Part shown: one piece after another, positions 1-64,000 of the stretch
How positions within the stretch are numbered: position 1 is the stretch's first letter
How the letters are laid out: every line of letters starts with the position of its first letter
Source: Pseudobdellovibrionaceae bacterium
Lineage (GTDB): Bacteria > Bdellovibrionota > Bdellovibrionia > Bdellovibrionales > Bdellovibrionaceae
NCBI GenBank assembly: GCA_030158485.1
Contig: JAOASS010000021.1
Coordinates: 1 to 64,000 of the forward strand
Direction of reading: 5' to 3'
DNA length: 64,000 nt
The notes under the pieces: model-generated
What the model saw: only the letters and a program-made list of their open reading frames with translations
What the model was told of the DNA's origin: nothing
Database searches by the model: none
Translations under genes and position numbers: made by a program

Positions 1-24
1 CGGCATTTAAGCCTACGAGTAAAT

Positions 25-100
25 TGGCGTCCCCAACCGGATTCGAACCGGTGTCTACTCCGTGAAAGGGAGTCATCCTAGGCCACTAGACGATGGGGAC
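25..100 (-). tRNA. tRNA-Glu (UUC)
   Basis: Read on the minus strand this folds as a complete 76-nt tRNA. The 7-bp acceptor stem GTCCCCA/TGGGGAC is followed by G and an encoded CCA. The anticodon stem ACTCC/GGAGT closes the loop CTTTCAC, giving anticodon TTC. The T-arm GGTTCGAATCC is canonical. It lies just downstream of the tRNA-Lys gene on the same strand. Confidence 0.97.
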
Positions 101-104
101 TCTG

Positions 105-128
105 GAAAATCTTGATTTCAAGATTTTC
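105..128. repeat. 10-bp perfect inverted repeat between two tRNA genes
   Basis: GAAAATCTTG and CAAGATTTTC are separated by a 4-nt loop. The hairpin sits in the spacer between tRNA-Lys and tRNA-Glu, so it could mark a processing site of a joint precursor or attenuate between the two genes. No U-run follows on the minus strand, so I do not call it a terminator. Confidence 0.55.
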
Positions 129-136
129 AAAAAAAT

Positions 137-212
137 TGGTGGCTCGCGATGGATTCGAACCATCGACCCCTTCATTAAAAGTGAAGTGCTCTACCAGCTG
201 AGCTAGCGAACC
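137..212 (-). tRNA. tRNA-Lys (UUU)
   Basis: The minus strand folds as a 76-nt tRNA. The acceptor stem GGTTCGC/GCGAGCC contains one G-T pair and is followed by A and an encoded CCA. The anticodon stem CTTCA/TGAAG closes the loop CTTTTAA, giving anticodon TTT. The T-arm is GGTTCGAATCC. It is probably co-transcribed with the tRNA-Glu gene 36 nt downstream. Confidence 0.97.
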
Positions 213-334
213 ACGTATCGTTTGGACTCAGAAATTTGCTAAAAATGGGCGACTTAGTCAACCCTTCTTTTTCATTTGCTTAAAACTTTTGCGTAAATTC
301 TTAAATTGCTGCTTTTGCGAACAGATTTGAAGCT

Positions 335-1633
335 TTAGTTATTATACAAAGGCTTCACCCACAGAGTTTGTTCGCGACCGGGACCGACGGAAATTACATC
401 AATCGGTGTTTTAACTTGGTCTGTGATAAAATCGAGGTACTGATTCACGGGACGAGGAAGGGCAGAAAGTTGATTAATTTGAGTTAAATCTTCTTTCCAG
501 CCTGTGAATTCAGTCAGCACGGGTTCTGCTTTTTCTAAATCTTTTAAAGTAGACGGCCATTCCGTTACAACTTGGTTCCCGATTTTGTAACCTGTACAAA
601 CAGCGATCTTATCAAGGCCCGACAATACGTCTAATTTCATCAGAGCTAAAGATGTGATTCCATTTAAACGAATCGCATACTTTAAAGCGACAAGATCAAG
701 CCAGCCACAACGACGAGGTCGGCCCGTCGTGCTACCAAACTCATGACCTGTTGTGCGCAGGGTTTCGCCGGTGCTGTTCAGAAGTTCAGTCGGGAAGGGG
801 CCCGAGCCAACACGTGTTGCGTAAGCTTTAAATACACCGATGACTTGTTTAATATTCTGAGGACCAATTCCCGTGCTAGTGCAAGCACTGGCTGAGATTG
901 TCGAGCTTGAAGTCACAAATGGATAAGTGCCATGATTGATATCAAGCAGAGTTCCTTGAGCACCTTCGAATAAAACTTTTTTTCCACCTTTGATTGCTTT
1001 CATAATCGTTTGAGAAGTATCAGTGCAACGGTGAGGAAGTAATTTTTCCGCAGCGATTTTTAAATTCTCAACAAGTTCTGAAGGGTCAAAAGCTTTTTGA
1101 CCGTAAACTTTTTCGATCAGAACATTTTTTTCAAAAAGGGCGCGGTCAATTTTTTCTCGTAATGTAGAAGGTTCAAAAAGATCTGAAAAAATCAGGCCTC
1201 TTCTGGAAGTTCGATCTTCGTAAGCAGGTCCGATGCCTTTTCCGGTCGTGCCAATTTTTTCTTTATTCAAATGGCTTTCGCGGGCAACGTCTAAAATTTT
1301 GTGATAAGGCATCAGCAGGCTGCAGTTGTCTGAAATCAAAAACTGTTCTGATTTTTGCATTAGGCCGCGCTCTTTTAATTTGTCCATTTCCTGAAGAATT
1401 CCAAAGACGTCCAAAACGACTCCAGAAGTGATCATGCACAGAGTGTTAGGGTGTAAAATGCCGGATGGAATTAAATGAAGAACTGTTTTATGACCGTCAA
1501 CGACTAAAGTGTGGCCAGCATTGGCGCCGCCTTGGAATCGGACTACAAGATCCGCTTTTGAAGCTAAAACATCAACTAATTTACCTTTGCCTTCATCGCC
1601 CCATTGGGCTCCCACCACGATACTTGCAGACAT
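335..1633 (-). CDS. purA: Adenylosuccinate synthetase
   Basis: This enzyme joins IMP and aspartate using GTP to give adenylosuccinate, the first committed step to AMP, in the cytosol. The 432-residue product has the usual family length. It opens with the signature GAQWGDEGKGKLVD (residues 8-21) and continues with GGANAGHTL, so the catalytic Asp13 and His41 are present. The central GTTGKGIGPAYEDR block and a GSTTGRPRRCGWLD segment are also intact. An upstream in-frame start at 1690 would add 19 atypical residues. I chose the ATG at 1633 because AAGGGGG lies 5 nt ahead and the family starts here. It is the last gene of a leftward run behind the serA-like gene, 83 nt away. Confidence 0.97.
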   Translation of the reverse strand: MSASIVVGAQWGDEGKGKLVDVLASKADLVVRFQGGANAGHTLVVDGHKTVLHLIPSGILHPNTLCMITSGVVLDVFGILQEMDKLKERGLMQKSEQFLISDNCSLLMPYHKILDVARESHLNKEKIGTTGKGIGPAYEDRTSRRGLIFSDLFEPSTLREKIDRALFEKNVLIEKVYGQKAFDPSELVENLKIAAEKLLPHRCTDTSQTIMKAIKGGKKVLFEGAQGTLLDINHGTYPFVTSSSTISASACTSTGIGPQNIKQVIGVFKAYATRVGSGPFPTELLNSTGETLRTTGHEFGSTTGRPRRCGWLDLVALKYAIRLNGITSLALMKLDVLSGLDKIAVCTGYKIGNQVVTEWPSTLKDLEKAEPVLTEFTGWKEDLTQINQLSALPRPVNQYLDFITDQVKTPIDVISVGPGREQTLWVKPLYNN

Positions 1634-1716
1634 CAATCCCCCTTGGTTTTCAACCCCATGAGAATGCTCAAGGAGTGCGCCTGGGGTCAAGGGAATCTCA
1701 AATTTGATTTTTTAAA

Positions 1717-2688
1717 TTAAGGTTCTTGATACCATGCTGCTTTGGGGGGCAGGGTGTCGGAAGTCATTCCGGATATAAAGAAGCGAGAGATTTTTTCAGC
1801 TGCCATTTGAGATGCTTTTTCTAAAGCTTCTTCTGTTTGTGATCCAATGTGTGGTGTCAGAATCAGATTGGGATAATTTCGAAGTGGTGAATCTTCAGGC
1901 AAAGGTTCTACCAGGAAAACATCTTGAGCTGCCGCTAGCAGCCATTTTTTTTCAAGAGCTTCAGCCAAGACTTCTTCTTTAATAATCGAACCGCGGCAAG
2001 TATTCACTAGAACAACAGGCTTGGGCATTGATTCGAAAATATGTCGGTGTAAAAACTCTTTTGTTTCAGAAGTATTCGGGACGTGACAGCTGATCACATC
2101 AGCTTGATGAAAAACTTCTTCTAGGCCCATACGTTCGGCATGTAAAATTTGAAAAACATCTTCTTCTTGATAGGGATCAAAAGCGACGACTTTCATGCCA
2201 AAAGCTTGCGCCATTTCGGCCACGCGTGTACCAATTCGTCCTAAACCTAAAATACCGTAAGTGCGCCCTTGAAGTTCAAAACCTTTTAAGTTTTCACGGT
2301 TCCATTTTTTATTTTCAATTTGCTGATGCCCTTGCACCACTTGAGAAGCGCAAGCCATCACAAGGCTCCAAGTCAATTGGGCAGCGCTTTCCCTGTGAGC
2401 CCAAGGAGTATGCATAATCGTGACTCCCCATTTTTGGGCGGCTCTTAAATCAATATGATCAAAGCCACTTGTCATCGTTACAATGACTTGTAAATTTCGA
2501 GCCTTTTCGAAGATTTCAGCAGTGATTGGTGTTTTTGAGCGAATTAACATTCCATGACAACTCACCAATTGATCCAAGGGCAAATCATACGGATTTTGAG
2601 TCCTAACTAAATCAAAAGGACCTTCACGCTCAAGAAAAAGTTGGGACTCAAATGAAAATCGATCTGTGATCAAGATCTTCTTTTTCAT
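1717..2688 (-). CDS. serA: D-3-phosphoglycerate dehydrogenase family protein
   Basis: This is a D-isomer-specific 2-hydroxyacid dehydrogenase of 323 residues. The likely reaction is NAD-dependent oxidation of 3-phosphoglycerate, the first step of serine synthesis. The Rossmann motif GLGRIG is at residues 148-153. The catalytic Arg232 (NTCRG), Glu261 (EPLPED) and His280 (TPHIGS) are all present. It is a short form without a C-terminal ACT domain, so serine feedback through ACT is not expected. The ATG overlaps the stop of the upstream aminotransferase (ATGA), implying coupled translation; a GTG at 2706 is a less likely start. Pairing with a class V aminotransferase supports serine synthesis, but another 2-hydroxyacid substrate cannot be excluded. 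Confidence 0.88.
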   Translation of the reverse strand: MKKKILITDRFSFESQLFLEREGPFDLVRTQNPYDLPLDQLVSCHGMLIRSKTPITAEIFEKARNLQVIVTMTSGFDHIDLRAAQKWGVTIMHTPWAHRESAAQLTWSLVMACASQVVQGHQQIENKKWNRENLKGFELQGRTYGILGLGRIGTRVAEMAQAFGMKVVAFDPYQEEDVFQILHAERMGLEEVFHQADVISCHVPNTSETKEFLHRHIFESMPKPVVLVNTCRGSIIKEEVLAEALEKKWLLAAAQDVFLVEPLPEDSPLRNYPNLILTPHIGSQTEEALEKASQMAAEKISRFFISGMTSDTLPPKAAWYQEP

Positions 2689-3848
2689 GGATGTTTTTCG
2701 AGCCACTTGTTGTTATGAATCCAGAACTGCTCGGCATCGATGGGTAATTCGATATTCACATCTTCTAAAGAATAATAAAGGGCTTGAGCCATAGCTAAAA
2801 GATCAAAATCTGTGATGTGTCCCATATGGCCGATTCGTAAAATTTTTCCTTTTAATTGATCTTGTCCACCCATCACAGTCAGGTTGTATTTTTCTTCTAA
2901 TCTCAGACGCCACTTCAATCCGTCAACTTGTTCAGGTACTTTGATCGCAGTTAAAGAAGGTGTCGGGGATTGAGAATAAAGATCTAAGCGTAATGAAAAG
3001 GTACAAAAACTTGTAAAGTCGGCTCGCCTTTGAATTTTTTTAAGCCATTCTTCAAGTGGTTTTTCAAGCATGATATCCAGAGCCCGGTCGAGAGCCCGAA
3101 TCAACGTCACAGAAGACGAATAAAAAGTTTCACCTTTTTCATTTGCAGCTTTTTCTTTTCTTAGATCTAGATAAAAACGAGGACTCGTTGAATCTGTTAA
3201 ACTTAACTGGGCTTTTTTCGAGAAGCTGACAAAACTCAGCCCCGTTGGGAGCATAAAAGCTTTTTGAGAACCGGCAACTAAACCATCAATTTTCCATTCA
3301 TCCATCGGAAGTGGTGCGGCACCAACAGCTGTGATTCCATCAACAAGAAAAAGTGTATGAGGGCATTTTGAAATCAATTCTCCAAGCTCTTGAATTGGAT
3401 GAAGAACTGCCGTACTTGTTTCGCAAGCTTGGCATAAGACCGCTTTGAGCTGCGGATTTTGAGTTAAAATCTTTTCCACTTCGATGGGTTCAACTGCTTC
3501 ACCCCATGGGACAGTTAAAAGATGCACTTTGTAACCAAAATGAGCAGCCATTTCGGCCCATCGTTCTCCGAATTTTCCGCTCACAATGCATAAAACTTCA
3601 TCGCCGGGGCTTAAGATATTCACTAAGCAAGCTTCCATTCCGGCAGAACCTGTTCCTGAAACAATATAGACAGGTTCTTCCGTGCAAAAAACTTTCTTTA
3701 AATTATTTAAAACTTTTTTTAAAATTTGATCAAACAAGGGAGTGCGATGGTGGATCATGGGAAGACTCAGTGCTGCTTCCACGTCAGGATGCAAAGGCAC
3801 AGGACCTGGAGCCATCAAACGATATTTTTTAAAAAGATTTGAATCCAC
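2685..3848 (-). CDS. Class V aminotransferase (serine-pyruvate / alanine-glyoxylate type)
   Basis: This is a PLP-dependent aminotransferase of 387 residues. The cofactor Lys196 sits in GSQKAF, the Asp170 that contacts the pyridine nitrogen is in LVDGITAVG, and the phosphate loop is SGTGSAGME (64-72). The family includes serine-pyruvate, alanine-glyoxylate and, in some bacteria and archaea, phosphohydroxypyruvate-acting enzymes. It is translationally coupled to the serA-like gene, so I infer that the pair makes serine from 3-phosphoglycerate or hydroxypyruvate. The start is a GTG at 3848 with only a weak ribosome binding site. The lptE gene diverges 28 nt away, so the two promoters must overlap. 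Confidence 0.88.
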   Translation of the reverse strand: MDSNLFKKYRLMAPGPVPLHPDVEAALSLPMIHHRTPLFDQILKKVLNNLKKVFCTEEPVYIVSGTGSAGMEACLVNILSPGDEVLCIVSGKFGERWAEMAAHFGYKVHLLTVPWGEAVEPIEVEKILTQNPQLKAVLCQACETSTAVLHPIQELGELISKCPHTLFLVDGITAVGAAPLPMDEWKIDGLVAGSQKAFMLPTGLSFVSFSKKAQLSLTDSTSPRFYLDLRKEKAANEKGETFYSSSVTLIRALDRALDIMLEKPLEEWLKKIQRRADFTSFCTFSLRLDLYSQSPTPSLTAIKVPEQVDGLKWRLRLEEKYNLTVMGGQDQLKGKILRIGHMGHITDFDLLAMAQALYYSLEDVNIELPIDAEQFWIHNNKWLEKHP

Positions 3849-3876
3849 TTCGAGATTGAATCATAATCCTATCAAA

Positions 3877-4461
3877 ATGAAAACAGTCTTGAGACTCTTC
3901 ACGGCAATTCTTTCAGTCTTTAGTTTTTGCTCTTGTGCTTATCAATTGGGCGTTCAAGGGCGGACTTTACCCGGTGGTTACTCCAGTGTGGAAGTACCCC
4001 TTTTTTTAAATCTAACGCAAGAGCCTGGTGTGGAAGTCGCTTTTACAAATTCTCTTGTGCAAGAGTTTGAAAAAAATAAAGTTGGCAAAGTTGTCTACTC
4101 GTCGCGTCAGAATGATGCTGCGGTTTTAGTCAAAGGTGAAATTCTCAGTATCAACTACAAAGCAACAAGCCCGGTCCAAAAGAAAGATAAAGCTCCTTTG
4201 TTACCACTTGATGCTGTTTTAGCCACAGGTTACAGAGTCCTGGTTACAACAAGAATTACTTTGATTAAAAAAAGCACAGGTCAAACTCTTTGGACTAGCA
4301 CATTTGATGGCGAAAGTTCCTACGCGGCTCCCCAAGTGACCATTGCGCGCTTGAATAGTGTGAATCCTCTTTATAATCTCTCGTCGCGTCGTCGAACGAT
4401 TGAGTCCATTGCTCAAGATTTAATGGTTGAAGCGCACGATCGAATGACGGAAAACTTTTAA
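3877..4461 (+). CDS. lptE: LPS-assembly lipoprotein LptE
   Basis: This 194-residue protein carries a lipoprotein signal ending in FSFCSC, with Cys20 the likely lipidated residue. The mature part begins YQLGVQGRTLPGGYSSVEVP, the usual opening of LptE, the partner of LptD that delivers lipopolysaccharide to the outer leaflet. The next gene is holA, and lptE-holA adjacency is well known in proteobacteria, which supports the call. A longer reading starting at 3742 would run through the aminotransferase promoter region and place the signal peptide internally, so I start at the ATG at 3877. Confidence 0.87.
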   Translation: MKTVLRLFTAILSVFSFCSCAYQLGVQGRTLPGGYSSVEVPLFLNLTQEPGVEVAFTNSLVQEFEKNKVGKVVYSSRQNDAAVLVKGEILSINYKATSPVQKKDKAPLLPLDAVLATGYRVLVTTRITLIKKSTGQTLWTSTFDGESSYAAPQVTIARLNSVNPLYNLSSRRRTIESIAQDLMVEAHDRMTENF

Positions 4462-4494
4462 AGAAATGATTTTTAAAAAAATGATTGAAGTTAA

Positions 4495-5502
4495 ATGGCT
4501 TGGATAACTCCGGAAGAATTTTATTCAAAGATTAAGTCTCAAGGTTTAAATTCCGTGGTTTTAATCACAGGTGAAGAGCCTTATCTGATTCGTCAGTGTT
4601 TAGAACAAATCGAATCTCAGTACGTCAATCCCGATATGAAAGATTTTAACTTCACAGTTTATTTTTCCGGTGAAGCTGAAATGGATCAAGTTCGTGATAA
4701 TGTTGAAACATTGCCAACCTTTGCGCCTCTTCGAATTGTTTTTCTTAAAGAAGCCCACGAATTATCAGATCATGATTGGGAAGTGTTAGAACCGGTTTTG
4801 CAAAATCCAGTGACTTCTACTTTATTTGTTATAACAGCTTTGCGTATCGATAAGCGAAAGAAATACTTTAAGTCTTTAAATGAAACAGCAACATGCGTGG
4901 AATTTAAAAAACTTTATGACAACCAAATTCCTTCATGGATTCAGTATATTTGCCATTTGGAAGGCTTGCAGATTTCGGAAACCGCAAACCACTTAATACA
5001 CAAAATGGTGGGTTCACATTTACTTGAGATTGAAAGCGAGATTTTAAAGCTCAAAGATTATATTTCTCCACGAAATCGAATCGAAGCTGAAGATGTGACT
5101 CAAGTTGTATCAAAAGCGCGTGAAGAAAGTGTTTTTCAGTGGACAGAAGCAGTGGCATCGAAAGATCGGATCAAAGCCTTTGAACTATTAGCTTCTTTGC
5201 TTGATCAAGGACAATCAGAAGTTGGAATTGTTATTTTAATGGCACGCCATGTGCGCCTTCTTCTTAAAATTAAAAAAGGGCAAGAACTGGGTTATTCAGG
5301 GCCTCGGCTTGCACAATACGTTCAAGTCCCACCTTATTTTATGAGTCATTATTTAAAGCAAGCTAGCCTTTGGTCCGTTTCGGGTTTGGAAAAAGCGCTT
5401 CTGACTCTTAATGAAACCGATAAAGCTCTTAAAACTTCGCCGATCTCAGCGCCCCTTTGGTTGGAAAATATGGTTCTCAAAATGACACCTGCACAGATTT
5501 AA
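4495..5502 (+). CDS. holA: DNA polymerase III delta subunit
   Basis: The delta subunit opens the sliding clamp within the clamp loader during replication. The 335-residue product has the normal length. Its N-terminal AAA+-like domain shows the degenerate nucleotide-binding segment ITGEEPYLIRQ. There is a conserved helical middle (EESVFQWTEAVASKDRIKAFELLASLLDQGQ) and a C-terminal collar domain ending near LWLENMVLKM. It lies 33 nt after lptE, the classical order, and is probably in the same transcript. Confidence 0.93.
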   Translation: MAWITPEEFYSKIKSQGLNSVVLITGEEPYLIRQCLEQIESQYVNPDMKDFNFTVYFSGEAEMDQVRDNVETLPTFAPLRIVFLKEAHELSDHDWEVLEPVLQNPVTSTLFVITALRIDKRKKYFKSLNETATCVEFKKLYDNQIPSWIQYICHLEGLQISETANHLIHKMVGSHLLEIESEILKLKDYISPRNRIEAEDVTQVVSKAREESVFQWTEAVASKDRIKAFELLASLLDQGQSEVGIVILMARHVRLLLKIKKGQELGYSGPRLAQYVQVPPYFMSHYLKQASLWSVSGLEKALLTLNETDKALKTSPISAPLWLENMVLKMTPAQI

Positions 5503-5532
5503 ATTTTACTTTCATTAAGCCGATAAGACACT

Positions 5533-5880
5533 ATGGCTCTTAAGAACGAAGGTCATTTCAGACGTAGTTATCCCAGGCGACCATTTGTTCGGGCCGTTGG
5601 TATTTTGTTTAAAGGTCATTATTTTTTAGCTCAGGCCGGAGAAATCGGTGAGGGCGGAATTTCAATTAAAACAGACTTAGTTTTAACCGAAGAAGAACCT
5701 TTGATGATCAGTTTTCAAATCCCAAACGGAGATTTTGTTTGTTTAAGAGCTGTTGTTCGGTCAACTCAAAAAGACGAGATCACAGACCGCGCTGATACTG
5801 TCATACACGGTCTTGCTTTCACAAACGTTGAATTTGCTTTGAAACGGCAAATCCGTTCTTATGTTTCAAGTCGAAGTTAA
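5533..5880 (+). CDS. Small single-domain PilZ protein, degenerate c-di-GMP site
   Basis: This 115-residue protein matches the PilZ fold. It has an N-terminal basic stretch RRPFVR (Arg16 and Arg20 giving RxxxR), then the strand-turn EIGEGGIS (37-44), where the family motif is [D/N]xSxxG. Glu and Gly replace Asp/Asn and Ser, so binding of cyclic di-GMP is uncertain although the fold is likely. It has no signal peptide or membrane segment and probably acts in the cytosol on an unknown partner. It follows holA by 30 nt, faces rpsT, and its start has no strong ribosome binding site. Confidence 0.75.
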   Translation: MALKNEGHFRRSYPRRPFVRAVGILFKGHYFLAQAGEIGEGGISIKTDLVLTEEEPLMISFQIPNGDFVCLRAVVRSTQKDEITDRADTVIHGLAFTNVEFALKRQIRSYVSSRS

Positions 5881-5887
5881 CAAACCA

Positions 5888-6157
5888 CTATTTGCTAGTA
5901 GCTTGATTCACACGAGCAGACAGGCGCCCGATTTTTCGAGAAGCAGTTTGCTTCTTGAAAAGACCGCGTTGAGCTGCTTTCATAACTTGGCTTGAGAATT
6001 CAATTAAAAGCTGAGGTAAAGACTTTGTATCTTTAGCATCAAGAGCTTTAACAAGGTTTTTTTCATGGGTGCGAACCATGTTTTTACGGCTTGTGTTCAC
6101 TTTATTTTTGCGAACGGCCTGGCGGGCTCTTTTTTCAGACGACTTATGATTTGCCAA
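5888..6157 (-). CDS. rpsT: 30S ribosomal protein S20 (TTG start)
   Basis: This 89-residue, very basic product begins ANHKSSEKRARQAVRKN, the S20 signature. S20 binds the 5' domain of 16S rRNA early in 30S assembly. The start codon is TTG at 6157, preceded by a perfect AGGAGGT at a 7-nt spacing. There is no ATG that would preserve the conserved N-terminus. In Escherichia coli rpsT also starts with UUG and this weak codon takes part in feedback by free S20, so a similar control is plausible here. The gene is monocistronic and faces the PilZ gene. Confidence 0.97.
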   Translation of the reverse strand: MANHKSSEKRARQAVRKNKVNTSRKNMVRTHEKNLVKALDAKDTKSLPQLLIEFSSQVMKAAQRGLFKKQTASRKIGRLSARVNQATSK

Positions 6158-6239
6158 GGTAGGACCTCCTCAATACAATTGGAAAGATAAGTGGTTTAGC
6201 ATAGATGACAGCCCGCTGCAAGTCTTCAAAGGATGAAGT

Positions 6240-7880
6240 TTGACACCTCAAGATCGAAAAACAGATCAGTTTTCTAGCGAATCTTCTAAAAAACGTAAAA
6301 GCTCAGTTATTTTAAAGGCTTTGATGATGGCAGCGGGAACTTTTTCGAGTCGTATTCTAGGTCTTATTCGAGAAATTGCTTTGGCGGCCTTTTTTGATCG
6401 TACAGTAACGGATGCTTGGACGGCAGCTTTTCGCTTACCCAATCTTTTTCGAAGGCTTTTGGGTGAGGGTTCACTATCTGTCAGTTTACAGCCGATTTTA
6501 ATCCAAGCTCAAATTGAGGACGAAAAATGGGGGGGACAAAAGGCCTTCAATTTAATGGCATCTCTGCATTTACTTCTGATTATTGTCCTTTCTGTTTTAA
6601 CAGTTGCAGGTATTCTTTTCTCTGGCCCTCTTTTAGAACTAGTTTTGGACTCAGCTTACACTCAAAATGGGGAAGCATTTGCTCTGACAGTTCGCTTAGC
6701 GCAAATTATGTTCGGGTTTCTCTTTTTTATCTGCTTGTTTGCTTACTACATGGCGATTTTAAATTCGGTTGGATCTTTTGGTTGGCCAGCCGCGGCCCCT
6801 GTTTTTTTTAATATCAGCTTAATCACTTCAACACTTGTGCCTGCCGATTGGTTGCCGGTCAAAGGTGACACTTTGGCGTGGGGAGTTCTGGTCGGTGGTT
6901 TTTTACAAATGGCTGTTCTACTTTATCCGCTTCGTCAAAAAAAACTCATTCCAAAATTCAAGTGGAATCCTGGAAATCCAGAAGTTCTCAAGATTTTAAA
7001 AAATATGGTTCCAGGCCTTTTAGGCCTAGGCCTCATGCAGATGACACTTTTAATTAATACGCACTTTGCCAGTTCTCTTGGAAAAGGTGCGATTTCTTAT
7101 ATTTACTGGGCCGACCGATTACTGGAACTTCCTCTTTCACTGGTATCAGTCAGTTTGGGGACCGCTTTATTACCGGCGCTAGCAGAATACTGGTTACAAA
7201 ACCAAAAAGAAAAAATGGCTGAAGTGAGTGAGCGATATTTATCCTTTAACTTTTTTATCGGAGCCATGGCTGCTGTCGGACTTTATGTTTTAGCTCTTCC
7301 TCTAGTAAAAGTTCTTTTTGAACGAGGACAGTTTACTCCGGCTGATTCTGTAGCTGTCGCATCTGTTCTACAAGTTTATTCCCTGACTTTAATTCCAGTA
7401 AGCGCAATCCGAGTTCTTGCGCCGGCTTATTATGCAGTCAAGAATACTTGGTTTCCCGCCCTGTGTTCGGCTTTGGCTTTGGGCGTTCATATTCTGATCG
7501 CCCCGTGGATGATGAAAGAATACGGTCTTCAAGGACTTAATTTTTCATCTTTTGTAAGCGCCAGTGTGAACATTTTTTTTCTTTTAGGTTTCTTCAGTTA
7601 TTTTATAACGGGATTCCCCTGGAAGATCTTTTTGATCAAATTTTTAAAAACTTCTCTAGCTGCTGGAGTGATGATTTTTATTTGTCAGAAAATTTTAGAT
7701 CAATTACCGATAGCTAGTAGTTTAAGTAGCTGGATTTATATTTTAGTCATCAGTGGGGGTTGCGGTATTGCTGGGTACTTATTGACAAGCTCTATTTTAA
7801 AACACCCTGATATGTATTCTTTTACCAGTCGACTTCGAACAGTTTTGAAGTCCCGATTTAAGCCAGATTCAAGAAAATAA
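6240..7880 (+). CDS. murJ: Lipid II flippase MurJ
   Basis: This is a polytopic inner-membrane protein of about 546 residues of the MurJ/MviN family, which flips lipid-linked peptidoglycan precursor to the periplasm. The N-terminus after a polar leader has GTFSSRILGLIREIALAAFF, then FRLPNLFRRLLGEGSLS, both family hallmarks with conserved arginines that line the central cavity. About fourteen hydrophobic segments follow. The first in-frame codon is TTG at 6240 with AAAGGA upstream. An overlapping ATG at 6233 is in another frame and stops quickly. The polar leader of about 25 residues is longer than usual, so a later start such as the ATG ahead of MAAGTFSSR remains possible. Confidence 0.93.
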   Translation: MTPQDRKTDQFSSESSKKRKSSVILKALMMAAGTFSSRILGLIREIALAAFFDRTVTDAWTAAFRLPNLFRRLLGEGSLSVSLQPILIQAQIEDEKWGGQKAFNLMASLHLLLIIVLSVLTVAGILFSGPLLELVLDSAYTQNGEAFALTVRLAQIMFGFLFFICLFAYYMAILNSVGSFGWPAAAPVFFNISLITSTLVPADWLPVKGDTLAWGVLVGGFLQMAVLLYPLRQKKLIPKFKWNPGNPEVLKILKNMVPGLLGLGLMQMTLLINTHFASSLGKGAISYIYWADRLLELPLSLVSVSLGTALLPALAEYWLQNQKEKMAEVSERYLSFNFFIGAMAAVGLYVLALPLVKVLFERGQFTPADSVAVASVLQVYSLTLIPVSAIRVLAPAYYAVKNTWFPALCSALALGVHILIAPWMMKEYGLQGLNFSSFVSASVNIFFLLGFFSYFITGFPWKIFLIKFLKTSLAAGVMIFICQKILDQLPIASSLSSWIYILVISGGCGIAGYLLTSSILKHPDMYSFTSRLRTVLKSRFKPDSRK

Positions 7881-7970
7881 AATGAATTAGTAATTCAGGA
7901 TCACTTCTTTCTATAAGACAAAATTCAATAATCCTAAAAATTTCGAAAAATAAAGAAGCCTTTTTTGTCT

Positions 7971-7989
7971 GTGTCAAAATTTTAGACAC
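7971..7989. promoter_or_regulatory. 19-bp near-perfect palindrome, candidate activator site
   Basis: GTGTCAAAATTTTAGACAC has arms GTGTC/GACAC and a nearly symmetric AT core. It lies about 40 bp upstream of a sigma-54-like -24/-12 element and about 94 bp upstream of the next start codon. That is a typical place for an enhancer-binding protein. It falls between murJ and the glycine-zipper gene, where no protein is encoded. Confidence 0.45.
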
Positions 7990-8028
7990 TTGAGTTGGTT
8001 TGAGCCTCTGTTAGGCATCCGATTTTCT

Positions 8029-8044
8029 TGGCCTTATTCCTGCT
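8029..8044 (+). promoter_or_regulatory. Candidate sigma-54 promoter (-24/-12)
   Basis: TGGCCTTATTCCTGCT keeps GG and GC at the exact 12-bp offset of the sigma-54 consensus TGGCAC-N5-TTGCW. Transcription would start near 8055, giving a leader of about 28 nt that contains the AGGAG ribosome binding site of the following gene. The upstream palindrome at 7971 fits as an activator site. This is motif reading only; no expression evidence is available. Confidence 0.45.
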
Positions 8045-8082
8045 AATTGAAGAAATGGGTTAAAAGAGAACAGGAGTTTTTT

Positions 8083-9084
8083 ATGAAAAAACTGATGTTA
8101 GGAATTGTCGCTATTTGCATGCTCGTGAGCGCGGCTCGTGCCGATAGTGGTTATTCGCAGCACACAAGGTATGAGCGAAATGAGAGCAAGCCTTTATCTA
8201 TCAGTGAATTTTTCTGCGCTGTCGCTGGTGGGACAGCAGCAGGCGTGATCATGAAAAGTGCAGGTGCTAACGATCCTTTTACGTTTTTAGGAGTACTTGT
8301 CGGCGGATTGATCGGCGCTGACTTTTGTAAATGGGTTCGTGATGATGTGAATATAGGTGCTCAATCCGCTGCTTTTAGAGCAGGTTTAGACAGCCCTGTG
8401 TGTAGCCAGAAATCTTGGCAAAGTCGTCATTACAAAGGAAATTTGAATATCATCAGTGAGAGTTGGAAAACAGGATCACATTATGATGCAGGGACGGATA
8501 ATATTTGTAAGCAATTTGAAACCACAATTTTTGAACACAGCGGAAAGTTTGTAGGTCGAACTCAGGCTTGGGCTTGCAAAAACAACGTGGGCAATTGGAT
8601 CGTGACTCATGAAAATTGGATTAACAAACAAAATGTTAAGACCTGTGGTTCATCGAGAATTGATTCAGGAGCTTACACCGGCCAGAGCCGCGTCGAAGCG
8701 CCGACTGAAATTAACACTCGTCATATTCGCGGAGTCTGGAGTTTAGAAAGATTTCGCCGCCATGTGAATGATTTAGGAACTGAGCGAGTTTTAAAATTGG
8801 CTCGCCGAACTGAATTTCCAGGTGAAGTTGAAGTGGGAATTCTAAAAGCACTTTCTGACGATGGCAGAGGTGTGATTATTTATTTTAGTCCCGAGCGACA
8901 AGTCGTTGTCGGAATTGATGATGTTGCAATCGAGTGCCGTGCAACTGATCTTTGTTACAATTCGGAAGTGACGACAAAAGATGGAATGGCAGGAAAACTT
9001 CAGTATGTTTTTAGAAATGGCGATGTTGTCATTAACGATTTAAAGCGTGGAATTAAAATGCGGCCAGCGAGTTATTTAAATTAA
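8083..9084 (+). CDS. Secreted glycine-zipper protein of unknown function
   Basis: I do not recognise a named family for the whole 333-residue protein. Residues 1-20 are a clear signal peptide ending ARA, so it is exported. Residues 43-84 form two small-residue-rich segments (AVAGGTAAGVIM and LGVLVGGLIGADF) resembling a glycine-zipper membrane pair. The rest is polar with paired cysteines. A C-terminal part ending LQYVFRNGDVVIND resembles the end of the next gene product (LILALYSNGDLLIRI), so the two are probably diverged paralogues. The ATG at 8083 has AGGAG upstream; a longer start at 8047 would bury the signal peptide. Confidence 0.75.
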   Translation: MKKLMLGIVAICMLVSAARADSGYSQHTRYERNESKPLSISEFFCAVAGGTAAGVIMKSAGANDPFTFLGVLVGGLIGADFCKWVRDDVNIGAQSAAFRAGLDSPVCSQKSWQSRHYKGNLNIISESWKTGSHYDAGTDNICKQFETTIFEHSGKFVGRTQAWACKNNVGNWIVTHENWINKQNVKTCGSSRIDSGAYTGQSRVEAPTEINTRHIRGVWSLERFRRHVNDLGTERVLKLARRTEFPGEVEVGILKALSDDGRGVIIYFSPERQVVVGIDDVAIECRATDLCYNSEVTTKDGMAGKLQYVFRNGDVVINDLKRGIKMRPASYLN

Positions 9085-9122
9085 GAATAAGTCGAATTTT
9101 TTTAAGAAGGAAGTAGACTGGT

Positions 9123-10106
9123 ATGAAAACAAAATCCATGAGCGCTTTTTTAACGCTATCAATTTTGACGGCCTCTGTTTCACAAGCAGGATTTAGTGAA
9201 TTCATTGGGCAAATCACAGGTGGAATTATTGGTGGTGTACTTTGTAATGAATTAGGAATTGGCAAAGGAAGCGGGCGAACGGCGGCTGTGGCTTTATGTG
9301 CTGTCGGTGGATCCATGATTGGCGGCGAAATCGGCCGAGACATGGACGAAAATGATGCTCGAGCTTTTGAAGAGTCTCAAAGAAGATCATTTGATGGTGA
9401 TTTGAATCGTGATTATGATTGGGATGGTAGACGATATGGTTCACGCACTGGAATCAGAGGGCGAATGCGTCCTATTGAGCAGGGCTACCACCGACAAACT
9501 CGTGAAGTTTGCCGAGAATATCAAAGTGTGACTTACCGCGGGGACAGAACTTCTCGTACCAAAAGTATCGTTTGCCAAAGGTTTGATGGAACATTTTATT
9601 CATTAGATGAAAGAAGCCTATTTATTCGAGGCCAGTTGATTGAGCGAGAAAGAACTCGGACTGAAGGTCCTTCGCAAGTCGGTTCTGACCGCAGGTTGCC
9701 TCCGCCACCCAATCGGATACCGCATGAATCATCACAAGAACGCCAATACAATAGGGAATATGATCAAGATATCAACCCAAGAAGATCCAATTTTTGCGAA
9801 GCTTGGGATTTTGATCAAGTCCGAAGAGGCGACAGGGTCTACACACGAAGTGGATATGCTGTGACTTATAGTGGAATGAATAGATCACGTCGTACGGTGA
9901 GCGTTAACAACCAAGGTATGAATCAAATTATACGTCTTGAAGACATTGGAATCACGGGTTGCCACTACAACATCAGGACGGGACGTCAAGTGGGCACTCG
10001 ATACGGAGAGCAGGGTTTGATCCTGGCTCTGTATTCGAACGGAGATTTACTTATTCGAATAAACGGCATGAATGAGATTTACACTGAAAGTGAAATTCAT
10101 TATTGA
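9123..10106 (+). CDS. Secreted glycine-zipper (17 kDa surface-antigen-like) protein
   Basis: The signal peptide (1-22, ending SQA) is followed by a two-segment glycine zipper (ITGGIIGGVLCNELGIG and AVGGSMIGGEIGRDMDE, about 31-76). The sequence GRDMDENDARAFEE is typical of 2TM glycine-zipper proteins related to rickettsial 17 kDa antigen. A polar Arg/Tyr-rich middle follows, then a C-terminal beta-rich region (GDRVYTRSGYAVTYSG; LYSNGDLLIRI). There is no lipobox cysteine. It is 38 nt after its probable paralogue and likely co-transcribed. The role is unknown; family members associate with the outer membrane. Confidence 0.75.
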   Translation: MKTKSMSAFLTLSILTASVSQAGFSEFIGQITGGIIGGVLCNELGIGKGSGRTAAVALCAVGGSMIGGEIGRDMDENDARAFEESQRRSFDGDLNRDYDWDGRRYGSRTGIRGRMRPIEQGYHRQTREVCREYQSVTYRGDRTSRTKSIVCQRFDGTFYSLDERSLFIRGQLIERERTRTEGPSQVGSDRRLPPPPNRIPHESSQERQYNREYDQDINPRRSNFCEAWDFDQVRRGDRVYTRSGYAVTYSGMNRSRRTVSVNNQGMNQIIRLEDIGITGCHYNIRTGRQVGTRYGEQGLILALYSNGDLLIRINGMNEIYTESEIHY

Positions 10107-10133
10107 AAGAGAAAAGAAGTAGCTTTTTAAGCT

Positions 10134-10781
10134 CTACTTCTTGGCTTCTGCTAAGTCTTTAAATTGATTGTAAGTCTTTTGCTGCTTATCTATTTCTTTT
10201 TGCCAGCGTGAAACTTCACCTTCATATCCGCGCTTTTTATTGCGCCATTCTGATTCTTGAGCATTCAAAGCTTTTAATCGATCGGCCACTTGTTTTTCCT
10301 GATCTTTCAAATTGAGACCACGTTGATCCCAAACTTTCTTTTCTTCAATCACTTGCGTTTGCTGGACTTTGTATGATTGCATGTTTTGATCACGCTTTGA
10401 TTTGTTTTCTTGGATTTTTGCGATCATGGCCTGTAGCTCTAAAATCTTTTTATCTTCCAGTGTGGATTTTGTTTCTTCATCTTTTAAAAGCTTCAAAAGA
10501 TCTTGATCACTTTTTTTAAGTCGTTGTTGATTTGTGGAATTTTCTTTAATTTGAGAAGCTACTTGCTTTTTTTGTTCTTCAACTTTTGATTTAGCTTTGT
10601 TTACTTCTTGAATATTTCCATCAACAATTTTAAGATTTTTTTTGTAATCTTCTAAGTTGGCTTTTGCATTTTCAAGATTTTCTTTAATTTTCGCAATACC
10701 ATCTTGAGCTGTCGATTTTGCATAAACAAGAGAACTTGCTACACATAATGCCGTAAGAGTTGAAAGTAGTTGTTTATTCAT
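10134..10781 (-). CDS. Periplasmic coiled-coil protein, last gene of the Glt-like cluster
   Basis: Residues 1-21 form a signal peptide ending VYA. Almost all of the remaining 190 residues are charged heptad-rich sequence (Lys/Glu/Gln with regular Leu/Ile), predicting a long coiled coil from about residue 27 to 210. There are no cysteines in the mature part and no enzymatic motif. It follows the TPR/coiled-coil gene by 18 nt with AGGAG ahead of the ATG, so it belongs to the same transcript. I infer a structural part in the periplasm, for example a spacer or scaffold of the motor complex, but no named homologue is recognisable. Confidence 0.7.
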   Translation of the reverse strand: MNKQLLSTLTALCVASSLVYAKSTAQDGIAKIKENLENAKANLEDYKKNLKIVDGNIQEVNKAKSKVEEQKKQVASQIKENSTNQQRLKKSDQDLLKLLKDEETKSTLEDKKILELQAMIAKIQENKSKRDQNMQSYKVQQTQVIEEKKVWDQRGLNLKDQEKQVADRLKALNAQESEWRNKKRGYEGEVSRWQKEIDKQQKTYNQFKDLAEAKK

Positions 10782-10799
10782 TGGAGCTCCTCATTAAAC

Positions 10800-12842
10800 T
10801 TATTTAGTATCTTCTTGTGCGCAGACGTTTTTTAAAGAGGACCTGAAGTGACCGATTTCGTCTTCCCAGATCTCACCTTTGAAACTCCATTGCATTTCTT
10901 TGTTTTTAGCTACTTTAAGTTGATCACGCTGTTCCTTGTTGACGTCTCCGCCAGCGGTTTGATAACGGATATGTTCACCGGCGCCTGCGTAAATTTCATA
11001 CTGAAGAACTTCGTTTTGATCTAAAAGATTTTTTAAATCATCCACCATTTTATCAAATCTTTTCTTCAAAGTATCTGAGGCCAGTAACCGCAAGCTTAAT
11101 TTGTCTTTTTCAAGTTTTTGAGAAGCAATATCACGAATGACTTTAACTTGATTGCGGGCTCTGTTAATGTTTGAGGATTCATACTTGAGTGCTGACAATG
11201 TTTTTACAAGCTGAGCTTCTTCAGTTAGTAATATTTCTTTGTTAGCTTTTGAATCGTTCATTTTAATACGAATCTCGGATAATGTTTTATTTGTATTATT
11301 TTGAAGTTTGAGAATATCTTTTTCACGTTGAATTAAGTTCAAAGTAATTTTATTAAAGTTGGATATTTCATCTTCATAGCTGTTAATATTTTCTTGAATA
11401 TTAACATAAGATGGATGCCGAGCCCATTCCACAATAAAAGATCGTGGCAGTCCGTCCACTTCTTTTTGTTCCGGAGATTTCAGCCAAGCTTTAACTGAAG
11501 AGTAATAATCGGCAGAATTTTTATGCGCTTGTTTATAAGCTCCTAGTTTGCCAAAAAGTGGACCGTATTTTCTGCCTAAGTTTTGTAATACTGCTTGAGC
11601 ATCACCAAACTGGCACAAATTCAAATAAGCCACTGTTCGCACTACGTAGGATTCTGGGTTGTAGGCATTTTTAAAAAAATCTGTGTGAAGTGAAAACATA
11701 TTTCCAGCGGCACCTTCAAAATCTTTTACTAGAATTTGTGACCAAGACTGTTCCACCATTCCTTGAAGCCAAAAATTCTGTGATTTATCAACTTCTAAGT
11801 AAGCTTGAAAAGCTTCTTTGAATTGATTTTTTTGGAAATGAATTCGTGCCCGTGTGATAGCGGCTAAAGTATGAATAGTATCTTCTTTTGTTGTGCGTTT
11901 AAGAACTTGCTCAAACAGCTGGGCCGCTTTTTCAATTTGTCCTTGGCGGTAATTAAAAAGTCCTGAAATAAAAAGAGCATCGCTGTAGTAAGAAGACTTT
12001 TCAGGAATCAGTGTGACCGCATCTTCGACTTGCCCTAGATTTCCTTGTTCCAAATAGTGTTTAGCGCGGTAAAAATTGTAATCATCATTTGAGCTCACAT
12101 CGATATCATTTTGTTGAACAAGAGGTTCGATTTCTTTTACATCATAGTAATCAAGTAGCTTGATATGACTGACAAGTTGTTGAACTGCTAATTGTTTGAG
12201 GTCTTTGTCTGAACTTTCTTTTGCAACGGAGTAGAGGGAATTTCTAAACTCTTTTGGTAAACCTAATTTTCTAGCAGCCTCAGCGTAATGATACAAAGCT
12301 TCTGTCCGAACAGATTTGTCATTCAGAAGTTCTGAAAGAATGGGCAGTGCCATATCATTATTTTGATGAATCTGAAGGAAAATAAGTCCTTCGATCAGCT
12401 TGTATTCATTGCTTGTGAATTGCTTAATATCTTTTAATATTGTGCTGGACTCATTTAATACGGGATCACTGATCTCTTTTAATTCTTTTATGTTGGGAAC
12501 CTTTGATATTGTTTGGGGCGACACAAATATCGTGGCCGTTTTGACAGTTTCAGGTTGAGCTTTTTTTGTATCGTATGAAAGTATCTGAACTTCTTGAGCT
12601 TTTTTAAAAGCAGCTGTTGTCTGTTGAGGAGTATTGATTGGTGCCAGATCTTTCACATTTTCTTTTAAAGTTCTTTCTTCACCCACTTTTAATCTTGGTA
12701 GGCGAGCGTTTGGGACTGCATCATAAGTTGCAACTCCTGAAGACTTTATTTTCATACCACTGGCACGCGATCCAGATGAAACCACATCTAAATCGGCAGC
12801 TAAAGCAGTTGAAGTTAATATTGTAAGAACCAGAAGTTTCAT
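10800..12842 (-). CDS. Periplasmic TPR / coiled-coil protein of the Glt-like cluster
   Basis: This is a 680-residue exported protein with signal peptide MKLLVLTILTSTALA. The middle (about 140-440) is made of helical repeat pairs of TPR type, for example ALFISGLFNYRQGQIEKAAQLFEQVLKR. The C-terminal third is coiled coil and ends with the segment WSFKGEIWEDEIGHF followed by a lone Cys. TPR proteins of this kind occur in Myxococcus gliding (glt) clusters as periplasmic scaffolds. The start is the ATG at 12842 with GGAG 6 nt upstream; a TTG at 12854 overlaps that site and is unlikely. Exact correspondence to a particular Glt subunit is not assignable by eye. Confidence 0.72.
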   Translation of the reverse strand: MKLLVLTILTSTALAADLDVVSSGSRASGMKIKSSGVATYDAVPNARLPRLKVGEERTLKENVKDLAPINTPQQTTAAFKKAQEVQILSYDTKKAQPETVKTATIFVSPQTISKVPNIKELKEISDPVLNESSTILKDIKQFTSNEYKLIEGLIFLQIHQNNDMALPILSELLNDKSVRTEALYHYAEAARKLGLPKEFRNSLYSVAKESSDKDLKQLAVQQLVSHIKLLDYYDVKEIEPLVQQNDIDVSSNDDYNFYRAKHYLEQGNLGQVEDAVTLIPEKSSYYSDALFISGLFNYRQGQIEKAAQLFEQVLKRTTKEDTIHTLAAITRARIHFQKNQFKEAFQAYLEVDKSQNFWLQGMVEQSWSQILVKDFEGAAGNMFSLHTDFFKNAYNPESYVVRTVAYLNLCQFGDAQAVLQNLGRKYGPLFGKLGAYKQAHKNSADYYSSVKAWLKSPEQKEVDGLPRSFIVEWARHPSYVNIQENINSYEDEISNFNKITLNLIQREKDILKLQNNTNKTLSEIRIKMNDSKANKEILLTEEAQLVKTLSALKYESSNINRARNQVKVIRDIASQKLEKDKLSLRLLASDTLKKRFDKMVDDLKNLLDQNEVLQYEIYAGAGEHIRYQTAGGDVNKEQRDQLKVAKNKEMQWSFKGEIWEDEIGHFRSSLKNVCAQEDTK

Positions 12843-12875
12843 GATGAGCTCCAAAAAGTAAAAAAATATTTTAAA

Positions 12876-13643
12876 CTATTTATTGTTTTCGCCCCACCAA
12901 GAAAAAATTGATAAACCGATTATAAGTGAAGTGTCGTTGATTGATTTTGATCCAGCGTCGGCTCGGGTCTTAAAGTTGATTTGTTTTTGCGAACTGACCG
13001 TATTGACAAAATCGACTTTAATCGCAGCGAGTCTGTTAAAGTAAAACTGCTGGGTGATACCTAGACTGTAACCTAAAGCTGAAGCTTTTTCGGACTTTTC
13101 TTGTCCCGTGGGGGATGTTCCCACGTAGTATTTTCTTTCATAATCAAAATGACCTACACCAAATGAAAGCCCCATATCAAAATGGATAATCTTTTTATCC
13201 ATCACTGACATTTTTGCGTAAATCGGGAACCAAAGACCACTGATAACCGCTTTACCTTTTGCTTCATTCACTTTAGGGCCGCCTCCTAAAGAAGTGATGT
13301 CTTTGAATGAACGACTATCTGAAAAATTTGTCGTTAGATAGGTTCCTTCAAGGCCCCAAGTTTCGTTAAAAAAATATCCGACAGACGCTCCTAAATAGGA
13401 ACCTGTATAATAGGGGTCATTGATTGTTTGCCCCAGATGAGCTGTTCCGTAGAATCTTTTAGCTTTTGAAAAAGCACGATTTTGAACCACACTAAAATCA
13501 TCATCTTTTGCGGCCCAGTATTTTTGCTCAAGAGCTTTGACATCCAGTTTATCACTTCCTGATTGGCCAAACGTTTGTGTCGGTAACAAACTTAATGCGA
13601 TCAATAGCGACGCGGCCTGGAGGGTGATTCGAAGTGTTTTCAT
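12876..13643 (-). CDS. Outer-membrane beta-barrel protein (GltA/GltB-like position)
   Basis: After a signal peptide (about 1-27, ending TFG) and a polar linker, residues from about 65 to the end alternate hydrophobic and polar residues in strands such as YLGASVGYFFNETWGLEGTY and IHFDMGLSFGVGHFDY. This matches small eight-stranded barrels found in delta-type proteobacteria. It ends with a short hydrophilic tail. The ATG at 13643 follows AGGAG by 8 nt; an upstream ATG at 13667 is less likely. In Myxococcus, barrels of the glt locus connect the periplasmic bridge to the surface adhesin, and the operon position suggests the same job here. Confidence 0.75.
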   Translation of the reverse strand: MKTLRITLQAASLLIALSLLPTQTFGQSGSDKLDVKALEQKYWAAKDDDFSVVQNRAFSKAKRFYGTAHLGQTINDPYYTGSYLGASVGYFFNETWGLEGTYLTTNFSDSRSFKDITSLGGGPKVNEAKGKAVISGLWFPIYAKMSVMDKKIIHFDMGLSFGVGHFDYERKYYVGTSPTGQEKSEKASALGYSLGITQQFYFNRLAAIKVDFVNTVSSQKQINFKTRADAGSKSINDTSLIIGLSIFSWWGENNK

Positions 13644-13675
13644 GTTGTGGTCTCCTGTTACTTTCATGGCAAAAT

Positions 13676-15100
13676 TTAATTCGTGCTTTTAAATAAAAAT
13701 GGGTAAGTGACAATGACTTTCGTTCCACCAGTTGGGGCGGGGAAGTTCCATTTTGCGACTCGGTTCAAAATACAACCTTCAACAGTGTTATCTTTCATTG
13801 TTGATTCTGTAATATTTTGTGTTTCAACGGCCCCTTGTCCGCCGATGGTGAATTTGACGGAAACTTTACCACCTAAATCTTTTCGAGATGAAAGTTGTCG
13901 TTCGTAGCAAGCTAAAATATGGCCTATTTGTTTTTTAATATATTCTGCGATGATATCTCGATCAAGACCGCCGGAAACTTCACCTTCATCTTCGATTAAG
14001 CCAACGCCGCCAAGTCCTGTTTTTCCAGCCACTAAACCACCCAGTCCCGCGAGGTTGCGCCCCCCACCTTTACCAACAGTATTGACACCGAAACCGTTAC
14101 CTTTTGAATCTGCTCCCCAGTCCTTACCAGACACGTTTTCTTTACCTAAAGCAGAAAGGGCTCGTCCAGAAGGCCCAGAACCAGCGACTACGCCTTGTTG
14201 AACAATGATATTTTTAGAAGCAATCGCTCCGGCTGAAACTTTTCCAACAAGTTGAGATATTCGACCAGCACTAAAAGATTTAAGCAATCCGCCCACTTTT
14301 CCGCCACCACCAGCCACTTTTTTTTGTTCTGTTTGTTCGATGACTTGTGCTTTTTTTTCTGCTTGTTTGCGATTTTTGAGTTGGTCAATTTTAACAATCA
14401 TTTTTTGTGGTTCTTTGGGTATGACGGCCACAATTTGATCTTGAGATTGAGGAGTTAAAATAAAAAGCAGTCCTAATACCAAACAGATACTCAGAGTAAT
14501 AACAAGTGGCTTTTTAGTTTCTTCGTCAAGAAATTCATTCTTTGCCATTTTTGCAAGTGAAGTGGCATCAGCTAAATTGACTGTTTTTTGTTGAACAACG
14601 TAATTTTCAAAACTTTGCTTGATCCATGAAGCTGATTTTTGAACAGGAATCTGAATTGCCGGAGAACATTCTGTTAACGAAAAGGATTCGTTCATTTCAG
14701 AAACTTGGCTTCTCATGAATTGACCTTGAAAAGTCAGAACAAAAAGCTGACAAGTTTTGGATCCGTCTGTTGGACTTGAGAAGCTTTCAAAAGCTTGAAG
14801 GTTATCATAATTTTTTTGAACAATTTCGAACTCAATAACACTTTGATCAAAAATTATTTTAGTTCCAGTACTAACTTGGCAGGTTTTATTATTTTCTACT
14901 CGCTGAGAGTTGACATCAACATAGATCCAGCCTTTTTCTGTTAATTGAAAAACGCCCTCAAAAGGCATAAGGCTTTGATCGATTGAACTAATTCCCGAAA
15001 TTCGAGATGTTCCAAATGTGCATGGTGATTGGCTTGGTTTGACTTTCCAAACTTTTTGAACACCATCTTGTCTTAACTGCTTTACGATCAGTGTCTTCAT
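13676..15100 (-). CDS. FHA-like / TM / AgmX-PglI C-terminal domain protein (GltG-like)
   Basis: This 474-residue single-pass protein has three parts. Residues 1-95 look like an FHA fold (CTFGTSRISG, then a Gly-Trp-x-x-x-Asp strand and ENN turn), though the phosphopeptide-binding residues are not clearly conserved. A membrane helix spans about 198-216. A Gly-rich periplasmic linker follows. Residues from about 380 match the AgmX/PglI C-terminal domain: IAEYIKKQIGHILACYERQL, a V-x-FTIGGQG strand and WNFPAPTGG, which is TonB-like. In Myxococcus GltG has FHA-TM-TonB organisation and links the inner-membrane motor to the outer membrane. AAAGGGG lies just upstream of the ATG. Confidence 0.85.
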   Translation of the reverse strand: MKTLIVKQLRQDGVQKVWKVKPSQSPCTFGTSRISGISSIDQSLMPFEGVFQLTEKGWIYVDVNSQRVENNKTCQVSTGTKIIFDQSVIEFEIVQKNYDNLQAFESFSSPTDGSKTCQLFVLTFQGQFMRSQVSEMNESFSLTECSPAIQIPVQKSASWIKQSFENYVVQQKTVNLADATSLAKMAKNEFLDEETKKPLVITLSICLVLGLLFILTPQSQDQIVAVIPKEPQKMIVKIDQLKNRKQAEKKAQVIEQTEQKKVAGGGGKVGGLLKSFSAGRISQLVGKVSAGAIASKNIIVQQGVVAGSGPSGRALSALGKENVSGKDWGADSKGNGFGVNTVGKGGGRNLAGLGGLVAGKTGLGGVGLIEDEGEVSGGLDRDIIAEYIKKQIGHILACYERQLSSRKDLGGKVSVKFTIGGQGAVETQNITESTMKDNTVEGCILNRVAKWNFPAPTGGTKVIVTYPFLFKSTN

Positions 15101-15117
15101 GAGGCCCCTTTAAACAT

Positions 15118-15378
15118 TTATTTCACGTAAAAACTAGAATCCCGAATCCGACTATCCATGTCTTTTTTGACATCATAAAGAGGTAAAAATTGAATACCTC
15201 TTTTTTGTACGAGAAACGCTCCGTCGGGATTGCGAATAGTGCCTTTTAAACTCATCTCACCGAAGTTAACTTCTTGAACTTTTCGGATAGTACGCTTTTT
15301 AGACTGAGCGAAGGATTGACAACAAAGTGTCATAACGAAAATGCAAAGACTCAAATTGCGACTTTTGAAAATATCCAT
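15118..15378 (-). CDS. Small secreted protein of the Glt-like cluster
   Basis: An 86-residue product has a signal peptide ending CQSFA near residue 24 and a 60-residue polar mature part (FGEMSLKGTIRNPDGAFLVQ). There is no known domain. AAGGAG precedes the ATG. It lies 17 nt before the FHA/AgmX gene and after a 146-nt gap holding a conserved 19-bp motif, so it heads the second half of the cluster. It is probably a small periplasmic accessory subunit. Confidence 0.7.
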   Translation of the reverse strand: MDIFKSRNLSLCIFVMTLCCQSFAQSKKRTIRKVQEVNFGEMSLKGTIRNPDGAFLVQKRGIQFLPLYDVKKDMDSRIRDSSFYVK

Positions 15379-15448
15379 AGGAATGAACTCCTTCCTCTAA
15401 GTTTACGGCATAATCAGATATAAAAATGAGCTAAAAATCCACTTTGTT

Positions 15449-15467
15449 CAAATTGGGACAAGCTAAG
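15449..15467 (-). promoter_or_regulatory. 19-bp motif shared with the vWA-gene upstream region
   Basis: On the minus strand the sequence is CTTAGCTTGTCCCAATTTG. It matches 17 of 19 positions of a motif upstream of the vWA lipoprotein gene at 22935-22953, in the same orientation. It lies about 70 bp upstream of the start of the small secreted protein gene. It may be a promoter element or activator site common to both halves of the gliding-like cluster. No consistent -10 hexamer follows at 17 bp in both cases. Confidence 0.45.
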
Positions 15468-15524
15468 AATATGATTTAATTGAATTATTTAGAAAGTGTC
15501 GAACTTTTGATGATCTTGATGCGA

Positions 15525-18500
15525 TTATTTTTTATAACTATTTAAAAATTCGATCTTTTTTTCGATCCATTTTTTTTGTTCAGAATCTTCGGCTAATACC
15601 AGAGCTTTTTTATACGAGTCTTGAGCTTTTGGTAATTCGGGTTTATCGACTTCGAATACTTTTGCTAAGTAAAGCCAAGCCGGTAAAGTATTTTTAAGAG
15701 AAGAACTTGTAATAGTTGTCACAGCACGTTCTGGATCGCCAGATTTATTAAGTGATTCAGCGTAGACCATAACCAAATTCAAGTTTTGTAGATCTAATTT
15801 TGAAAATTGACTTAAGATGTCTTTCACAGTTAACCAGTTCCCAGTCGAAGCCGCTTGAACAGCTTCAACCGCTTTTAAATCTGTTGTTGAAATTTGACTT
15901 TTATAAAGTTTTAAAAATTCAGGTTGAGCCGCTGTCCAGCCGTCAAGTTGTGCAATTAAGCGAGCTTTTTGGTAATTGAAGACATCATTAAATTGAGAAA
16001 TTTTAAGTGATTTTTCATTCAGCCACAGGGCTTTGTCTTTGAATCCTTGTTTGTCACTGGCAATAGATAAGTAAAAAAGACCCCATGCCCTATGAGCGGG
16101 AGTATCAGTTAAGTTTAAAGCTTCGCTTTCAAGAACTTTCCAGTTTTGTGAAAGAAAGCAATTGCCTAAAAGTTCTGGACGATTTTTTAATTCTTTATCT
16201 TTTTTGAAAGATTCAACCGAGCAGATTGGTTTTTTATTCGTATAAAGATTCCATTTTCCATCTGCCGACCAGTTGTCTGGAATAAAGACAGCAAGACTTT
16301 CAGGATTAAGTTCATAAAAGGCAAGGGGAGCCGTTTGCTCTGGACGCAAGTCGGCCCATAAAGTCTGAGAGCGGCCTGGAGTTGACTTTTTATTTAGATC
16401 TAAAATTGCTTTTTTATTTTCAGACTGTTTATCTTCAATTGGTTTTGTGATTTTTAAAAGTTCAGCTTTTAAAGCGTCTTGATCTTCTTTGGCCAAAGTG
16501 GAAGGTAAGTCCATTGACTGTAAAGAAGTCACAAAATTATCATAACTTCGATCAAGGCCTTCTAGAATCTGCAAAAGTAGAACGGGGTCGTTTGTCATTT
16601 TGGCCGAAGAATTATAAGCCGTCAGCGCTTTATCAAGTTTGTCAGTTTTAATATTTAACACAATTGAAAGTCGATCTTCTTTTGTTGTTTTAACACTTTG
16701 AGAAATGAGTTCTTGTTCGAGGACACGCGCTTGTATGTAACGAGCTTCAGCCCTGTGTCCCATGTCGATGTCTCGGCTCATGATCTGAGTTGCGCTTTGA
16801 AAAGCTTGTGTCCATTTTTTGTTATCTAAATGCTGACGAGATATTTTTGTTAAGTACTGTGTGCTGAGGGGTTCCACACCCTGTGACAAAAGCAATTGTT
16901 CAAATTGTTTATATTCTGTAGAATTCTTTTCTTGGGATGTAAAAGTTGATAAGTAACGATCTTGCAACTTTCGTTTGTCACTGCCTGAAGTCGAATTCAT
17001 AATGGCTTTCAAAATTTGCCGTGCTTCAGGTCCTTGTTTTTGTAAAATATGAAGCTCAACAATAAAGTCTTGTAACTTTCTTTTATTATCTCCTGAGGCT
17101 GATTTTATCATTTGCTGATAAACGATGAGCGACTGTTGAATACGTCCCGCATCTAAATAGGCTTGGGCGGCTTCTTTCAGAGCGTCTGCACACCGTTTGT
17201 CGTCTGGATACTGCTTCACAAAATCAAGTGATAAGTCAGCACCTTTGACGATAAAGCCGTCACTGTAGGCAAGGGAAAGTGATTGCCACAAAGCTTCTTT
17301 TGAAAGTTTAGATTCTGGATGAGTTTTTCTAAACTCAATCAATTTTTCAGAAGTCACAATTTTGGGTTGAGAATTAAGAGCACTTTGAATTTCAGAATAA
17401 TGAGCTTCTTCATAGATTTTCTGAAGAGATTTTTTTCGATCTAAACTGTCGGCTTCTTTTGAATAATGGCCTGCAATTTTTTTAAGTTCGGAATAATCTT
17501 TTCTAGAGTTATAAATATCAAGCATTAGATCTTGAGATTTGATACGAACTTCTTTATTTGTTTTTTGAGCAACAAGTGGGATCAAATATTTTTCAGCCTC
17601 AAGATCTTTATTCGCTTCGTATTCAGCTAATGCCAATTGTAATTGGACGGGAAGGGCATGGACCCCTTTAGGGTACTTCTCTAGATATATAAATGAAAGT
17701 TGACGGATGCGGTCTTGCTTAAATTTAGTTTTTTCTTTTTCAATTGATTTTTGAACTGAATAAAGTGACGCATAGTGAGAGTCGTGAGTCATGTTGGGTT
17801 CAGTCGAAGTTTGCCCCACTTTTTCGTATTGTGTGCTGGCTTCATCAAGCAGTCCTTGTTGAAACAGTAGTTCCGCTAAAGCATAACGTGTTTTAAAGTC
17901 TGGTTTATCGGGATCATCACCTTTTAAAACAAGGCGCAAAGCTTTTTCTGTTAATTTGGAAAACTCAGCATGACTTTTATTTTTTAACCAAATATCCCAC
18001 CACTTTTTAGCAATTTCTAAACTGGTTCTTCGAAAATCATTTTCACAAGATTCTGTTGCCCAAGTGAGTTCCTGTCTGGCTTTCCAAACTGAATCAAGAT
18101 CACAAAGTAGACTGCCTTCTTCTAAATTCTTTATGACATCTTCACGTTTTTTTAACACTTCGTTAGCCTCTACTAATATCATATGGGCTTTGAGACGATA
18201 GGAATGTGTTTTTTCATTTTTTAAAAACTCATTTAAAAACGTATGGATTTCTTTTTCTCGAGAATAAGATTGGTAAAGCTTTGCTGTGTTGATCATGGCT
18301 TGGCCTAATTCTTCAGCAGAAGCTATTTTTTTAAAGAATCCGTAAACATCTTCTCCTTTAATTTTATCTGCGATAAATAAGACTAAGTCTCGTAAAGCTT
18401 CTTGTCGTAAATAAAGGCGGCGAGTTTGATCAGTTGAAAGAGGATTTTTTTCGACGACTTCAATCAGTTTATCGATTGCTTGATCTGACAACTTCATATT

Positions 18501-19193
18501 GTAAAGTGTCCAAGCCAGTTTATAGATCCCGTAGGAGTAAACTTTACTTTCAGGAAATCTTTCAATATTTTCAAACGACGATTTGGCTTCTTTAAAGCGG
18601 GCTTGATCATAAAGAAGTTCCCCTAAGGCTATTAAGCCATCTGGAACAAGGGAAGAAGTCGGAAATTTATGAAGAAGTCTTTTATAAAGAAGTTCTGAAT
18701 TTTTGATGTCATTTAACTGCTGATTTGCAAAAGCATTATTAAATATGACTCCATCCATTTCTGAAAATTCAGGAAATCTTTTTTCAATTTCAAAATATGT
18801 TTGTGAAGCTTTCCGAATCCAATCTTTACCTTTTTTAGGAGGAATAGGAAAAGATGAAAGTTTAACAGCTTTTGTGTCGCTATTGAGATCAAAAAAGCGT
18901 CCTGTTTTGGCTTTACGCATGTAAAGTTCTGCTAATCGGTAAAGAAGATTAGCTTCTTGTGAAGTCCCTTTGTTTTTTTTTAAAAGACTCTGAAGGCTTT
19001 CAATCGCTTTGTCTTCAGTTTTCGAGATCATAATTTCTGAATGAAGCATCGTCTGTTCATTTTTTTCTTCATTTGAACTATTAAGCTTAAGTTCTGGTAA
19101 AAGGCCGCGCTTATCCTGTTTTTCTGCGGCGAGAGCATTTTTGCAAAGCAAAGAAATAAGTAGAATTGAAGTCAATGCTTTCAGAACGCTCAT
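15525..19193 (-). CDS. Very large periplasmic TPR protein (GltD/GltE-like)
   Basis: A 1222-residue exported protein has signal peptide MSVLKALTSILLISLLCKNALA. Helical repeats of TPR type run through most of its length; clear units include ANLLYRLAELYMRKAKTG, LALAEYEANKDLEAEKYLIP and the final AWLYLAKVFEVDKPELPKAQDSYKKALVLA. There are no catalytic motifs. Myxococcus glt clusters encode comparably large TPR proteins that form the periplasmic scaffold over the Agl motor, and this gene directly follows the two ExbD genes. I start at the ATG at 19193, 13 nt after the upstream stop. A TTG at 19217 would overlap the ExbD gene and add residues before the signal. Confidence 0.82.
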   Translation of the reverse strand: MSVLKALTSILLISLLCKNALAAEKQDKRGLLPELKLNSSNEEKNEQTMLHSEIMISKTEDKAIESLQSLLKKNKGTSQEANLLYRLAELYMRKAKTGRFFDLNSDTKAVKLSSFPIPPKKGKDWIRKASQTYFEIEKRFPEFSEMDGVIFNNAFANQQLNDIKNSELLYKRLLHKFPTSSLVPDGLIALGELLYDQARFKEAKSSFENIERFPESKVYSYGIYKLAWTLYNMKLSDQAIDKLIEVVEKNPLSTDQTRRLYLRQEALRDLVLFIADKIKGEDVYGFFKKIASAEELGQAMINTAKLYQSYSREKEIHTFLNEFLKNEKTHSYRLKAHMILVEANEVLKKREDVIKNLEEGSLLCDLDSVWKARQELTWATESCENDFRRTSLEIAKKWWDIWLKNKSHAEFSKLTEKALRLVLKGDDPDKPDFKTRYALAELLFQQGLLDEASTQYEKVGQTSTEPNMTHDSHYASLYSVQKSIEKEKTKFKQDRIRQLSFIYLEKYPKGVHALPVQLQLALAEYEANKDLEAEKYLIPLVAQKTNKEVRIKSQDLMLDIYNSRKDYSELKKIAGHYSKEADSLDRKKSLQKIYEEAHYSEIQSALNSQPKIVTSEKLIEFRKTHPESKLSKEALWQSLSLAYSDGFIVKGADLSLDFVKQYPDDKRCADALKEAAQAYLDAGRIQQSLIVYQQMIKSASGDNKRKLQDFIVELHILQKQGPEARQILKAIMNSTSGSDKRKLQDRYLSTFTSQEKNSTEYKQFEQLLLSQGVEPLSTQYLTKISRQHLDNKKWTQAFQSATQIMSRDIDMGHRAEARYIQARVLEQELISQSVKTTKEDRLSIVLNIKTDKLDKALTAYNSSAKMTNDPVLLLQILEGLDRSYDNFVTSLQSMDLPSTLAKEDQDALKAELLKITKPIEDKQSENKKAILDLNKKSTPGRSQTLWADLRPEQTAPLAFYELNPESLAVFIPDNWSADGKWNLYTNKKPICSVESFKKDKELKNRPELLGNCFLSQNWKVLESEALNLTDTPAHRAWGLFYLSIASDKQGFKDKALWLNEKSLKISQFNDVFNYQKARLIAQLDGWTAAQPEFLKLYKSQISTTDLKAVEAVQAASTGNWLTVKDILSQFSKLDLQNLNLVMVYAESLNKSGDPERAVTTITSSSLKNTLPAWLYLAKVFEVDKPELPKAQDSYKKALVLAEDSEQKKWIEKKIEFLNSYKK

Positions 19194-19206
19194 AGTGCAA
19201 CTCTCG

Positions 19207-19710
19207 TCAGTTCCCAATCACTGTGATTAATTTAACGTGAGGAAATCCAGCCATGCTAGCCGTATACATCACTTTTCTCAGTGTTTGGTAGGGTAGGTTT
19301 TGATCAGCCTGAAGAAGTAATTGTCCATTATCTTGTTCATCTGACTTTTTTGATTTTGGATCTTTTGCCCGTTCTTGCAGTTCTTTGAAAAGGGGTTGAA
19401 TAAAATTTGAATCTTGTGGGTCAACATCAGCGCTTGCGATTTGCCGATCTTTTACTGTTGCAACAACTTTGTCTAGTACGCGAATTTCATTTAGGCTGAT
19501 TGAAATTTGAAGAACATCCGTTGGATTTTTATAAGAATTCGAGTGCGGCAAAGTCAGTTGGTCAATCGGATTAATTTCAACTGAACTTGTTGAATAACTT
19601 TGAAGTAAGAATACCAGCAGCAAAGTAAACATATCTGTCATAGCTGTAATATTCAGTGCAAAAGTTGAGTTCTGTTTTACATCTAATGAAAAGCGACGAC
19701 GACGGCTCAT
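19207..19710 (-). CDS. ExbD/TolR family motor protein (AglQ/AglS-like), canonical Asp
   Basis: A 167-residue protein has a short basic cytoplasmic N-terminus and one membrane helix (about 18-40, LNITAMTDMFTLLLVFLL). This aligns with the ExbD helix LINVTPxxDVMLVLLIxFM, and Asp26 matches the proton-carrying Asp. The periplasmic domain ends with QTLRKVMYTASMAGFPHVKLIT, typical of the ExbD/TolR fold. With the upstream ExbB-type protein it should form a proton-driven stator. Its Asp distinguishes it from the preceding paralogue. It starts 1 nt after the preceding gene. Confidence 0.92.
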   Translation of the reverse strand: MSRRRRFSLDVKQNSTFALNITAMTDMFTLLLVFLLQSYSTSSVEINPIDQLTLPHSNSYKNPTDVLQISISLNEIRVLDKVVATVKDRQIASADVDPQDSNFIQPLFKELQERAKDPKSKKSDEQDNGQLLLQADQNLPYQTLRKVMYTASMAGFPHVKLITVIGN

Positions 19711-19711
19711 T

Positions 19712-20245
19712 CTAGCCCTCCATCATATTTACAAAAATTATTTCAGGAAACATATAATCTGTTGTCGTGTCTTTTCCTGTTTTTTCGTCTTTGATTGGAA
19801 ATCGAATGTTAAAGTCTCGACTTCGGCGAGCTTCATCCATCACGCGAACAACTTCGCTGTAGGCCACATTTCCTGAAGGTGCTAAGTCAATTTTAAATAC
19901 TTCAGGATGAAGCTTTTTAATTTCCCGGAAAGCCATGTGAAGTTTATTGAGATCAATTTGTCCTTCTTTAGATTCGACTGAAACAGATGATTTCGTACCG
20001 TTTGAATCAACTGTAATCATGATTTTTCGATCTGGAGTGACTTCTACTAGAACATTTTTTTTATTTTCTTTTTCTTGTTTTTCGATGGCTTCTGTTACGA
20101 CTTGTGGAAGGTCTGTTTCGATCACCATAATTTGCATAAAAGCACTTGAAAGTAAAAGGACTGGAACAAGTTTCATCATCACCGCAAGCAATGAAGCTAA
20201 ATCAACTTCAAGTTCAGAGTGATGATTTATTTTTAATTTTTTCAT
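19712..20245 (-). CDS. ExbD/TolR family protein lacking the membrane Asp
   Basis: A 177-residue bitopic protein has one N-terminal helix (about 16-40) and an ExbD/TolR-type periplasmic domain (SGNVAYSEVVRVMDEARRSRDF). Aligned to ExbD, the position of the proton-carrying Asp is Ala21 (LLAVMMKLVPVLLL), with Lys25 nearby and an Asp only at residue 15 near the helix edge. It may therefore be a structural or regulatory partner of the canonical subunit encoded next, or use Asp15 differently. It lies between the ExbB-type gene and the second ExbD gene in one operon. Confidence 0.85.
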   Translation of the reverse strand: MKKLKINHHSELEVDLASLLAVMMKLVPVLLLSSAFMQIMVIETDLPQVVTEAIEKQEKENKKNVLVEVTPDRKIMITVDSNGTKSSVSVESKEGQIDLNKLHMAFREIKKLHPEVFKIDLAPSGNVAYSEVVRVMDEARRSRDFNIRFPIKDEKTGKDTTTDYMFPEIIFVNMMEG

Positions 20246-20298
20246 GCGGCTCCATCTTTCAAAAGTGTCATCTGCAAAGAGTATTCATAAAGCTTCTA

Positions 20299-21021
20299 TT
20301 AAGAAGCTTTATGACCTGCCGGTGGAGGCGTTGTGCCGGATGCTCCTGGCGTTCGTGCGGGTGCGTCTGGGAAAATATTGGCTCGGTTAAGGGTCGGAAC
20401 GTGGGACCCCGTTAAGAGCTCTGTTAATTTTCCGGATTTTTCCTGGAGCTGTTCCAAAAGTTCATTTTGTCTTGAAAATAAGAATGAGTAGGCCACCATC
20501 ACGGGAATGGCAACGGCTAGTCCTAAAGCTGTTGTATAAAGAGACACGGAAATACCGTTAGCAAGTAATTGCTGTTTTGTTGCGGGGTCCGCTTGTGATA
20601 CGGCTTGGAAAGATAGAATCAGTCCATAAATCGTTCCCAAAAGACCTAACTGTGTTGCAACGTTTGCTAACATTGAAAGATAGTGCAGTCTTTTGGTGTA
20701 CATGGGAACAGCTTCGCTCATTGCAATGTCATGAGACTGAAAGATTGTTTCATCATCTCGGTCTGCTTTTTCTAAAATTGTTTTAAAAGCTTTTGCCATT
20801 GGTTTTTTTTCCAATTGATTGCAAAGAACAATAGCTTCATCAATTTTTTTAGAAAGGACTAGATTTTGGATTTTATTCATAAAACCTTCAGAATCCATTC
20901 CAAAACTGAAATAAAGGGCGCGAATTCGTTCAGCCACAAGTGCCATCGAGCCTACGCCTGTTGCGATAATAATAAATCCCATTGGGCCTGCGTGACTCAG
21001 TAAGCCTAAAATTCCATCCAT
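20299..21021 (-). CDS. ExbB/TolQ/MotA family proton channel (AglR-like)
   Basis: A 240-residue inner-membrane protein has three helices (about 12-30, then around ATQLGLLGTIYGLILSF, then SLYTTALGLAVAIPVMVAYSF). The GLLGTIxGL segment and TTALGLAVAIP are the ExbB/TolQ hallmarks that form the ion path with ExbD-type helices. The C-terminal 30 residues are unusually Pro/Gly/Ala-rich (RTPGASGTTPPPAG), a possible protein-docking tail. The ATG at 21021 has GGAGG 6 nt ahead; a TTG at 21033 lies within that site. Together with two ExbD proteins it reproduces the AglR-Q-S motor set of Myxococcus gliding. Confidence 0.92.
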   Translation of the reverse strand: MDGILGLLSHAGPMGFIIIATGVGSMALVAERIRALYFSFGMDSEGFMNKIQNLVLSKKIDEAIVLCNQLEKKPMAKAFKTILEKADRDDETIFQSHDIAMSEAVPMYTKRLHYLSMLANVATQLGLLGTIYGLILSFQAVSQADPATKQQLLANGISVSLYTTALGLAVAIPVMVAYSFLFSRQNELLEQLQEKSGKLTELLTGSHVPTLNRANIFPDAPARTPGASGTTPPPAGHKAS

Positions 21022-21121
21022 TGTTTCCTCCAAGTTTGTCAGGCTTTTTTAAAAGTCTGACACTTATTAAGCCTTCTTCAAATCTTGGATGGATTAAAAC
21101 TTTTTTTCAAAAACCCTTTAT

Positions 21122-21691
21122 TTAAAAGAGTGTTTTGATTTGTTTTAAACCATCTGCTTGCACCTGGAGGAAACGTACGGCGTATTGCAAAGCTGATTTG
21201 GTATTAAGTCTTTGTTTTGTAAAGTTTTTTCGGACGACTTGCGCCAGAACTTTAAATCCTTCTGGAAAAGTTGAACTTGCACAAAAGTGTACAACAATTT
21301 GATCGTCTGGAAGCAATAGGGGCGTGTTGATTAAAATCAGTGCTCCATTTTGAGAAATACTTTTGCAGTCACCATCGAAGAATGTAGAGCCATTATGACC
21401 CATGACAGGACTTAAGACATCCTTTCGGTTGGCTTCGCGTTTTGAAAACTCATCACGCAAAGCTTGATTTTCACGAATCAAAAGGGCTAGTCTGTCTTTC
21501 GAAAAATCAGCACATTCACCCAGCATTTGCCATGTTTCCAAGTGAGGCGCCCAGACATAGTTATAATCTTGGATTTCGTTACATTGAACCATCTTAATCA
21601 TGACTTCATAATCATAGGGACCGTATTGTGTGTCCCCGCGAAGAATATGCCAATTTTTTAATTCTAGATTGAGTTGTCCAATATTTGTCAT
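21122..21691 (-). CDS. GYF_2-PilZ fusion protein, candidate c-di-GMP regulator of the motor
   Basis: A cytosolic 189-residue protein. Residues 13-58 match the GYF_2 domain: Trp14, GPY at 24-26, VWAP at 47-50, and Trp54 followed by MLGE. A short helical linker leads to a PilZ domain: RxxxR at Arg85 and Arg89, then SISQNG at 111-116 corresponding to [D/N]xSxxG with Ser in the first position. Cyclic di-GMP binding is therefore plausible. In Myxococcus the GltJ protein carries a GYF domain controlling focal-adhesion assembly, so a separate GYF-PilZ protein beside the motor suggests second-messenger input. The ATG at 21691 has GAGGG ahead of it. Confidence 0.85.
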   Translation of the reverse strand: MTNIGQLNLELKNWHILRGDTQYGPYDYEVMIKMVQCNEIQDYNYVWAPHLETWQMLGECADFSKDRLALLIRENQALRDEFSKREANRKDVLSPVMGHNGSTFFDGDCKSISQNGALILINTPLLLPDDQIVVHFCASSTFPEGFKVLAQVVRKNFTKQRLNTKSALQYAVRFLQVQADGLKQIKTLF

Positions 21692-21714
21692 GCCCACCCT
21701 CGTTGTCGTTAGCT

Positions 21715-22791
21715 TTATATTAAAGTCGTTGGATCGTAAGTAATTTGAATATTATCATCTGCAGCAGGAACTGATTCTGGTGCAAATCGGATCGAATTCA
21801 CAGTCGCGTCGTATTGCCAAGTTGTCGAGCTTTCAGATAATTGAGTGCCGTTAACTTTCACCAAAATACTTCCTGGCTGTGGTTGACGGTCTAATTTAAA
21901 AACGGCTGAAGCAACAAGGATCTTATCTTTGATACTTTGAAGGACTGTTGTAAATGGATCACAGAGGCTTGCTTTAACACCGCCTGTAGCATCAGCAATT
22001 TGACCATATCGAACTGCGATTTTTTGTGATGAGTTGTTTAAAGAGGCTAAGCAAGCTGAGTCTTTGATATAAATCGCATTCACTTGGTAGGCATCTTTTC
22101 GATTGGTTGAGTTACTTCCAGTTAAAGTATCAAGGTATGAAACATAATTATTGACTGGAATTAGTTTGGGATCGTTGTAATTTTCTGAAAAAGAGCTATC
22201 AGTTCTTGAAAAGTCTTCTTCATCACTGACGATAACAACTGCTAAAAAAGCGCTGCTTCTTCTAAAGTCAGCATTTGCGGAATTGCTGAGTGATCTTTGA
22301 AGACTAGCAAAAGCTCTTTCGTCGCCATTTCCATTAATCCCGACAGTCGCATTTGTGGTAAAAACTGAATTCAGGCTTGGAGTATTTTTATCCATTACAA
22401 AAACACCACTGTTGGTGGGTGTTGACCCGGTTCTATTGCCCGTTCTCCAACGCGAACTGTACAGTTGATTGCTGTTATACTGCTCAAACCAAGTATCACT
22501 TGTTGTTGTGGACATGCGGAAATCGTATTTAAGTGTGACAAAATCTTGGATAAAAGAGTTAAAGTTATTTGCGAGGTTTGTTTGTGAAGACTGCATTGAA
22601 CCTGAATTATCGATGACCCACAAGATATCAACCGGGCGAGGTTGAGTCGTAATAGAAACTTTAAAATTTTCTTCTGCAGATAAAATAGAAACGCCACCAC
22701 CTGATTTGTCACAAGCTGTAAGACCTAAAGTTAAAAGTCCTGCAACTGCTGATACTTTTAAAGTTTTCTGTCCTGTTGTTAACGTTTTCAT
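21715..22791 (-). CDS. vWA-domain outer-membrane lipoprotein (CglB-like candidate adhesin)
   Basis: A 358-residue lipoprotein has lipobox LTAC with Cys27. A von Willebrand A domain spans about 53-295: the metal-binding MIDAS motif DNSGS sits at 61-65 (Asp61, Ser63, Ser65), and a conserved acidic turn VSDEEDF at 188-194. A short C-terminal beta-rich domain follows (about 300-358). CglB of Myxococcus is a vWA lipoprotein that acts as the surface adhesin of the gliding machine. This gene heads a cluster encoding the matching motor and bridge, so the same role is my inference. GAGGGT precedes the ATG by 8 nt. Confidence 0.82.
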   Translation of the reverse strand: MKTLTTGQKTLKVSAVAGLLTLGLTACDKSGGGVSILSAEENFKVSITTQPRPVDILWVIDNSGSMQSSQTNLANNFNSFIQDFVTLKYDFRMSTTTSDTWFEQYNSNQLYSSRWRTGNRTGSTPTNSGVFVMDKNTPSLNSVFTTNATVGINGNGDERAFASLQRSLSNSANADFRRSSAFLAVVIVSDEEDFSRTDSSFSENYNDPKLIPVNNYVSYLDTLTGSNSTNRKDAYQVNAIYIKDSACLASLNNSSQKIAVRYGQIADATGGVKASLCDPFTTVLQSIKDKILVASAVFKLDRQPQPGSILVKVNGTQLSESSTTWQYDATVNSIRFAPESVPAADDNIQITYDPTTLI

Positions 22792-23134
22792 TTGAGTACC
22801 CTCTTTTAAGCGCTAGACGTAAGCCCGGATCCATCTAGACACTTTCTTTCTTAAGACAGTATGAAAGGATCTAGTCAGAAACTCCAACGACTGAGGTAAG
22901 TCCTTGAAATGATCTTTATTTTTAGTTTTTATCCCAAAATGAGACAAGCTAAGTATTGAATGTTCTTAAGTTTGGTCGAGTAAGAAGATTATTTCGCATT
23001 TTCATTCGTCGAACTTATCGACGAAAAATCAGGGATGTGTAAAAAGATTTAATCAGAAATTGCAAAAGTCTTAGACAGTCATTTCATTTGATACAGTTGT
23101 CAGATAAATTTATTCGGGTTATGAGTTTTAATAA
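22792..23134. other. 343-nt intergenic region between divergent genes
   Basis: No plausible gene is visible. It must hold promoters for the leftward vWA lipoprotein cluster and the rightward small membrane protein gene. The only conserved element I can point to is the 19-bp motif at 22935-22953. Scattered GTGTC/GACA-type half sites are present but too short to call. Confidence 0.6.
22935..22953 (-). promoter_or_regulatory. 19-bp motif shared with the region before the small secreted gene
   Basis: On the minus strand it reads CTTAGCTTGTCTCATTTTG, matching 17 of 19 positions of the element at 15449-15467 with the same orientation relative to downstream gliding-cluster genes. It lies about 145 bp upstream of the vWA gene start, so either a long leader exists or the motif is an activator site. 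Confidence 0.45.
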
Positions 23135-23326
23135 ATGAAATCAATCTGGATTAAAATCAACTCAAGCTTCACCGAAGCTCGTCAAATTTATCGCGAAAAA
23201 GGCTTCAAAGCTGTCTTTCGTCGTTTTGGTTGGAAGCTTGTTGTTATTATTTTCTGCTATTATCTTATTCGAGATGTGACACTTTATATTCTGATTCCTT
23301 ATCTTATTTGGAAGTCAGCTACTTAA
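23135..23326 (+). CDS. Small membrane protein of unknown function
   Basis: A 63-residue product has a basic amphipathic first half (ARQIYREKGFKAVFRRFGWK) and one or two hydrophobic stretches (LVVIIFCYYLIRDVTLYILI), so it probably sits in the inner membrane with its N-terminus inside. No family is assigned. The start lacks a strong ribosome binding site. I keep it because the composition is protein-like and membrane-topology-consistent and the strand is otherwise empty here. It overlaps the end of the convergent nuclease gene by 8 nt. Confidence 0.5.
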   Translation: MKSIWIKINSSFTEARQIYREKGFKAVFRRFGWKLVVIIFCYYLIRDVTLYILIPYLIWKSAT

Positions 23327-24167
23327 TCTCAGAAGGATCTTGGCCTTTATCAGATCCTTTTTCAAACGGTGAATTTTCAGGGCAAATAGGTAGCATATTC
23401 TGGATGGAAAGCCTTTGATTTTGCAGTTCCTCCACTGAGAATTTGAATTCGGCGGGGTTGCAGTTTTCTTGAGCCACTAATTGCTTAATGGCCAAAGCTT
23501 CTGCTCTTTGCATTCCCAGTCTCCAGATAAGCTTAATGCTAAGCCACGATTTTAAGTATTCACATTTATAAAGAGAATTCGGGGGCATGTATCCGTCAGG
23601 GCTTCTATCACTTTTCAAACTATTTTCGTAACTGTGAATGGGTTTTAGGTGATTTCGGTAGCCCATGTAATTAGCATAAACGCAGCGAGTTTGGTAATCC
23701 CATTTCCAGCCCCCATTCGTATAAGTATCCTTTAGGGGGACAAAATGATCGATTTGTACGTCTTCTGATTTTTCAAAAATCTTATCTGAATAAGGATCAT
23801 GCCAGCGCCCTGTTCCAACTTTACAAGGGTTGGCGGGTCTCATCTCAACGGGGATTTGGGATTCGCGGATTAAGATTCTATTTCGAACGTCAACGCAGTC
23901 TTCTGGGTTTTGATTTAAAGTGATCCATTGTCCGAAATGAAAAAGTCGATTGTAACGTTCAGATGGCACTGGCGGGTCTTGGGGGTTTTCATTCCACTTA
24001 AGCAGGTTTATTTTCAAATCATTTGTCGTGGAAATTTGATTCATTAAACTGATCGGACTTGAAAAAAAAGCATTAATAATTTTTTCGGAAATTTGAGAGT
24101 TGGCTTCTGCATTTGAAATAAAAAAATGGATTGCGAAAAAAAGTGGAAGTCGTGAATTTTTTTTCAT
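23319..24167 (-). CDS. Secreted HNH-type nuclease (GmrSD C-terminal/DUF1524-like)
   Basis: A 282-residue exported protein has a signal peptide of about 22 residues ending AEA. The core carries DVQIDHFVPLKDTYTNGGWKW (Asp140-His141) and ENSLKSDRSPDGYMPP (Asn182, Lys185, Asp187, Pro190), the HNH signature of DUF1524-like nucleases that cleave DNA with a metal ion. Six cysteines in the mature part (91, 115, 162, 202 and two near the C-terminus) fit disulfides outside the cytosol. For a predator this would suit digestion of prey nucleic acid, which is an inference. GGGGAG precedes the ATG. Confidence 0.82.
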   Translation of the reverse strand: MKKNSRLPLFFAIHFFISNAEANSQISEKIINAFFSSPISLMNQISTTNDLKINLLKWNENPQDPPVPSERYNRLFHFGQWITLNQNPEDCVDVRNRILIRESQIPVEMRPANPCKVGTGRWHDPYSDKIFEKSEDVQIDHFVPLKDTYTNGGWKWDYQTRCVYANYMGYRNHLKPIHSYENSLKSDRSPDGYMPPNSLYKCEYLKSWLSIKLIWRLGMQRAEALAIKQLVAQENCNPAEFKFSVEELQNQRLSIQNMLPICPENSPFEKGSDKGQDPSEIK

Positions 24168-24316
24168 GGATGAGAACTCCCCCTCAGAAAATTCTAAGTA
24201 CCATGATCAGTTTGGACTGTTTTTTAAATTCTTGTCACTCTTGGAAATGACAGTTTCTAGGTGCGTAATCAATTCTTGTTATTTGTTGATAATTGTTTGT
24301 GCATAACGCAGGTTGT

Positions 24317-25735
24317 TTATAGAACTTCGCTCTGTTTAGCGGCAGAAATCAGTTTGTAAGCGCCGCGAAACGATCTAATTTTTTGAATTTTTTGATCAAA
24401 CAACGACCAATCATCGCGTAGCAGTATGGGTTGCCAAAGTTGTTCGATGTCTTGAATCAAAAGCATTTCGGGTTTTTCTTGCAAAAAGTAAGGCAGCAAA
24501 ATCCCGTCAGTGTTGGCCGTTTTATAATCTTCAATTTTATTTATAAGCTCAAGGGCTTCGGTTTTCTGATAGATCTTTTTGTGGAAAGAATTTTTCCAGC
24601 CTTGTCTTTCGAATCCGCCATAAAAATCAAAAAATGTTTGTTCGAATTTTTTTTGATCAAGAGAAAGAAACTGGTAAAATTTTTGAATTAACAGATTATC
24701 TTCTTCGCGAGATCGTGGGATCAAATTCAGCCTTCGAAAAAAATGAATTCGGTGTTGATAGTCCCATTCTTTTGCGAAGTCTTCGATAAAAAAATCAACG
24801 TCTAGTTGAGGTTCAATTTTTTTTAAAGAAAGGCCTAATTGTTGAAGCCCCCAAAGAAAACTTTCTGGTTGCCTGCCGTATGCGTAAAGCCCTTGTGAGT
24901 CGAAGTAAGCAGCTGTGAAATAGGGATTGTAGTAGGGTAAAAAACGGTAAGGGCCGAAATCAAAAACTTCACCCGTTATATTCATGTTATCAGTATTTAA
25001 AACACCGTGAACAAAGCCTGCCGTCATCAATTGCGCAGCTAAGGCGGCTGTTTTTTTGATGACGGATTTGAAAAACATCGAAACTTTTTGGTCTGAGGAA
25101 ACAGTGACTTCCGATAAATTATACTTCAAACAGTAGTCGACGAGTTTTTCCATTTCTTGAATCTGATTAAAATAAGCTAGTCTTTGAAAAGTTCCGAAGC
25201 GAATCGAACAATCCACCATTCGAGTTAAGACAGCAGATCGGGTGGGTGAGGGCTCATCCTGACGATCAAGGTTTTCACCGGTTTCAAAAACGCAAAAGGT
25301 TCGACTGGTGTTAACACCTAAAGATTCCAATTGCTCTGAAGCCAGAATTTCTCTAATTGCGGCTTTCAAAGTCAGCTTCCCATCTCCAGCTCGGGAATAA
25401 GGAGTTGTACCAGAGCCTTTTGTTGAAAGGTCGTAATTTTTGTTACCACTTTTAAACTGAGCCAGAAGAAAGCCACGGCCGTCGCCGATCTCGGGGTTGT
25501 AATGACGAAACTGATGTCCATGATAGCGCAGAGCTAAAGGCTGAGTGATATTAGAATCAAAAGTTTTAAATCGCCAGAAATGATCTTTAATTTCTTGATC
25601 AGATAAATTTTCAAGGCCGATTATTTTTGCAGCTTCTTGATTAAACCATTTTAACTTCCCCTGGGGAAAGGAAGCTGGTTCCACAGGATCATAAAAAGGA
25701 GAACCTAAATTGTAAATAATCGCAGAATTCTTCAT
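24317..25735 (-). CDS. selO: SelO family protein AMPylase (YdiU-like)
   Basis: This 472-residue protein matches the SelO pseudokinase family, which transfers AMP from ATP to hydroxyl side chains of proteins and is linked to redox stress. Hallmarks are YHGHQF near 71-76, GDGRGFLLAQ (85-94), TKGSGTTPYSRAGDGK (105-120, nucleotide-binding lysine and arginine) and HGVLNTDNMNITGEVFDFGP (243-262) with metal-binding Asp249 and Asp259. Length is typical of bacterial members. No selenocysteine is evident. It stands alone in its surroundings; the next leftward gene encodes the secreted nuclease. Confidence 0.92.
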   Translation of the reverse strand: MKNSAIIYNLGSPFYDPVEPASFPQGKLKWFNQEAAKIIGLENLSDQEIKDHFWRFKTFDSNITQPLALRYHGHQFRHYNPEIGDGRGFLLAQFKSGNKNYDLSTKGSGTTPYSRAGDGKLTLKAAIREILASEQLESLGVNTSRTFCVFETGENLDRQDEPSPTRSAVLTRMVDCSIRFGTFQRLAYFNQIQEMEKLVDYCLKYNLSEVTVSSDQKVSMFFKSVIKKTAALAAQLMTAGFVHGVLNTDNMNITGEVFDFGPYRFLPYYNPYFTAAYFDSQGLYAYGRQPESFLWGLQQLGLSLKKIEPQLDVDFFIEDFAKEWDYQHRIHFFRRLNLIPRSREEDNLLIQKFYQFLSLDQKKFEQTFFDFYGGFERQGWKNSFHKKIYQKTEALELINKIEDYKTANTDGILLPYFLQEKPEMLLIQDIEQLWQPILLRDDWSLFDQKIQKIRSFRGAYKLISAAKQSEVL

Positions 25736-25772
25736 AGAAAAAAAATACGCTAAGCTGATTCATTTGGGTAGC

Positions 25773-26678
25773 TTACTTATTCTTATTATCTTTTGTGATC
25801 TGAAGTAGTTCTTCTTCAGTATCTTCTCCTGGGTCAAGCGAGGGGTCTATTCGGATGATATTTTGATGTTGTGCTGATTCTAAAATGTGTTTTTCAGCGC
25901 CTTTAACATAAGAGTAAATCAGGGCGCCACCTCTGAGTTTTTGAATGATTTGTTGAGCCACTTCAGGATCAAAAGCAAAACAGCCTAAAGATCGACCCAG
26001 TCGCGGAGAGTATTTTTTTTCATTTGTTTGTTGAAATTTTTGTTTTAAATTCTCGATAAATTGTGGTGAAGCATAATCGGCTTGATGAATCACAATCGAC
26101 CTGGAAAAGGCATTAAAATTTGTGGCTTCTAATCCGTAAACTTTCATGGCAGGACTTTGAAAGGTACGACTTTTATAAATTTCACCTGTTATAAATATCC
26201 CAAGAGAGCTTTTTTGAGAATCAAGGTCATTTGAAAAGGATTGGGCCCAGTTGAACCCAGAAAAGCGGCCATGCGAAACATAATGTTTTTCGACTTCACC
26301 TGTTTTTAAATTAAGCAGGTAAAAACGCTTTTCTGTTGAGGGTTGAGTGTAATCTACGATGCCCAAATAGCGGTCGTTTTTGAAATTAAGAGTCGTCATC
26401 TGATCCGTCGCCTTGACCCTGAGAGTCTTTCCATATGTTTGAAAGAAAAACTCAAAAGCTCTTCTGAGCGCGATGGCAGGAACTCCTTGTTTGATAAAAA
26501 AATCGAGCTTTTTTAAAATCAAAATATGCTGATGATTAATTTTATGTTGAACTTCCATTGGTTTAAGATCTTGAAAATGAGGCATTTCCATTAAGTCTGA
26601 TGTTTGATAAACAGGTTCTTGAGCAGGGGCTCTACAAAGAATAACGATAAAGCTAAAAAATATGAAAAATCTGACCAT
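25773..26678 (-). CDS. Secreted murein L,D-transpeptidase-like protein
   Basis: A 301-residue exported protein has a signal peptide of about 20 residues. The region 165-255 contains VYGLEATNFNAFSRSIVIHQADY (His198) and GRSLGCFAF (Cys233), the His...SxGC arrangement of YkuD-type L,D-transpeptidases, in the variant family with catalytic Cys in a G-C-F/P context. Such enzymes form or trim 3-3 crosslinks or attach D-amino acids to peptidoglycan. Predatory bacteria use secreted enzymes of this kind on their own and prey walls, so a predation role is possible but unproven. GAGGAG precedes the ATG. Confidence 0.83.
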   Translation of the reverse strand: MVRFFIFFSFIVILCRAPAQEPVYQTSDLMEMPHFQDLKPMEVQHKINHQHILILKKLDFFIKQGVPAIALRRAFEFFFQTYGKTLRVKATDQMTTLNFKNDRYLGIVDYTQPSTEKRFYLLNLKTGEVEKHYVSHGRFSGFNWAQSFSNDLDSQKSSLGIFITGEIYKSRTFQSPAMKVYGLEATNFNAFSRSIVIHQADYASPQFIENLKQKFQQTNEKKYSPRLGRSLGCFAFDPEVAQQIIQKLRGGALIYSYVKGAEKHILESAQHQNIIRIDPSLDPGEDTEEELLQITKDNKNK

Positions 26679-26871
26679 TTAAGAAAAGCTCCTCGCTCCA
26701 TTCAAGAGTCCAAGTTCTGGACCATCCCAGAAGGCCTTGTTGTGGATTGTATTTGAGTTGGTTATCAGAAGCCTCGCAATTTGTATGACAGGGCCTGTAG
26801 ATCTTTCTAATTGAAAACTAAATGAAAAAGTTACAAGATATCTTCACGACTTATTTTGACAGGAGAATTTG

Positions 26872-27273
26872 ATGAATAATTCAAGACGTAGTTTTTTTGT
26901 AAGAGCAGTGGGAGTTGTGACTTTCGGTCTTATCAGTTCCCTCGTAAATGCAGAGGAAAGAAGACGAGCTCGTCCAGCAGCGGGTAGCGATAAAGCAGGT
27001 GGTGCAACGGGTCCCCTTGCAAATCCATGGCTTGATCCCAAAGATCAAACAGCCCAAGCTTTGAGTTACTCTGAAAAACATGCGGATGTAAAAAAAGCAG
27101 ATCTTAAAGTTGAGCGCAATGGTGTCGCTTTTGAAAAGCAAAAATGTAACAACTGTAGTTTCTATTCCGAAGTCGGAACAAAAGAAGGCACAAAAGCTGG
27201 AAACTGTACGATTTTTCCAGGCAAACTAGTGAAGTCTGAAGCTTGGTGTACATCTTGGAATAAAAAAGCTTAA
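26872..27273 (+). CDS. High-potential iron-sulfur protein (HiPIP) with Tat signal
   Basis: A 133-residue protein starts with a twin-arginine signal (NSRRSFFVRAV), consistent with folded export. Four cysteines, Cys92, Cys95, Cys112 and Cys126, in the order KCNNC, GNC, WC match the [4Fe-4S] ligands of high-potential iron-sulfur proteins. These are periplasmic one-electron carriers between cytochrome complexes and terminal oxidases or reductases. The ATG at 26872 follows AGGAG by 6 nt; a TTG just upstream is not needed. It is a single-gene unit with a probable hairpin terminator downstream. Confidence 0.9.
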   Translation: MNNSRRSFFVRAVGVVTFGLISSLVNAEERRRARPAAGSDKAGGATGPLANPWLDPKDQTAQALSYSEKHADVKKADLKVERNGVAFEKQKCNNCSFYSEVGTKEGTKAGNCTIFPGKLVKSEAWCTSWNKKA

Positions 27274-27287
27274 AGGCCTATTTTTTT

Positions 27288-27344
27288 AAATCGGTTCAAA
27301 GTTTTTGTTACAAATATTGAAAAATAAAAACTTCGAACCGATTT
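27288..27344 (+). terminator. Hairpin terminator after the HiPIP gene
   Basis: Arms AAATCGGTTC(A)AAGTTTTT and AAAAACTT(C)GAACCGATTT pair over 18 of 19 positions around a 19-nt loop. On the plus strand the second arm runs into TTTTATTT, giving a modest U-tract. It separates the convergent HiPIP and fadD genes. On the minus strand the arm is followed by A-rich sequence, so termination is more convincing for the plus strand. Confidence 0.65.
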
Positions 27345-27347
27345 TAT

Positions 27348-29003
27348 TTACCGAAGGGCTCTTCTTAAAATTTTACCCACATTTGTTTTAGGTAATTCGG
27401 TTTTAAATTCTACAAATTTTGGAACTTTGTAGTTTGTTAAACTTTCTTTAGCATAATCGATCACTTCATTTTCCGTGAGCGTGGGATCTTTTTTGACCAC
27501 AAAGACTTTAACAACTTCCCCTGAATGTTCATCCTTTAATCCAACAGCGGCAACTTCAAGAACTTTTGGATGACTGGCAATGGCGTCTTCGACTTCGTTT
27601 GGATAGACATTAAATCCGGACACTAAGATCATATCTTTTTTTCGATCAACGATTTTAACAAAACCTTGGGCATCAATTTGTGCGATGTCTCCTGTTTTAA
27701 GCCAGCCATCTTTTGACAAGACAAGAGCCGTTTCATCCGGCCTGTTCCAGTAGCCTTGCATGACTTGTGGCCCTCGAACACAAAGCTCACCTGGTTCGCC
27801 TAATTTCACTTCATGCCCATCGTCATCAACAAACTTGACGTCAGTGCTGGGCACAGGTACTCCGATCGTCCCAATCTTGTCGCCGCCATTAATGGGGTTC
27901 ACGCAAACCACGGGTGAAGTTTCTGTGAGACCAAAACCTTCGACCAGAGTTGTTCCAGTTAAGTCTTTCCATTTTTCACAGACAGTCCTTTGCAAAGCCA
28001 TGGCTCCAGCAACAGAGACTTTGAGTTTTGAAAAATTGATTTTCGTAAAGTCAGGATGATTCATTAAAGCATTATAAAGAGTATTAACTCCGGTTATAAT
28101 TGAAAAAGGAGTATTTCTTAATTCCTTGATAAAACCCGGAATGTCCCGTGGGTTCGTAATCAAAATATTCTGAGCACCGAACCACATAAAAGAGAGGCAG
28201 TTAACTGTTAAAGAAAAAATATGATACATCGGGAGTGCTGTGATCGCCACTTCTTCTTTCTTCTTTAATTTAGTTCCCATCCACGAAACAATTTGAAGCA
28301 TATTAGCGAGAATATTTTGGTGGGTTAGAACCGCCCCTTTTGCAACACCCGTGGTTCCGCCTGTGTACTGGAGAAAGGCAATATCACTTTGTTTTAAATC
28401 TACAGAAGTCAGAGAAGTTTTTGCTCCCAATTCAAGTGCCAGATTGAAGCGATAAGCTTGTGGAATTTTGTAGCTTGGAATCATTTTTTTGACATGCTTG
28501 ACGACTGTGTTGACAACCAGGCTTTTAGGGAAAGGAAAAAGATCACCAATTTCTGTTACAATAACAGATTGAACCTGAGTTTTATTGATAATTTTTTCGA
28601 GAAGGCTCGCATAATTTGCTAAAATGACAATAGCTTTCGCTCCGGAATCTTTAAACTGATGTTCCATTTCATGAGCCGTATAAAGTGGGTTAGTATTGAC
28701 AACAATTAATCCAGCTTTGAGTGCGCCAAAAACAGCAATCGGAAACTGCAATAAATTAGGCATTTGGATCGCGATACGGTCACCTTTTTTGAGTTTGAGT
28801 TCATTTTGTAAAAAAGCAGCAAATTGATTGGTTAAAGTTTCTACTTTTTCATAAGTCAGAGTCACGCCCATGTTGGTATAAGCAGGTTGGTCTTTGTTAA
28901 TGCGACAAGATTCATTAAAAACTTCAACCAGATTTTGGTATTGGTTGAGATTAATTTCAGGTGATACGCCTTGGGGGTAACTTTTAAGCCAGATTTTTTC
29001 CAT
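27348..29003 (-). CDS. fadD: Long-chain fatty acid-CoA ligase
   Basis: This 551-residue enzyme activates fatty acids to acyl-CoA through an acyl-AMP intermediate at the inner membrane. The start MEKIWLKSYPQGV and the next 100 residues parallel Escherichia coli FadD (MKKVWLNRYP). The P-loop-like AMP motif is LQYTGGTTGVAKGA, the second motif is EGFGLTETSPV, and the C-terminal PKTNVGKILRR carries the adenylation lysine. The ATG at 29003 has AAGGA upstream; a start at 29039 would add 12 residues absent from the family. It supplies the beta-oxidation genes encoded further right. Confidence 0.95.
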   Translation of the reverse strand: MEKIWLKSYPQGVSPEINLNQYQNLVEVFNESCRINKDQPAYTNMGVTLTYEKVETLTNQFAAFLQNELKLKKGDRIAIQMPNLLQFPIAVFGALKAGLIVVNTNPLYTAHEMEHQFKDSGAKAIVILANYASLLEKIINKTQVQSVIVTEIGDLFPFPKSLVVNTVVKHVKKMIPSYKIPQAYRFNLALELGAKTSLTSVDLKQSDIAFLQYTGGTTGVAKGAVLTHQNILANMLQIVSWMGTKLKKKEEVAITALPMYHIFSLTVNCLSFMWFGAQNILITNPRDIPGFIKELRNTPFSIITGVNTLYNALMNHPDFTKINFSKLKVSVAGAMALQRTVCEKWKDLTGTTLVEGFGLTETSPVVCVNPINGGDKIGTIGVPVPSTDVKFVDDDGHEVKLGEPGELCVRGPQVMQGYWNRPDETALVLSKDGWLKTGDIAQIDAQGFVKIVDRKKDMILVSGFNVYPNEVEDAIASHPKVLEVAAVGLKDEHSGEVVKVFVVKKDPTLTENEVIDYAKESLTNYKVPKFVEFKTELPKTNVGKILRRALR

Positions 29004-29052
29004 AAGAAGATGATCCTTTGATTTTTGGCTTGAGGGCAATCAAAATAAAAGA

Positions 29053-29997
29053 ATGCGTCAACTTTTGGAGCTCAGCAGCTTACGTCTTCTGACTTCGTTC
29101 TTATTTATACTAGTGAACTCTGCTTTTGTTCGGGCTGAAACAGTTCAAAAAGAGATCCCGGACTTTAGTTTTTTAGAACAAGCCGAAGATATTGAACGTG
29201 AAGCTTGGTGGGTGATCACCACTCAAAGAATTGAAGGATCGTCTTCTCCCTTTCGAGTTTTTAGAGCAGCAGCTGCCAAATTACAAAAAAATCAAAAGTC
29301 TCAAGTCCGTCTTAAATTTTGCCAAAGTCTAGGTGTTTTGAAGCAGAATGAAAATCAATGGAGAATTGAATCTTATTGCCAGAAACCGGCTATCGAAATA
29401 GGCGTTGTGCAAAAAGAAAATTTTCAAAAATGGAAAGTGACTTGGAAAACAAGCCCCTTTTCAGATCACTTTGGTATGAGTACATCAATTCTTTATCATC
29501 AACAATTCTGTGAAATTGAAATGGATAAAAAAGGACGAATCAGTCGGATGTCTTGCCCTGATTATGTCAGGGATCGAAAAATGCATGAGATTGTCCAATT
29601 CAGTGTATTTGAATACCAAGTAGGATCTTCTCAAATCATGAAATTAGAAGGTCATGTGAAGAAAGAGTTACAAGTGATCTCTACCTTTAAAACGGAAGTT
29701 CCCTTAGTCGGTGATATTATTTTGAAAGTCAAAAAAGTTTCACAGAAATTAGTTGAAGAAAAATCAGAATTATCTAATATGACTCCGATTGATCCAATAA
29801 CTCGAGGAGATTCTGATGGCAAAAAAACAAGCCCCCAAAACCCTGAAAAAGAAAAGCACCAAGAAAGTTTCAACGGTCCTGATCGCCAGGAAATCCGCGA
29901 CCAAGAAAATGTCAACGACTCCAATACTCACTCAATCGACGAAGTCCCCCCAATCGAAGATGCAACTGAAGTCCCAACAGCCACTCCAAGTCGGTAG
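29053..29997 (+). CDS. Secreted protein of unknown function overlapping the bcp gene
   Basis: A 314-residue exported protein has a signal peptide ending VRA near residue 28. The body (about 30-245) mixes strand-forming stretches and two cysteine pairs (FCQSL, YCQK, FCEIE, SCPDY). It has no recognised domain. The last about 60 residues are hydrophilic Pro/Asp/Glu/Asn-rich and lie out of frame over the start of the peroxiredoxin gene. This 182-nt overlap is unusual, so the natural C-terminus may be shorter in relatives, or a frameshift may have extended it. The first ATG lies in the 49-nt gap to fadD on the opposite strand. Confidence 0.65.
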   Translation: MRQLLELSSLRLLTSFLFILVNSAFVRAETVQKEIPDFSFLEQAEDIEREAWWVITTQRIEGSSSPFRVFRAAAAKLQKNQKSQVRLKFCQSLGVLKQNENQWRIESYCQKPAIEIGVVQKENFQKWKVTWKTSPFSDHFGMSTSILYHQQFCEIEMDKKGRISRMSCPDYVRDRKMHEIVQFSVFEYQVGSSQIMKLEGHVKKELQVISTFKTEVPLVGDIILKVKKVSQKLVEEKSELSNMTPIDPITRGDSDGKKTSPQNPEKEKHQESFNGPDRQEIRDQENVNDSNTHSIDEVPPIEDATEVPTATPSR

Positions 29998-30454
29998 CGT
30001 TGTTCCTTCTTTAGCTCTTCAAGATTCTCAAGGTCTCGAACAAAATCTAGCTCATTTTCACGGAAAAAAAGTAGTTCTTTATTTTTATCCTAAAGATGAT
30101 ACCCCTGGATGTACTTTGGAAGGTCAGCAGTTTACGCAATTAGGTTCTGAATTTAAAAAAGCCAATGCAATTGTACTGGGTATTTCAAGGGATTCCGTTA
30201 AGTCTCATGATAAATTTAAATGTAAATATAATTTTAACTTTGAACTTTTATCAGACAATCAAGAACAAGCTTGCCAGCTTTTTGATGTCATTAAAGAAAA
30301 AAACATGTACGGAAAAAAAGTGATGGGAATTGAGCGCAGTACTTTTGTAATCGATGAAAAGGGACTTTTGATTAAAGAATATCGAAAAGTCACAGCCGAT
30401 GGTCATGCGGCACAAGTTCTAGCCGATATTAAATCAATGAAAAAAACGACATAA
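29816..30454 (+). CDS. bcp: Peroxiredoxin, Bcp/PrxQ type, with Lys-rich N-terminal extension
   Basis: This enzyme reduces hydroperoxides with thiols. The 212-residue product has a normal PrxQ domain from about residue 55 (YFYPKDDTPGCT, peroxidatic Cys99; GISRDSVKSHDKF). The position +5 from Cys99, often the resolving Cys in PrxQ, is Gln104. Other cysteines are at FKCKY and QACQLF. Residues 1-50 are an extra Lys/Ser/Thr/Ala/Pro-rich tail resembling histone-like DNA-binding tails. The ATG at 29816 has a perfect GAGGAG 6-7 nt upstream, so the tail looks translated despite overlapping the previous gene; an ATG at 29960 would give the plain enzyme. Confidence 0.9.
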   Translation: MAKKQAPKTLKKKSTKKVSTVLIARKSATKKMSTTPILTQSTKSPQSKMQLKSQQPLQVGSVVPSLALQDSQGLEQNLAHFHGKKVVLYFYPKDDTPGCTLEGQQFTQLGSEFKKANAIVLGISRDSVKSHDKFKCKYNFNFELLSDNQEQACQLFDVIKEKNMYGKKVMGIERSTFVIDEKGLLIKEYRKVTADGHAAQVLADIKSMKKTT

Positions 30455-30457
30455 GTT

Positions 30458-30500
30458 TTATTTTGACCCACAATTCCTAATGGATTGTGGGTCAAAATAA
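30458..30500. repeat. 17-bp perfect inverted repeat between convergent genes
   Basis: TTATTTTGACCCACAAT and ATTGTGGGTCAAAATAA flank a 9-nt loop. It lies 3 nt after the bcp stop and 6 nt before the kynA stop. The outer arms are T-rich on the left and A-rich on the right, the reverse of an intrinsic terminator, so it is a strong hairpin in both transcripts that may stabilise 3' ends or block polymerase without a U-tract. Confidence 0.75.
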
Positions 30501-30506
30501 TCTTGT

Positions 30507-31583
30507 TTAAACAAAACCCATTTTCTTTTTTAAGGAATCTGGAAGTTTTGGTATTTGTGAGCGTGGAATTAAAAAAGTACTTAGATTAAAAAAGTCTGTG
30601 AAAATTTTATGTTGACCAGCTGCCTTTTGCAAGTAGTCGCCACCACTTGATCCACCTGTTCCAATTCGAGTTCCAATCATTCTATGGGCCATCAGCGCAT
30701 GGCGGCTTCTCCACTGAGTCATGGATTCATCAAGATCTTGTAAAGCATCTATCACTTCGAATGGTTTATGCAAAATAGGCTCGTCACGGTAAATTAAAAT
30801 AAAGAGTGCGGATAAAATGGCTTTACGGGACATTTCAAAAAAACCAGAGTCTTGAAGTTTTTTATAATCTTGGTCACCAGATAGCATTTCAAATTGTTTG
30901 AGTGACATTTCTAAGCGACCAATTGAAACTTTTTTTTCTTCTTCACTGAGTCTTGGATTTTTTTGAACAAGCTCCATATCGCCTTCAATCATATTTTTTA
31001 CGCATGCAAAATACTGATTCCAGAAATCAAAAGTCCCTTCTGATACAAAAGGCGTTCTTTCAAGCCAACTTTCAAGGGATTCTTTTAGGGAAGGCAGCTT
31101 CATTTCCTGCTCGATGACGGCTCTTTGGTCAGCTGGCAAATGATTGATATAGCTAGAGCCTGCGAATTGAACTCGCTTATTACTGTTAAGACCTAATTTT
31201 GTTTCAAGAAGTCTGAATTGAAGACTTTGAAAGCCCGAGGCTGGATAGAGGTCGTCCCTGAAATCGAGAAAGTCAAAAGGAGTCATGGTTTCAAGGACAG
31301 AGACTTGCTGAACCAAAATTCGAAAAATTTCATTGATACGATTTAATTCACGAACAACTTGTCCTAAAGAAGATTCTGGAACGGGAACTTGATTATAAGT
31401 TTTGAGAATAGAATCAAGTTCGAAAAGAATTTGTTTAAACCAAAGTTCATACACTTGATGAATGATAATAAATAGCATTTCGTCATGAGCCGCACGACCT
31501 TTAGTTTCACTGATTCTTTCTTGAGCGCTGAGCAATTGATTCAGCTTCAAGTAATCATCGTAACGAACGGGTGCATATTTCAT
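30507..31583 (-). CDS. kynA: Tryptophan 2,3-dioxygenase
   Basis: This heme enzyme opens the indole ring of tryptophan to N-formylkynurenine. The 358-residue product contains YLKLNQLLSAQ, HDEMLFIIIHQVYELWFKQI with the conserved distal-side His, FDFLDFRDDLYPASGFQSLQFR for substrate binding, and WRSRHALMAHRMIGTRIGTGGSSGG carrying the proximal heme His and a glycine loop. Its ATG overlaps the stop of the upstream aldolase-like gene (ATGA). No kynurenine formamidase of the usual KynB family is next to it. The upstream operon genes may supply later steps, as discussed in the findings. Confidence 0.93.
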   Translation of the reverse strand: MKYAPVRYDDYLKLNQLLSAQERISETKGRAAHDEMLFIIIHQVYELWFKQILFELDSILKTYNQVPVPESSLGQVVRELNRINEIFRILVQQVSVLETMTPFDFLDFRDDLYPASGFQSLQFRLLETKLGLNSNKRVQFAGSSYINHLPADQRAVIEQEMKLPSLKESLESWLERTPFVSEGTFDFWNQYFACVKNMIEGDMELVQKNPRLSEEEKKVSIGRLEMSLKQFEMLSGDQDYKKLQDSGFFEMSRKAILSALFILIYRDEPILHKPFEVIDALQDLDESMTQWRSRHALMAHRMIGTRIGTGGSSGGDYLQKAAGQHKIFTDFFNLSTFLIPRSQIPKLPDSLKKKMGFV

Positions 31584-32623
31584 AAGTGGACCTCTTGGTG
31601 GGTTCGCTGAAGGGCTTTTGCAAAACTTTTAACATCATCAAGCTGTGTATCCCAAGTGGTCATCCAGCGACATTCAAAAGTGTGCTCGTCCCAAACATAA
31701 AAAAAGTATTGTTCACGTAGGTTTTTAATCCAAGCTTGCGGGATTGTGGCAAAAACAGCATTGCTATCCGTTGGCTGAGTCACGCTGACTTGCGGTAAGC
31801 CTTCGACTAAGATTCTTAAATGTTGAGCCATTTTCATAGAGTGGGATGCGATTTCTTTCCAAAGGTCAGCTTTTAAGTAAGCAATAAACTGAGCTGCGAT
31901 AAAGCGACTTTTTGAAGGAAGTTGACCTAATTGTTTTCTGACGTAAGGCGCCTTTTTTTTCAGATCAGGATTTAAAATGACAACGGCTTCACCAAAAAGA
32001 AGTCCATTCTTAGTACCACCAAATGAAAGAAGATCCACGCCTAGATCTGTTGTCAGTTCTTTAAAAGTTTTATTAAGTAGAACAGCTGCATTTGCAAATC
32101 GTGCTCCGTCGATATGAATCAAAAGCCCTTCAGTTTTAGCCCAACTAAAAAGCTGTTTCATTTCATCATAAGTATAAACTGTTCCCAATTCTGTTGGTTG
32201 GGTTATAGAAAGCATTTTGACTTGGGCAAAGTGCTGATCACCTTTTCTGATCAGGGCTTTTTGAGCCTCTTCTAAAGTGATTTTTCCATTTACACTTTTA
32301 AGAGCAATAAGTTTTGTGTGCCCTAGTATTTCGGGGGCTCCGCACTCATCAACGTTCATGTGGGAAACATCAGCGCAAAGAACAGAGTGATAACTATCGC
32401 AAGCCAGTCTGAGGCACATAACGTTGGCGGCCGTTCCATTAAAAACGAATTGAACTTGAGCTTGAGCCCCGAATTTTTGTTTAAAAAGCCCATGAGCTTC
32501 AATTGAAATATCATCTGTGCCGTAGCTAGGGGCGTGCCCATTGTTAACAGTCGTTAAAGCATCTAGAATCTGTGGGTGAGCTCCGCTGTGATTATCACTT
32601 CCGAATCCTCTTAAGTTTTTCAC
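31580..32623 (-). CDS. Low-specificity threonine aldolase / beta-eliminating lyase family
   Basis: A 347-residue PLP enzyme of the threonine aldolase family. Lys205 in SFGGTKNGLL is the cofactor lysine, Asp172 in IHIDGARFANA contacts the ring nitrogen, and His88 lies in the cofactor stacking region. The usual reaction cleaves L-threonine or allo-threonine to glycine and acetaldehyde. Within this operon a role on another amino acid of tryptophan catabolism is conceivable but untested. It overlaps the ureohydrolase-family gene upstream by 29 nt and is coupled to kynA downstream. Confidence 0.88.
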   Translation of the reverse strand: MKNLRGFGSDNHSGAHPQILDALTTVNNGHAPSYGTDDISIEAHGLFKQKFGAQAQVQFVFNGTAANVMCLRLACDSYHSVLCADVSHMNVDECGAPEILGHTKLIALKSVNGKITLEEAQKALIRKGDQHFAQVKMLSITQPTELGTVYTYDEMKQLFSWAKTEGLLIHIDGARFANAAVLLNKTFKELTTDLGVDLLSFGGTKNGLLFGEAVVILNPDLKKKAPYVRKQLGQLPSKSRFIAAQFIAYLKADLWKEIASHSMKMAQHLRILVEGLPQVSVTQPTDSNAVFATIPQAWIKNLREQYFFYVWDEHTFECRWMTTWDTQLDDVKSFAKALQRTHQEVHL

Positions 32624-33557
32624 GATTAGCCCCTTTTATTTTTCTATTCTCTAAACAACGATAGAGAATGAGGGCGGCTAATCGAGAAGTCAACGGTTGA
32701 ACGTCTAAGGGGGGACTCACTTCGTAAATCCCTAAGCCTTTAATGTCTAAATGTTGAAACAGGAAGTCATAAGCATTGAAAAACGGGTCGGGAACCAAGC
32801 CTGTGGGCCAACTTTGTGAGCAGCCAGGGGCAAACGCACTGCTAAAGGAATCAATATCGACACTGATAAAACAAGGATGTCCTTTGAGTTTTTTCAATTG
32901 GTTTTTTAAAACGGGGAGCAGGCCTTTCTTATCAATTTCAGAAAGCGATATTATTTTGCCACCCTGTTTTTGACACCAATCAAAATGTGCAGCGGAGTTG
33001 CATTGATTTTGGATGCCAATTTCAAAAAAATGACAAGCGTTAGGATTTTCAGACAGCAATCGGTAAAAGGGAGTTCCGCTAGTCAGGCCTTGATCTAAAG
33101 GTCTGACGTCAAGATGGGCATCAAAATTTATAACAATTGGTTTTCGTTTGGATTTTTTGAAAACATTGAGAAAAGCTTGAGTATCAGGGTAACCGTAATC
33201 ATGTCCACCTCCAAGACTGAGCATGAACTTTCCCGATTGATAATTTTTTTCAGCAGCTTTTTGGGCCCCTTGGTGTCTTTCCGCAAGATTCATTTTTAAT
33301 GAAATATCACCAGCATCATAAATTGAAAACTGCGATAAGAAGCCTGAAGTCATTTTATAAAAAGCTTTTCGGATTTCAAAAGGGCCTGAGGCTGCCCCGG
33401 GCCGCCCCCCATTGAGTTTAATTCCTTCATCATCTGGGTAGCCACACAAAACATAATCTGCGAATTCTAAATTTTCGATGAGACGGGAAATTAATCGAGG
33501 ATCTTGAGGATTTTGAACAGAAACATAGTCTTGTGGGTTTATTTTAATAAAACTCAT
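32595..33557 (-). CDS. Ureohydrolase (arginase / agmatinase / formimidoylglutamase) family
   Basis: A 320-residue metal hydrolase with all manganese ligands of the family: GGGHD (His119), FDAHLD (Asp146, His148, Asp150) and SVDIDSF (Asp234, Asp236). Sequence style (GGRPGAASGPFEIRKAFYKM) is closest to formimidoylglutamase HutG, which removes the formimino group from N-formimidoyl-glutamate during histidine breakdown. No other histidine-utilisation genes are visible, so the substrate is uncertain. Its ATG overlaps the stop of the creatininase-family gene (ATGA). Coupling within this operon suggests amino-acid catabolism. Confidence 0.85.
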   Translation of the reverse strand: MSFIKINPQDYVSVQNPQDPRLISRLIENLEFADYVLCGYPDDEGIKLNGGRPGAASGPFEIRKAFYKMTSGFLSQFSIYDAGDISLKMNLAERHQGAQKAAEKNYQSGKFMLSLGGGHDYGYPDTQAFLNVFKKSKRKPIVINFDAHLDVRPLDQGLTSGTPFYRLLSENPNACHFFEIGIQNQCNSAAHFDWCQKQGGKIISLSEIDKKGLLPVLKNQLKKLKGHPCFISVDIDSFSSAFAPGCSQSWPTGLVPDPFFNAYDFLFQHLDIKGLGIYEVSPPLDVQPLTSRLAALILYRCLENRKIKGANREKLKRIRK

Positions 33558-34300
33558 TTATGAATTTTTCTGACGATGGAGTCGACAGCTTTGTCAAAAA
33601 TAATTTTTCCGTGATGAGCATTGGCTAAAGACGGCAGTGAAGCCATGCGTCCATCGGGAAAGTGTTTTCGAAATTCCAAAGGTGAAAGGGGCCAAGTTGT
33701 TTTTTTTGCTCCGGGCTCTTGAAGTTTGATTTGGGGATTTCTTTTATAAACTTCTTCGTGTGTATACATGGTCGTAGAAATTTCACCACAAGTTGCATGA
33801 AAACCATTTTGGTCTGCGAAAACTTCTTTTTCGTAAAGAGTCACTTCTTCTAAATGCCACCAATTAATAAGCTGCAAATCCATTTTTTGATCGAAATTTA
33901 AAAATTCGCAAAAAGCAGTTGTGATCGGAGCAATGTTGCCTCCGTGCCCGTTGATGACCCAAACTTTTTTAAAACCATGTTTCTGTAAACTTTCAATGAG
34001 CTCGACTAAAACTTTGATATAAGTCGTTGGCGTCAGCGTTAAAGTTCCCGGAAAGGCCATGTGGTGAAGGGCCATGCCAAACGGAAGCACAGGGCCAACT
34101 AATGTCTTCGTTTTTTGCGAAACAGCCATTGAGATATCAAATGCAGTCAGAAAATCGATTCCCAAAAGCCCTGTTGGTCCGTGTTGTTCTGTAGAGCCCA
34201 CGGGAAGTAAAATAGAATCTTTATTTTTCAAATAGTCTTCAATTTGGGGCCATGTCATTTCGGCAAGATAAAAAGGATTTTGAGTTTGCGAAGTCATCAT
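33554..34300 (-). CDS. Creatininase family amidohydrolase
   Basis: A 248-residue protein with the full metal-site pattern of the creatininase family: STEQHGP (Glu38, His40), GIDFLTA (Asp49), NGHGGN (His119) and CGEIST (Glu173). The family hydrolyses C-N bonds in cyclic or formyl amides; known members include creatininase and the formamide hydrolase ArfB. It is the first gene of a four-gene coupled operon ending in tryptophan dioxygenase. Since N-formylkynurenine needs deformylation and no KynB is present nearby, this protein is a reasonable candidate for that step. The start lacks a strong ribosome binding site. Confidence 0.85.
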   Translation of the reverse strand: MMTSQTQNPFYLAEMTWPQIEDYLKNKDSILLPVGSTEQHGPTGLLGIDFLTAFDISMAVSQKTKTLVGPVLPFGMALHHMAFPGTLTLTPTTYIKVLVELIESLQKHGFKKVWVINGHGGNIAPITTAFCEFLNFDQKMDLQLINWWHLEEVTLYEKEVFADQNGFHATCGEISTTMYTHEEVYKRNPQIKLQEPGAKKTTWPLSPLEFRKHFPDGRMASLPSLANAHHGKIIFDKAVDSIVRKIHK

Positions 34301-34348
34301 TTAAAAAATTCCTTTATTTTTAACGGGAAGTCCAAAATAGTTTTTCTT

Positions 34349-35278
34349 TTAAAGAGTTTTCACAACTTCAATTAGTTTTTGAATATGGCCTAAAGGATGC
34401 TTTCCAACAGAATTGAGCATAAGCTGTTTGCAAGCCGCCTCTTTTGATAAGTTCTCAAAAGTCATCAATTTGTCCATATTGTTGCAAGTGCTGACGATCA
34501 AGCTTGCAGGATCTAATTGTTTTTCTGTTAAATTCCTAGGATAACCAGAGCCATCTGCGCATTCTTCATGTTCGTTAATGATTCTTAAAACAAGTTGGTC
34601 GAAGTGTTTTTTATCTTGAACTTTTTTAGCACCTTCTTGGGCATGAGATTGATATAGCAGCAGTTCATCCGCATTCATTTCGGAAGTTTTCTTTCGCGGA
34701 TAAATCGGGGACTCGTGATGTCCGTAATCATGAAGAAAAGCTCCAAGTGAAAGTAGTTGAATCATTTTTGTGTCGGTCAGTCCCAGCTTTTGTGACAACG
34801 CAACACTTAATGTTGCCACCGAAACTCCATGGTGAGAAATGCTTTTGTCTGTGTTTTGAATCGACATCACAGCTTGTAAGCCCTTCGCATTCGATACAAG
34901 AAATTGCACGTATTTACCAGCAGCATCTTTTGCATTCAGATAAGACTCTGCCAATTCGGGGTTATCAAAAACATCTTCAACATTAGACTGTTGCTGTCCC
35001 TGAATAATTTCAGATCGAGTTTGAATATCTTTTGTCGAGTTATTATCGTATGCAAGTTCAATATTTTTTTGCATATAATCGCGGTATCCGATTTCATCTT
35101 GGGGTTCGATGAACATTTTCTTCAACTTTTTTTCTTTTAACCTCTGAAGTCGATTGCCTTCGAAAGAGTCTCCCCGACGAAGGTAGAGGATCATTTTATC
35201 ATTGATCTTAACGTAAGCATCAAAATTGATTTTTTGATCACCTCGCAAAGTGCTTACTCGAATCGAAACGTAATCCAT
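34349..35278 (-). CDS. HD-GYP domain protein, possible c-di-GMP phosphodiesterase
   Basis: A 309-residue cytosolic protein. The first 120 residues form an N-terminal domain like that of the degenerate HD protein at 38504-39889 (FDAYVKINDKMILYLRRGD). The catalytic half has HHGVSVATLS, AFLHDYGHHESP (HD pair) and NEHEECADGSGYP, where the canonical HHExxDGxGYP has its second His replaced by Glu. Most metal ligands are kept, so phosphodiesterase activity is plausible but not certain. It diverges from the Hpt-like gene 100 nt away. AAGG precedes the ATG. Confidence 0.85.
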   Translation of the reverse strand: MDYVSIRVSTLRGDQKINFDAYVKINDKMILYLRRGDSFEGNRLQRLKEKKLKKMFIEPQDEIGYRDYMQKNIELAYDNNSTKDIQTRSEIIQGQQQSNVEDVFDNPELAESYLNAKDAAGKYVQFLVSNAKGLQAVMSIQNTDKSISHHGVSVATLSVALSQKLGLTDTKMIQLLSLGAFLHDYGHHESPIYPRKKTSEMNADELLLYQSHAQEGAKKVQDKKHFDQLVLRIINEHEECADGSGYPRNLTEKQLDPASLIVSTCNNMDKLMTFENLSKEAACKQLMLNSVGKHPLGHIQKLIEVVKTL

Positions 35279-35378
35279 AAGGGGCCTTTACTTCTAAGCA
35301 GCTCATTTTTTAAGAACTTGTTCTTGCCTTCATTGACCTCGAGTTTGCGCTCTGACACTCTCAATACAGAGGTGATAA

Positions 35379-35891
35379 ATGGCAGACAGCGGTCTTGATG
35401 AATCAATCTTAAAGGATTTTACTGAAGAGTCACTGATTCTTGTGGATCAATGTATAGATCTGCTTGAAACGATTGAAAATGACCCGTCTGAAGTCGAGAA
35501 GCTAAAAGATTTTGCCAATCGAATTGATCGAGTGATGGGTGGAGCCAAGAGTTTAGCCCTCATTGCGCCGCCGGAACACGCGCTTAATTTAATTGGTGAT
35601 TACTGTGCGATTTGTAAATCAGTCGGATACCAAGGTGCCCAAATTCAAAATAATGACCAGTTTTACAATGTTGTTGTAGCGCTTTTATTAGATGCAGTTG
35701 AAATGACAAAAGTTTTATTTAATCGATTGGATTCGTCTGTTACGGAACTCAAAAAAATATTTTCTATTACTTTTTTAGAAAGATTGAAATGGATTTCTCT
35801 TCAATACGATGAAATTGAAAAGCGTCGTCACGATGGTAAGAAAATGGGTCAAAATGAAATCGATGATTTACTTAAAAAATTAGGTCTTTAG
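35379..35891 (+). CDS. Degenerate Hpt-like protein with CheZ-like C-terminal tail
   Basis: A 170-residue all-helical cytosolic protein. Residues 8-110 resemble the CheA P1/Hpt fold (ILKDFTEESLILVDQCIDLLETIE, then an ANRIDRVMGGAKSLAL helix), but the phosphoryl His of the HxxKG motif is replaced, so it cannot relay phosphate in the normal way. The last 14 residues, GQNEIDDLLKKLGL, closely resemble the CheY-binding C-terminal helix of CheZ (QDQVDDLLDSLGF) and the FliM N-terminal peptide. I infer that it binds CheY-type response regulators. There is no CheZ catalytic helix. AGAGGTG precedes the ATG. Confidence 0.75.
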   Translation: MADSGLDESILKDFTEESLILVDQCIDLLETIENDPSEVEKLKDFANRIDRVMGGAKSLALIAPPEHALNLIGDYCAICKSVGYQGAQIQNNDQFYNVVVALLLDAVEMTKVLFNRLDSSVTELKKIFSITFLERLKWISLQYDEIEKRRHDGKKMGQNEIDDLLKKLGL

Positions 35892-35895
35892 ATTC

Positions 35896-36201
35896 TTATT
35901 CGTTTAAATTTAAAATTTCTCGACAAATTTCCATTTGCTGTTCGATCTCATTCAGAGATTTTTCCAGTTTGGCAAAGTCCCTTTCGTTCAGTTCTGTTTC
36001 AAGGGCCTTTTGAACTAAAGGGTGCTTCTTCAACCAAAGGCCATGTCTTGAAGCATAAGTTTCAGGAATGCCAGTTCGCAAAGCGGCCTGTTTGGCATTT
36101 CCATCTTTTAAATATTCAATTATAAATTTAAGTGTTTCCAATGTGAGAATATTTTTATGGGCTTTTAATCTTGATGAAAAACCCATTTGTCGAATTCGCA
36201 T
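35896..36201 (-). CDS. Small helix-turn-helix protein, terminase-small-subunit-like
   Basis: A 101-residue basic protein. The central segment NAKQAALRTGIPETYASRHG followed by LKKHPLVQKALE resembles the HTH of phage terminase small subunits (nAtqAAiraG...P.V..al). A C-terminal amphipathic helix follows. No other phage genes are nearby, so it is more likely a domesticated or merely HTH-like protein than part of a prophage. AGAGGA overlaps the end of queG and the ATG at 36201 lies 1 nt after the queG stop, so the two are translationally coupled. Confidence 0.6.
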   Translation of the reverse strand: MRIRQMGFSSRLKAHKNILTLETLKFIIEYLKDGNAKQAALRTGIPETYASRHGLWLKKHPLVQKALETELNERDFAKLEKSLNEIEQQMEICREILNLNE

Positions 36202-36202
36202 T

Positions 36203-37249
36203 TTAATCCTCTTTTGGGGAAAGCTGTTGAAGAGTCCAGAAAGCAAGCTCACCGAGAAACGAATTTTCAGTCAACGCCTGAACTTCAGGGGCTAATTCTT
36301 TTATTTTTTTATTGCCGATTACGACAAGCGCATTTCTTTTTAAACCCTTAGCCCCCGCACGGTGAAGAGGTGTTCCCTTCACTTTTTTGAGAATTTGATG
36401 GTGAGAAGATTTAAGTATCCAACGAAGTTCCTCTATTAACTTCTTTTCTTCAAATTCATTCAATGCCAGAAAAGGACTAGCCTGTAAGCGCCCTTTAAAA
36501 ACTTTTTGATTCCAAGGGCAAACTGTTTGACATAAATCGCAACCAAAAAACCAGTCTCCCATTTTGTTTCTCAAATCTTCAGGAGGTATTTTTTTTGATT
36601 CGATGGTCAGGTAGGAAATGCATTTTGTGGCATCAAGAATTCGAGGTGAAGTAATCGCTTGAGTCGGACAGACTTCTAAACACTTTTGACATTTACCACA
36701 AAAATCGGGAAGAGGATCTGTTTTCAATTTAAACTCAAGTGAAGTGAGAATTTCACCAATCAGGAAAAGACTCCCTTTTTGTGGATGGATTAGACAAGTG
36801 TTTTTTCCAAACCATCCAAGGCCGGCTCTTTGGGCTAAGTCGCGTTCCAGTAGGGGGCTTGAATCTGTATGGGTCTCAAATTTTTCATTTGGATAAAGCA
36901 CTTGAAGTTCGTCTATTAAAATCTGAAGTTTTGATTTAATCCAGAAATGATAATCGAAGCCTTTTGCATAGAGAGCAGTACGAGTCGAGGATAAAATATG
37001 ATGGGGTTCGGGGTGATCAATGTAGGGAAAGGCCACAACCAATGCTGATCTTAAATGAGGTTTCCAAATAGAGGGGTCTTTTTTGATTTCGGCATGAGTT
37101 TTTAAATACTCCATTTCACCGGCGAAGCCTTTTTCAAGCCAACTTTGATACTGAAGCCAAGTCCGAGGTCCTTCGAGCTTGGCAAGACCTGCGTGACTCG
37201 CATTTATTTTTTCGCAATAGTCTTGAAGTTTTGATTCCCAATTGATCAC
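36203..37249 (-). CDS. queG: Epoxyqueuosine reductase
   Basis: This cobalamin and iron-sulfur enzyme makes queuosine from epoxyqueuosine in tRNA anticodons. The 348-residue product has the N-terminal cobalamin-binding part (KGFAGEMEYL, DSSPLLERDLAQRAGLGWFGKNTCLI) and two [4Fe-4S] motifs, CGKCQKCLEVCP and CDLCQTVCPWN. It is full length. The start is GTG at 37249 with a weak ribosome binding site. It diverges from the CCA/poly(A) polymerase gene with only 17 nt between start codons, linking two tRNA-related genes. Confidence 0.94.
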   Translation of the reverse strand: MINWESKLQDYCEKINASHAGLAKLEGPRTWLQYQSWLEKGFAGEMEYLKTHAEIKKDPSIWKPHLRSALVVAFPYIDHPEPHHILSSTRTALYAKGFDYHFWIKSKLQILIDELQVLYPNEKFETHTDSSPLLERDLAQRAGLGWFGKNTCLIHPQKGSLFLIGEILTSLEFKLKTDPLPDFCGKCQKCLEVCPTQAITSPRILDATKCISYLTIESKKIPPEDLRNKMGDWFFGCDLCQTVCPWNQKVFKGRLQASPFLALNEFEEKKLIEELRWILKSSHHQILKKVKGTPLHRAGAKGLKRNALVVIGNKKIKELAPEVQALTENSFLGELAFWTLQQLSPKED

Positions 37250-37266
37250 AGCTCTTTTATAATCGA

Positions 37267-38535
37267 ATGGTGTTCGAAAACAAGTCTTACTCTTTTAAAG
37301 CCGAGTTCCCGCAATTAAAAAGCCATTCTCAATGGCCCGCTGCTGATTTTATTCTTCGAAAGCTCAGTCAGCAAGGTTATGAAGCTTTAATTGCGGGTGG
37401 TGCAGTTCGTGACTTGATTCTAGGAAGAATACCTGGCGATCTTGATATTGCCAGCAATGCGACTCCTGACCAAGTTGAGCAGCTGTTTCATGGTCAAACC
37501 GTAGCTGTCGGAAAAGCTTTCGGTGTTATTCGAATTATTTTTAAAGGACAATCAATCGAAGTGGCCACTTATCGACAAGATAGGGAATATAAAGATGGAC
37601 GTCGTCCAGAAAGTATTATTTTTACCAACCGATTAGAAGACGCTAAACGTCGTGATTTTACAATCAATGCTCTTTTTTATGATGCCTTTTCAAAGACAGT
37701 TCACGACGATTTGAACGGGAAAAGAGATCTCGATCAAAAACTTTTAAAGTGTGTCGGCGATGCTCAGCTGCGCTTCGAAGAAGATCAACTGCGTCGCTTA
37801 CGTTTAGTTCGGTTCGTTTCCCAGTTAGGATTCCAAGTTGAGACTAAAACTTTAGAAGCTGTCAAAAAGGGAGTTGAAGGTCTTCAGAAAGTCAGTGCAG
37901 AAAGAGTCACAGAAGAAATTGGGAAAATGTGGCTGGGACCTTATTTGCCAGAAGCTTTTAAGCTTTTATTGGAAACAGGCATGGCCTTGCAGATTGACCC
38001 CGCTTGGAAAAATGATTCAGATTTTAAAAATATAAAAACTTGGAATATTTCGCGTGAAAATAAAAATGAAGCTTGGGCTCATTATTTTTCTTTCTTTTTT
38101 GATGAAAACTCAATTCGTCATCATTTCAAGTTTTTTAGACTTTCAAAAGAAATTGAAAATTTTGTCGTGACCGCGCATCAAGCGTATCAATCGATCCCTC
38201 AGTTTTTAAAAGCCCGAATAGGGGAACAAAAATTAAGAGCCTCTCATAAAAGTTTTCTTTGCGGATTTGAATTCTATATAGAAAAAAAATGTTTGCCCGA
38301 AAGTAAACAAGAGCTTTTAAATAAGCTCAACTTATTCAAATCCCAAGGTCCCTTACCAGAGCCGTTTATTAAAGCACGTCATATTCAAGATCAGTTTCAA
38401 GGTCCTGAGCTAGGGCAAATGCTTAAAAAAATTTATATTGAACAACTGGATCAAAACTGGCTGACTGCTGAACAAGCTTTTCAATGGCTTTCAAATGTTC
38501 GAGCTAGCTCGCCAAAGGGTCAATTTTCTTTTTAA
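37267..38535 (+). CDS. CCA-adding / poly(A) polymerase family nucleotidyltransferase
   Basis: A 422-residue class II nucleotidyltransferase. It has the GG signature IAGGAVRDLILGR, the catalytic GDLDIA (Asp58, Asp60), the third motif RRDFTINALFYD, and the neck EEDQLRRLRLVRF. The family adds CCA to tRNA 3' ends or poly(A) to RNA; the two activities cannot be told apart by eye. Because both tRNAs seen here encode CCA, a repair or poly(A) role is possible. Its end overlaps the convergent HD-protein gene by 32 nt. A perfect TATAAT sits 4 nt ahead of the ATG, too close to serve as its promoter. Confidence 0.9.
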   Translation: MVFENKSYSFKAEFPQLKSHSQWPAADFILRKLSQQGYEALIAGGAVRDLILGRIPGDLDIASNATPDQVEQLFHGQTVAVGKAFGVIRIIFKGQSIEVATYRQDREYKDGRRPESIIFTNRLEDAKRRDFTINALFYDAFSKTVHDDLNGKRDLDQKLLKCVGDAQLRFEEDQLRRLRLVRFVSQLGFQVETKTLEAVKKGVEGLQKVSAERVTEEIGKMWLGPYLPEAFKLLLETGMALQIDPAWKNDSDFKNIKTWNISRENKNEAWAHYFSFFFDENSIRHHFKFFRLSKEIENFVVTAHQAYQSIPQFLKARIGEQKLRASHKSFLCGFEFYIEKKCLPESKQELLNKLNLFKSQGPLPEPFIKARHIQDQFQGPELGQMLKKIYIEQLDQNWLTAEQAFQWLSNVRASSPKGQFSF

Positions 38536-39889
38536 TCGTCAAAAGCATTGTTCCATCTATCAAATTGTTTCCTGCCATCATTTGTTCCTGAAGGTAGTTG
38601 AGCGCTGATTTGATTGTGTGCTTGGGCTTATCATCTTGAAGCTGTGTCAGTTCCATCAAAATAAAAGCGAACTGAATAATTCGAGAATTTCCATGGTGAT
38701 TGTCGCTTGTTGTTCCCTTGGGGAAGCCGCCGCCACCCACTTTTTCTCGGTGTTGAAGAATCAGATCTGTGACGGCTTGTGGTAAAGGGACTTTCTTGCT
38801 TTTAATTTGAACAACACTTCGTTCAGGGTAGTGCAGGTATTCTTTTTTTGACTGAGGCTCAAGCTTTGTCAAATCCGGTTCAAGTTCTGGGTGGCTCAGG
38901 AAAGCAAGTCCCATGTTATGCATCAACCCTGCTAAAGCTAATTCGGACACTTCCTCTGGTTTTTTTTCAAGCAAGAAAGCAAGTGCTGCGCTGAAGATGC
39001 AAAGAACCATCACGTCATTATAAAAAGATCGAGTTTTTCCAGAAAAAAGAATGATGTTTCTGACAACAGTTTCGATTGAGGCCCATTTTCTGATTTCAAG
39101 ATCCTCTATTATTTTTTCACAATTATCGAGAATAACTTTGCCACCTTTGTAGTCAGTTGATTCAAGATCGAAGAATTGGGAATTAATTTCTTGAATTCTT
39201 TGACGAGTTCTTAAAATTTTATCGGTTATTCCAGTTCTTTCTTCTGAGTTCTTTAAACTGAGAGCCGTTCTGGAGTATTCTAAAAAAGCTTTCATCTGTG
39301 TCTTTTTAAAATAGACGTTTTGATGGCAATCTTTCACTTTATCTGAAAGTTTTTGATCAAAAGCTGTTCCTTTTTTTCTGACAAGGATCGACTTCTGATT
39401 ACCAGGTAAATGAACATACACATCAAAGTTAAGATCCATTTCAGACGAGAGGTCTTCAACAGCAATCGAGTTCAAAAGACCAAGGGGCGGAGTACCGCTT
39501 TCGTCCCATTGTACGAGCTCAAGGAGTCTGTCGACTATGAATTCAGAATCATAATAAAGATGCAAAATACTATCAGCTCCATTTTTTTTAAGAATTGAGA
39601 ACTGAAGCTGTGAAGTTGAATCATAGAAAACAACAAGTGGGACACTAAATGCCATTTTAAGGCCCTGAGTCCACTCTAAGATATTTTCGCTAGTTCCGCG
39701 TCCATCAAGTAGAACTAATTTAGGTTCGAAGCCAGGCGGGACGCCATCAATTAAGGTGTCAAGTGTAGGTGCTGGTAAAAACTGTAAATCAGAAAAGTCT
39801 TTCAACCAGTTTCGGGCCATGGCTTCAAAGTCATCTTTCGATGCGACGAAGACGACTTGGTTTTTTGAAGTCCCTGCAAGGGCGCCCAT
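38504..39889 (-). CDS. Degenerate HD-GYP-like protein with receiver-like N-terminus
   Basis: A 461-residue cytosolic protein. Residues 1-130 look like a receiver-type alpha/beta domain (PKLVLLDGRGTSENI; VPLVVFYDS). A middle domain (FDVYVHLPGNQKSILVRKKGT) matches the N-terminus of the HD-GYP protein at 34349-35278. The C-terminal HD region has lost its metal site: LMHNMGL replaces HD, and QHREKVGGGGFP replaces HHExxDGxGYP. It is probably a catalytically dead binding protein. It starts 9 nt after cheX with AAAGGA ahead of the ATG. Confidence 0.78.
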   Translation of the reverse strand: MGALAGTSKNQVVFVASKDDFEAMARNWLKDFSDLQFLPAPTLDTLIDGVPPGFEPKLVLLDGRGTSENILEWTQGLKMAFSVPLVVFYDSTSQLQFSILKKNGADSILHLYYDSEFIVDRLLELVQWDESGTPPLGLLNSIAVEDLSSEMDLNFDVYVHLPGNQKSILVRKKGTAFDQKLSDKVKDCHQNVYFKKTQMKAFLEYSRTALSLKNSEERTGITDKILRTRQRIQEINSQFFDLESTDYKGGKVILDNCEKIIEDLEIRKWASIETVVRNIILFSGKTRSFYNDVMVLCIFSAALAFLLEKKPEEVSELALAGLMHNMGLAFLSHPELEPDLTKLEPQSKKEYLHYPERSVVQIKSKKVPLPQAVTDLILQHREKVGGGGFPKGTTSDNHHGNSRIIQFAFILMELTQLQDDKPKHTIKSALNYLQEQMMAGNNLIDGTMLLTIKKKIDPLAS

Positions 39890-39898
39890 GTTTTCCTT

Positions 39899-40396
39899 TT
39901 ATCTAACAGTAATTTGGATAAAGAAATTTTGATCTGGTTGAAATTTAAATGGAATGACAAGTGTGACACCTTGATCGTCTTTAGCAGGAAAAAATTCACC
40001 TAAGACAACAGTTGGTAAAGCCATTTGAAATTGATGGCCACCTTGATTGAGCAAAGTTTTTGAGGCTCCATAAACCATATTGGCAATTTCTCCAACAGAG
40101 TCTTTTACTTCGTCATTCATTTCTGTCAAATTTTCACCAACCATATTGTTGTAGATTTGAAGAATTCCGGATTTTGAAAAACTGATAATAAAATTTCCCT
40201 TAAGAGGTGGAGCAATAAGGCCTACAATGGCTGCAACATCGCCCTTCATGACGAAGTTGGGTTCAATCGAAGGTCGTCCAAATGCCACTTCGGTCGAGGC
40301 CATAGTTGAAAGCGTGTGTTGAACGCCGTTAACGAATGCTTCGATGGTTTTTTTTTCAAAAAGAGGGTGGCCTTCTAGTTTTGGAGCTGCGCCCAT
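39899..40396 (-). CDS. cheX: CheX family CheY-phosphate phosphatase
   Basis: A 165-residue protein of the CheC/CheX/FliY phosphatase family. The catalytic helix DSVGEIANMVYGASK carries the conserved Glu103 and Asn106 (ExxN) that attack phospho-CheY. Residues before it form the usual strands (VAAIVGLIAPPLKGNFIISF). CheX members have one such helix and act as dimers. A CheY-type gene lies just upstream on the same strand (120 nt gap), fitting a CheY-CheX pair. The ATG at 40396 has AAGGA 7 nt upstream; a start at 40435 would add an atypical leader. Confidence 0.85.
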   Translation of the reverse strand: MGAAPKLEGHPLFEKKTIEAFVNGVQHTLSTMASTEVAFGRPSIEPNFVMKGDVAAIVGLIAPPLKGNFIISFSKSGILQIYNNMVGENLTEMNDEVKDSVGEIANMVYGASKTLLNQGGHQFQMALPTVVLGEFFPAKDDQGVTLVIPFKFQPDQNFFIQITVR

Positions 40397-40516
40397 ATTT
40401 AATTCCTTCTTGTAGCCTTCAGATTGAGGCGACATTTAAAATCAAAGCTGCATTTAAACAACTTGTGGTTTGAATCATCCAAACTTCAAGGATGAAAAGT
40501 CAGAGTCAGTTTTTTT

Positions 40517-40939
40517 CTAAGCAGCCGGTTTTGCTTGATTCGCAACTTTAGCATAAACTTGTTCTAGTTTTTGCTTCAGTGTAACCGAATTAAAAGGCTT
40601 CACAACGTAGTTAGAGACCCCAGCTTTAGCAGCTTCTAGAATCTGTTTTTGTTCAGATTCCGCTGTTACCAGCATAAAAGGAATATCCTTAAATCGAGGG
40701 TCGGTGCGGCAATGCTTAAGAAGTACGATGCCTTGCATCTGCGGCATATTCCAATCCGAAATAACGAATTGAAAGGGCTCGCCCTTAGCATGCTCTTCTT
40801 GAATTTTAGGCCATGCTGTGGCGCCGTCGTCTGCTTCCTGGACATTCGTATAACCGAGTTCATTGAGTACTTTTTTGATGATTTTTCGCATAGTTGCGAA
40901 GTCATCAATAACAAGAAATTTAGTTGTCGGTGCAAACAT
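40517..40939 (-). CDS. cheY: CheY-type response regulator
   Basis: A 140-residue single receiver domain. The acidic pair Asp12-Asp13, the phosphoacceptor Asp62 in SDWNMPQMQG, the Thr of MLVTAES and the Lys of YVVKPF are all present, and SDWNMPxMxG is the CheY chemotaxis signature. It should switch flagellar motors or another output when phosphorylated by CheA. A CheX phosphatase gene follows. It has a short Ala/Lys/Pro tail. AAGGGGG lies about 8 nt before the ATG. Confidence 0.93.
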   Translation of the reverse strand: MFAPTTKFLVIDDFATMRKIIKKVLNELGYTNVQEADDGATAWPKIQEEHAKGEPFQFVISDWNMPQMQGIVLLKHCRTDPRFKDIPFMLVTAESEQKQILEAAKAGVSNYVVKPFNSVTLKQKLEQVYAKVANQAKPAA

Positions 40940-41275
40940 AGATCGAGCCCCCTTAGCTTGTTGAAAAGCGATTGAACATGTCTAACAGCCCTCTTATCGG
41001 TCCAGTTTTAAAAAATATGAAGTACAGACCTCTTGCCAGCGTCGGGTTTTTTCTGTCAGACTTAAAGTCAGGTGGTGATGTCTCGTTTTTAGGCGGAAAG
41101 CCGATGTGTTACTCGAGTCTTTATTAAAAGACTTTAAGAAAACATCTCGATTAACCGGTTTAAGACCAAGGTGGGTCTGAACTAAAGGCAAGGCAGATGT
41201 GAAAAATTGATGTGGGATCGGTTTTTTACTTTAAATCAAGGTTCGAAACGTTAACAAATAACAGGAGGAGCAAGG
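40940..41275. other. 336-nt intergenic region between cheY and the LuxR-type gene
   Basis: This region separates divergent genes and I see no credible coding sequence in it. For the rightward gene, TTGATG (41207-41212) and TTTAAA (41230-41235) stand 17 bp apart and could be a sigma-70 promoter. For leftward cheY I found no convincing promoter; an ACCGATAA near 41000 recalls the flagellar sigma-28 -10 element but lacks a TAAA box at the right distance. Confidence 0.5.
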
Positions 41276-41653
41276 ATGCTCAGAGATGTCCTAATTCAAA
41301 AAGGTTTATCCAATCGAGAAGCAGAAGTTGCTGAACTCGTATCAAAAGGACTGTCCAACAAGGAAGTTGCTAACCAGCTTTTCGTGACTGAAAAGACGGT
41401 CAAATTTCATTTAACTAACATTTACAAGAAGATGAACGTGAAGTCTCGCGCTCAGCTGATCGTATGGTGTCTTCCTCATTTGGGATTTGTGGAAAGCGAA
41501 GCTCGTGTGGAAGCCAATGCGGCTCAAGCAGCGACTCAAGCTTCTTATACTCAGACTATTCCAGCTGGAAGCTCGACAGTGACAACTCTTCCTGGACAAG
41601 GCATTAACCGCAATGGTGGCAATGGCGATATCGGAATGGGTGGCGGTCTTTAA
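41276..41653 (+). CDS. Stand-alone LuxR/GerE-type transcriptional regulator
   Basis: A 125-residue protein consisting of a LuxR-type DNA-binding domain (residues 9-67: LSNREAEVAELVSKGLSNKE and VTEKTVKFHLTNIYKKMNVKSRAQL) and a low-complexity tail rich in Ala, Thr, Gly and Asn, ending GMGGGL. There is no receiver or ligand-binding domain, so activity may depend on abundance or partners. The position near cheY suggests control of motility or life-cycle genes, without direct evidence. GGAGGAG precedes the ATG. Confidence 0.88.
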   Translation: MLRDVLIQKGLSNREAEVAELVSKGLSNKEVANQLFVTEKTVKFHLTNIYKKMNVKSRAQLIVWCLPHLGFVESEARVEANAAQAATQASYTQTIPAGSSTVTTLPGQGINRNGGNGDIGMGGGL

Positions 41654-41705
41654 TCAAGACCGTTCCTGCCTAATTTAGTTTTTTCTTATGGGGGTCATGA
41701 TCAAA

Positions 41706-42188
41706 ATGGAAGCAAGAAAACAATCGGCTTCTGAAGTGATCATGACCCAACTTGTTTTACCAACTCATACAAATGCGCTCGATACAGTTTTCGGTGGGAC
41801 GGTCATGTCCTGGATTGATATTGCGGCTGCGATTGCGGCGCAACGACATTCTCAAAAAGATGTTGTTACGGCAAGTATCGATGAACTTCATTTTCTTGCA
41901 CCTATTTATCGTGGCTGGGTTGTAAACTTAAAAGCAGCTGTTAATTTTGTTTCAAAATCATCAATGGAAGTCGGAGTTCGAGTTGAAAGCGAAAATCCCA
42001 AAACAGGAGAACGCTTCCACACGGCATCGGCGTATCTTACTTTTGTTTGTTTAGGATCTGATGGTAGACCGACATTGGCCGCTCCACTTCTTCTTGAAAC
42101 AGATCAAGAAAAGCGTCGTTTTAAAGAAGCTGGATACAGACGTGAAGAAAGACTACGTCGCCGCGAAAAGTACAAAAGTCACACTTAA
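41706..42188 (+). CDS. Hotdog-fold acyl-CoA thioesterase (YciA/BACH type)
   Basis: A 160-residue cytosolic enzyme that hydrolyses acyl-CoA to free acid and CoA. The start segment SASEVIMTQLVLPTHTNALDTVFGG contains the conserved Asn-Asp pair. It is followed by MSWIDIAAAIAA and a second strand set with SIDELHFLAPIYRG. A charged Arg/Lys-rich C-terminus is an extension. The starts at 41688, 41697 and 41706 are all in frame; I chose 41706 because the GGGGGT at 41690 is then 10 nt upstream and it fits the family length. A fatty acid desaturase gene follows. Confidence 0.9.
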   Translation: MEARKQSASEVIMTQLVLPTHTNALDTVFGGTVMSWIDIAAAIAAQRHSQKDVVTASIDELHFLAPIYRGWVVNLKAAVNFVSKSSMEVGVRVESENPKTGERFHTASAYLTFVCLGSDGRPTLAAPLLLETDQEKRRFKEAGYRREERLRRREKYKSHT

Positions 42189-42271
42189 CAGCCGACATTT
42201 CTTAATAAAATCAATTTTTTTGAATCTGGACTTAACTAAAATATTATTGAGTCCGATAAAAAACTGACTTT

Positions 42272-43252
42272 ATGGGCTTTAAGTTAAAAAAAGAAACTTA
42301 TCTTCAAATTCGCAGATTCCAAAAATTTGAGATCCAATTTTTAATGTTGGTTCAGCATATTTTGATCGATATCGCTTTAGTTGGCTTCAGTTTTATTTTA
42401 TGTTTTAAAAGTCGTGGATGGCAGTATTTAGCTGTTCCGCTTCTGGCTATTTTTATGTTCAGAAGTTTTTCAATGATGCACGAAGGTGTTCACGGTTTGA
42501 TATCAAAAAATAAATTTGTAAACGATTTTTTTTCTTTGTTGAGTGGAGTGGGCTGCGCTTTGCCATTTGAGCCTTGGAAAGTCAGTCATTTATCTCACCA
42601 TTTTTGGAGTGGTAATTATGAAAAAGACCCTGTCATGGCTCTTGTGACGATTTTGCCAAAATGGTCAACGCGAACAATCGGAGTGATTAATTTTCTTTGG
42701 CAGAAGTGGATGCCTATTTTAGCTTTTATGCAGTATGGTGTTTTTTGGATCTTATCGATCAAAAATGCACTTCAAACAAAGTCGTTTAAGTTTTGGCTCA
42801 GTTTGACTTTGCCGGTCACTTGTTGGACCCTTCTTTTTTGGTTTGCTCCCTTTCCTATACTTTACCAAGTACTGGCTCCCGCGATTGTTCTTTATTTGAT
42901 GATGGTCGATGCCGTGAATTTGCCCCACCATCTGCAATTGCCCATGGTTCAAGGTGACCAGAAGTGGCCCGTTTGGGAACAACATCAAGTGGCTCGGACT
43001 TGTCTTTATCCCCATTGGTTGGCTCGTTTTGTGGTACTTAATTTTAATTATCATGCTGAACATCATATGTATCCTGATGCTCCGTGGTACCAATTGGATC
43101 AGCTTCATCAATCAGTGCAGATGGAACTAGGATCACATCAACAAATGGACCCAGGGTTTGATTGGATTCGACAGAACCGTAAGCTTCACATTTTAGCTGT
43201 GATCAAACCTTACGAAGAACCTTTTGTTGAAGTTATCAAACAAGCTTCTTGA
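42272..43252 (+). CDS. Membrane fatty acid desaturase
   Basis: A 326-residue polytopic membrane protein of the fatty acid desaturase family. All three histidine boxes are present: HEGVH (70-74), HLSHH (106-110) and HAEHH (261-265), plus an extra NLPHH at 216-220. They bind a di-iron centre. It introduces double bonds into acyl chains or hydroxylates related lipids; the exact substrate cannot be told. Four or more hydrophobic helices surround the boxes. It follows the thioesterase gene by 83 nt. Confidence 0.88.
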   Translation: MGFKLKKETYLQIRRFQKFEIQFLMLVQHILIDIALVGFSFILCFKSRGWQYLAVPLLAIFMFRSFSMMHEGVHGLISKNKFVNDFFSLLSGVGCALPFEPWKVSHLSHHFWSGNYEKDPVMALVTILPKWSTRTIGVINFLWQKWMPILAFMQYGVFWILSIKNALQTKSFKFWLSLTLPVTCWTLLFWFAPFPILYQVLAPAIVLYLMMVDAVNLPHHLQLPMVQGDQKWPVWEQHQVARTCLYPHWLARFVVLNFNYHAEHHMYPDAPWYQLDQLHQSVQMELGSHQQMDPGFDWIRQNRKLHILAVIKPYEEPFVEVIKQAS

Positions 43253-43273
43253 TTGGATAGAGCGTCTAACTTT

Positions 43274-43302
43274 TTGACATAAAACTTCATTTTAAAATAG
43301 AA
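43274..43302 (+). promoter_or_regulatory. Candidate sigma-70 promoter
   Basis: A perfect TTGACA (43274-43279) is followed 17 bp later by ATAGAA, overlapping TAGAAC at 18 bp. The -35 is consensus and the -10 is weak. It would transcribe the unknown gene at 43379 with a leader of about 70 nt. Confidence 0.4.
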
Positions 43303-43378
43303 CTTTGCATTTTTTTTAGGCAATGATAAAAAGGGGGGTCACTCTTCGAATTGTTCAGTTTTTAATAAGAGGTCTCGA

Positions 43379-44158
43379 ATGATAGGTTTTGCAAAAAAAA
43401 AGAATGAATTTGATTTTGAAAAGTCGATTCATGACCAGCAGATCATAAGTCACGTTGAAAGCATTTCTTCTTTTCTAGAACGGGAAAGTCAATATGACGT
43501 AGCCCCTTTTTCAAATCAGGCATTACTTAAATTTAAATCTCTTGAAGAGTCGAAAAAAGAAAAAGCTGTCCAGCAGCTTAAAATTTTAAACCAGCTACTT
43601 TTGTCTACTTATTCATTTATTGAAAAAGACATTCCCAAAGAATTTCCATTACCTCATCCTGAAAGGTTTTTAGTTGAAAAAGCACTTCAGTTTTTTGACT
43701 TGAAACTGCGAGATGATTTCTGGGCTACAGTTCAGCCACATGATATCTTAGAAATTTATAACGAAGATGGAATTCAGGTGTTTCGAACTTTTAACTTTTT
43801 TGAAACCAGTGGCTATTCATTGACTGATCTTTTAATTAACGAATGGTATAACCTCTGGGAACGACCGAAGTTTGTTTTGCAAAGAATTTTTGAATATTCG
43901 AATGGAATTATGTCTGGTGAAATGACCGGAGTTGTAAAAATGGATATTTCAAAGCACATCGTCAAAGAAATTTATAGCGCAACCGATGAGCTCGCCGGTT
44001 TTACGCCGCGTTCAACTTTAGTTGAGTTCGGACATATTTGTCCTCTTTATAATCCAAAAAACAATTTTGATTCAAAAGTCACAGGTATTATTGTTAGTTC
44101 AACGGCTCAAACTCATACAATGGGCTCTGAAGACACTCGAAAAGTTATTCTCTTCTAA
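43379..44158 (+). CDS. Cytosolic protein of unknown function, possibly PAS-like
   Basis: I do not recognise a family. The 259-residue product has no signal peptide or membrane helix. The first 100 residues are helical and charged. The stretch from about 115 to 190 (DILEIYNEDGIQVFRTFNFFETSGYSLTDLL) has the rhythm of a PAS-type sensory fold, followed by helices and a beta-rich end. AAGAGGT lies 6 nt before the ATG, and a promoter-like sequence is about 100 nt upstream. It is a single-gene unit facing the next gene. Confidence 0.7.
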   Translation: MIGFAKKKNEFDFEKSIHDQQIISHVESISSFLERESQYDVAPFSNQALLKFKSLEESKKEKAVQQLKILNQLLLSTYSFIEKDIPKEFPLPHPERFLVEKALQFFDLKLRDDFWATVQPHDILEIYNEDGIQVFRTFNFFETSGYSLTDLLINEWYNLWERPKFVLQRIFEYSNGIMSGEMTGVVKMDISKHIVKEIYSATDELAGFTPRSTLVEFGHICPLYNPKNNFDSKVTGIIVSSTAQTHTMGSEDTRKVILF

Positions 44159-44198
44159 AAACTCATGGCGCTTCTTTCGATAGGGTTTTGATTAACCA

Positions 44199-44915
44199 TC
44201 AGGCTGTAATCCGATCTAAGTAGGGCCAAGCTTTAAAAGTTCGAATATTTTCAGGAAGAGCTTGGTCGATCACAATTCTTTGATCCCAAATCTGGTTAAA
44301 GTGTTCTGTGATTTGATTCTCGTTCCTTTTTCTTTCGACTTCGGGTCTGAAAAAGGCAACAAGATCAACTAAGTCATTATGCCCTGAAGGAATATCTTGG
44401 GCCACAGGAGTCGCCCCCCAAGCATAGGTGATATCATGAACTTTTCGATTTTTTCGCGCAGCACCCGTCATGCCATGGCAACTCGAATTAAGAAAAACTT
44501 CTGTGGTTAAAGCCAAGAGATAGTCTTTCGTTGAAAAGCCAAGACTTTGACCCCGGGCTGTTGAATGAATTGTAAAATAACTGGAAACCAAAATCTGGGG
44601 TCCTTGGGAACAAAGCTTTTCGATATGTTCACGTGACCAATTATCGAAGTAAGAATCATGAGATTTGAGTATACTTTCTTTTGAAGTGTAGCGGTGAAGA
44701 CTGAGCGCTTTACACTGTCCCTCGATTAAGATGGCAGCGACAATATCTTGCCGAGTAAAAGCATCAGAAAAAAGCTTTGGGTTTTTGTCTATTTCAAGAA
44801 AGGTTTCAGACCAAACTTGATGCCAGCATTTATAAATATCAAAATACATTGACTCATACTTTTTTTCCGGAAAGCGACCTGGACATAGAACTATTTGAAT
44901 ATGTTGAGAGCTCAA
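44199..44915 (-). CDS. Protein of unknown function, possible N-acyltransferase fold
   Basis: A 238-residue cytosolic protein starting with TTG at 44915, preceded by AAAGGGG at 6 nt. The section SSYFTIHSTARGQSLGFSTKDYLLALTTEVF resembles the acyl-CoA loop of GNAT-type transferases (strand, then R-G-x-x-L-G helix), and AARKNRKVHDITYAWG could be the next strand pair. That is weak evidence, so the function is open. It lies downstream of hflX on the same strand, separated by an AT-rich hairpin. Confidence 0.6.
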   Translation of the reverse strand: MSSQHIQIVLCPGRFPEKKYESMYFDIYKCWHQVWSETFLEIDKNPKLFSDAFTRQDIVAAILIEGQCKALSLHRYTSKESILKSHDSYFDNWSREHIEKLCSQGPQILVSSYFTIHSTARGQSLGFSTKDYLLALTTEVFLNSSCHGMTGAARKNRKVHDITYAWGATPVAQDIPSGHNDLVDLVAFFRPEVERKRNENQITEHFNQIWDQRIVIDQALPENIRTFKAWPYLDRITA

Positions 44916-44956
44916 AAAGCACCCCTTTAAGAAAATGAATTTTACTTGTAATCGGA

Positions 44957-44992
44957 AAAAGTAAATAAATACTTAATAGTTTATTTACTTTT
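44957..44992. terminator. AT-rich hairpin downstream of hflX
   Basis: AAAAGTAAATAAA and TTTATTTACTTTT form a perfect 13-bp stem around a 10-nt loop. On the minus strand the second arm continues into another T, giving CTTTTT. It lies 33 nt after the hflX stop and 42 nt before the next start. The stem holds only one G-C pair per arm, so a regulatory palindrome is an alternative. Confidence 0.4.
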
Positions 44993-45024
44993 ATCTCAAA
45001 GTGGGAGGGGGCTTGATCACAATT

Positions 45025-46326
45025 TTACTTAACTAAGTATTCTCGCCATTTGGCGATTAAGGCGGGTGTCATTTGAGCAGAACAAACAGTACCTTCGGTT
45101 GCCGTTTCGCGCTTAATGACTTTAGCCTCACGATTGAGGTCATAAATTTTATGTTCAGCATTTCTTGGAAAATAAAGTTCAACTGTTGTGTGGAGGTCCT
45201 GGATCATTTCGACTAAAGTCGATTTTAAAGTTTCAATTCCTTGTCCCGTATGAGCACTGATGAAAACTCGTGGGTAATGATTCACTTTGAATTGCTTTTC
45301 CACAGAAGCAATATCAACTTTATTAAAAATGTGGAGTATTTTTTTATCTTGCCAATTAAACTCTTGGATTAAATTTTCAACGACTTCGATTTGTCGAAGC
45401 ATATTCGGAGAAGAAAGATCAATCACATGCAGTAGCACATCAGCTTCAGCACTTTCTTCTAAAGTTGCTTTAAATGCTTCGATTAATTGCGTGGGAAGCT
45501 TGCGAATAAAGCCCACGGTATCAGTCACAACAGCGGGGGGGCCATCGGGTAAAAAAACTTTTCTTGTTGTCGGGTCCAAAGTTGCAAAGACTTGATTTTT
45601 AACTAAAACTTGAGCGCCTGTTAGACGATTAAGTAATGAGCTTTTTCCCGAGTTAGTATAGCCGATTAAAGCAAAGCTGGGGACTTCTTGTCTTTTGCGA
45701 GATTGTCGGTATTGGGATCTGTTTTTTCGCACTTGCTCAAGCTTCTTTTTGATTTGAGAAACCCGCTCTCGGATTCGTCTACGGTCACTTTCTAGTGCCG
45801 TTTCTCCGGGGCCTCGAGTTCCAATTCCACCACCTTGTCGCGAAAGAGATCCCATCCAAGCGTCGACCATACGGGGCATTTGATCTAGTAGTTGTGCTAA
45901 CTCAACTTGAAGCTTTCCTTCAAAGGTCTGAGCACGTCTTGCGAAAATGTCTAAAATTAATTGATTACGATCGATGACCCGAGCTTGAACGACTTGTTCA
46001 AGATTTCGAGTTTGTACACCTGTGAGTTGGTGATCAACAACGATCACCGAAGCTTGAGCCTCACGGGCCATATCTGCGATTTCTTGAACTTTGCCTGTTC
46101 CAATAAGAGTAGCAGGATTCCAAGCGGGTAAAATTTGAATCAACGAACCGACGATCTCGCCACCGGCAGCGCCAACGAGTTCTTCAAGTTCTAAAAGATT
46201 TTCTTTAATTTCAATTAAGGGATCAGCTTTGAGGCCCACGCCGACAACAATAGCTCTTTCTTGATTCTTGATCTGAGGCGTTTTAGTCAAGTCTTTAAGA
46301 CCTCCATAAAGTGTAGCAACAGTCAT
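45025..46326 (-). CDS. hflX: Ribosome-associated GTPase HflX
   Basis: HflX binds the large ribosomal subunit and rescues or splits stalled ribosomes under stress. The 433-residue product has the N-terminal HflX domain (NPATLIGTGKVQEIAD; DRNQLILDIFARRAQTFEGK; GGGIGTRGPGETALESDRR) and then the GTPase domain with GYTNSGKSS (G1), DPTTR (G2), DTVGFI (G3) and NKVD (G4). The C-terminal part is complete. The ATG at 46326 is my choice; a TTG at 46356 is in frame but has no better ribosome binding site. Confidence 0.95.
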   Translation of the reverse strand: MTVATLYGGLKDLTKTPQIKNQERAIVVGVGLKADPLIEIKENLLELEELVGAAGGEIVGSLIQILPAWNPATLIGTGKVQEIADMAREAQASVIVVDHQLTGVQTRNLEQVVQARVIDRNQLILDIFARRAQTFEGKLQVELAQLLDQMPRMVDAWMGSLSRQGGGIGTRGPGETALESDRRRIRERVSQIKKKLEQVRKNRSQYRQSRKRQEVPSFALIGYTNSGKSSLLNRLTGAQVLVKNQVFATLDPTTRKVFLPDGPPAVVTDTVGFIRKLPTQLIEAFKATLEESAEADVLLHVIDLSSPNMLRQIEVVENLIQEFNWQDKKILHIFNKVDIASVEKQFKVNHYPRVFISAHTGQGIETLKSTLVEMIQDLHTTVELYFPRNAEHKIYDLNREAKVIKRETATEGTVCSAQMTPALIAKWREYLVK

Positions 46327-46468
46327 CCGCAACGGTTCAGACTTTATTATAAGCAAATGGTTGAATCAGTTACAAGTGCCTAGTCTTATATTTTCTTATC
46401 CTTTGCATAAGCGATTTAAGCTTTGCCGACTATTTTTCAAACTGATTTCAATGAAGTCACTTTATTTC

Positions 46469-48781
46469 CTAGTTTGGGCTTTTGACTCTTTCTTCTCTTA
46501 ATTCTTTCAGATACTGAGCCTCGAGTGCCGTAATCACAACGGAGTGAACGATGCCGTCAACAGTTGTTGTTCGCTGAAGCACGTTGGCCGCTTGTTTAAC
46601 CCCCATTAAGAAAGGCCCGATTACTTCAACCTGTCCGACTTGTTGAAGCAGCTTATAACTGATATTAGCACTTTCTAAATTAGGGCAAATTAAAATATTA
46701 GCGCCGTCTGTTCCGGCCAAATTACTAAAGGGAAAGATACGTTTTAAGATACTGGGATTAACAGCAGTATCAGCTTGAATATCGCCGTCGCAAATAATTT
46801 GTGGGGCCATTGTTTTGAAAAGTTCTGCCGCTTTTTTCATTTTGTGAGGAGTGCCTTCAGTTCCTGTAAAGTTTGAATACGAAAGCATCGCAACTCTTGG
46901 AGTTTGTCCAAAATACTCAATGATGCGAGAAGCTTGAATTCCCATTTGGGCGAGTTGTTCTGGGTTTGGATTAAAATTGACTGTGCTGTCGGCTAGTAAA
47001 AGAAAATCTTTTTCAGTTAAAATAAAATTAATACCAGCAGGGACTCCGGCTTTGTGAAGTCCTACTATTTGTAAAATAGGCTTCACCGCATCGGAGTAGT
47101 TTTGAGAAGCACCTGTGACCATGCCGTCGGCATCACCTTTTTTAAGCATCATCGAAGCATAATAATTGGGGTCCGCCATCAATCTTTCAGCTTCTCTTTG
47201 GGTGATACCTTTTCTTTGTCTTAACTCATAAAGTTCGTTGGCATATTCTTTAAATTTTGGACTTTGTGAAGGATGAATGACAACCACATCTTTTAAAAGA
47301 TCTAATTCCAATTGTTGAATTTTTTCTTTGACGACTTGCGGGTATCCCAACAACACAGGTTCGCAAATTTTTTCTTCAACTAAGATTCTAAGCGCTTTTA
47401 AAACTTTTGTTGAACTTCCTTCAGGAAAAACAATTTTGGGTAATTTTCCTGTTCCCGAAGCATTTCTGTGAACACGGTGGATAGCGGATCTGATAAATGC
47501 TTTTGAAGGGCCTTGAAAAGCTTCTAATTTATCACGGTACTGGTCCCAATCCGTGATGGGTTTTCGAGCCACACCTGATGAAATAGCGGCTTTCGCGACA
47601 GCAGGTGCAACCCACATGAGAACTCGAGGATCAAAGGGTTTGGGAATCAAGTAATCGCGACCAAATTTAAAAGTTTGTCCGCCGTAGGTATCGGAAACTT
47701 TATCTGGGACTTCTTCGCGCGCAAGTGAAGCCAAAGCTTGAACTGCTGCTAATTTCATTTCTTCGTTGATTTGCGAAGCTCGAGTATCAAGAGCTCCCCT
47801 GAAAATCGAAGGAAAACCCAAAACGTTATTGACTTGATTTGGGTAATCAGATCTTCCAGTCGCAACAATAGCATCAGGCCGAGCGGCTCTAGCGTCAGGT
47901 GGAGTGATTTCGGGATCAGGATTGGCCATAGCAAAAATAATCGGGTCCTTGGCCATTTTCATAATCATTGACCCTGTGACAGCGCCTGCGACTGATAGTC
48001 CCACTAAAACATCGGCGCCATCCAGAGCTTCAAGCAAAGTTCGGGCTTTTGTTTCAACGGCAAATTCGTCTTTGTGTTTATTCATTCCGCTGGTGCGACC
48101 TTTGTAAATAACACCTGAAGAATCACACATTAAAAGGTTTTCAGGAGTCACGCCTAAAGATTTAAATATTTTAGAGCAAGCGATAGCTGAAGCGCCCGCA
48201 CCGTTGACAACAATTTTAATTTCACTCATTTTTCTTTTTGTGATCAGGCAAGCGTTAATCAAGGCCGCTCCCGAGACTATGGCAGTTCCGTGTTGATCAT
48301 CGTGAAAAACGGGGATGTTCATTTCTTTTTTGAGAGTCTCTTCAATTTCAAAACATTCCGGAGATTTAATATCTTCTAAGTTTATGCCACCAAAAGTAGG
48401 CTCTAGATTTTTAACAGCAATAATAAATTCTTTTGGATCTTGAGTTTTAATTTCAATATCAATGGAATCAAGACCTGAAAATTGTTTGAAAAGAATACTT
48501 TTTCCTTCCATCACAGGTTTTGAAGCTAAGGGGCCGATGTTGCCTAATCCTAAAACAGCTGTTCCATTTGAAATGACGCCGACTAAATTACCTTTGTTGG
48601 TATAATCATAAACTTTATCCGGATCTTTTGCGATTTCCTTACAAGGGGCCGCGACACCTGGGCTGTAGGCCAAAGAAAGATCTTTTTCAGTGGCGCAAGG
48701 TTTTGAAGAGTTAACTTCTAACTTACCGGGTTTGCCTTTTGAGTGATAGTCGAGTGCTTCTTGATCAAAATTTGATATCAT
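46469..48781 (-). CDS. maeB: NADP-type malic enzyme with C-terminal phosphotransacetylase-like domain
   Basis: A 770-residue fusion. Residues 1 to about 430 form the malic enzyme (YSPGVAAPC, HDDQHGTAIVSGAAL, VVNGAGASAIACSK), decarboxylating malate to pyruvate and making NADPH. Residues from about 440 form a phosphotransacetylase-like domain (KIVFPEGSSTKVLKAL; DADGMVTGASQNY) that in MaeB proteins is regulatory and senses acetyl-CoA. Length and order are typical. AGGAG lies about 10 nt before the ATG. It would convert TCA-cycle carbon from fatty acid and amino acid breakdown into pyruvate and reducing power. Confidence 0.95.
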   Translation of the reverse strand: MISNFDQEALDYHSKGKPGKLEVNSSKPCATEKDLSLAYSPGVAAPCKEIAKDPDKVYDYTNKGNLVGVISNGTAVLGLGNIGPLASKPVMEGKSILFKQFSGLDSIDIEIKTQDPKEFIIAVKNLEPTFGGINLEDIKSPECFEIEETLKKEMNIPVFHDDQHGTAIVSGAALINACLITKRKMSEIKIVVNGAGASAIACSKIFKSLGVTPENLLMCDSSGVIYKGRTSGMNKHKDEFAVETKARTLLEALDGADVLVGLSVAGAVTGSMIMKMAKDPIIFAMANPDPEITPPDARAARPDAIVATGRSDYPNQVNNVLGFPSIFRGALDTRASQINEEMKLAAVQALASLAREEVPDKVSDTYGGQTFKFGRDYLIPKPFDPRVLMWVAPAVAKAAISSGVARKPITDWDQYRDKLEAFQGPSKAFIRSAIHRVHRNASGTGKLPKIVFPEGSSTKVLKALRILVEEKICEPVLLGYPQVVKEKIQQLELDLLKDVVVIHPSQSPKFKEYANELYELRQRKGITQREAERLMADPNYYASMMLKKGDADGMVTGASQNYSDAVKPILQIVGLHKAGVPAGINFILTEKDFLLLADSTVNFNPNPEQLAQMGIQASRIIEYFGQTPRVAMLSYSNFTGTEGTPHKMKKAAELFKTMAPQIICDGDIQADTAVNPSILKRIFPFSNLAGTDGANILICPNLESANISYKLLQQVGQVEVIGPFLMGVKQAANVLQRTTTVDGIVHSVVITALEAQYLKELREERVKSPN

Positions 48782-49020
48782 TTGCAGGAGGCTCCTTTTA
48801 GAGTAGACGCTTCAGACTCTAAGATTGAGCCCAAAACAGGTCACGACGCAGATCGTGAGATCTGAAAGTTTAATATCTTCTCTGAAAGTCTTGCCTGACG
48901 TTTAAGCACGCCCAATAACGCGACTAGACATTGCCAATGCTATTTGGGTTTTAGGTGAATCAACGTTAGCCTTTGAGAAGCTATTTTAAATTTATAAAAT
49001 CTCAAGGAAAGAGGTTTATT

Positions 49021-50361
49021 ATGTCTGCACGCGATGTCGTGATTATTGACGGGACTCGGACTCCTTTTGCCAAATCAGGAACAGCTCTTAAAAAAATCCA
49101 TCCAGCCGAACTTGGAAAAGTGGCGCTCCGCGAATTGATTGCAAAAACAAACTTAGACGTCAGCCAAGTCGATGAAGTCATCATTGGTAACACTGGAAAC
49201 CCAGTCGATTCAGTCAATATTGCTCGTGTTGTGGCATTGAATGCAGGAATCTTACAAAAAACATCAGCGTATACAGTTCATCGAAATTGTGCTTCGGCGC
49301 TTGAGAGTATTTCGAACGGTTATGAAAAAATAAAATCGGGTACAATGGATGTTGTGATTGCGGGTGGAACAGAAAATATGTCTCAGATGCCGACGTTACT
49401 GCCGCCTAAAATTCAAAAAACTTTTGATGAGCTTTTTGCGGCAAAAGCCACGGCGAAAAAATTAGCTTTGATCTGGCAATTGTTTAAAGGTGATTTGAAA
49501 CAAATCAAAGCTATTTTGTCGGGAAACTTCAGAGACGAATATTTCCCGGTTATTTCAGTGATGCAAGGTCTTACTGATCCATTTGCAGGTATCAACATGG
49601 GGCAGACTGCCGAAATCATTGCAAAAGAATTTAATATTTCCCGACTCGAACAAGATGAGTTTGCATTGAAGTCACACCAAAAAGCAGTGGCTGCGATAAA
49701 ATCAGGTCGCATCAAAGATGAAATTGTTTCTTTTCCTATGCCACCAGACTTTAAAACAACGTTAACTGAAGACACCGGGCCTCGTGATGGGCAAACGATA
49801 GAAGCTTTATCTAAATTAAAACCTTTCTTTGATAAACTCACGGGTACGATTACCGCTGGAAACTCATGTCCGATTACAGACGGCGCGGCTGTGCTGTTGA
49901 TGATGTCTCGTGAACGAGCACAAAGTTTGGGTTATAAACCTTTGGCTCGAATTCGAGGCTATGCATTTGCCGGTCTAGAGCCTGAAAGAATGGGGCTGGG
50001 GCCTGTTTACTCGACTCCAGTAGCATTGAAGCGTGCAGGGCTTTTAATGAAAGACATCGGCCTTGTTGAGCTCAATGAAGCTTTTGCGGCGCAAGTCATT
50101 GGTTGTATGAAAGCTTTTGATTCAAACGAATTTGCTCAGAAAAAATTAGGTCTGGGATCAAAAGTTGGAACTCTTGATCCCAACATGGTCAATGTGAATG
50201 GCGGTGCCATTGCGATCGGTCACCCCGTTGGGGCAACAGGGACTCGAATTGTCGTCACTTTAATGAAAGAAATGAAAAAAAGAAATATTCAATTTGGTTT
50301 AGCAACACTTTGTATTGGTGGCGGTCAGGGTGGATCAATCGTTCTTGAGCAGGAGGCTTAA
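49021..50361 (+). CDS. Acetyl-CoA acyltransferase (thiolase)
   Basis: A 446-residue thiolase that cleaves 3-ketoacyl-CoA, the last step of beta-oxidation, or condenses acetyl-CoA. The acyl-accepting Cys90 is in VHRNCASALES, the catalytic His in GHPVGATGTR, and the second Cys in CIGGGQGGS. An insertion of about 40 residues after TLLPPKIQKTF is in keeping with FadI-type thiolases. The ATG at 49021 has AGAGG ahead; a start at 48973 would add 16 unlikely residues. It lies 2 nt before the FadJ/FadB-type gene, forming the usual thiolase-multienzyme pair. Confidence 0.93.
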   Translation: MSARDVVIIDGTRTPFAKSGTALKKIHPAELGKVALRELIAKTNLDVSQVDEVIIGNTGNPVDSVNIARVVALNAGILQKTSAYTVHRNCASALESISNGYEKIKSGTMDVVIAGGTENMSQMPTLLPPKIQKTFDELFAAKATAKKLALIWQLFKGDLKQIKAILSGNFRDEYFPVISVMQGLTDPFAGINMGQTAEIIAKEFNISRLEQDEFALKSHQKAVAAIKSGRIKDEIVSFPMPPDFKTTLTEDTGPRDGQTIEALSKLKPFFDKLTGTITAGNSCPITDGAAVLLMMSRERAQSLGYKPLARIRGYAFAGLEPERMGLGPVYSTPVALKRAGLLMKDIGLVELNEAFAAQVIGCMKAFDSNEFAQKKLGLGSKVGTLDPNMVNVNGGAIAIGHPVGATGTRIVVTLMKEMKKRNIQFGLATLCIGGGQGGSIVLEQEA

Positions 50362-50363
50362 AC

Positions 50364-52523
50364 ATGTCGGTTAATGAAAGTTTAAAAATTATTCCTTTGC
50401 AAGTTGAAGGTGTCGGGTTGGTTGCTCAGATTGTTTTTGACATGAAAGATTCTTCTGCAAATAAATTAAGCACTCCCATCATGCTCAGGCTTCGAGAGCT
50501 TTTACAAGAAGTCGATCGAAATACAAATTATAAAGCTGTGATTATCAATTCGAAAAAACCCAAAATTTTTATCGCGGGTGCGGATATTGATGAAATCAGA
50601 AGCATGACAAGCCCAGACCAATTCCGCGAAGCTGTGGGCCAGGGGCAAAGTATTTTTAATATGATCGAAGATTTAAAAATTCCTGTTTTTGCTTCCATTC
50701 ATGGTGCTTGTGCCGGAGGTGGTTGTGAGCTTATTTTAGCTTGTGATTACCGAATTGCATCGGATGACTCGGCGACTCGTATTGGTTTGCCTGAAACTCA
50801 GTTGGGAATTTTGCCTGGCTTTGGCGGTTGTGTCAGACTTCCACGTTTGGTCGGTTTACAAGCCGCTTTGGATATTATTTTAGCTGGTAAACTCGTGAAC
50901 GCAAAAAAAGCCCAGAAAATGGGTCTTATTGACCGTATGGTTCATGTGAATCTTTTGTCCGATCAAACAATTAAATTTGTGCAAGATGTTTTTAAAGAAG
51001 GACCACACAAGCGTCGCCAAACTTTCAAACCCAAAGGTTTTGTGAATGTGCTTTTAGAGGGGCCTTTGAAAACAGTGGTTTTTTCTCAAGCTCGGAAGCA
51101 AACTTTAAAAGCAACCAGTGGACACTATCCTTCGCCGCTTAAAGCCCTTCAAGTGATTCAGAAAACTTTTAAATCATCGAACCGTGAACGCTCTTTAGAA
51201 ATTGAAAAAAATGCTTTTTGTGAAGTTGCGGTTACTGATATTTCAAAAAATTTGATTCATGTTTATGACTTAACAGAAATGGTCAAAAAACAAAATGGTG
51301 TTCCCGGAGTTCAAGTGACTGCAAAGGAAATTAAAGCGCTTGGAATTTTAGGTGCGGGTACCATGGGTGGAGGGGTTGCTTATGTTGCCGCAGACAAAGG
51401 AATTCGCGTTCGTATTAAAGATTTAAATCCAGAAGCATTAGGTAAAGCTTTTAAACATGCTCATGATCTGTGGTTTAAATTAATGAAAAAAAGAGTTCTG
51501 GATAAATTTCAATTCTCACAAAAAATCAATTTAATTTCAGGTGGAACTGATTATGCTGATTTTAAAAATCTAGATATTGTGATCGAAGCGATTGTAGAAG
51601 ACATGGGAATCAAACAAAAAGTCATCGCAGAAACAGCGGCTCATATGCGGCCTGATGCTATTATCGCAACAAATACATCTTCATTGTCAGTGACCGAGAT
51701 GTCGAAAGGACATCCACGACCAGAATATTTTGCGGGCATGCATTTTTTTAACCCCGTTCATAAAATGCCACTAGTAGAAGTTATCAGAGGCGAAAAAACA
51801 TCTGATGAAACAATTTCGACTATTTATGAATTATCAAAAAAAATGGGAAAAATGCCTGTCGTCGTTAAAGACGGACCAGGCTTTTTAGTCAATCGGCTGT
51901 TACTTCCTTATATGGCAGAAGCCGCTTTCCTTCTTCAGGAGGGAATGAGTATCGAAGTCGTGGATCAAGCTTATGTTAAAGAGTTTGGTATGCCGATGGG
52001 ACCTTTTGCATTAATGGATGAAGTGGGACTTGATGTCTGTATTAAAGTTTTAAAAATTTTTAAAAAAGCTTTTGGCGATCGAGTCGAGTTAGCTCCCTGC
52101 ATGGAGGCTCTTGAAAAATCAGGCCGTTTAGGAAAGAAAAACAAAAAAGGTTTTTATCATTATGACGAAAAAGATTACCGTGGTGAAGTTGATCAAAGTA
52201 TTTATCAAGCTTTGAATTTAACAACTCCTACCAACTTGATTTCGAATCAAGAATGTATCGAGCGCGGTGTTTTTGCGATGATAAATGAATGTGCCAGAGC
52301 TTTGAAAGACGATCAAATTGTGGCGACTCCAAATGAAGTAGATTTGGCTATGATTATGGGCACTGGCTTTCCACCCTTTAGAGGCGGTCTGACAAAGTAT
52401 GCAGATAAAGTCACGATCTCTTATGTTGTTCAGCAGCTTGAAAAGTATTCATCACAAAAAAATGCAAGCAAACGATTAGCTCCGGCACCGGCTTTAAAAA
52501 ACTTAAAGGCCTTTTACATTTAA
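50364..52523 (+). CDS. fadJ: Fatty acid oxidation multienzyme (enoyl-CoA hydratase / 3-hydroxyacyl-CoA dehydrogenase)
   Basis: A 719-residue bifunctional enzyme. The crotonase domain (1 to about 200) has IAGADIDEI for the oxyanion hole and HGACAGGGCELILACD. The dehydrogenase domain starts near 325 with ILGAGTMGGGVAYVAADKG (NAD-binding) and has the HFFNPVHKMPLVEV and DGPGFLVNRLL motifs. A second HAD C-terminal repeat follows. It performs two steps of beta-oxidation and passes the ketoacyl-CoA to the thiolase encoded immediately upstream. FadJ or FadB identity cannot be separated by eye. Confidence 0.94.
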   Translation: MSVNESLKIIPLQVEGVGLVAQIVFDMKDSSANKLSTPIMLRLRELLQEVDRNTNYKAVIINSKKPKIFIAGADIDEIRSMTSPDQFREAVGQGQSIFNMIEDLKIPVFASIHGACAGGGCELILACDYRIASDDSATRIGLPETQLGILPGFGGCVRLPRLVGLQAALDIILAGKLVNAKKAQKMGLIDRMVHVNLLSDQTIKFVQDVFKEGPHKRRQTFKPKGFVNVLLEGPLKTVVFSQARKQTLKATSGHYPSPLKALQVIQKTFKSSNRERSLEIEKNAFCEVAVTDISKNLIHVYDLTEMVKKQNGVPGVQVTAKEIKALGILGAGTMGGGVAYVAADKGIRVRIKDLNPEALGKAFKHAHDLWFKLMKKRVLDKFQFSQKINLISGGTDYADFKNLDIVIEAIVEDMGIKQKVIAETAAHMRPDAIIATNTSSLSVTEMSKGHPRPEYFAGMHFFNPVHKMPLVEVIRGEKTSDETISTIYELSKKMGKMPVVVKDGPGFLVNRLLLPYMAEAAFLLQEGMSIEVVDQAYVKEFGMPMGPFALMDEVGLDVCIKVLKIFKKAFGDRVELAPCMEALEKSGRLGKKNKKGFYHYDEKDYRGEVDQSIYQALNLTTPTNLISNQECIERGVFAMINECARALKDDQIVATPNEVDLAMIMGTGFPPFRGGLTKYADKVTISYVVQQLEKYSSQKNASKRLAPAPALKNLKAFYI

Positions 52524-52539
52524 GGGGGATTTCAAAGCC

Positions 52540-53568
52540 GTGTTATTTTTAAAAATTTTAGGGCTTCAATTTTTGGCTTTAAGCTTAAACAGCGCTCAAA
52601 GCGCAAAAACATTTCAGATCTTTTATTTTGACGTTTTATCTGATCAAAAATGCGTTGCGACTCTTTTAGAAATTCCTTCAAAAAAGACCATGGAAGTCTT
52701 TTCAGCATCAGCTTGTCCCGATAATCTTATTTGGGATACTTCTGAAAGAATAATCTACTACACCCAAAGTGGTCGACTTTATTCCCGGCCGGCTTCAGAT
52801 TCGCTTTCTGGCTTGGCTGAAAGTAAAAACGAGAAATCAAAAGATCTGGGTCCGTTGCCGGAAGAAAATGTGACTTTATTCTTGGAAAAAGAGACGAACA
52901 CTTTGTTGATTGCTTACCTTGTTCCACTGAAAGAAAAGCAAGTCAGACAATTTGGTCTAAAAGAAAATCGTAAAGAAGTTTACACTTTCGAAAATAAAAA
53001 ATACGACGCTTCACAAACTCCAACATGGGGTTTGCCGTACATGGCCATTTTAGCGAAGCTTGAAAAAGGTAAATGGAAACGACTTCAAATCGAGCCAACA
53101 AAAAGTGCAGCCGGAGACACTCCTGGCGTGAGTGTTTTAAAGAAAGTTTCATCAAAAGGGTTTGTATTAAAAGAAGTCATGAATGAAATGTCGTGTTTTT
53201 CAGGATTGTTAGTCTGTGATTTGCAAGATAAGAAAATATTAAAACTTCTGAAGCTAGCAGAAACTGATAATCACGGTAGGGTCCAAACAAAAAGTGGGAA
53301 TCAGTTTGTTTTTGCAGCAGTTTTTGGTCATAGCCCCCACGCAGTACCGCCTGTTTATTTTTGCAAAGAAGATTGTGAAACTGCAATTGAACTTAAAAGT
53401 ATCGAAGATCGACAGTTAGCTTTCGGCGTTCAAGACGATTATGTTTTAGTCACCTCAGAATATAGCAATCAAAATTTACGTGTTTTTGATGGAAATTCAG
53501 GTCAATTAATTTACGAAAGTCCTCGTGCTAATTCAGCAGTTTGGTTCAAAGAAAAACTTGAGAACTAA
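52540..53568 (+). CDS. Secreted protein of unknown function, beta-rich
   Basis: A 342-residue exported protein with a GTG start (AAGGGGG about 12 nt upstream) and a signal peptide ending SAQSA near 22. The body is a series of strand-like segments with regular Trp and Gly, for example NLIWDTSERIIYYTQSGRLY, and could be a propeller, but no family is assigned. Four cysteines occur in two close pairs (CSACP-like and CFSGLLVCD; CKEDCE). It follows the beta-oxidation pair by 16 nt, perhaps sharing the transcript without sharing function. Confidence 0.65.
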   Translation: MLFLKILGLQFLALSLNSAQSAKTFQIFYFDVLSDQKCVATLLEIPSKKTMEVFSASACPDNLIWDTSERIIYYTQSGRLYSRPASDSLSGLAESKNEKSKDLGPLPEENVTLFLEKETNTLLIAYLVPLKEKQVRQFGLKENRKEVYTFENKKYDASQTPTWGLPYMAILAKLEKGKWKRLQIEPTKSAAGDTPGVSVLKKVSSKGFVLKEVMNEMSCFSGLLVCDLQDKKILKLLKLAETDNHGRVQTKSGNQFVFAAVFGHSPHAVPPVYFCKEDCETAIELKSIEDRQLAFGVQDDYVLVTSEYSNQNLRVFDGNSGQLIYESPRANSAVWFKEKLEN

Positions 53569-53574
53569 TATCAG

Positions 53575-54024
53575 TTATTCAATTTTTTTAAAATATTCGC
53601 GGCAAAAAGCCGTGTCCGTTCGACGACGGTTATAAAAAGTGATTTTATCGAATTTTTGAGCATGGCATTTATATGTAATCGGATAAAGTAAAGTCGTCGG
53701 CCGCTTTTCGCGAATCGGTTTAATTTCAAGTTCGCAAGTTTCATCAAAACTGTGCCAAGCTCTAGAACAAGTGACTGTATCAAGACCATAGCAGATAGCT
53801 TGTGGTGATTTTTTCCCACAAGGCTGTGTGACAGATTCATCTTCAAACTGTGGCATGATGTGGGCTAGGGTCACATAGATCAAAGCGACGGCCATTAAAC
53901 CGCTACCCAGGCCCAAATCTAAGAAATGAGTCGATTGATACTTTTTGGCGATCGGATTTATCACCATTAAGTAGAGCCCTAAAAGAAAAACCGTTAAAAA
54001 AAAGAGTCCCCAAAATATCATCAT
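53575..54024 (-). CDS. Small membrane-anchored Cys-containing protein of unknown function
   Basis: A 149-residue product has two N-terminal hydrophobic helices (about 2-24 and 35-58) and an 85-residue polar domain with six cysteines (PCGKKS, ICYG, TCSRA, TCELE, KCHAQ, FCREY), implying disulfides and a periplasmic location. No known family is evident. The start at 54024 has no obvious ribosome binding site. It converges with the preceding gene with only 6 nt between stops. Confidence 0.6.
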   Translation of the reverse strand: MMIFWGLFFLTVFLLGLYLMVINPIAKKYQSTHFLDLGLGSGLMAVALIYVTLAHIMPQFEDESVTQPCGKKSPQAICYGLDTVTCSRAWHSFDETCELEIKPIREKRPTTLLYPITYKCHAQKFDKITFYNRRRTDTAFCREYFKKIE

Positions 54025-54135
54025 TTATAAAAAAGATTCTCATAGCTTAAACGTTCAGACAAGGGCCTTCGAAAGCACTGCGCCGGATCCGATCATAAAT
54101 GACGACTGTTAGCCGTTTTTGTCACGAGTTCTCAT

Positions 54136-54198
54136 GTGTCTCGTCTTGAAACTGAATGTGTCTCAAATGAGTGCTTAAAACCCATCATCTTGAGACAC
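54136..54198. promoter_or_regulatory. Three GTGTCTC half-sites, candidate activator region
   Basis: GTGTCTC occurs at 54136-54142 and 54158-54164 (22 bp apart, about two helical turns) and inverted as GAGACAC at 54192-54198. Just downstream is a sigma-54-like element. This arrangement is typical for an enhancer-binding activator. The half-site shares GTGTC with the palindrome at 7971. Confidence 0.45.
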
Positions 54199-54203
54199 TG
54201 GTT

Positions 54204-54219
54204 TGGCACTTTCCTTGTA
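54204..54219 (+). promoter_or_regulatory. Candidate sigma-54-like promoter
   Basis: TGGCACTTTCCTTGTA matches TGGCAC-N5-TTGCA except that the -12 element has TTGTA. The -24 element is perfect. A start near 54231 would leave a leader of about 12 nt with the AGAGGT ribosome binding site, short but possible. The -12 GC change makes the call tentative. Confidence 0.4.
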
Positions 54220-54242
54220 ATACTCTTATATGAGAGGTGAAT

Positions 54243-54848
54243 ATGAAACTACAATTAGTCTTAATAACAGTGATAGCTTTGATGACCGGTGCTTGCGGTA
54301 AGCAAAATAGCAAAAACTCAGGCTCGACTCGGATCAACCGGTATCAAGCCAATCAAATTGTATCGGGAACAACATCTTGCCAAGCGTCTTCTTGGGGCCG
54401 AATCTATGACGAAACCACAAACGAAACGATTTTTCGTCAACGAGTAGCAGATTTTTCATTAAGAAATTTAGACGAAATTGGAAATATCAGTCCGCTTTAT
54501 AACAGTAACACAGGGATTGAATTTCAAATGACGCTGACTTTTCAAAACGGGCAACTGATTCCATCGACTTCACAAGCCAGCTTTAAAATATCGGATAGCA
54601 TTACGATTCAAGAAAATGGTGGCTACATCCAATTTAGAATGGGTGGTATGGGTGGACAAGCTCAAGGTGGCGGACAATTCAGTGCTCAGATTGGTGACAC
54701 AAAAGGGTATGTTCGCCTGGACGGAACAAAGACAGTTTACCAAGGTCAACAAATTCTTTTCGGTCAAGCTTACTTTAATAACTACAATCAAGGTGAGCAA
54801 TTGCTAGGCTCTTTCGTTATCGACTCTTGTGCAGCAGTTGGAATCTGA
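54243..54848 (+). CDS. Lipoprotein of unknown function
   Basis: A 201-residue lipoprotein with lipobox LMTGAC near residue 18 (ITVIALMTGAC) and no obvious inner-membrane retention signal. The mature part is polar and beta-rich, with a Gly-rich loop (MGGMGGQAQGGGQ) and two later cysteines that could pair. No family is recognised. The ATG at 54243 has AGAGGT 5 nt ahead; a GTG at 54237 overlaps that site. Its upstream region is unusually rich in repeated half-sites, so it is probably strongly regulated. Confidence 0.75.
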   Translation: MKLQLVLITVIALMTGACGKQNSKNSGSTRINRYQANQIVSGTTSCQASSWGRIYDETTNETIFRQRVADFSLRNLDEIGNISPLYNSNTGIEFQMTLTFQNGQLIPSTSQASFKISDSITIQENGGYIQFRMGGMGGQAQGGGQFSAQIGDTKGYVRLDGTKTVYQGQQILFGQAYFNNYNQGEQLLGSFVIDSCAAVGI

Positions 54849-54890
54849 ATAGAACAAAGACAACGCGCCACGACTTGAAGCAATAAATCC

Positions 54891-56021
54891 ATGGGTTTTC
54901 AATGCCAATTGACCATGGATTTTTCATTTGACCCTGATATTCTTCAATCAGTAGCAGGTGGTCGTTCGGCGCTTGAAATGCGCCGACTTCACATTCTGAA
55001 TCTAGAGGCTGCAAATTCCTTTTTGCTGAGCTACGGCTTTGACATCACTCAAGACTCAGATATTCGAAAACTTTGGCATCATCACCGAAGAGCCCTTGTT
55101 CTGATGACAGAAAAAATTGGATTTAAAGAAAGTGAAATACCAGCAGAAGTCAGAGATCCCAAAGTTTTAGAAGATGTCAGGCTTCTTCTTCTTTACGCTA
55201 GTCGAGATTTTTCTGATCCTTTACAGAAGTGGGCTTGTGCTATCTTGCGATGCATGCACGTTTTTGTTCATGCAGAAAGTGATCTTTTTGGTTTCTTTTC
55301 AGAAGAAATTCAAAAACAAATTTTATCGCCTTTCGAAAAAACAATTTCTCATGCGGGCCAAGGAATTGCGCTTAAAGGACAAGTCCGGACAGATGATGTC
55401 ATTGAACTTTCTGATTTTAAAATCAAACCCTTTAAAACATCTTCTAGCACTGTGATTAAATTATTAGCACGTCATGATGCTTTAGCTATGCGGATTTATG
55501 ATAAAATTGGTGTTCGATTTGTGACAAAATCTCTTTTTGATAGTTTTAAAGTGATTCGGTTTTTAGTCCGCGAAAATTTAATTAGTTTTCCTCATATCAT
55601 GCCGGATCAGTCGTCAAACAATCTTTATCCAGTGGAATTGTTTTTAAAAATTTGTGAGGAACTCGATCATAACAATTTAAAAATAGATCTCAAAAATGAT
55701 CTTGAAACTGAAAATTACTTTAAATCAAAGTTGGTTCAATCCGGTGCCGAACAGCTTTTTAGAAAATTAAATCATCAATCAGCGATTGATTTTAAATTTA
55801 TTAAATTCATTTCCAGAAAGTTGATTCGGATTCAACCTCAAGGCGCAAAAGAAGAATTTAGTTTTTTTTATCCTTTCGAAGTTCAAGTGATGGATCAAAA
55901 GTCTTTTGATCAGGCGATGAGTGGCCCCACCGAACACGATGCTTATAAAGAACGCCAAAGAATCGCCGCACGAAACCGCCTTTTTCCAGTAGACGAAGCA
56001 AATCAGGAAAGACCCAGTTGA
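54891..56021 (+). CDS. Diverged RelA/SpoT-synthetase-fold protein
   Basis: A 376-residue cytosolic protein. The segment RIYDKIGVRFVTKS (201-214) parallels the RelA/SpoT synthetase motif with catalytic Asp (EIYDLxGIRVLV). FEVQVMDQKSFDQA (329-342) followed by HDAYK (349-353) parallels the EVQIRT...HWxYK motif with catalytic Glu. Asp204, Glu330, His349 and Lys353 are all in place, whereas Arg and Thr of EVQIRT are changed. The N-terminal 170 residues are helical and unlike the HD hydrolase domain. It may make (p)ppGpp or modify another nucleotide or RNA, or be inactive. It overlaps plsC by 4 nt. Confidence 0.7.
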   Translation: MGFQCQLTMDFSFDPDILQSVAGGRSALEMRRLHILNLEAANSFLLSYGFDITQDSDIRKLWHHHRRALVLMTEKIGFKESEIPAEVRDPKVLEDVRLLLLYASRDFSDPLQKWACAILRCMHVFVHAESDLFGFFSEEIQKQILSPFEKTISHAGQGIALKGQVRTDDVIELSDFKIKPFKTSSSTVIKLLARHDALAMRIYDKIGVRFVTKSLFDSFKVIRFLVRENLISFPHIMPDQSSNNLYPVELFLKICEELDHNNLKIDLKNDLETENYFKSKLVQSGAEQLFRKLNHQSAIDFKFIKFISRKLIRIQPQGAKEEFSFFYPFEVQVMDQKSFDQAMSGPTEHDAYKERQRIAARNRLFPVDEANQERPS

Positions 56022-56761
56022 AGTTTATTTTCATCATGAGGTCTTTGTTGGCCAGTTATATTTTCATTATTGTCACAATTTTAATTTCAATTTCCACGCT
56101 CTTTTTTAGTTTTCTGACCAGCTCAGGTCGTATTGCTAGACTTCACATGAAGTTTTGGGGCCTTTCGGCTTGCTGGCTTTTTGGTGTTCAAGTAACAGTT
56201 CACGGCAAAGAAAATTGGAAAAAAGATTCCGGAGCGATTGTACTTTTTAACCATACAAGTTTTTTTGATATTTTTGCTATGGCGGGCTTTCTTCCTGATA
56301 TGCGTTTTGGCGCCAAAGTTGAACTTTTTAAAATTCCCTTATTTGGTGCTGCCATGAAGCGAGTCGGAATTATTCCGATTGATCGTCAAAGAAAAGAAAA
56401 AGTTTTTGAAGTTTATCAGCAAGCGATGAAAAGACTCAGTCAAGGTGGGAAAATTGCGCTTGCTCCTGAAGGAAAAAGAACTTCGACTCCTGCTCAGTTA
56501 GCTCCATTTAAATCCGGACCATTTATTTTTGCACTCCAATCTCGAGCTGATTTGATTCCAGTTGTGATTGTGGGGGCTTATGAAATTTTACCAAAAGGGC
56601 AACTACTGCCGAATATTCAAAAGCTGATTTCTCAACTCCATTTATATGTTTTGGATCCTGTTAAAACAGATGATCTTCAGCAAGATAAAAAAGTAGAACT
56701 TCAAAATTCCGTGAGACTTAAAATGCAAGCTGTTTTAACGTTGAAGCAGCCACAAATTTGA
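56018..56761 (+). CDS. plsC: 1-acyl-sn-glycerol-3-phosphate acyltransferase
   Basis: A 247-residue membrane-associated acyltransferase that makes phosphatidate. It has an N-terminal hydrophobic anchor (7-33), the catalytic NHTSFFDIF (His79, Asp84), GAAMKRVGIIPIDR, and APEGKRTS (149-156) for glycerol-phosphate binding. The likely start is TTG at 56018 in the overlap TTGA with the upstream stop, because GGAAAG lies 6 nt ahead; an ATG at 56036 is the alternative with no ribosome binding site. It is coupled to the RelA/SpoT-fold gene. Confidence 0.92.
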   Translation: MKFIFIMRSLLASYIFIIVTILISISTLFFSFLTSSGRIARLHMKFWGLSACWLFGVQVTVHGKENWKKDSGAIVLFNHTSFFDIFAMAGFLPDMRFGAKVELFKIPLFGAAMKRVGIIPIDRQRKEKVFEVYQQAMKRLSQGGKIALAPEGKRTSTPAQLAPFKSGPFIFALQSRADLIPVVIVGAYEILPKGQLLPNIQKLISQLHLYVLDPVKTDDLQQDKKVELQNSVRLKMQAVLTLKQPQI

Positions 56762-58102
56762 TAAGACGTGGGCTTTTATTTTGGCGATGGTGACCCCAGT
56801 ATCAATTTTCATTATGACATGAGATTTCGTTGCAGGTTCAATATCAAGAACTTTTAAGTGAATAAAAGCGCGATTGCGATTTCCCGAGTTTTGTAACATT
56901 TGGGCAATTTCACTGTATTTCAAAGAAGGTTCGAATTTTTTTCCTTCGTCTGTTGACCTAAAAGATCCAACAAACCAAACCCCAGCCGGGTGAATGCAAA
57001 CAGGCCAGTCATCTTGACCAAAAAAAGTTATTTTGCTCCAAGTCTTGCCATCTAAAGTTTTGTAGATACCGCCAGCAGATGCCAAGCCTTTTTTTGTTTT
57101 AGAATCATAGCTGATGCCGTTCAATTTTCTTTTCAAAAGTTCTTTCGTCGTGATTGTTTCGGCGTTTAAGTTTTCTTTTAACAGATCCTGTCGCCACCAA
57201 ATCAAACCGTGCCCTTTGATCTCACTTTGAGTCCAGCGAATAGCTTGTGGCTTGATCAAGTCAGTCCGAGTTCCTTTTGCAAGAGTTGCATGGTCTCCGG
57301 AAATAAGGGCTCGACTTTTTCGACCTCGGAAAGCTCTAAAGGAAGTCATCTCCAGTTTTTTATTGGGGAAAACCACGACATGAAGTCCATCACGGTAAAG
57401 AACCTTTTCCCATTTTTTTTGATTTTGATCCCATCCATATTCTGCAAAATCGACTCGGCCTAAAACTTCTGAAATTCGGGCGTAACCTTGATAACGACCA
57501 ATTTTAAATAGCCCAAAGCCATTTTGAATTTTAATGGCAACAAGCCTTGAAAGTGCCGGCACTAAAATCTTTTGTTTTGCATTATCATGGGGGGCTTCTT
57601 TTAAGCTTAAAGGTGCGATATTCACCCATTGACCTGGGTCACTATCTAAAATTTCTAAATTTGAAGTCAAAGTAAAACCCAGTTTGAATTTCGAATTTTG
57701 AAATCGAGCAAAGGCACCCCTTAAGTCTTCAATTTCGATTATTTCACCAGGATGAAGTTGTCCCAATGGAGCAGAGCTCAAATCATTTTGTGAGTAAACT
57801 GGATTGATTTTTTTGACTTTGACTTTCCAAGCGACATTGATCTCTCGTAAAATTTGTTCATTTTCCACTTGGACTGTTTTTTTTCCTACTTGGGCTTCAA
57901 AATTAAACTCAGTGAAAGACTGCCGAGCTTGGGATAAGAGTTCTGATTTTGAAGCTGAACCTGATGCGAACAAACTGTTGGTTGATTTGTAAAAGGATGT
58001 CGCAGGCTCATAGGCCGTTTGGTATAAACTCGCTTCAGCAGAAAAATTAATTCCGTTTAGTAGCGCCATAATCAAGAGAAGCATTTTCAAGCTAAAACTC
58101 AT
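56735..58102 (-). CDS. Secreted protein with SH3-like repeats, unknown function
   Basis: A 455-residue exported protein with a signal peptide ending SAEA near residue 24. Residues 90-160 (NPVYSQNDLSSAPLGQLHPGEIIEIEDLRGAFARFQNS) and 165-215 resemble bacterial SH3-like domains that bind cell-wall or proteins. The rest includes strand-rich segments recalling a propeller blade (GIYKTLDGKTWSKITFF; RSTDEGKKFEPS, BNR-like). No catalytic motif is seen. It converges with plsC, overlapping its end by 27 nt. Confidence 0.65.
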   Translation of the reverse strand: MSFSLKMLLLIMALLNGINFSAEASLYQTAYEPATSFYKSTNSLFASGSASKSELLSQARQSFTEFNFEAQVGKKTVQVENEQILREINVAWKVKVKKINPVYSQNDLSSAPLGQLHPGEIIEIEDLRGAFARFQNSKFKLGFTLTSNLEILDSDPGQWVNIAPLSLKEAPHDNAKQKILVPALSRLVAIKIQNGFGLFKIGRYQGYARISEVLGRVDFAEYGWDQNQKKWEKVLYRDGLHVVVFPNKKLEMTSFRAFRGRKSRALISGDHATLAKGTRTDLIKPQAIRWTQSEIKGHGLIWWRQDLLKENLNAETITTKELLKRKLNGISYDSKTKKGLASAGGIYKTLDGKTWSKITFFGQDDWPVCIHPAGVWFVGSFRSTDEGKKFEPSLKYSEIAQMLQNSGNRNRAFIHLKVLDIEPATKSHVIMKIDTGVTIAKIKAHVLSNLWLLQR

Positions 58103-58253
58103 CCTCCCTGTAGAATGCCATGTGGTGTTAAGGACTTACAAGGCACTTAAGAGTTCGACTAGATCTTTTGACGGCCTTGTACTAACTTTGCTACATGTGA
58201 AAGTGTTTTGATTCATATAAAATCCGAATTTCAGCATTAAATGCGAGGTGTCA

Positions 58254-59111
58254 ATGTCTCTTCAAAAAATAGGTGTAATCGGTGCAGGTCAAATGGGAAA
58301 TGGAATTGCCCAGGTCGCAGCTAGTCGTGGCCTCAAAGTGATGATGATGGATGTTTCTTCTGCGGCTGTTGAAAAGGGACTTAAGACGATTCAAACTTCT
58401 TGCGATCGACTGATCAAAAAGCAAACTTTCACCGAAGATCAAAAAAAGCAACTTTTAGATCAAATTCAAACAACAACTTCAATAGCAGATTTAAAAGATT
58501 GCGACATCGTGATTGAAGCTGCGACAGAAAACATTGATCTTAAAATCAAAATCTTTAAAGAGCTCGACTTGGTTGTAAAAAAAGAAGCTCTTCTTGTGAC
58601 AAATACTTCGTCGATATCGATTACAAAAATTGCATCGGCAACTAATCGTCCAGAAAAAGTAGCAGGTATGCACTTCATGAACCCCGTTCCTTTGATGAAA
58701 TTAGTGGAAGGTATTCGGGGTTTGCAAACTTCAAGTGACACTTTTACTCAAGTCAAAAATTTAAGTGAAACAATGGGTAAAGTTTTTGTTGAAAGCACAA
58801 AAGATATGCCAGGTTTTATCGTCAATCGAATTTTAATGCCGATGATTAACGAAGCGTTTTACACTTTGCATGAAGGAATAGCAGAAGCTTCAGCAATCGA
58901 TGAAGCTATGAAGCTAGGAACCAATCAACCAATGGGACCTCTGACTTTAGCTGACTTTATCGGACTCGATACTTGTCTCAGTATTATGAATGTCTTGCAT
59001 GACGGCTTAGGTGATTCTAAATATCGGCCCTGCCCTTTATTGATTAAATATGTCGAAGCGGGCTGGTTAGGTAAAAAAACAAATCGCGGAGTCTATACCT
59101 ATGCAGTTTGA
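58254..59111 (+). CDS. hbd: 3-hydroxyacyl-CoA (3-hydroxybutyryl-CoA) dehydrogenase
   Basis: A 285-residue NAD(P)-dependent enzyme interconverting 3-hydroxyacyl-CoA and acetoacetyl-type CoA. The dinucleotide fold starts IGVIGAGQMGNGIAQVAASRG. The substrate-binding TNTSSISITKIA and HFMNPVPLMKLVE follow, and the C-terminal domain has PGFIVNRILMPMINEA. The ATG at 58254 has GAGGT 5 nt ahead. Its end overlaps the next gene by 11 nt, forming an operon with enoyl-CoA hydratase and icmF. It duplicates an activity of the FadJ-type enzyme and probably serves short-chain substrates. Confidence 0.93.
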   Translation: MSLQKIGVIGAGQMGNGIAQVAASRGLKVMMMDVSSAAVEKGLKTIQTSCDRLIKKQTFTEDQKKQLLDQIQTTTSIADLKDCDIVIEAATENIDLKIKIFKELDLVVKKEALLVTNTSSISITKIASATNRPEKVAGMHFMNPVPLMKLVEGIRGLQTSSDTFTQVKNLSETMGKVFVESTKDMPGFIVNRILMPMINEAFYTLHEGIAEASAIDEAMKLGTNQPMGPLTLADFIGLDTCLSIMNVLHDGLGDSKYRPCPLLIKYVEAGWLGKKTNRGVYTYAV

Positions 59112-59895
59112 ATATAAAACAATTCAGCTTCAATCTGAAAATGCGATTTGGAGACTCACGATCAATAGACCTGAAAGTTTAAATGCTTTGAACCTTCTTG
59201 TTTTAAGTGAAATGGGTGAAGCTCTACGCTTTATTTCCGAAATGGGATTTGAAGATGCTCGTGCCCTTGTGATCACAGGCAGCGGTACAAAAGCTTTTGT
59301 TGCCGGAGCCGATATCAAAGAGATGGCTTCTTTGAGTGCTTCTGAAGCTGTGCAGTTTTCAAAAAAAGGTCAAAGTGTTTTTTCTGAATTAGAATTAATC
59401 AAGATTCCCGTGATTGCGGCTATCAATGGTTTTGCTTTGGGTGGTGGTCTTGAATTGGCATTAGGCTGCGACTTTATCTTTGCTGCAGATCACGCCAAAA
59501 TGGGATTTCCAGAAGTTTCTCTCAGCCTTATTCCTGGTTTCGGCGGTACGGTTAGGCTCGCGCGTGCTGTAGGCTTAAGAAAAGCTCGCGAGCTTATTTT
59601 CACAGGTGATATGCTAACAGCTGAAGACGCTCTTCGCTCGGGTCTTGTTAATAAAGTAGTTCCTCAAGCGGAATTACTTTCTTCTGTTAACAAGCGTTTG
59701 GAAGCTATTTTAAATAAAGGTCCAGTAGCTGTTCAAGCGGCTAAAAAAACAATGCAAGTCGCTTGGGATATGCAAATTGATGATGCTCTTGATATGGAAG
59801 CAGAACAGTTTGGTGAACTATTTGAAACACAAGATTCTCGAGAAGGCATGAAAGCCTTTATGGAAAAAAGAAAAGCACAATTTACAGGACAATAA
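59101..59895 (+). CDS. Enoyl-CoA hydratase (crotonase)
   Basis: A 264-residue crotonase. FVAGADIKEM and GFALGGGLELALGCD give the oxyanion hole and the first catalytic Glu. FPEVSLSLIPGFGGTVRLAR carries the second catalytic Glu in the usual place, so hydratase activity is expected. It sits between hbd and icmF with overlaps of 11 nt and 1 nt, a short-chain or branched-chain acyl-CoA pathway block. The C-terminal helix ends FMEKRKAQFTGQ, typical of the family. Confidence 0.93.
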   Translation: MQFEYKTIQLQSENAIWRLTINRPESLNALNLLVLSEMGEALRFISEMGFEDARALVITGSGTKAFVAGADIKEMASLSASEAVQFSKKGQSVFSELELIKIPVIAAINGFALGGGLELALGCDFIFAADHAKMGFPEVSLSLIPGFGGTVRLARAVGLRKARELIFTGDMLTAEDALRSGLVNKVVPQAELLSSVNKRLEAILNKGPVAVQAAKKTMQVAWDMQIDDALDMEAEQFGELFETQDSREGMKAFMEKRKAQFTGQ

Positions 59896-62800
59896 TGAAT
59901 CAAAATATAAAGACCTGGAAAAATCCAATTCGAATCGTGACGGCTGCAAGTCTTTTTGATGGCCACGACGCCAGCATCAATATCATGCGTAGAATTTTGC
60001 AAGATAGGGGCGCTGAAGTGATCCATTTAGGACATAATCAGTCGGTCCAAGATGTAGCGAAAGCCGTTTTACAAGAAGGGGCACAAGGTGTCTGTATTTC
60101 CTCATACCAAGGGGGACATATGGAATACTTTAAGTACTTAAAAGATTTGTTATTCGAAAATGGTGCAGGTTACGTTAAAATTTTTGGCGGCGGCGGTGGT
60201 GTGATTGTTCATGAAGAAAAGCGTGAACTGGAAGCTTACGGAATTGATCAAATTTTTCACCCGGATGATGGTCGCAAATTAGGTCTTGAAGGAATGATTG
60301 AAATGATCATTCATTCTTGCGATTTTAATCTTGTCGAAGCTCAAAAAAAACAAACTGAAATAAAAACTCAGAAACCTATTCACAACCCATTTGCTATGGA
60401 TCCTGTGCCGTCTTTTAAGTTGGGTGTTGCTTTGACGATGGTTGAAAATGGAGTAAAAGATATTTCGCTCCTCAGTACGGGCTTAGAAAATTTTAAAGCT
60501 CAAAAAACTCCGCCGGTTTTGGGAATTACGGGCACGGGAGGTGCCGGCAAATCATCTTTAATAGATGAAATGGTTCAAAGATTTTTAAATTTCTATCCAG
60601 ATAAAAAAATTGGTGTCGTCTGCGTTGATCCGTCCAAAAGAAAAACTGGTGGAGGTCTTCTTGGTGACCGGATTCGAATGAACTCACTGTCTCGCTCCCG
60701 CGTCTTCATGAGATCTCTTGCTTCGCGTGGTTCAGGACAAGAAATCGCTCGAAGTTTGCCCGATGTTCTTCGCTTCATGAAAAGTTTGGATTTTGATCTT
60801 ATTATAGCAGAGACTTCTGGAATTGGTCAGGGGAATATGGCGATCACTGAAGTTTCTGATCTGTCACTTTATGTGATGACTTCAGACTTCGGCGCCCAGT
60901 CACAGTTAGAAAAAATTGATATGATTGATTTTGCCGACATGATTGCTGTTAATAAAGCCGATCGTCGGGGTGCGCTGGATGCCCTTCGTGATGTGACCAA
61001 ACAGTTTAAGCGTTCTCGTCATATTTTTGATGCCCATGATCCGAAGCCAGCCGAGGTTCCGGTGTTCTTAACTCAAGCCAGTCAGTTTAATGATGGTGGT
61101 GTGAATAAGTTATTTTTTCATTTAAGTGATGTTTTGTCCAAGAAAGATCAAGATTTTCAAATTTTACAAGCTCGAAAAGATGTCGTTCTTTCTGCTGAAG
61201 AACATATCGTTATTCCGCCTGAAAGACAAAATTATTTAGCTGAAATTGTTTCCACAATCAGAAAGTATAAAGAAAACGTCAAACAAACAGCTGATCAAGT
61301 CTCAAAATTGGGAGGTCTTTTTTCTCTTCGATCAAATTTGAAATTAACTGATGCTGAATTTGAACAATTAGAAAAAACTTTATCAAAAGATTTAACTCAA
61401 GATGAACTCAGCCATCTTCAAAACTGGAAAGAGCTTGAAAAAAAATATTCCAGTGATCAATTTGTTTATAAAGTAAGGGATCAAGAAATTAAGCAGCCTT
61501 TGACTTCAGAATCACTCAGTGGAATTAAAATAAAACGGGTCTCCCTTCCTCGTTTAAGAGATTGGGGTGATCGATACCAATTTTTAAAGCTTGAAAATGT
61601 CCCCGGCGAGTTTCCTTTTACCGCCGGTGTCTTTCACCTCAAAAGAACTGATGAAGACCCCAAAAGAATGTTTGCTGGTGAAGGCACACCAGAGCGTACA
61701 AATAAGCGGTTTCATTATTTAACCAAGGGAGAACCCTCTGCTCGGCTTTCGACAGCTTTTGATAGTGTGACTTTGTATGGGAACGATCCTCACTTGCGAC
61801 CTGATATATTTGGTAAAGTGGGCGAAAGTGGAGTTTCAATTTGCACTCTTGATGATATGAAAAAGCTTTATGCAGGCTTTGATTTGTGTTCTCCTAGTAC
61901 TTCTGTCAGCATGACAATTAATGGTCCAGCGCCTATGATTCTAGCTTTCTTTTTTAACACGGCTATTGATCAACAAGTTGAAAAGAAAGAAAGTGAAATC
62001 GGTCGAAAATTAACAGCTTCTGAACATCAACAGCTCTCTTCTTGGACGATGACTCAAGTTCGCGGAACGGTGCAAGCTGATATCTTAAAAGAAGATCAAG
62101 GGCAAAATACCTGTATTTTTTCAATTAATTTCGCTCTCAAAATGATGGGTGATATTCAGTCTTACTTCGTTAAAAATAAAATAAGAAATTTTTATTCAGT
62201 CAGTATTTCGGGTTATCATATAGCGGAAGCCGGAGCAAATCCTATCAGTCAGTTGGCTTTTACTTTATCAAATGGTTTTACATTTGTTGAATATTATAAA
62301 TCGCGAGGTATGAACGTCGATGATTTCGCGCAAAATTTGTCATTCTTTTTTTCCAACGGTCTTGATCCAGAGTATTCAGTTTTAGGCCGAGTCGCGAGAC
62401 GAATTTGGGCTCTTGCAATGAAAAATCTTTATAAAGCTTCGGATCGTTCGCAGAAGTTAAAATATCATATTCAAACCAGTGGCCGGTCTTTACATGCTCA
62501 AGAAATTGATTTTAATGATATCAGAACAACTTTGCAGGCTTTGCTCGCGATCTATGATAATTGCAATTCACTTCATACAAATGCTTACGATGAAGCGATA
62601 ACAACTCCTACGGAAGAATCTGTTCGTCGGGCCATGGCGATTCAGTTAATTATAAATAAAGAATTTGGACTGACTAAAAATGAAAATCCGACTCAAGGTA
62701 GCTATTTTATCGAAGAGCTTACGGATTTAGTGGAAGAAGCTGTTTTAGCTGAGTTTATGAAGATTAATGAGCGTGGAGGAGTTCTAGGAGCTATGGAAAC

Positions 62801-63170
62801 TCAGTATCAAAGATCAAAGATTCAAGAAGAATCTTTGTATTATGAAACTTTAAAGCATAATGGATCTTTGCCTATTGTGGGTGTTAACACATTTATTGAT
62901 CCTCAAACAATACAAGTTGGTTACGTTCCTCCGAAAATTGAAATGGCTCGCGCCAGTTACGAAGAAAAAAACCATCAGCTACAAAATGTTGAAAGCTTTC
63001 AAAAAAAGCATCAATCCCAAGCCGAAATTGAAATGCAAAAACTAAAAGAAGCCGTACTGGGTGGACAGAATATTTTTGAAGCTCTCATGGTGGCTTCACG
63101 AGAATGCAGTCTTTTTCAGATGACTCAAACTCTTTTTGAAGTGGGCGGACAATACCGTAGAAATATTTAA
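59895..63170 (+). CDS. icmF: Fused isobutyryl-CoA mutase IcmF
   Basis: A 1091-residue adenosylcobalamin enzyme that interconverts isobutyryl-CoA and butyryl-CoA. Order: B12-binding domain (about 13-140; [14 protein letters not shown]), G-protein chaperone domain with [14 protein letters not shown] (P-loop), and the mutase barrel from about 560 ([54 protein letters not shown]). The Phe in GVF and the Gln in RGTVQ fit isobutyryl- rather than methylmalonyl-CoA specificity. Its ATG overlaps the crotonase stop by 1 nt (TAATG), so the operon is tightly coupled. It needs adenosylcobalamin, perhaps obtained from prey. Confidence 0.93.
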   Translation: [1091 protein letters not shown]

Positions 63171-63185
63171 AAATAAGGTTTAAGA

Positions 63186-63461
63186 ATGAAAAGTTATCGT
63201 GTGGCTCACATTTTATTGACCCACAAGTACGAAGCAGAAGATCTTCTTAAAAAATTAAAAGAAGGAAAAAGTTTTAGCGAATTGGCTTTGAAAAATTCGA
63301 TTTGTTCTTCAAGTCAGATGGCTGGGGATCTAGGGACTTTAATTCTTGGTAAAGCTGATGCCGATTTTGAAGAAGCTGCTTTGAGTCTTCAAATTGGTGA
63401 GACTTCAAAAATACCTGTGAAAACACGATTCGGCTATCATCTGATTAAACGCTTAGCTTGA
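63186..63461 (+). CDS. Parvulin-type peptidyl-prolyl isomerase
   Basis: A 91-residue single rotamase domain matching PpiC: VAHILLTHKYEAEDLLKKLKEG, FSELALKNSICSSSQMAGDLG, then DFEEAALSLQIGE and FGYHLIKRL. It isomerises Xaa-Pro bonds. There is no signal peptide, so it is cytosolic. It starts 15 nt after icmF with AAGG 8 nt ahead of the ATG, apparently part of the same transcript, where it could help fold the very large mutase. Its last bases overlap the convergent polymerase gene by 9 nt. Confidence 0.9.
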   Translation: MKSYRVAHILLTHKYEAEDLLKKLKEGKSFSELALKNSICSSSQMAGDLGTLILGKADADFEEAALSLQIGETSKIPVKTRFGYHLIKRLA

Positions 63462-64000
63462 GGACGATTTTTTTGCAGAAGATTTATTCTGAAGCCAATT
63501 AAATTCTTCTTTTGGGGGGACTCTTGCAAAAGCGATTCCACCTTTTGCTTGATTCTTCATTCCCAAAAGATTTGCTAAAGAGACAGTGTCTTTGCCATAT
63601 TTTTCATTTAATTGATCAGCTGCTTGAAATGCTTTTTCACGGCGTGAATTATCTTGTTCAAAAAAAGAAAGCTGATGAAGTCCTTCATTTTCAAAATCAG
63701 ATAAAACAATGCCAACTTTTAGAGGTGTCTGATAAGACGTTAAGTCCCAAAGAAATTTCAGTTGTTTCATCAAAAACCCGGTATCTGAAGTTTGACTGAA
63801 TTGAACTTCATTTTCAAAACGACTGGAATCAACGAATCGGATAGCCAATTGAAGGCGTCGACATCTAAATTTATTTTTTCTTAATCTAACACAAGCTTTA
63901 TCTAATAATTTTAAAGCAACTTCGAAAGCTTTTTGTGGGTTCCTGAGTTCGGGCGCAAGCACGTGTTCGTGTCCAATAGATTTTGTTTGTCCTGCTTTAT
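63453..64000 (-). CDS. Y-family DNA polymerase (DinB/Pol IV-like), C-terminal part, truncated by window edge
   Basis: Only the C-terminal half lies in the window; the reading frame stays open to the right edge. The stretch KSIGHEHVLAPELRNPQKAF marks the start of the little-finger domain, and FEVALKLLDKACVRLRKNKFRC with QLAIRF follows, as in DinB-type enzymes. These polymerases bypass DNA damage with low fidelity. The C-terminus ends in a Ser/Lys-rich tail without an obvious clamp-binding motif, and GGIAFARVP is seen near the end. The catalytic palm is outside the window. Confidence 0.82.
   Translation of the reverse strand, partial: KAGQTKSIGHEHVLAPELRNPQKAFEVALKLLDKACVRLRKNKFRCRRLQLAIRFVDSSRFENEVQFSQTSDTGFLMKQLKFLWDLTSYQTPLKVGIVLSDFENEGLHQLSFFEQDNSRREKAFQAADQLNEKYGKDTVSLANLLGMKNQAKGGIAFARVPPKEEFNWLQNKSSAKKSSSS

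What the first reader, a model, noticed from the sequence alone, without database searches (positions are those of the whole stretch)
10134..22791. Compact Agl/Glt-type gliding machine with a CglB-like vWA adhesin gene in the same cluster
In one leftward run I see a vWA lipoprotein, a GYF-PilZ regulator, ExbB, two ExbD, a giant TPR protein, FHA-TM-AgmX/PglI (GltG-like), an outer-membrane barrel and two periplasmic helical proteins. Motor, bridge, barrel and an adhesin-like surface protein are each represented. In Myxococcus the adhesin CglB (a vWA lipoprotein) works with the Agl-Glt complex, but its gene is not fused into the core motor cluster to my knowledge. Adhesin-motor co-location suggests a self-contained focal-adhesion system, perhaps used for prey contact or surface gliding.
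Basis: partly seen in the sequence, partly recalled or inferred. Interest (0 to 1): 0.75.

Follow-up and report, generated by a model that had tools for sequence, protein, structure and literature searches.

The report
Gliding-type motor operon with built-in adhesin
This is the Bdellovibrio-family version of a proton-driven, envelope-spanning motor related to the Myxococcus gliding machine, carrying its own integrin-like surface-adhesin gene; the operon is already known in Bdellovibrio bacteriovorus (genes Bd1473-Bd1483), but its adhesin position has been refilled with a different adhesin during evolution, which points to testable candidates for the missing Bdellovibrio gliding adhesin.

Summary
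Ten leftward genes at 10134-22791 encode a MIDAS/vWA lipoprotein, GYF-PilZ protein, ExbB, two ExbD, a giant TPR protein, a GltG-like protein, an OM barrel, a GltC-like protein and a coiled-coil protein. The same order occurs in B. bacteriovorus HD100 as the long-known "agl/tonB" operon Bd1473-Bd1483, so this is a new member, not a new machine. Published work fits an adhesive motor: transposon hits in Bd1481 (AglR) and Bd1483 (vWA) weaken biofilm predation alike, and bd1480 is surface-induced. But delta-bd1483 invades prey normally, so "prey entry" is not supported. The vWA protein is integrin-like and a distant superfamily relative of CglB, not a CglB. What is new here: the adhesin sits in this operon in 19 of 21 related genomes of the family; in other families the operon holds a different vWA clade, whose Bdellovibrionaceae orthologue (Bd3099) lies elsewhere beside its own GYF-PilZ gene. 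One in-cluster vWA lineage is rejected (p 0.0004), while the motor is one clade: the adhesin was swapped. Most likely a surface-gliding/biofilm machine; function remains inferred.

The parts
21715..22791 (-). vWA/MIDAS lipoprotein (358 aa), orthologue of Bd1483; candidate surface adhesin
   Evidence: Lipobox C27 and MIDAS D61xSxS65 invariant; NF052240 MIDAS adhesin 4e-17, CglD 3e-15; AF2 pLDDT 84.8; integrin alpha-I Z 15.4, beta-integrin head Z ~14 over ~250 aa
21122..21697 (-). GYF-PilZ cytoplasmic protein (191 aa), orthologue of Bd1482; candidate c-di-GMP/cGAMP-responsive adaptor
   Evidence: GYF_2 4.5e-9, PilZ 3.8e-8; RxxxR kept, second PilZ motif degenerate (SxSxxG)
20299..21033 (-). ExbB/TolQ/AglR-type proton-channel subunit, orthologue of Bd1481
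   Evidence: MotA_ExbB 8.7e-26; tree
19712..20245 (-). ExbD-like subunit 1 (AglQ/S type; Bd1480 orthologue); TM proton-path Asp replaced by Ala
   Evidence: ExbD 4.4e-18; alignment
19207..19710 (-). ExbD-like subunit 2; TM Asp kept
   Evidence: ExbD 1.1e-15; alignment
15525..19217 (-). Giant periplasmic TPR protein (1230 aa), GltD-like plus GltE-like regions in one protein
   Evidence: TPR hits; split into ~970 + ~300 aa genes in other families, the short one GltE-like 3e-4 in L048
15118..15378 (-).
   Evidence: NF033764 CglF E 0.0013; family profile finds it in all cluster types
13676..15100 (-). GltG-like force transducer: degenerate FHA region, TM, Gly-rich linker, AgmX/PglI-TonB C-terminus
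   Evidence: GltG 8e-32, AgmX/PglI 2.5e-30, TonB_C 3.7e-4; FHA not detected here
12876..13667 (-). Outer-membrane beta-barrel of the myxobacterial-type OMP family
   Evidence: TIGR04565 OMP_myx_plus 8.2e-22, above cut-off
10800..12854 (-). GltC-like periplasmic TPR protein (684 aa)
   Evidence: NF033756 GltC 1.3e-34
10134..10781 (-). Secreted coiled-coil protein (215 aa), conserved last gene of the operon
   Evidence: Present in the same place in nearly all clusters examined

Best explanation
The operon encodes a proton-driven, trans-envelope force-transducing complex of the Agl/Glt type with a dedicated surface adhesin. ExbB/ExbD1/ExbD2 form the inner-membrane motor; the GltG-like transducer carries motion through the periplasm to the TPR proteins (GltD/E, GltC), GltF and the coiled-coil protein; these act on the outer-membrane barrel, which displays or engages the MIDAS lipoprotein; the lipoprotein grips the substratum (surface, biofilm matrix) in a metal-dependent catch-and-release manner, so that motor work drags the cell; the GYF-PilZ protein couples second-messenger state (c-di-GMP or cGAMP) to engagement. 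Shown here: gene content, order, orthology with Bd1473-Bd1483, MIDAS and lipobox conservation, integrin-like fold (predicted), and replacement of the adhesin gene within an otherwise vertically inherited operon. Inferred: adhesion, force coupling, second-messenger control, and gliding or biofilm penetration as the biological output.
For: Gene identities. Identical order in HD100 (G040; 3,782,950 bp, as given for HD100 in PMC3539863; it carries Bd0875 at 730 bits over a cut-off of 700) in L150. vWA heads the cluster in 19 of 21 relatives. Motor is one clade across the order (97*, Bdellovibrionaceae 100*), while the in-cluster vWA genes as one lineage are rejected (delta lnL 190.7, p-AU 0.0004): the position was refilled with another vWA. 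The displaced vWA (Bd3099 type) is next to a GYF-PilZ gene in 19 of 19 genomes. Published: Tn in Bd1481 (aglR) and in Bd1483 give near-identical biofilm-predation defects, 36.2% and 38.4% reduction (PMC2277423); bd1480 and bd3099 are both surface-induced and lower in the non-gliding bd0367 mutant (PMC9140294); Bd1482 proposed as c-di-GMP receptor (PMC3271064); Bd1483 found in a surface secretome (PMC11003981).
Against: delta-bd1483 has normal prey invasion (PMC11003981), and no gliding test of it was found. The Bd0828-0838-type cluster is closer to M. xanthus Glt (GltG 234, GltC 188 bits against 111 and 120 here) and is the gliding candidate of PMC3169522. The vWA gene is absent from the operon in 2 of 21 family relatives and 6 of 11 other-family clusters. 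ExbD1 lacks the TM Asp. The lipoprotein has Asp at +2 of its lipobox, an inner-membrane signal in E. coli, though orthologues vary there. The 2008 Tn insertions may be polar and were made in host-independent strains.
Confidence: 0.6

Rival explanations
1. The complex is an Agl/Glt-type core used for something other than locomotion: powering export, assembly or remodelling of surface material or TonB-like transport (as the related Nfs complex serves the M. xanthus spore coat), with the vWA lipoprotein as a periplasmic or surface assembly factor.
For: Core complexes occur widely in bacteria not known to glide and Nfs is non-motility (PMC3169522). The Bd0828-type cluster is the closer gliding homologue. 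Bd1473-1483 is raised in HI growth and lowered on prey entry, and TonB-like transport was proposed (PMC2797640). One ExbD has lost its TM Asp.
Against: bd1480 induction on surfaces and its drop in a non-gliding mutant; equal biofilm defects of motor and vWA mutants; conserved MIDAS/integrin-like adhesin architecture.
Confidence: 0.25
2. The vWA gene is an operon neighbour with an independent adhesive role and no physical link to the motor.
For: Close vWA relatives stand alone in many genomes (L158-L175) and two family clusters have lost the gene (L043, L045).
Against: In 19 of 21 family clusters it heads the operon; three of four Agl/Glt cluster types in HD100/Tiberius and the Bacteriovoracia clusters also contain a vWA gene; when one vWA left, another took the place.
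Confidence: 0.1
3. It is a prey-contact or prey-entry machine.
For: The non-invading epibiotic P. exovorus (probably G004, 2,657,893 bp; JSS is 2.658 Mb in PMC11656739) lacks the operon and both vWA types; Bd0875, a relative, acts in invasion (PMC11003981).
Against: delta-bd1483 invades normally; Bd1481 and Bd1483 Tn mutants still form halos on thin prey lawns; the operon goes down 30 min into predation.
Confidence: 0.05

Closest known systems
Bd1473-Bd1483 operon of Bdellovibrio bacteriovorus HD100 (one of four 'tonB/agl' operons)
   Same: Identical gene content and order, including vWA and GYF-PilZ at the head and the small GltF-like gene (L150).
   Different: Nothing structural found; vWA proteins only about 43% identical (Tiberius orthologue).
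Agl-Glt gliding machine of Myxococcus xanthus
   Same: ExbB/ExbD-type motor and GltC-, GltG-, GltF-, GltD/E- and barrel-like parts.
   Different: One compact operon; no GltJ-like membrane protein found in it, instead a soluble GYF-PilZ; TPR proteins joined; MIDAS adhesin inside the operon; GltG/GltC scores far below the curated cut-offs.
CglB (von Willebrand A adhesin of M. xanthus focal adhesions)
   Same: Lipoprotein with MIDAS vWA and a related C-terminal beta domain (profile match 93.8%, E 1.7e-7).
   Different: Not Cys-rich; 16 bits to the CglB model (cut-off 200); Myxococcota CglD-like proteins match CglB as well or better.
Bd0875 MIDAS adhesin (prey invasion)
   Same: Same architecture: lipobox, MIDAS domain inserted in a small beta domain (PMC11003981).
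   Different: 62 bits against a cut-off of 700; PMC11003981 reports that Bd1483 lacks the Bd0875 cap; different locus; Bd1483 is not needed for invasion.
Bd3099-Bd3100 vWA + GYF-PilZ pair
   Same: Homologous adhesin and homologous GYF-PilZ side by side; bd3099 surface-induced (PMC9140294).
   Different: Separate locus without motor genes in Bdellovibrionaceae; belongs to the vWA clade that sits inside the operon in other families.

Membership tests
Agl-Glt type core complex (AglR/Q/S, GltC/D/E/G) | One ExbB-type and two ExbD-type subunits together with GltC, GltG and GltD/E-type TPR proteins in one region | tested here: met
   all present; but scores are below NCBIfam equivalog cut-offs (GltC 120 of 450, GltG 111 of 650), so a diverged member
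Agl-Glt gliding machine (extended set) | GltF and outer-membrane GltA/B-type barrel present | tested here: met
   CglF/GltF model E 0.0013 (18.8 bits, cut-off 90) and conservation in all clusters; TIGR04565 barrel above cut-off; GltA/B identity of the barrel not resolved
Agl-Glt gliding machine (extended set) | GltH, GltI, GltJ, GltK | tested here: inconclusive
   No such protein in the operon by NCBIfam; the GYF domain resembles one domain of GltJ only. PMC3169522 reports them absent from Bdellovibrio
Agl-Glt gliding machine | Drives cell gliding | not testable with these tools
   Needs clean deletions; literature indirect
CglB | Curated score over 200 bits | tested here: not met
   16.3 bits, 13 bits
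CglB | OM lipoprotein with MIDAS vWA plus C-terminal beta domain | tested here: met
   Lipobox and MIDAS invariant; C-terminal profile match E 1.7e-7; OM location itself not tested
MIDAS-family adhesin Bd0875 (NF052240) | Curated score over 700 bits | tested here: not met
   62.3 bits; HD100 Bd0875 scores 730
Bd1473-Bd1483 operon | Orthologous genes in the same order | tested here: met
   L150 layout; motor tree groups window and HD100 in one clade
PilZ c-di-GMP receptor | RxxxR and (D/N)xSxxG motifs | tested here: inconclusive
   RxxxR kept; second motif SxSxxG in window and HD100
FHA-domain GltG | Recognisable FHA domain | tested here: not met
   None in window or HD100 at E 0.05; orthologue L048 has it at 1.5e-11

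The most novel reading that the evidence does not exclude
Agl/Glt-type motors in Bdellovibrionota have an exchangeable adhesin position: the same motor was re-equipped with a different MIDAS adhesin, while the displaced adhesin kept a GYF-PilZ partner at a second locus (Bd3099-Bd3100) and still serves the same motor, giving the cell two second-messenger-gated grips for one engine.
Probability: 0.35. Interest if true: 0.72.

Novelty: new member of a known kind. Interest (0 to 1): 0.52.

Why it matters
[quoted passage not shown] The conserved operon, the swapped adhesin and the remote Bd3099-Bd3100 pair name specific candidates (Bd1483 and Bd3099 as adhesins, Bd1482 and Bd3100 as adaptors), and suggest why single adhesin deletions may look normal: the second adhesin may cover. 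None of the papers found here links the MIDAS protein Bd1483 to the gliding operon as its adhesin, though the pieces are all published.

Tried and rejected
vWA query in viral contigs: no match. Sequence search of the PDB with the vWA profile: none. Defence-system reading (Zor-like ExbB): only weak ZorA matches, E 2e-4 or worse, explained by the shared MotA/ExbB fold. RNA families: only two tRNAs in the window. Promoter and terminator scans gave no excess over shuffles worth using. CglB as the family was tested and rejected as membership; in the global profile comparison the other-family in-cluster vWA and the Bacteriovoracia vWA gave no CglB match, perhaps owing to few sequences. A wholesale move of the vWA+GYF-PilZ pair was considered: the GYF tree instead favours the in-cluster GYF-PilZ genes as one lineage, so I claim replacement only for the adhesin and duplication for GYF-PilZ. 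The CglB papers themselves (PMC9946355, PMC11135422) are not held.
Full report
Observation. The region holds ten minus-strand ORFs as described, with domains confirmed by Pfam and NCBIfam: vWA lipoprotein 21715-22791, GYF-PilZ 21122-21697, ExbB 20299-21033, ExbD 19712-20245 and 19207-19710, TPR protein 15525-19217, GltG-like 13676-15100, OM barrel 12876-13667, GltC-like 10800-12854, coiled coil 10134-10781. The 424-bp gap at 15101-15524 contains an eleventh gene (15118-15378, 86 aa, signal peptide by eye) conserved in the clusters examined and matching the CglF model (E 0.0013), CglF being GltF (PMC4488436).

Identity. The genome (2.48 Mb, G000) is unnamed; its relatives include G007 and G040, whose chromosome lengths, 3,988,594 and 3,782,950 bp, are those of B. 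bacteriovorus Tiberius and HD100 (PMC3539863). G040 also encodes Bd0875 above the curated cut-off. HD100 locus L150 shows the same ten-gene order plus the GltF-like gene. With literature tags (Bd1480 aglQ, Bd1481 aglR, Bd1482 PilZ, Bd1483 MIDAS lipoprotein; PMC9140294, PMC2277423, PMC3271064, PMC11003981) the window cluster is the Bd1473-Bd1483 operon, listed in PMC2797640 as one of four tonB/agl operons. So the system is known; the window holds a new member.

The adhesin. The vWA protein has an invariant lipobox Cys and MIDAS DxSxS. Its model (pLDDT 84.8, residues 1-43 low) matches integrin alpha I domains (Z 15.4, 185 residues, 3.1 A) and the beta-integrin head over about 250 residues, i.e. 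vWA inserted in a small beta domain (Z about 14, 5-7 A); Foldseek also lists pilus adhesins PitA, RrgA and SpaC. It belongs to a superfamily with Bd0875, CglD and CglB, but to none of these families by curated cut-offs. Its C-terminal beta domain matches that of CglB (93.8%, E 1.7e-7), though CglD-like proteins match CglB at least as well.

Conservation and swap. In 21 Bdellovibrionaceae relatives with the head of the cluster assembled, 19 carry the vWA gene there. In other families of the order, 5 of 11 clusters carry a vWA gene, but of another clade (B). Trees: clade A (98*) contains stand-alone copies with the in-cluster Bdellovibrionaceae genes nested as one group (98*, including two stand-alone copies from clusters that lost theirs; one further operon-linked copy, L107, lies outside it); clade B (98*) contains in-cluster genes of other families and a Bdellovibrionaceae group (99*) that lies elsewhere, always beside a GYF-PilZ gene (19 of 19). 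Holding all in-cluster vWA genes together is rejected (delta lnL 190.7, p-AU 0.0004), whereas ExbB supports one motor lineage (97*). The simplest reading is that the adhesin was replaced in the Bdellovibrionaceae lineage while a GYF-PilZ copy went with the old adhesin. The GYF tree fits in-cluster descent plus duplication and cannot settle the order of events. In HD100 the remote pair is Bd3099-Bd3100: PMC9140294 calls bd3099 a vWA gene and PMC2797640 calls Bd3100 a pilZ gene; the tag assignment rests on position, lipobox and these descriptions, as no annotation was at hand.

Wider pattern. Two of the other three HD100/Tiberius cluster types carry a vWA gene at the 3' end (Bd2368-2377 type, L151/L064; Bd0412-0420 type, L065), the Bd0828-0838 type none. 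Clusters from Bacteriovoracia-type genomes begin with a vWA gene followed by barrel, GltC, GltF, ExbB, ExbD, ExbD, TPR and GltG (L087, L092, L096, L117). One deltaproteobacterial MAG has a CglD-like gene divergent from a Glt-like cluster (L086). CglB genes in five Myxococcales genomes had no such neighbours within the fetched 14-19.5 kb. Adhesin-motor co-location is thus a common trait of Bdellovibrionota.

Function. Published: Tn insertions in Bd1481 and Bd1483 reduce biofilm predation alike without stopping halo formation on lawns; bd1480 and bd3099 rise on surfaces and are low in the non-gliding bd0367 mutants; the operon is raised in HI growth and lowered early in predation; delta-bd1483 invades normally. 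Together these favour a surface or biofilm locomotion role over prey entry. The own genome encodes an MglA-like GTPase (identified by eye from the sequence). Against a simple story stands the Bd0828-type cluster, closer to M. xanthus and preferred by PMC3169522, also present in this genome (L063). The probable P. exovorus genome keeps only that type (L157), so loss of the operon accompanies one epibiotic lineage; a single loss proves nothing, and its gliding is not reported in what I found.

Mechanism, with status. Motor, transducer, periplasmic scaffold, barrel: by homology. Adhesin at the surface: by lipobox, fold and the surface-secretome report on Bd1483. Control by GYF-PilZ: inferred; its second PilZ motif is degenerate. 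Asymmetric motor: ExbD1 has Ala or Ser where other ExbD have the TM Asp in all Bdellovibrionaceae clusters checked, ExbD2 keeps it.

Limits. ORFs were called mechanically; family membership of genomes is by the tool's codes; no species tree was built; adjacency counts come from one sample of 40 relatives; starts may be misplaced; vWA and ExbB trees are quick searches with SH-aLRT support only.

Noticed in passing
window 19712-20245 (ExbD1) versus 19207-19710 (ExbD2): ExbD1 lacks the transmembrane Asp (Ala/Ser instead) in all Bdellovibrionaceae copies of this operon checked, while ExbD2 and the paralogous clusters keep it: an asymmetric ExbD pair.
   Followed up: partly
window 15118-15378: Overlooked 86-aa GltF/CglF-like gene between the TPR and GltG-like genes, conserved in all Agl/Glt cluster types of the phylum examined.
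   Followed up: yes
L152 (HD100, 3.008 Mb) and L178-L195: Stand-alone vWA + GYF-PilZ gene pair (probable Bd3099-Bd3100) in 19 of 19 Bdellovibrionaceae genomes examined.
   Followed up: yes
L157 (G004, 2,657,893 bp, probably P. exovorus JSS): This epibiotic predator keeps only the Bd0828-type Agl/Glt cluster and lacks this operon and both vWA types, whereas a congener (G023) has them.
   Followed up: partly
L086:101-10876: A CglD-like vWA gene (999 aa) lies about 340 bp from, and divergent to, a Glt-like cluster (OMP, GltC, two TPR, GltF-like) in a deltaproteobacterial MAG.
   Followed up: no
L062 (own genome C14): A third Agl/Glt-like cluster in this genome with a Bd0875-like vWA gene about 2.8 kb upstream, separated by two opposite-strand genes.
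   Followed up: no
window 5533-5880: Small stand-alone PilZ-like protein (115 aa), by eye, just upstream of a MurJ-like flippase gene.
   Followed up: no
window 8047-9084 and 9123-10106: Two adjacent glycine-rich secreted proteins convergent with the operon, function unknown.
   Followed up: no
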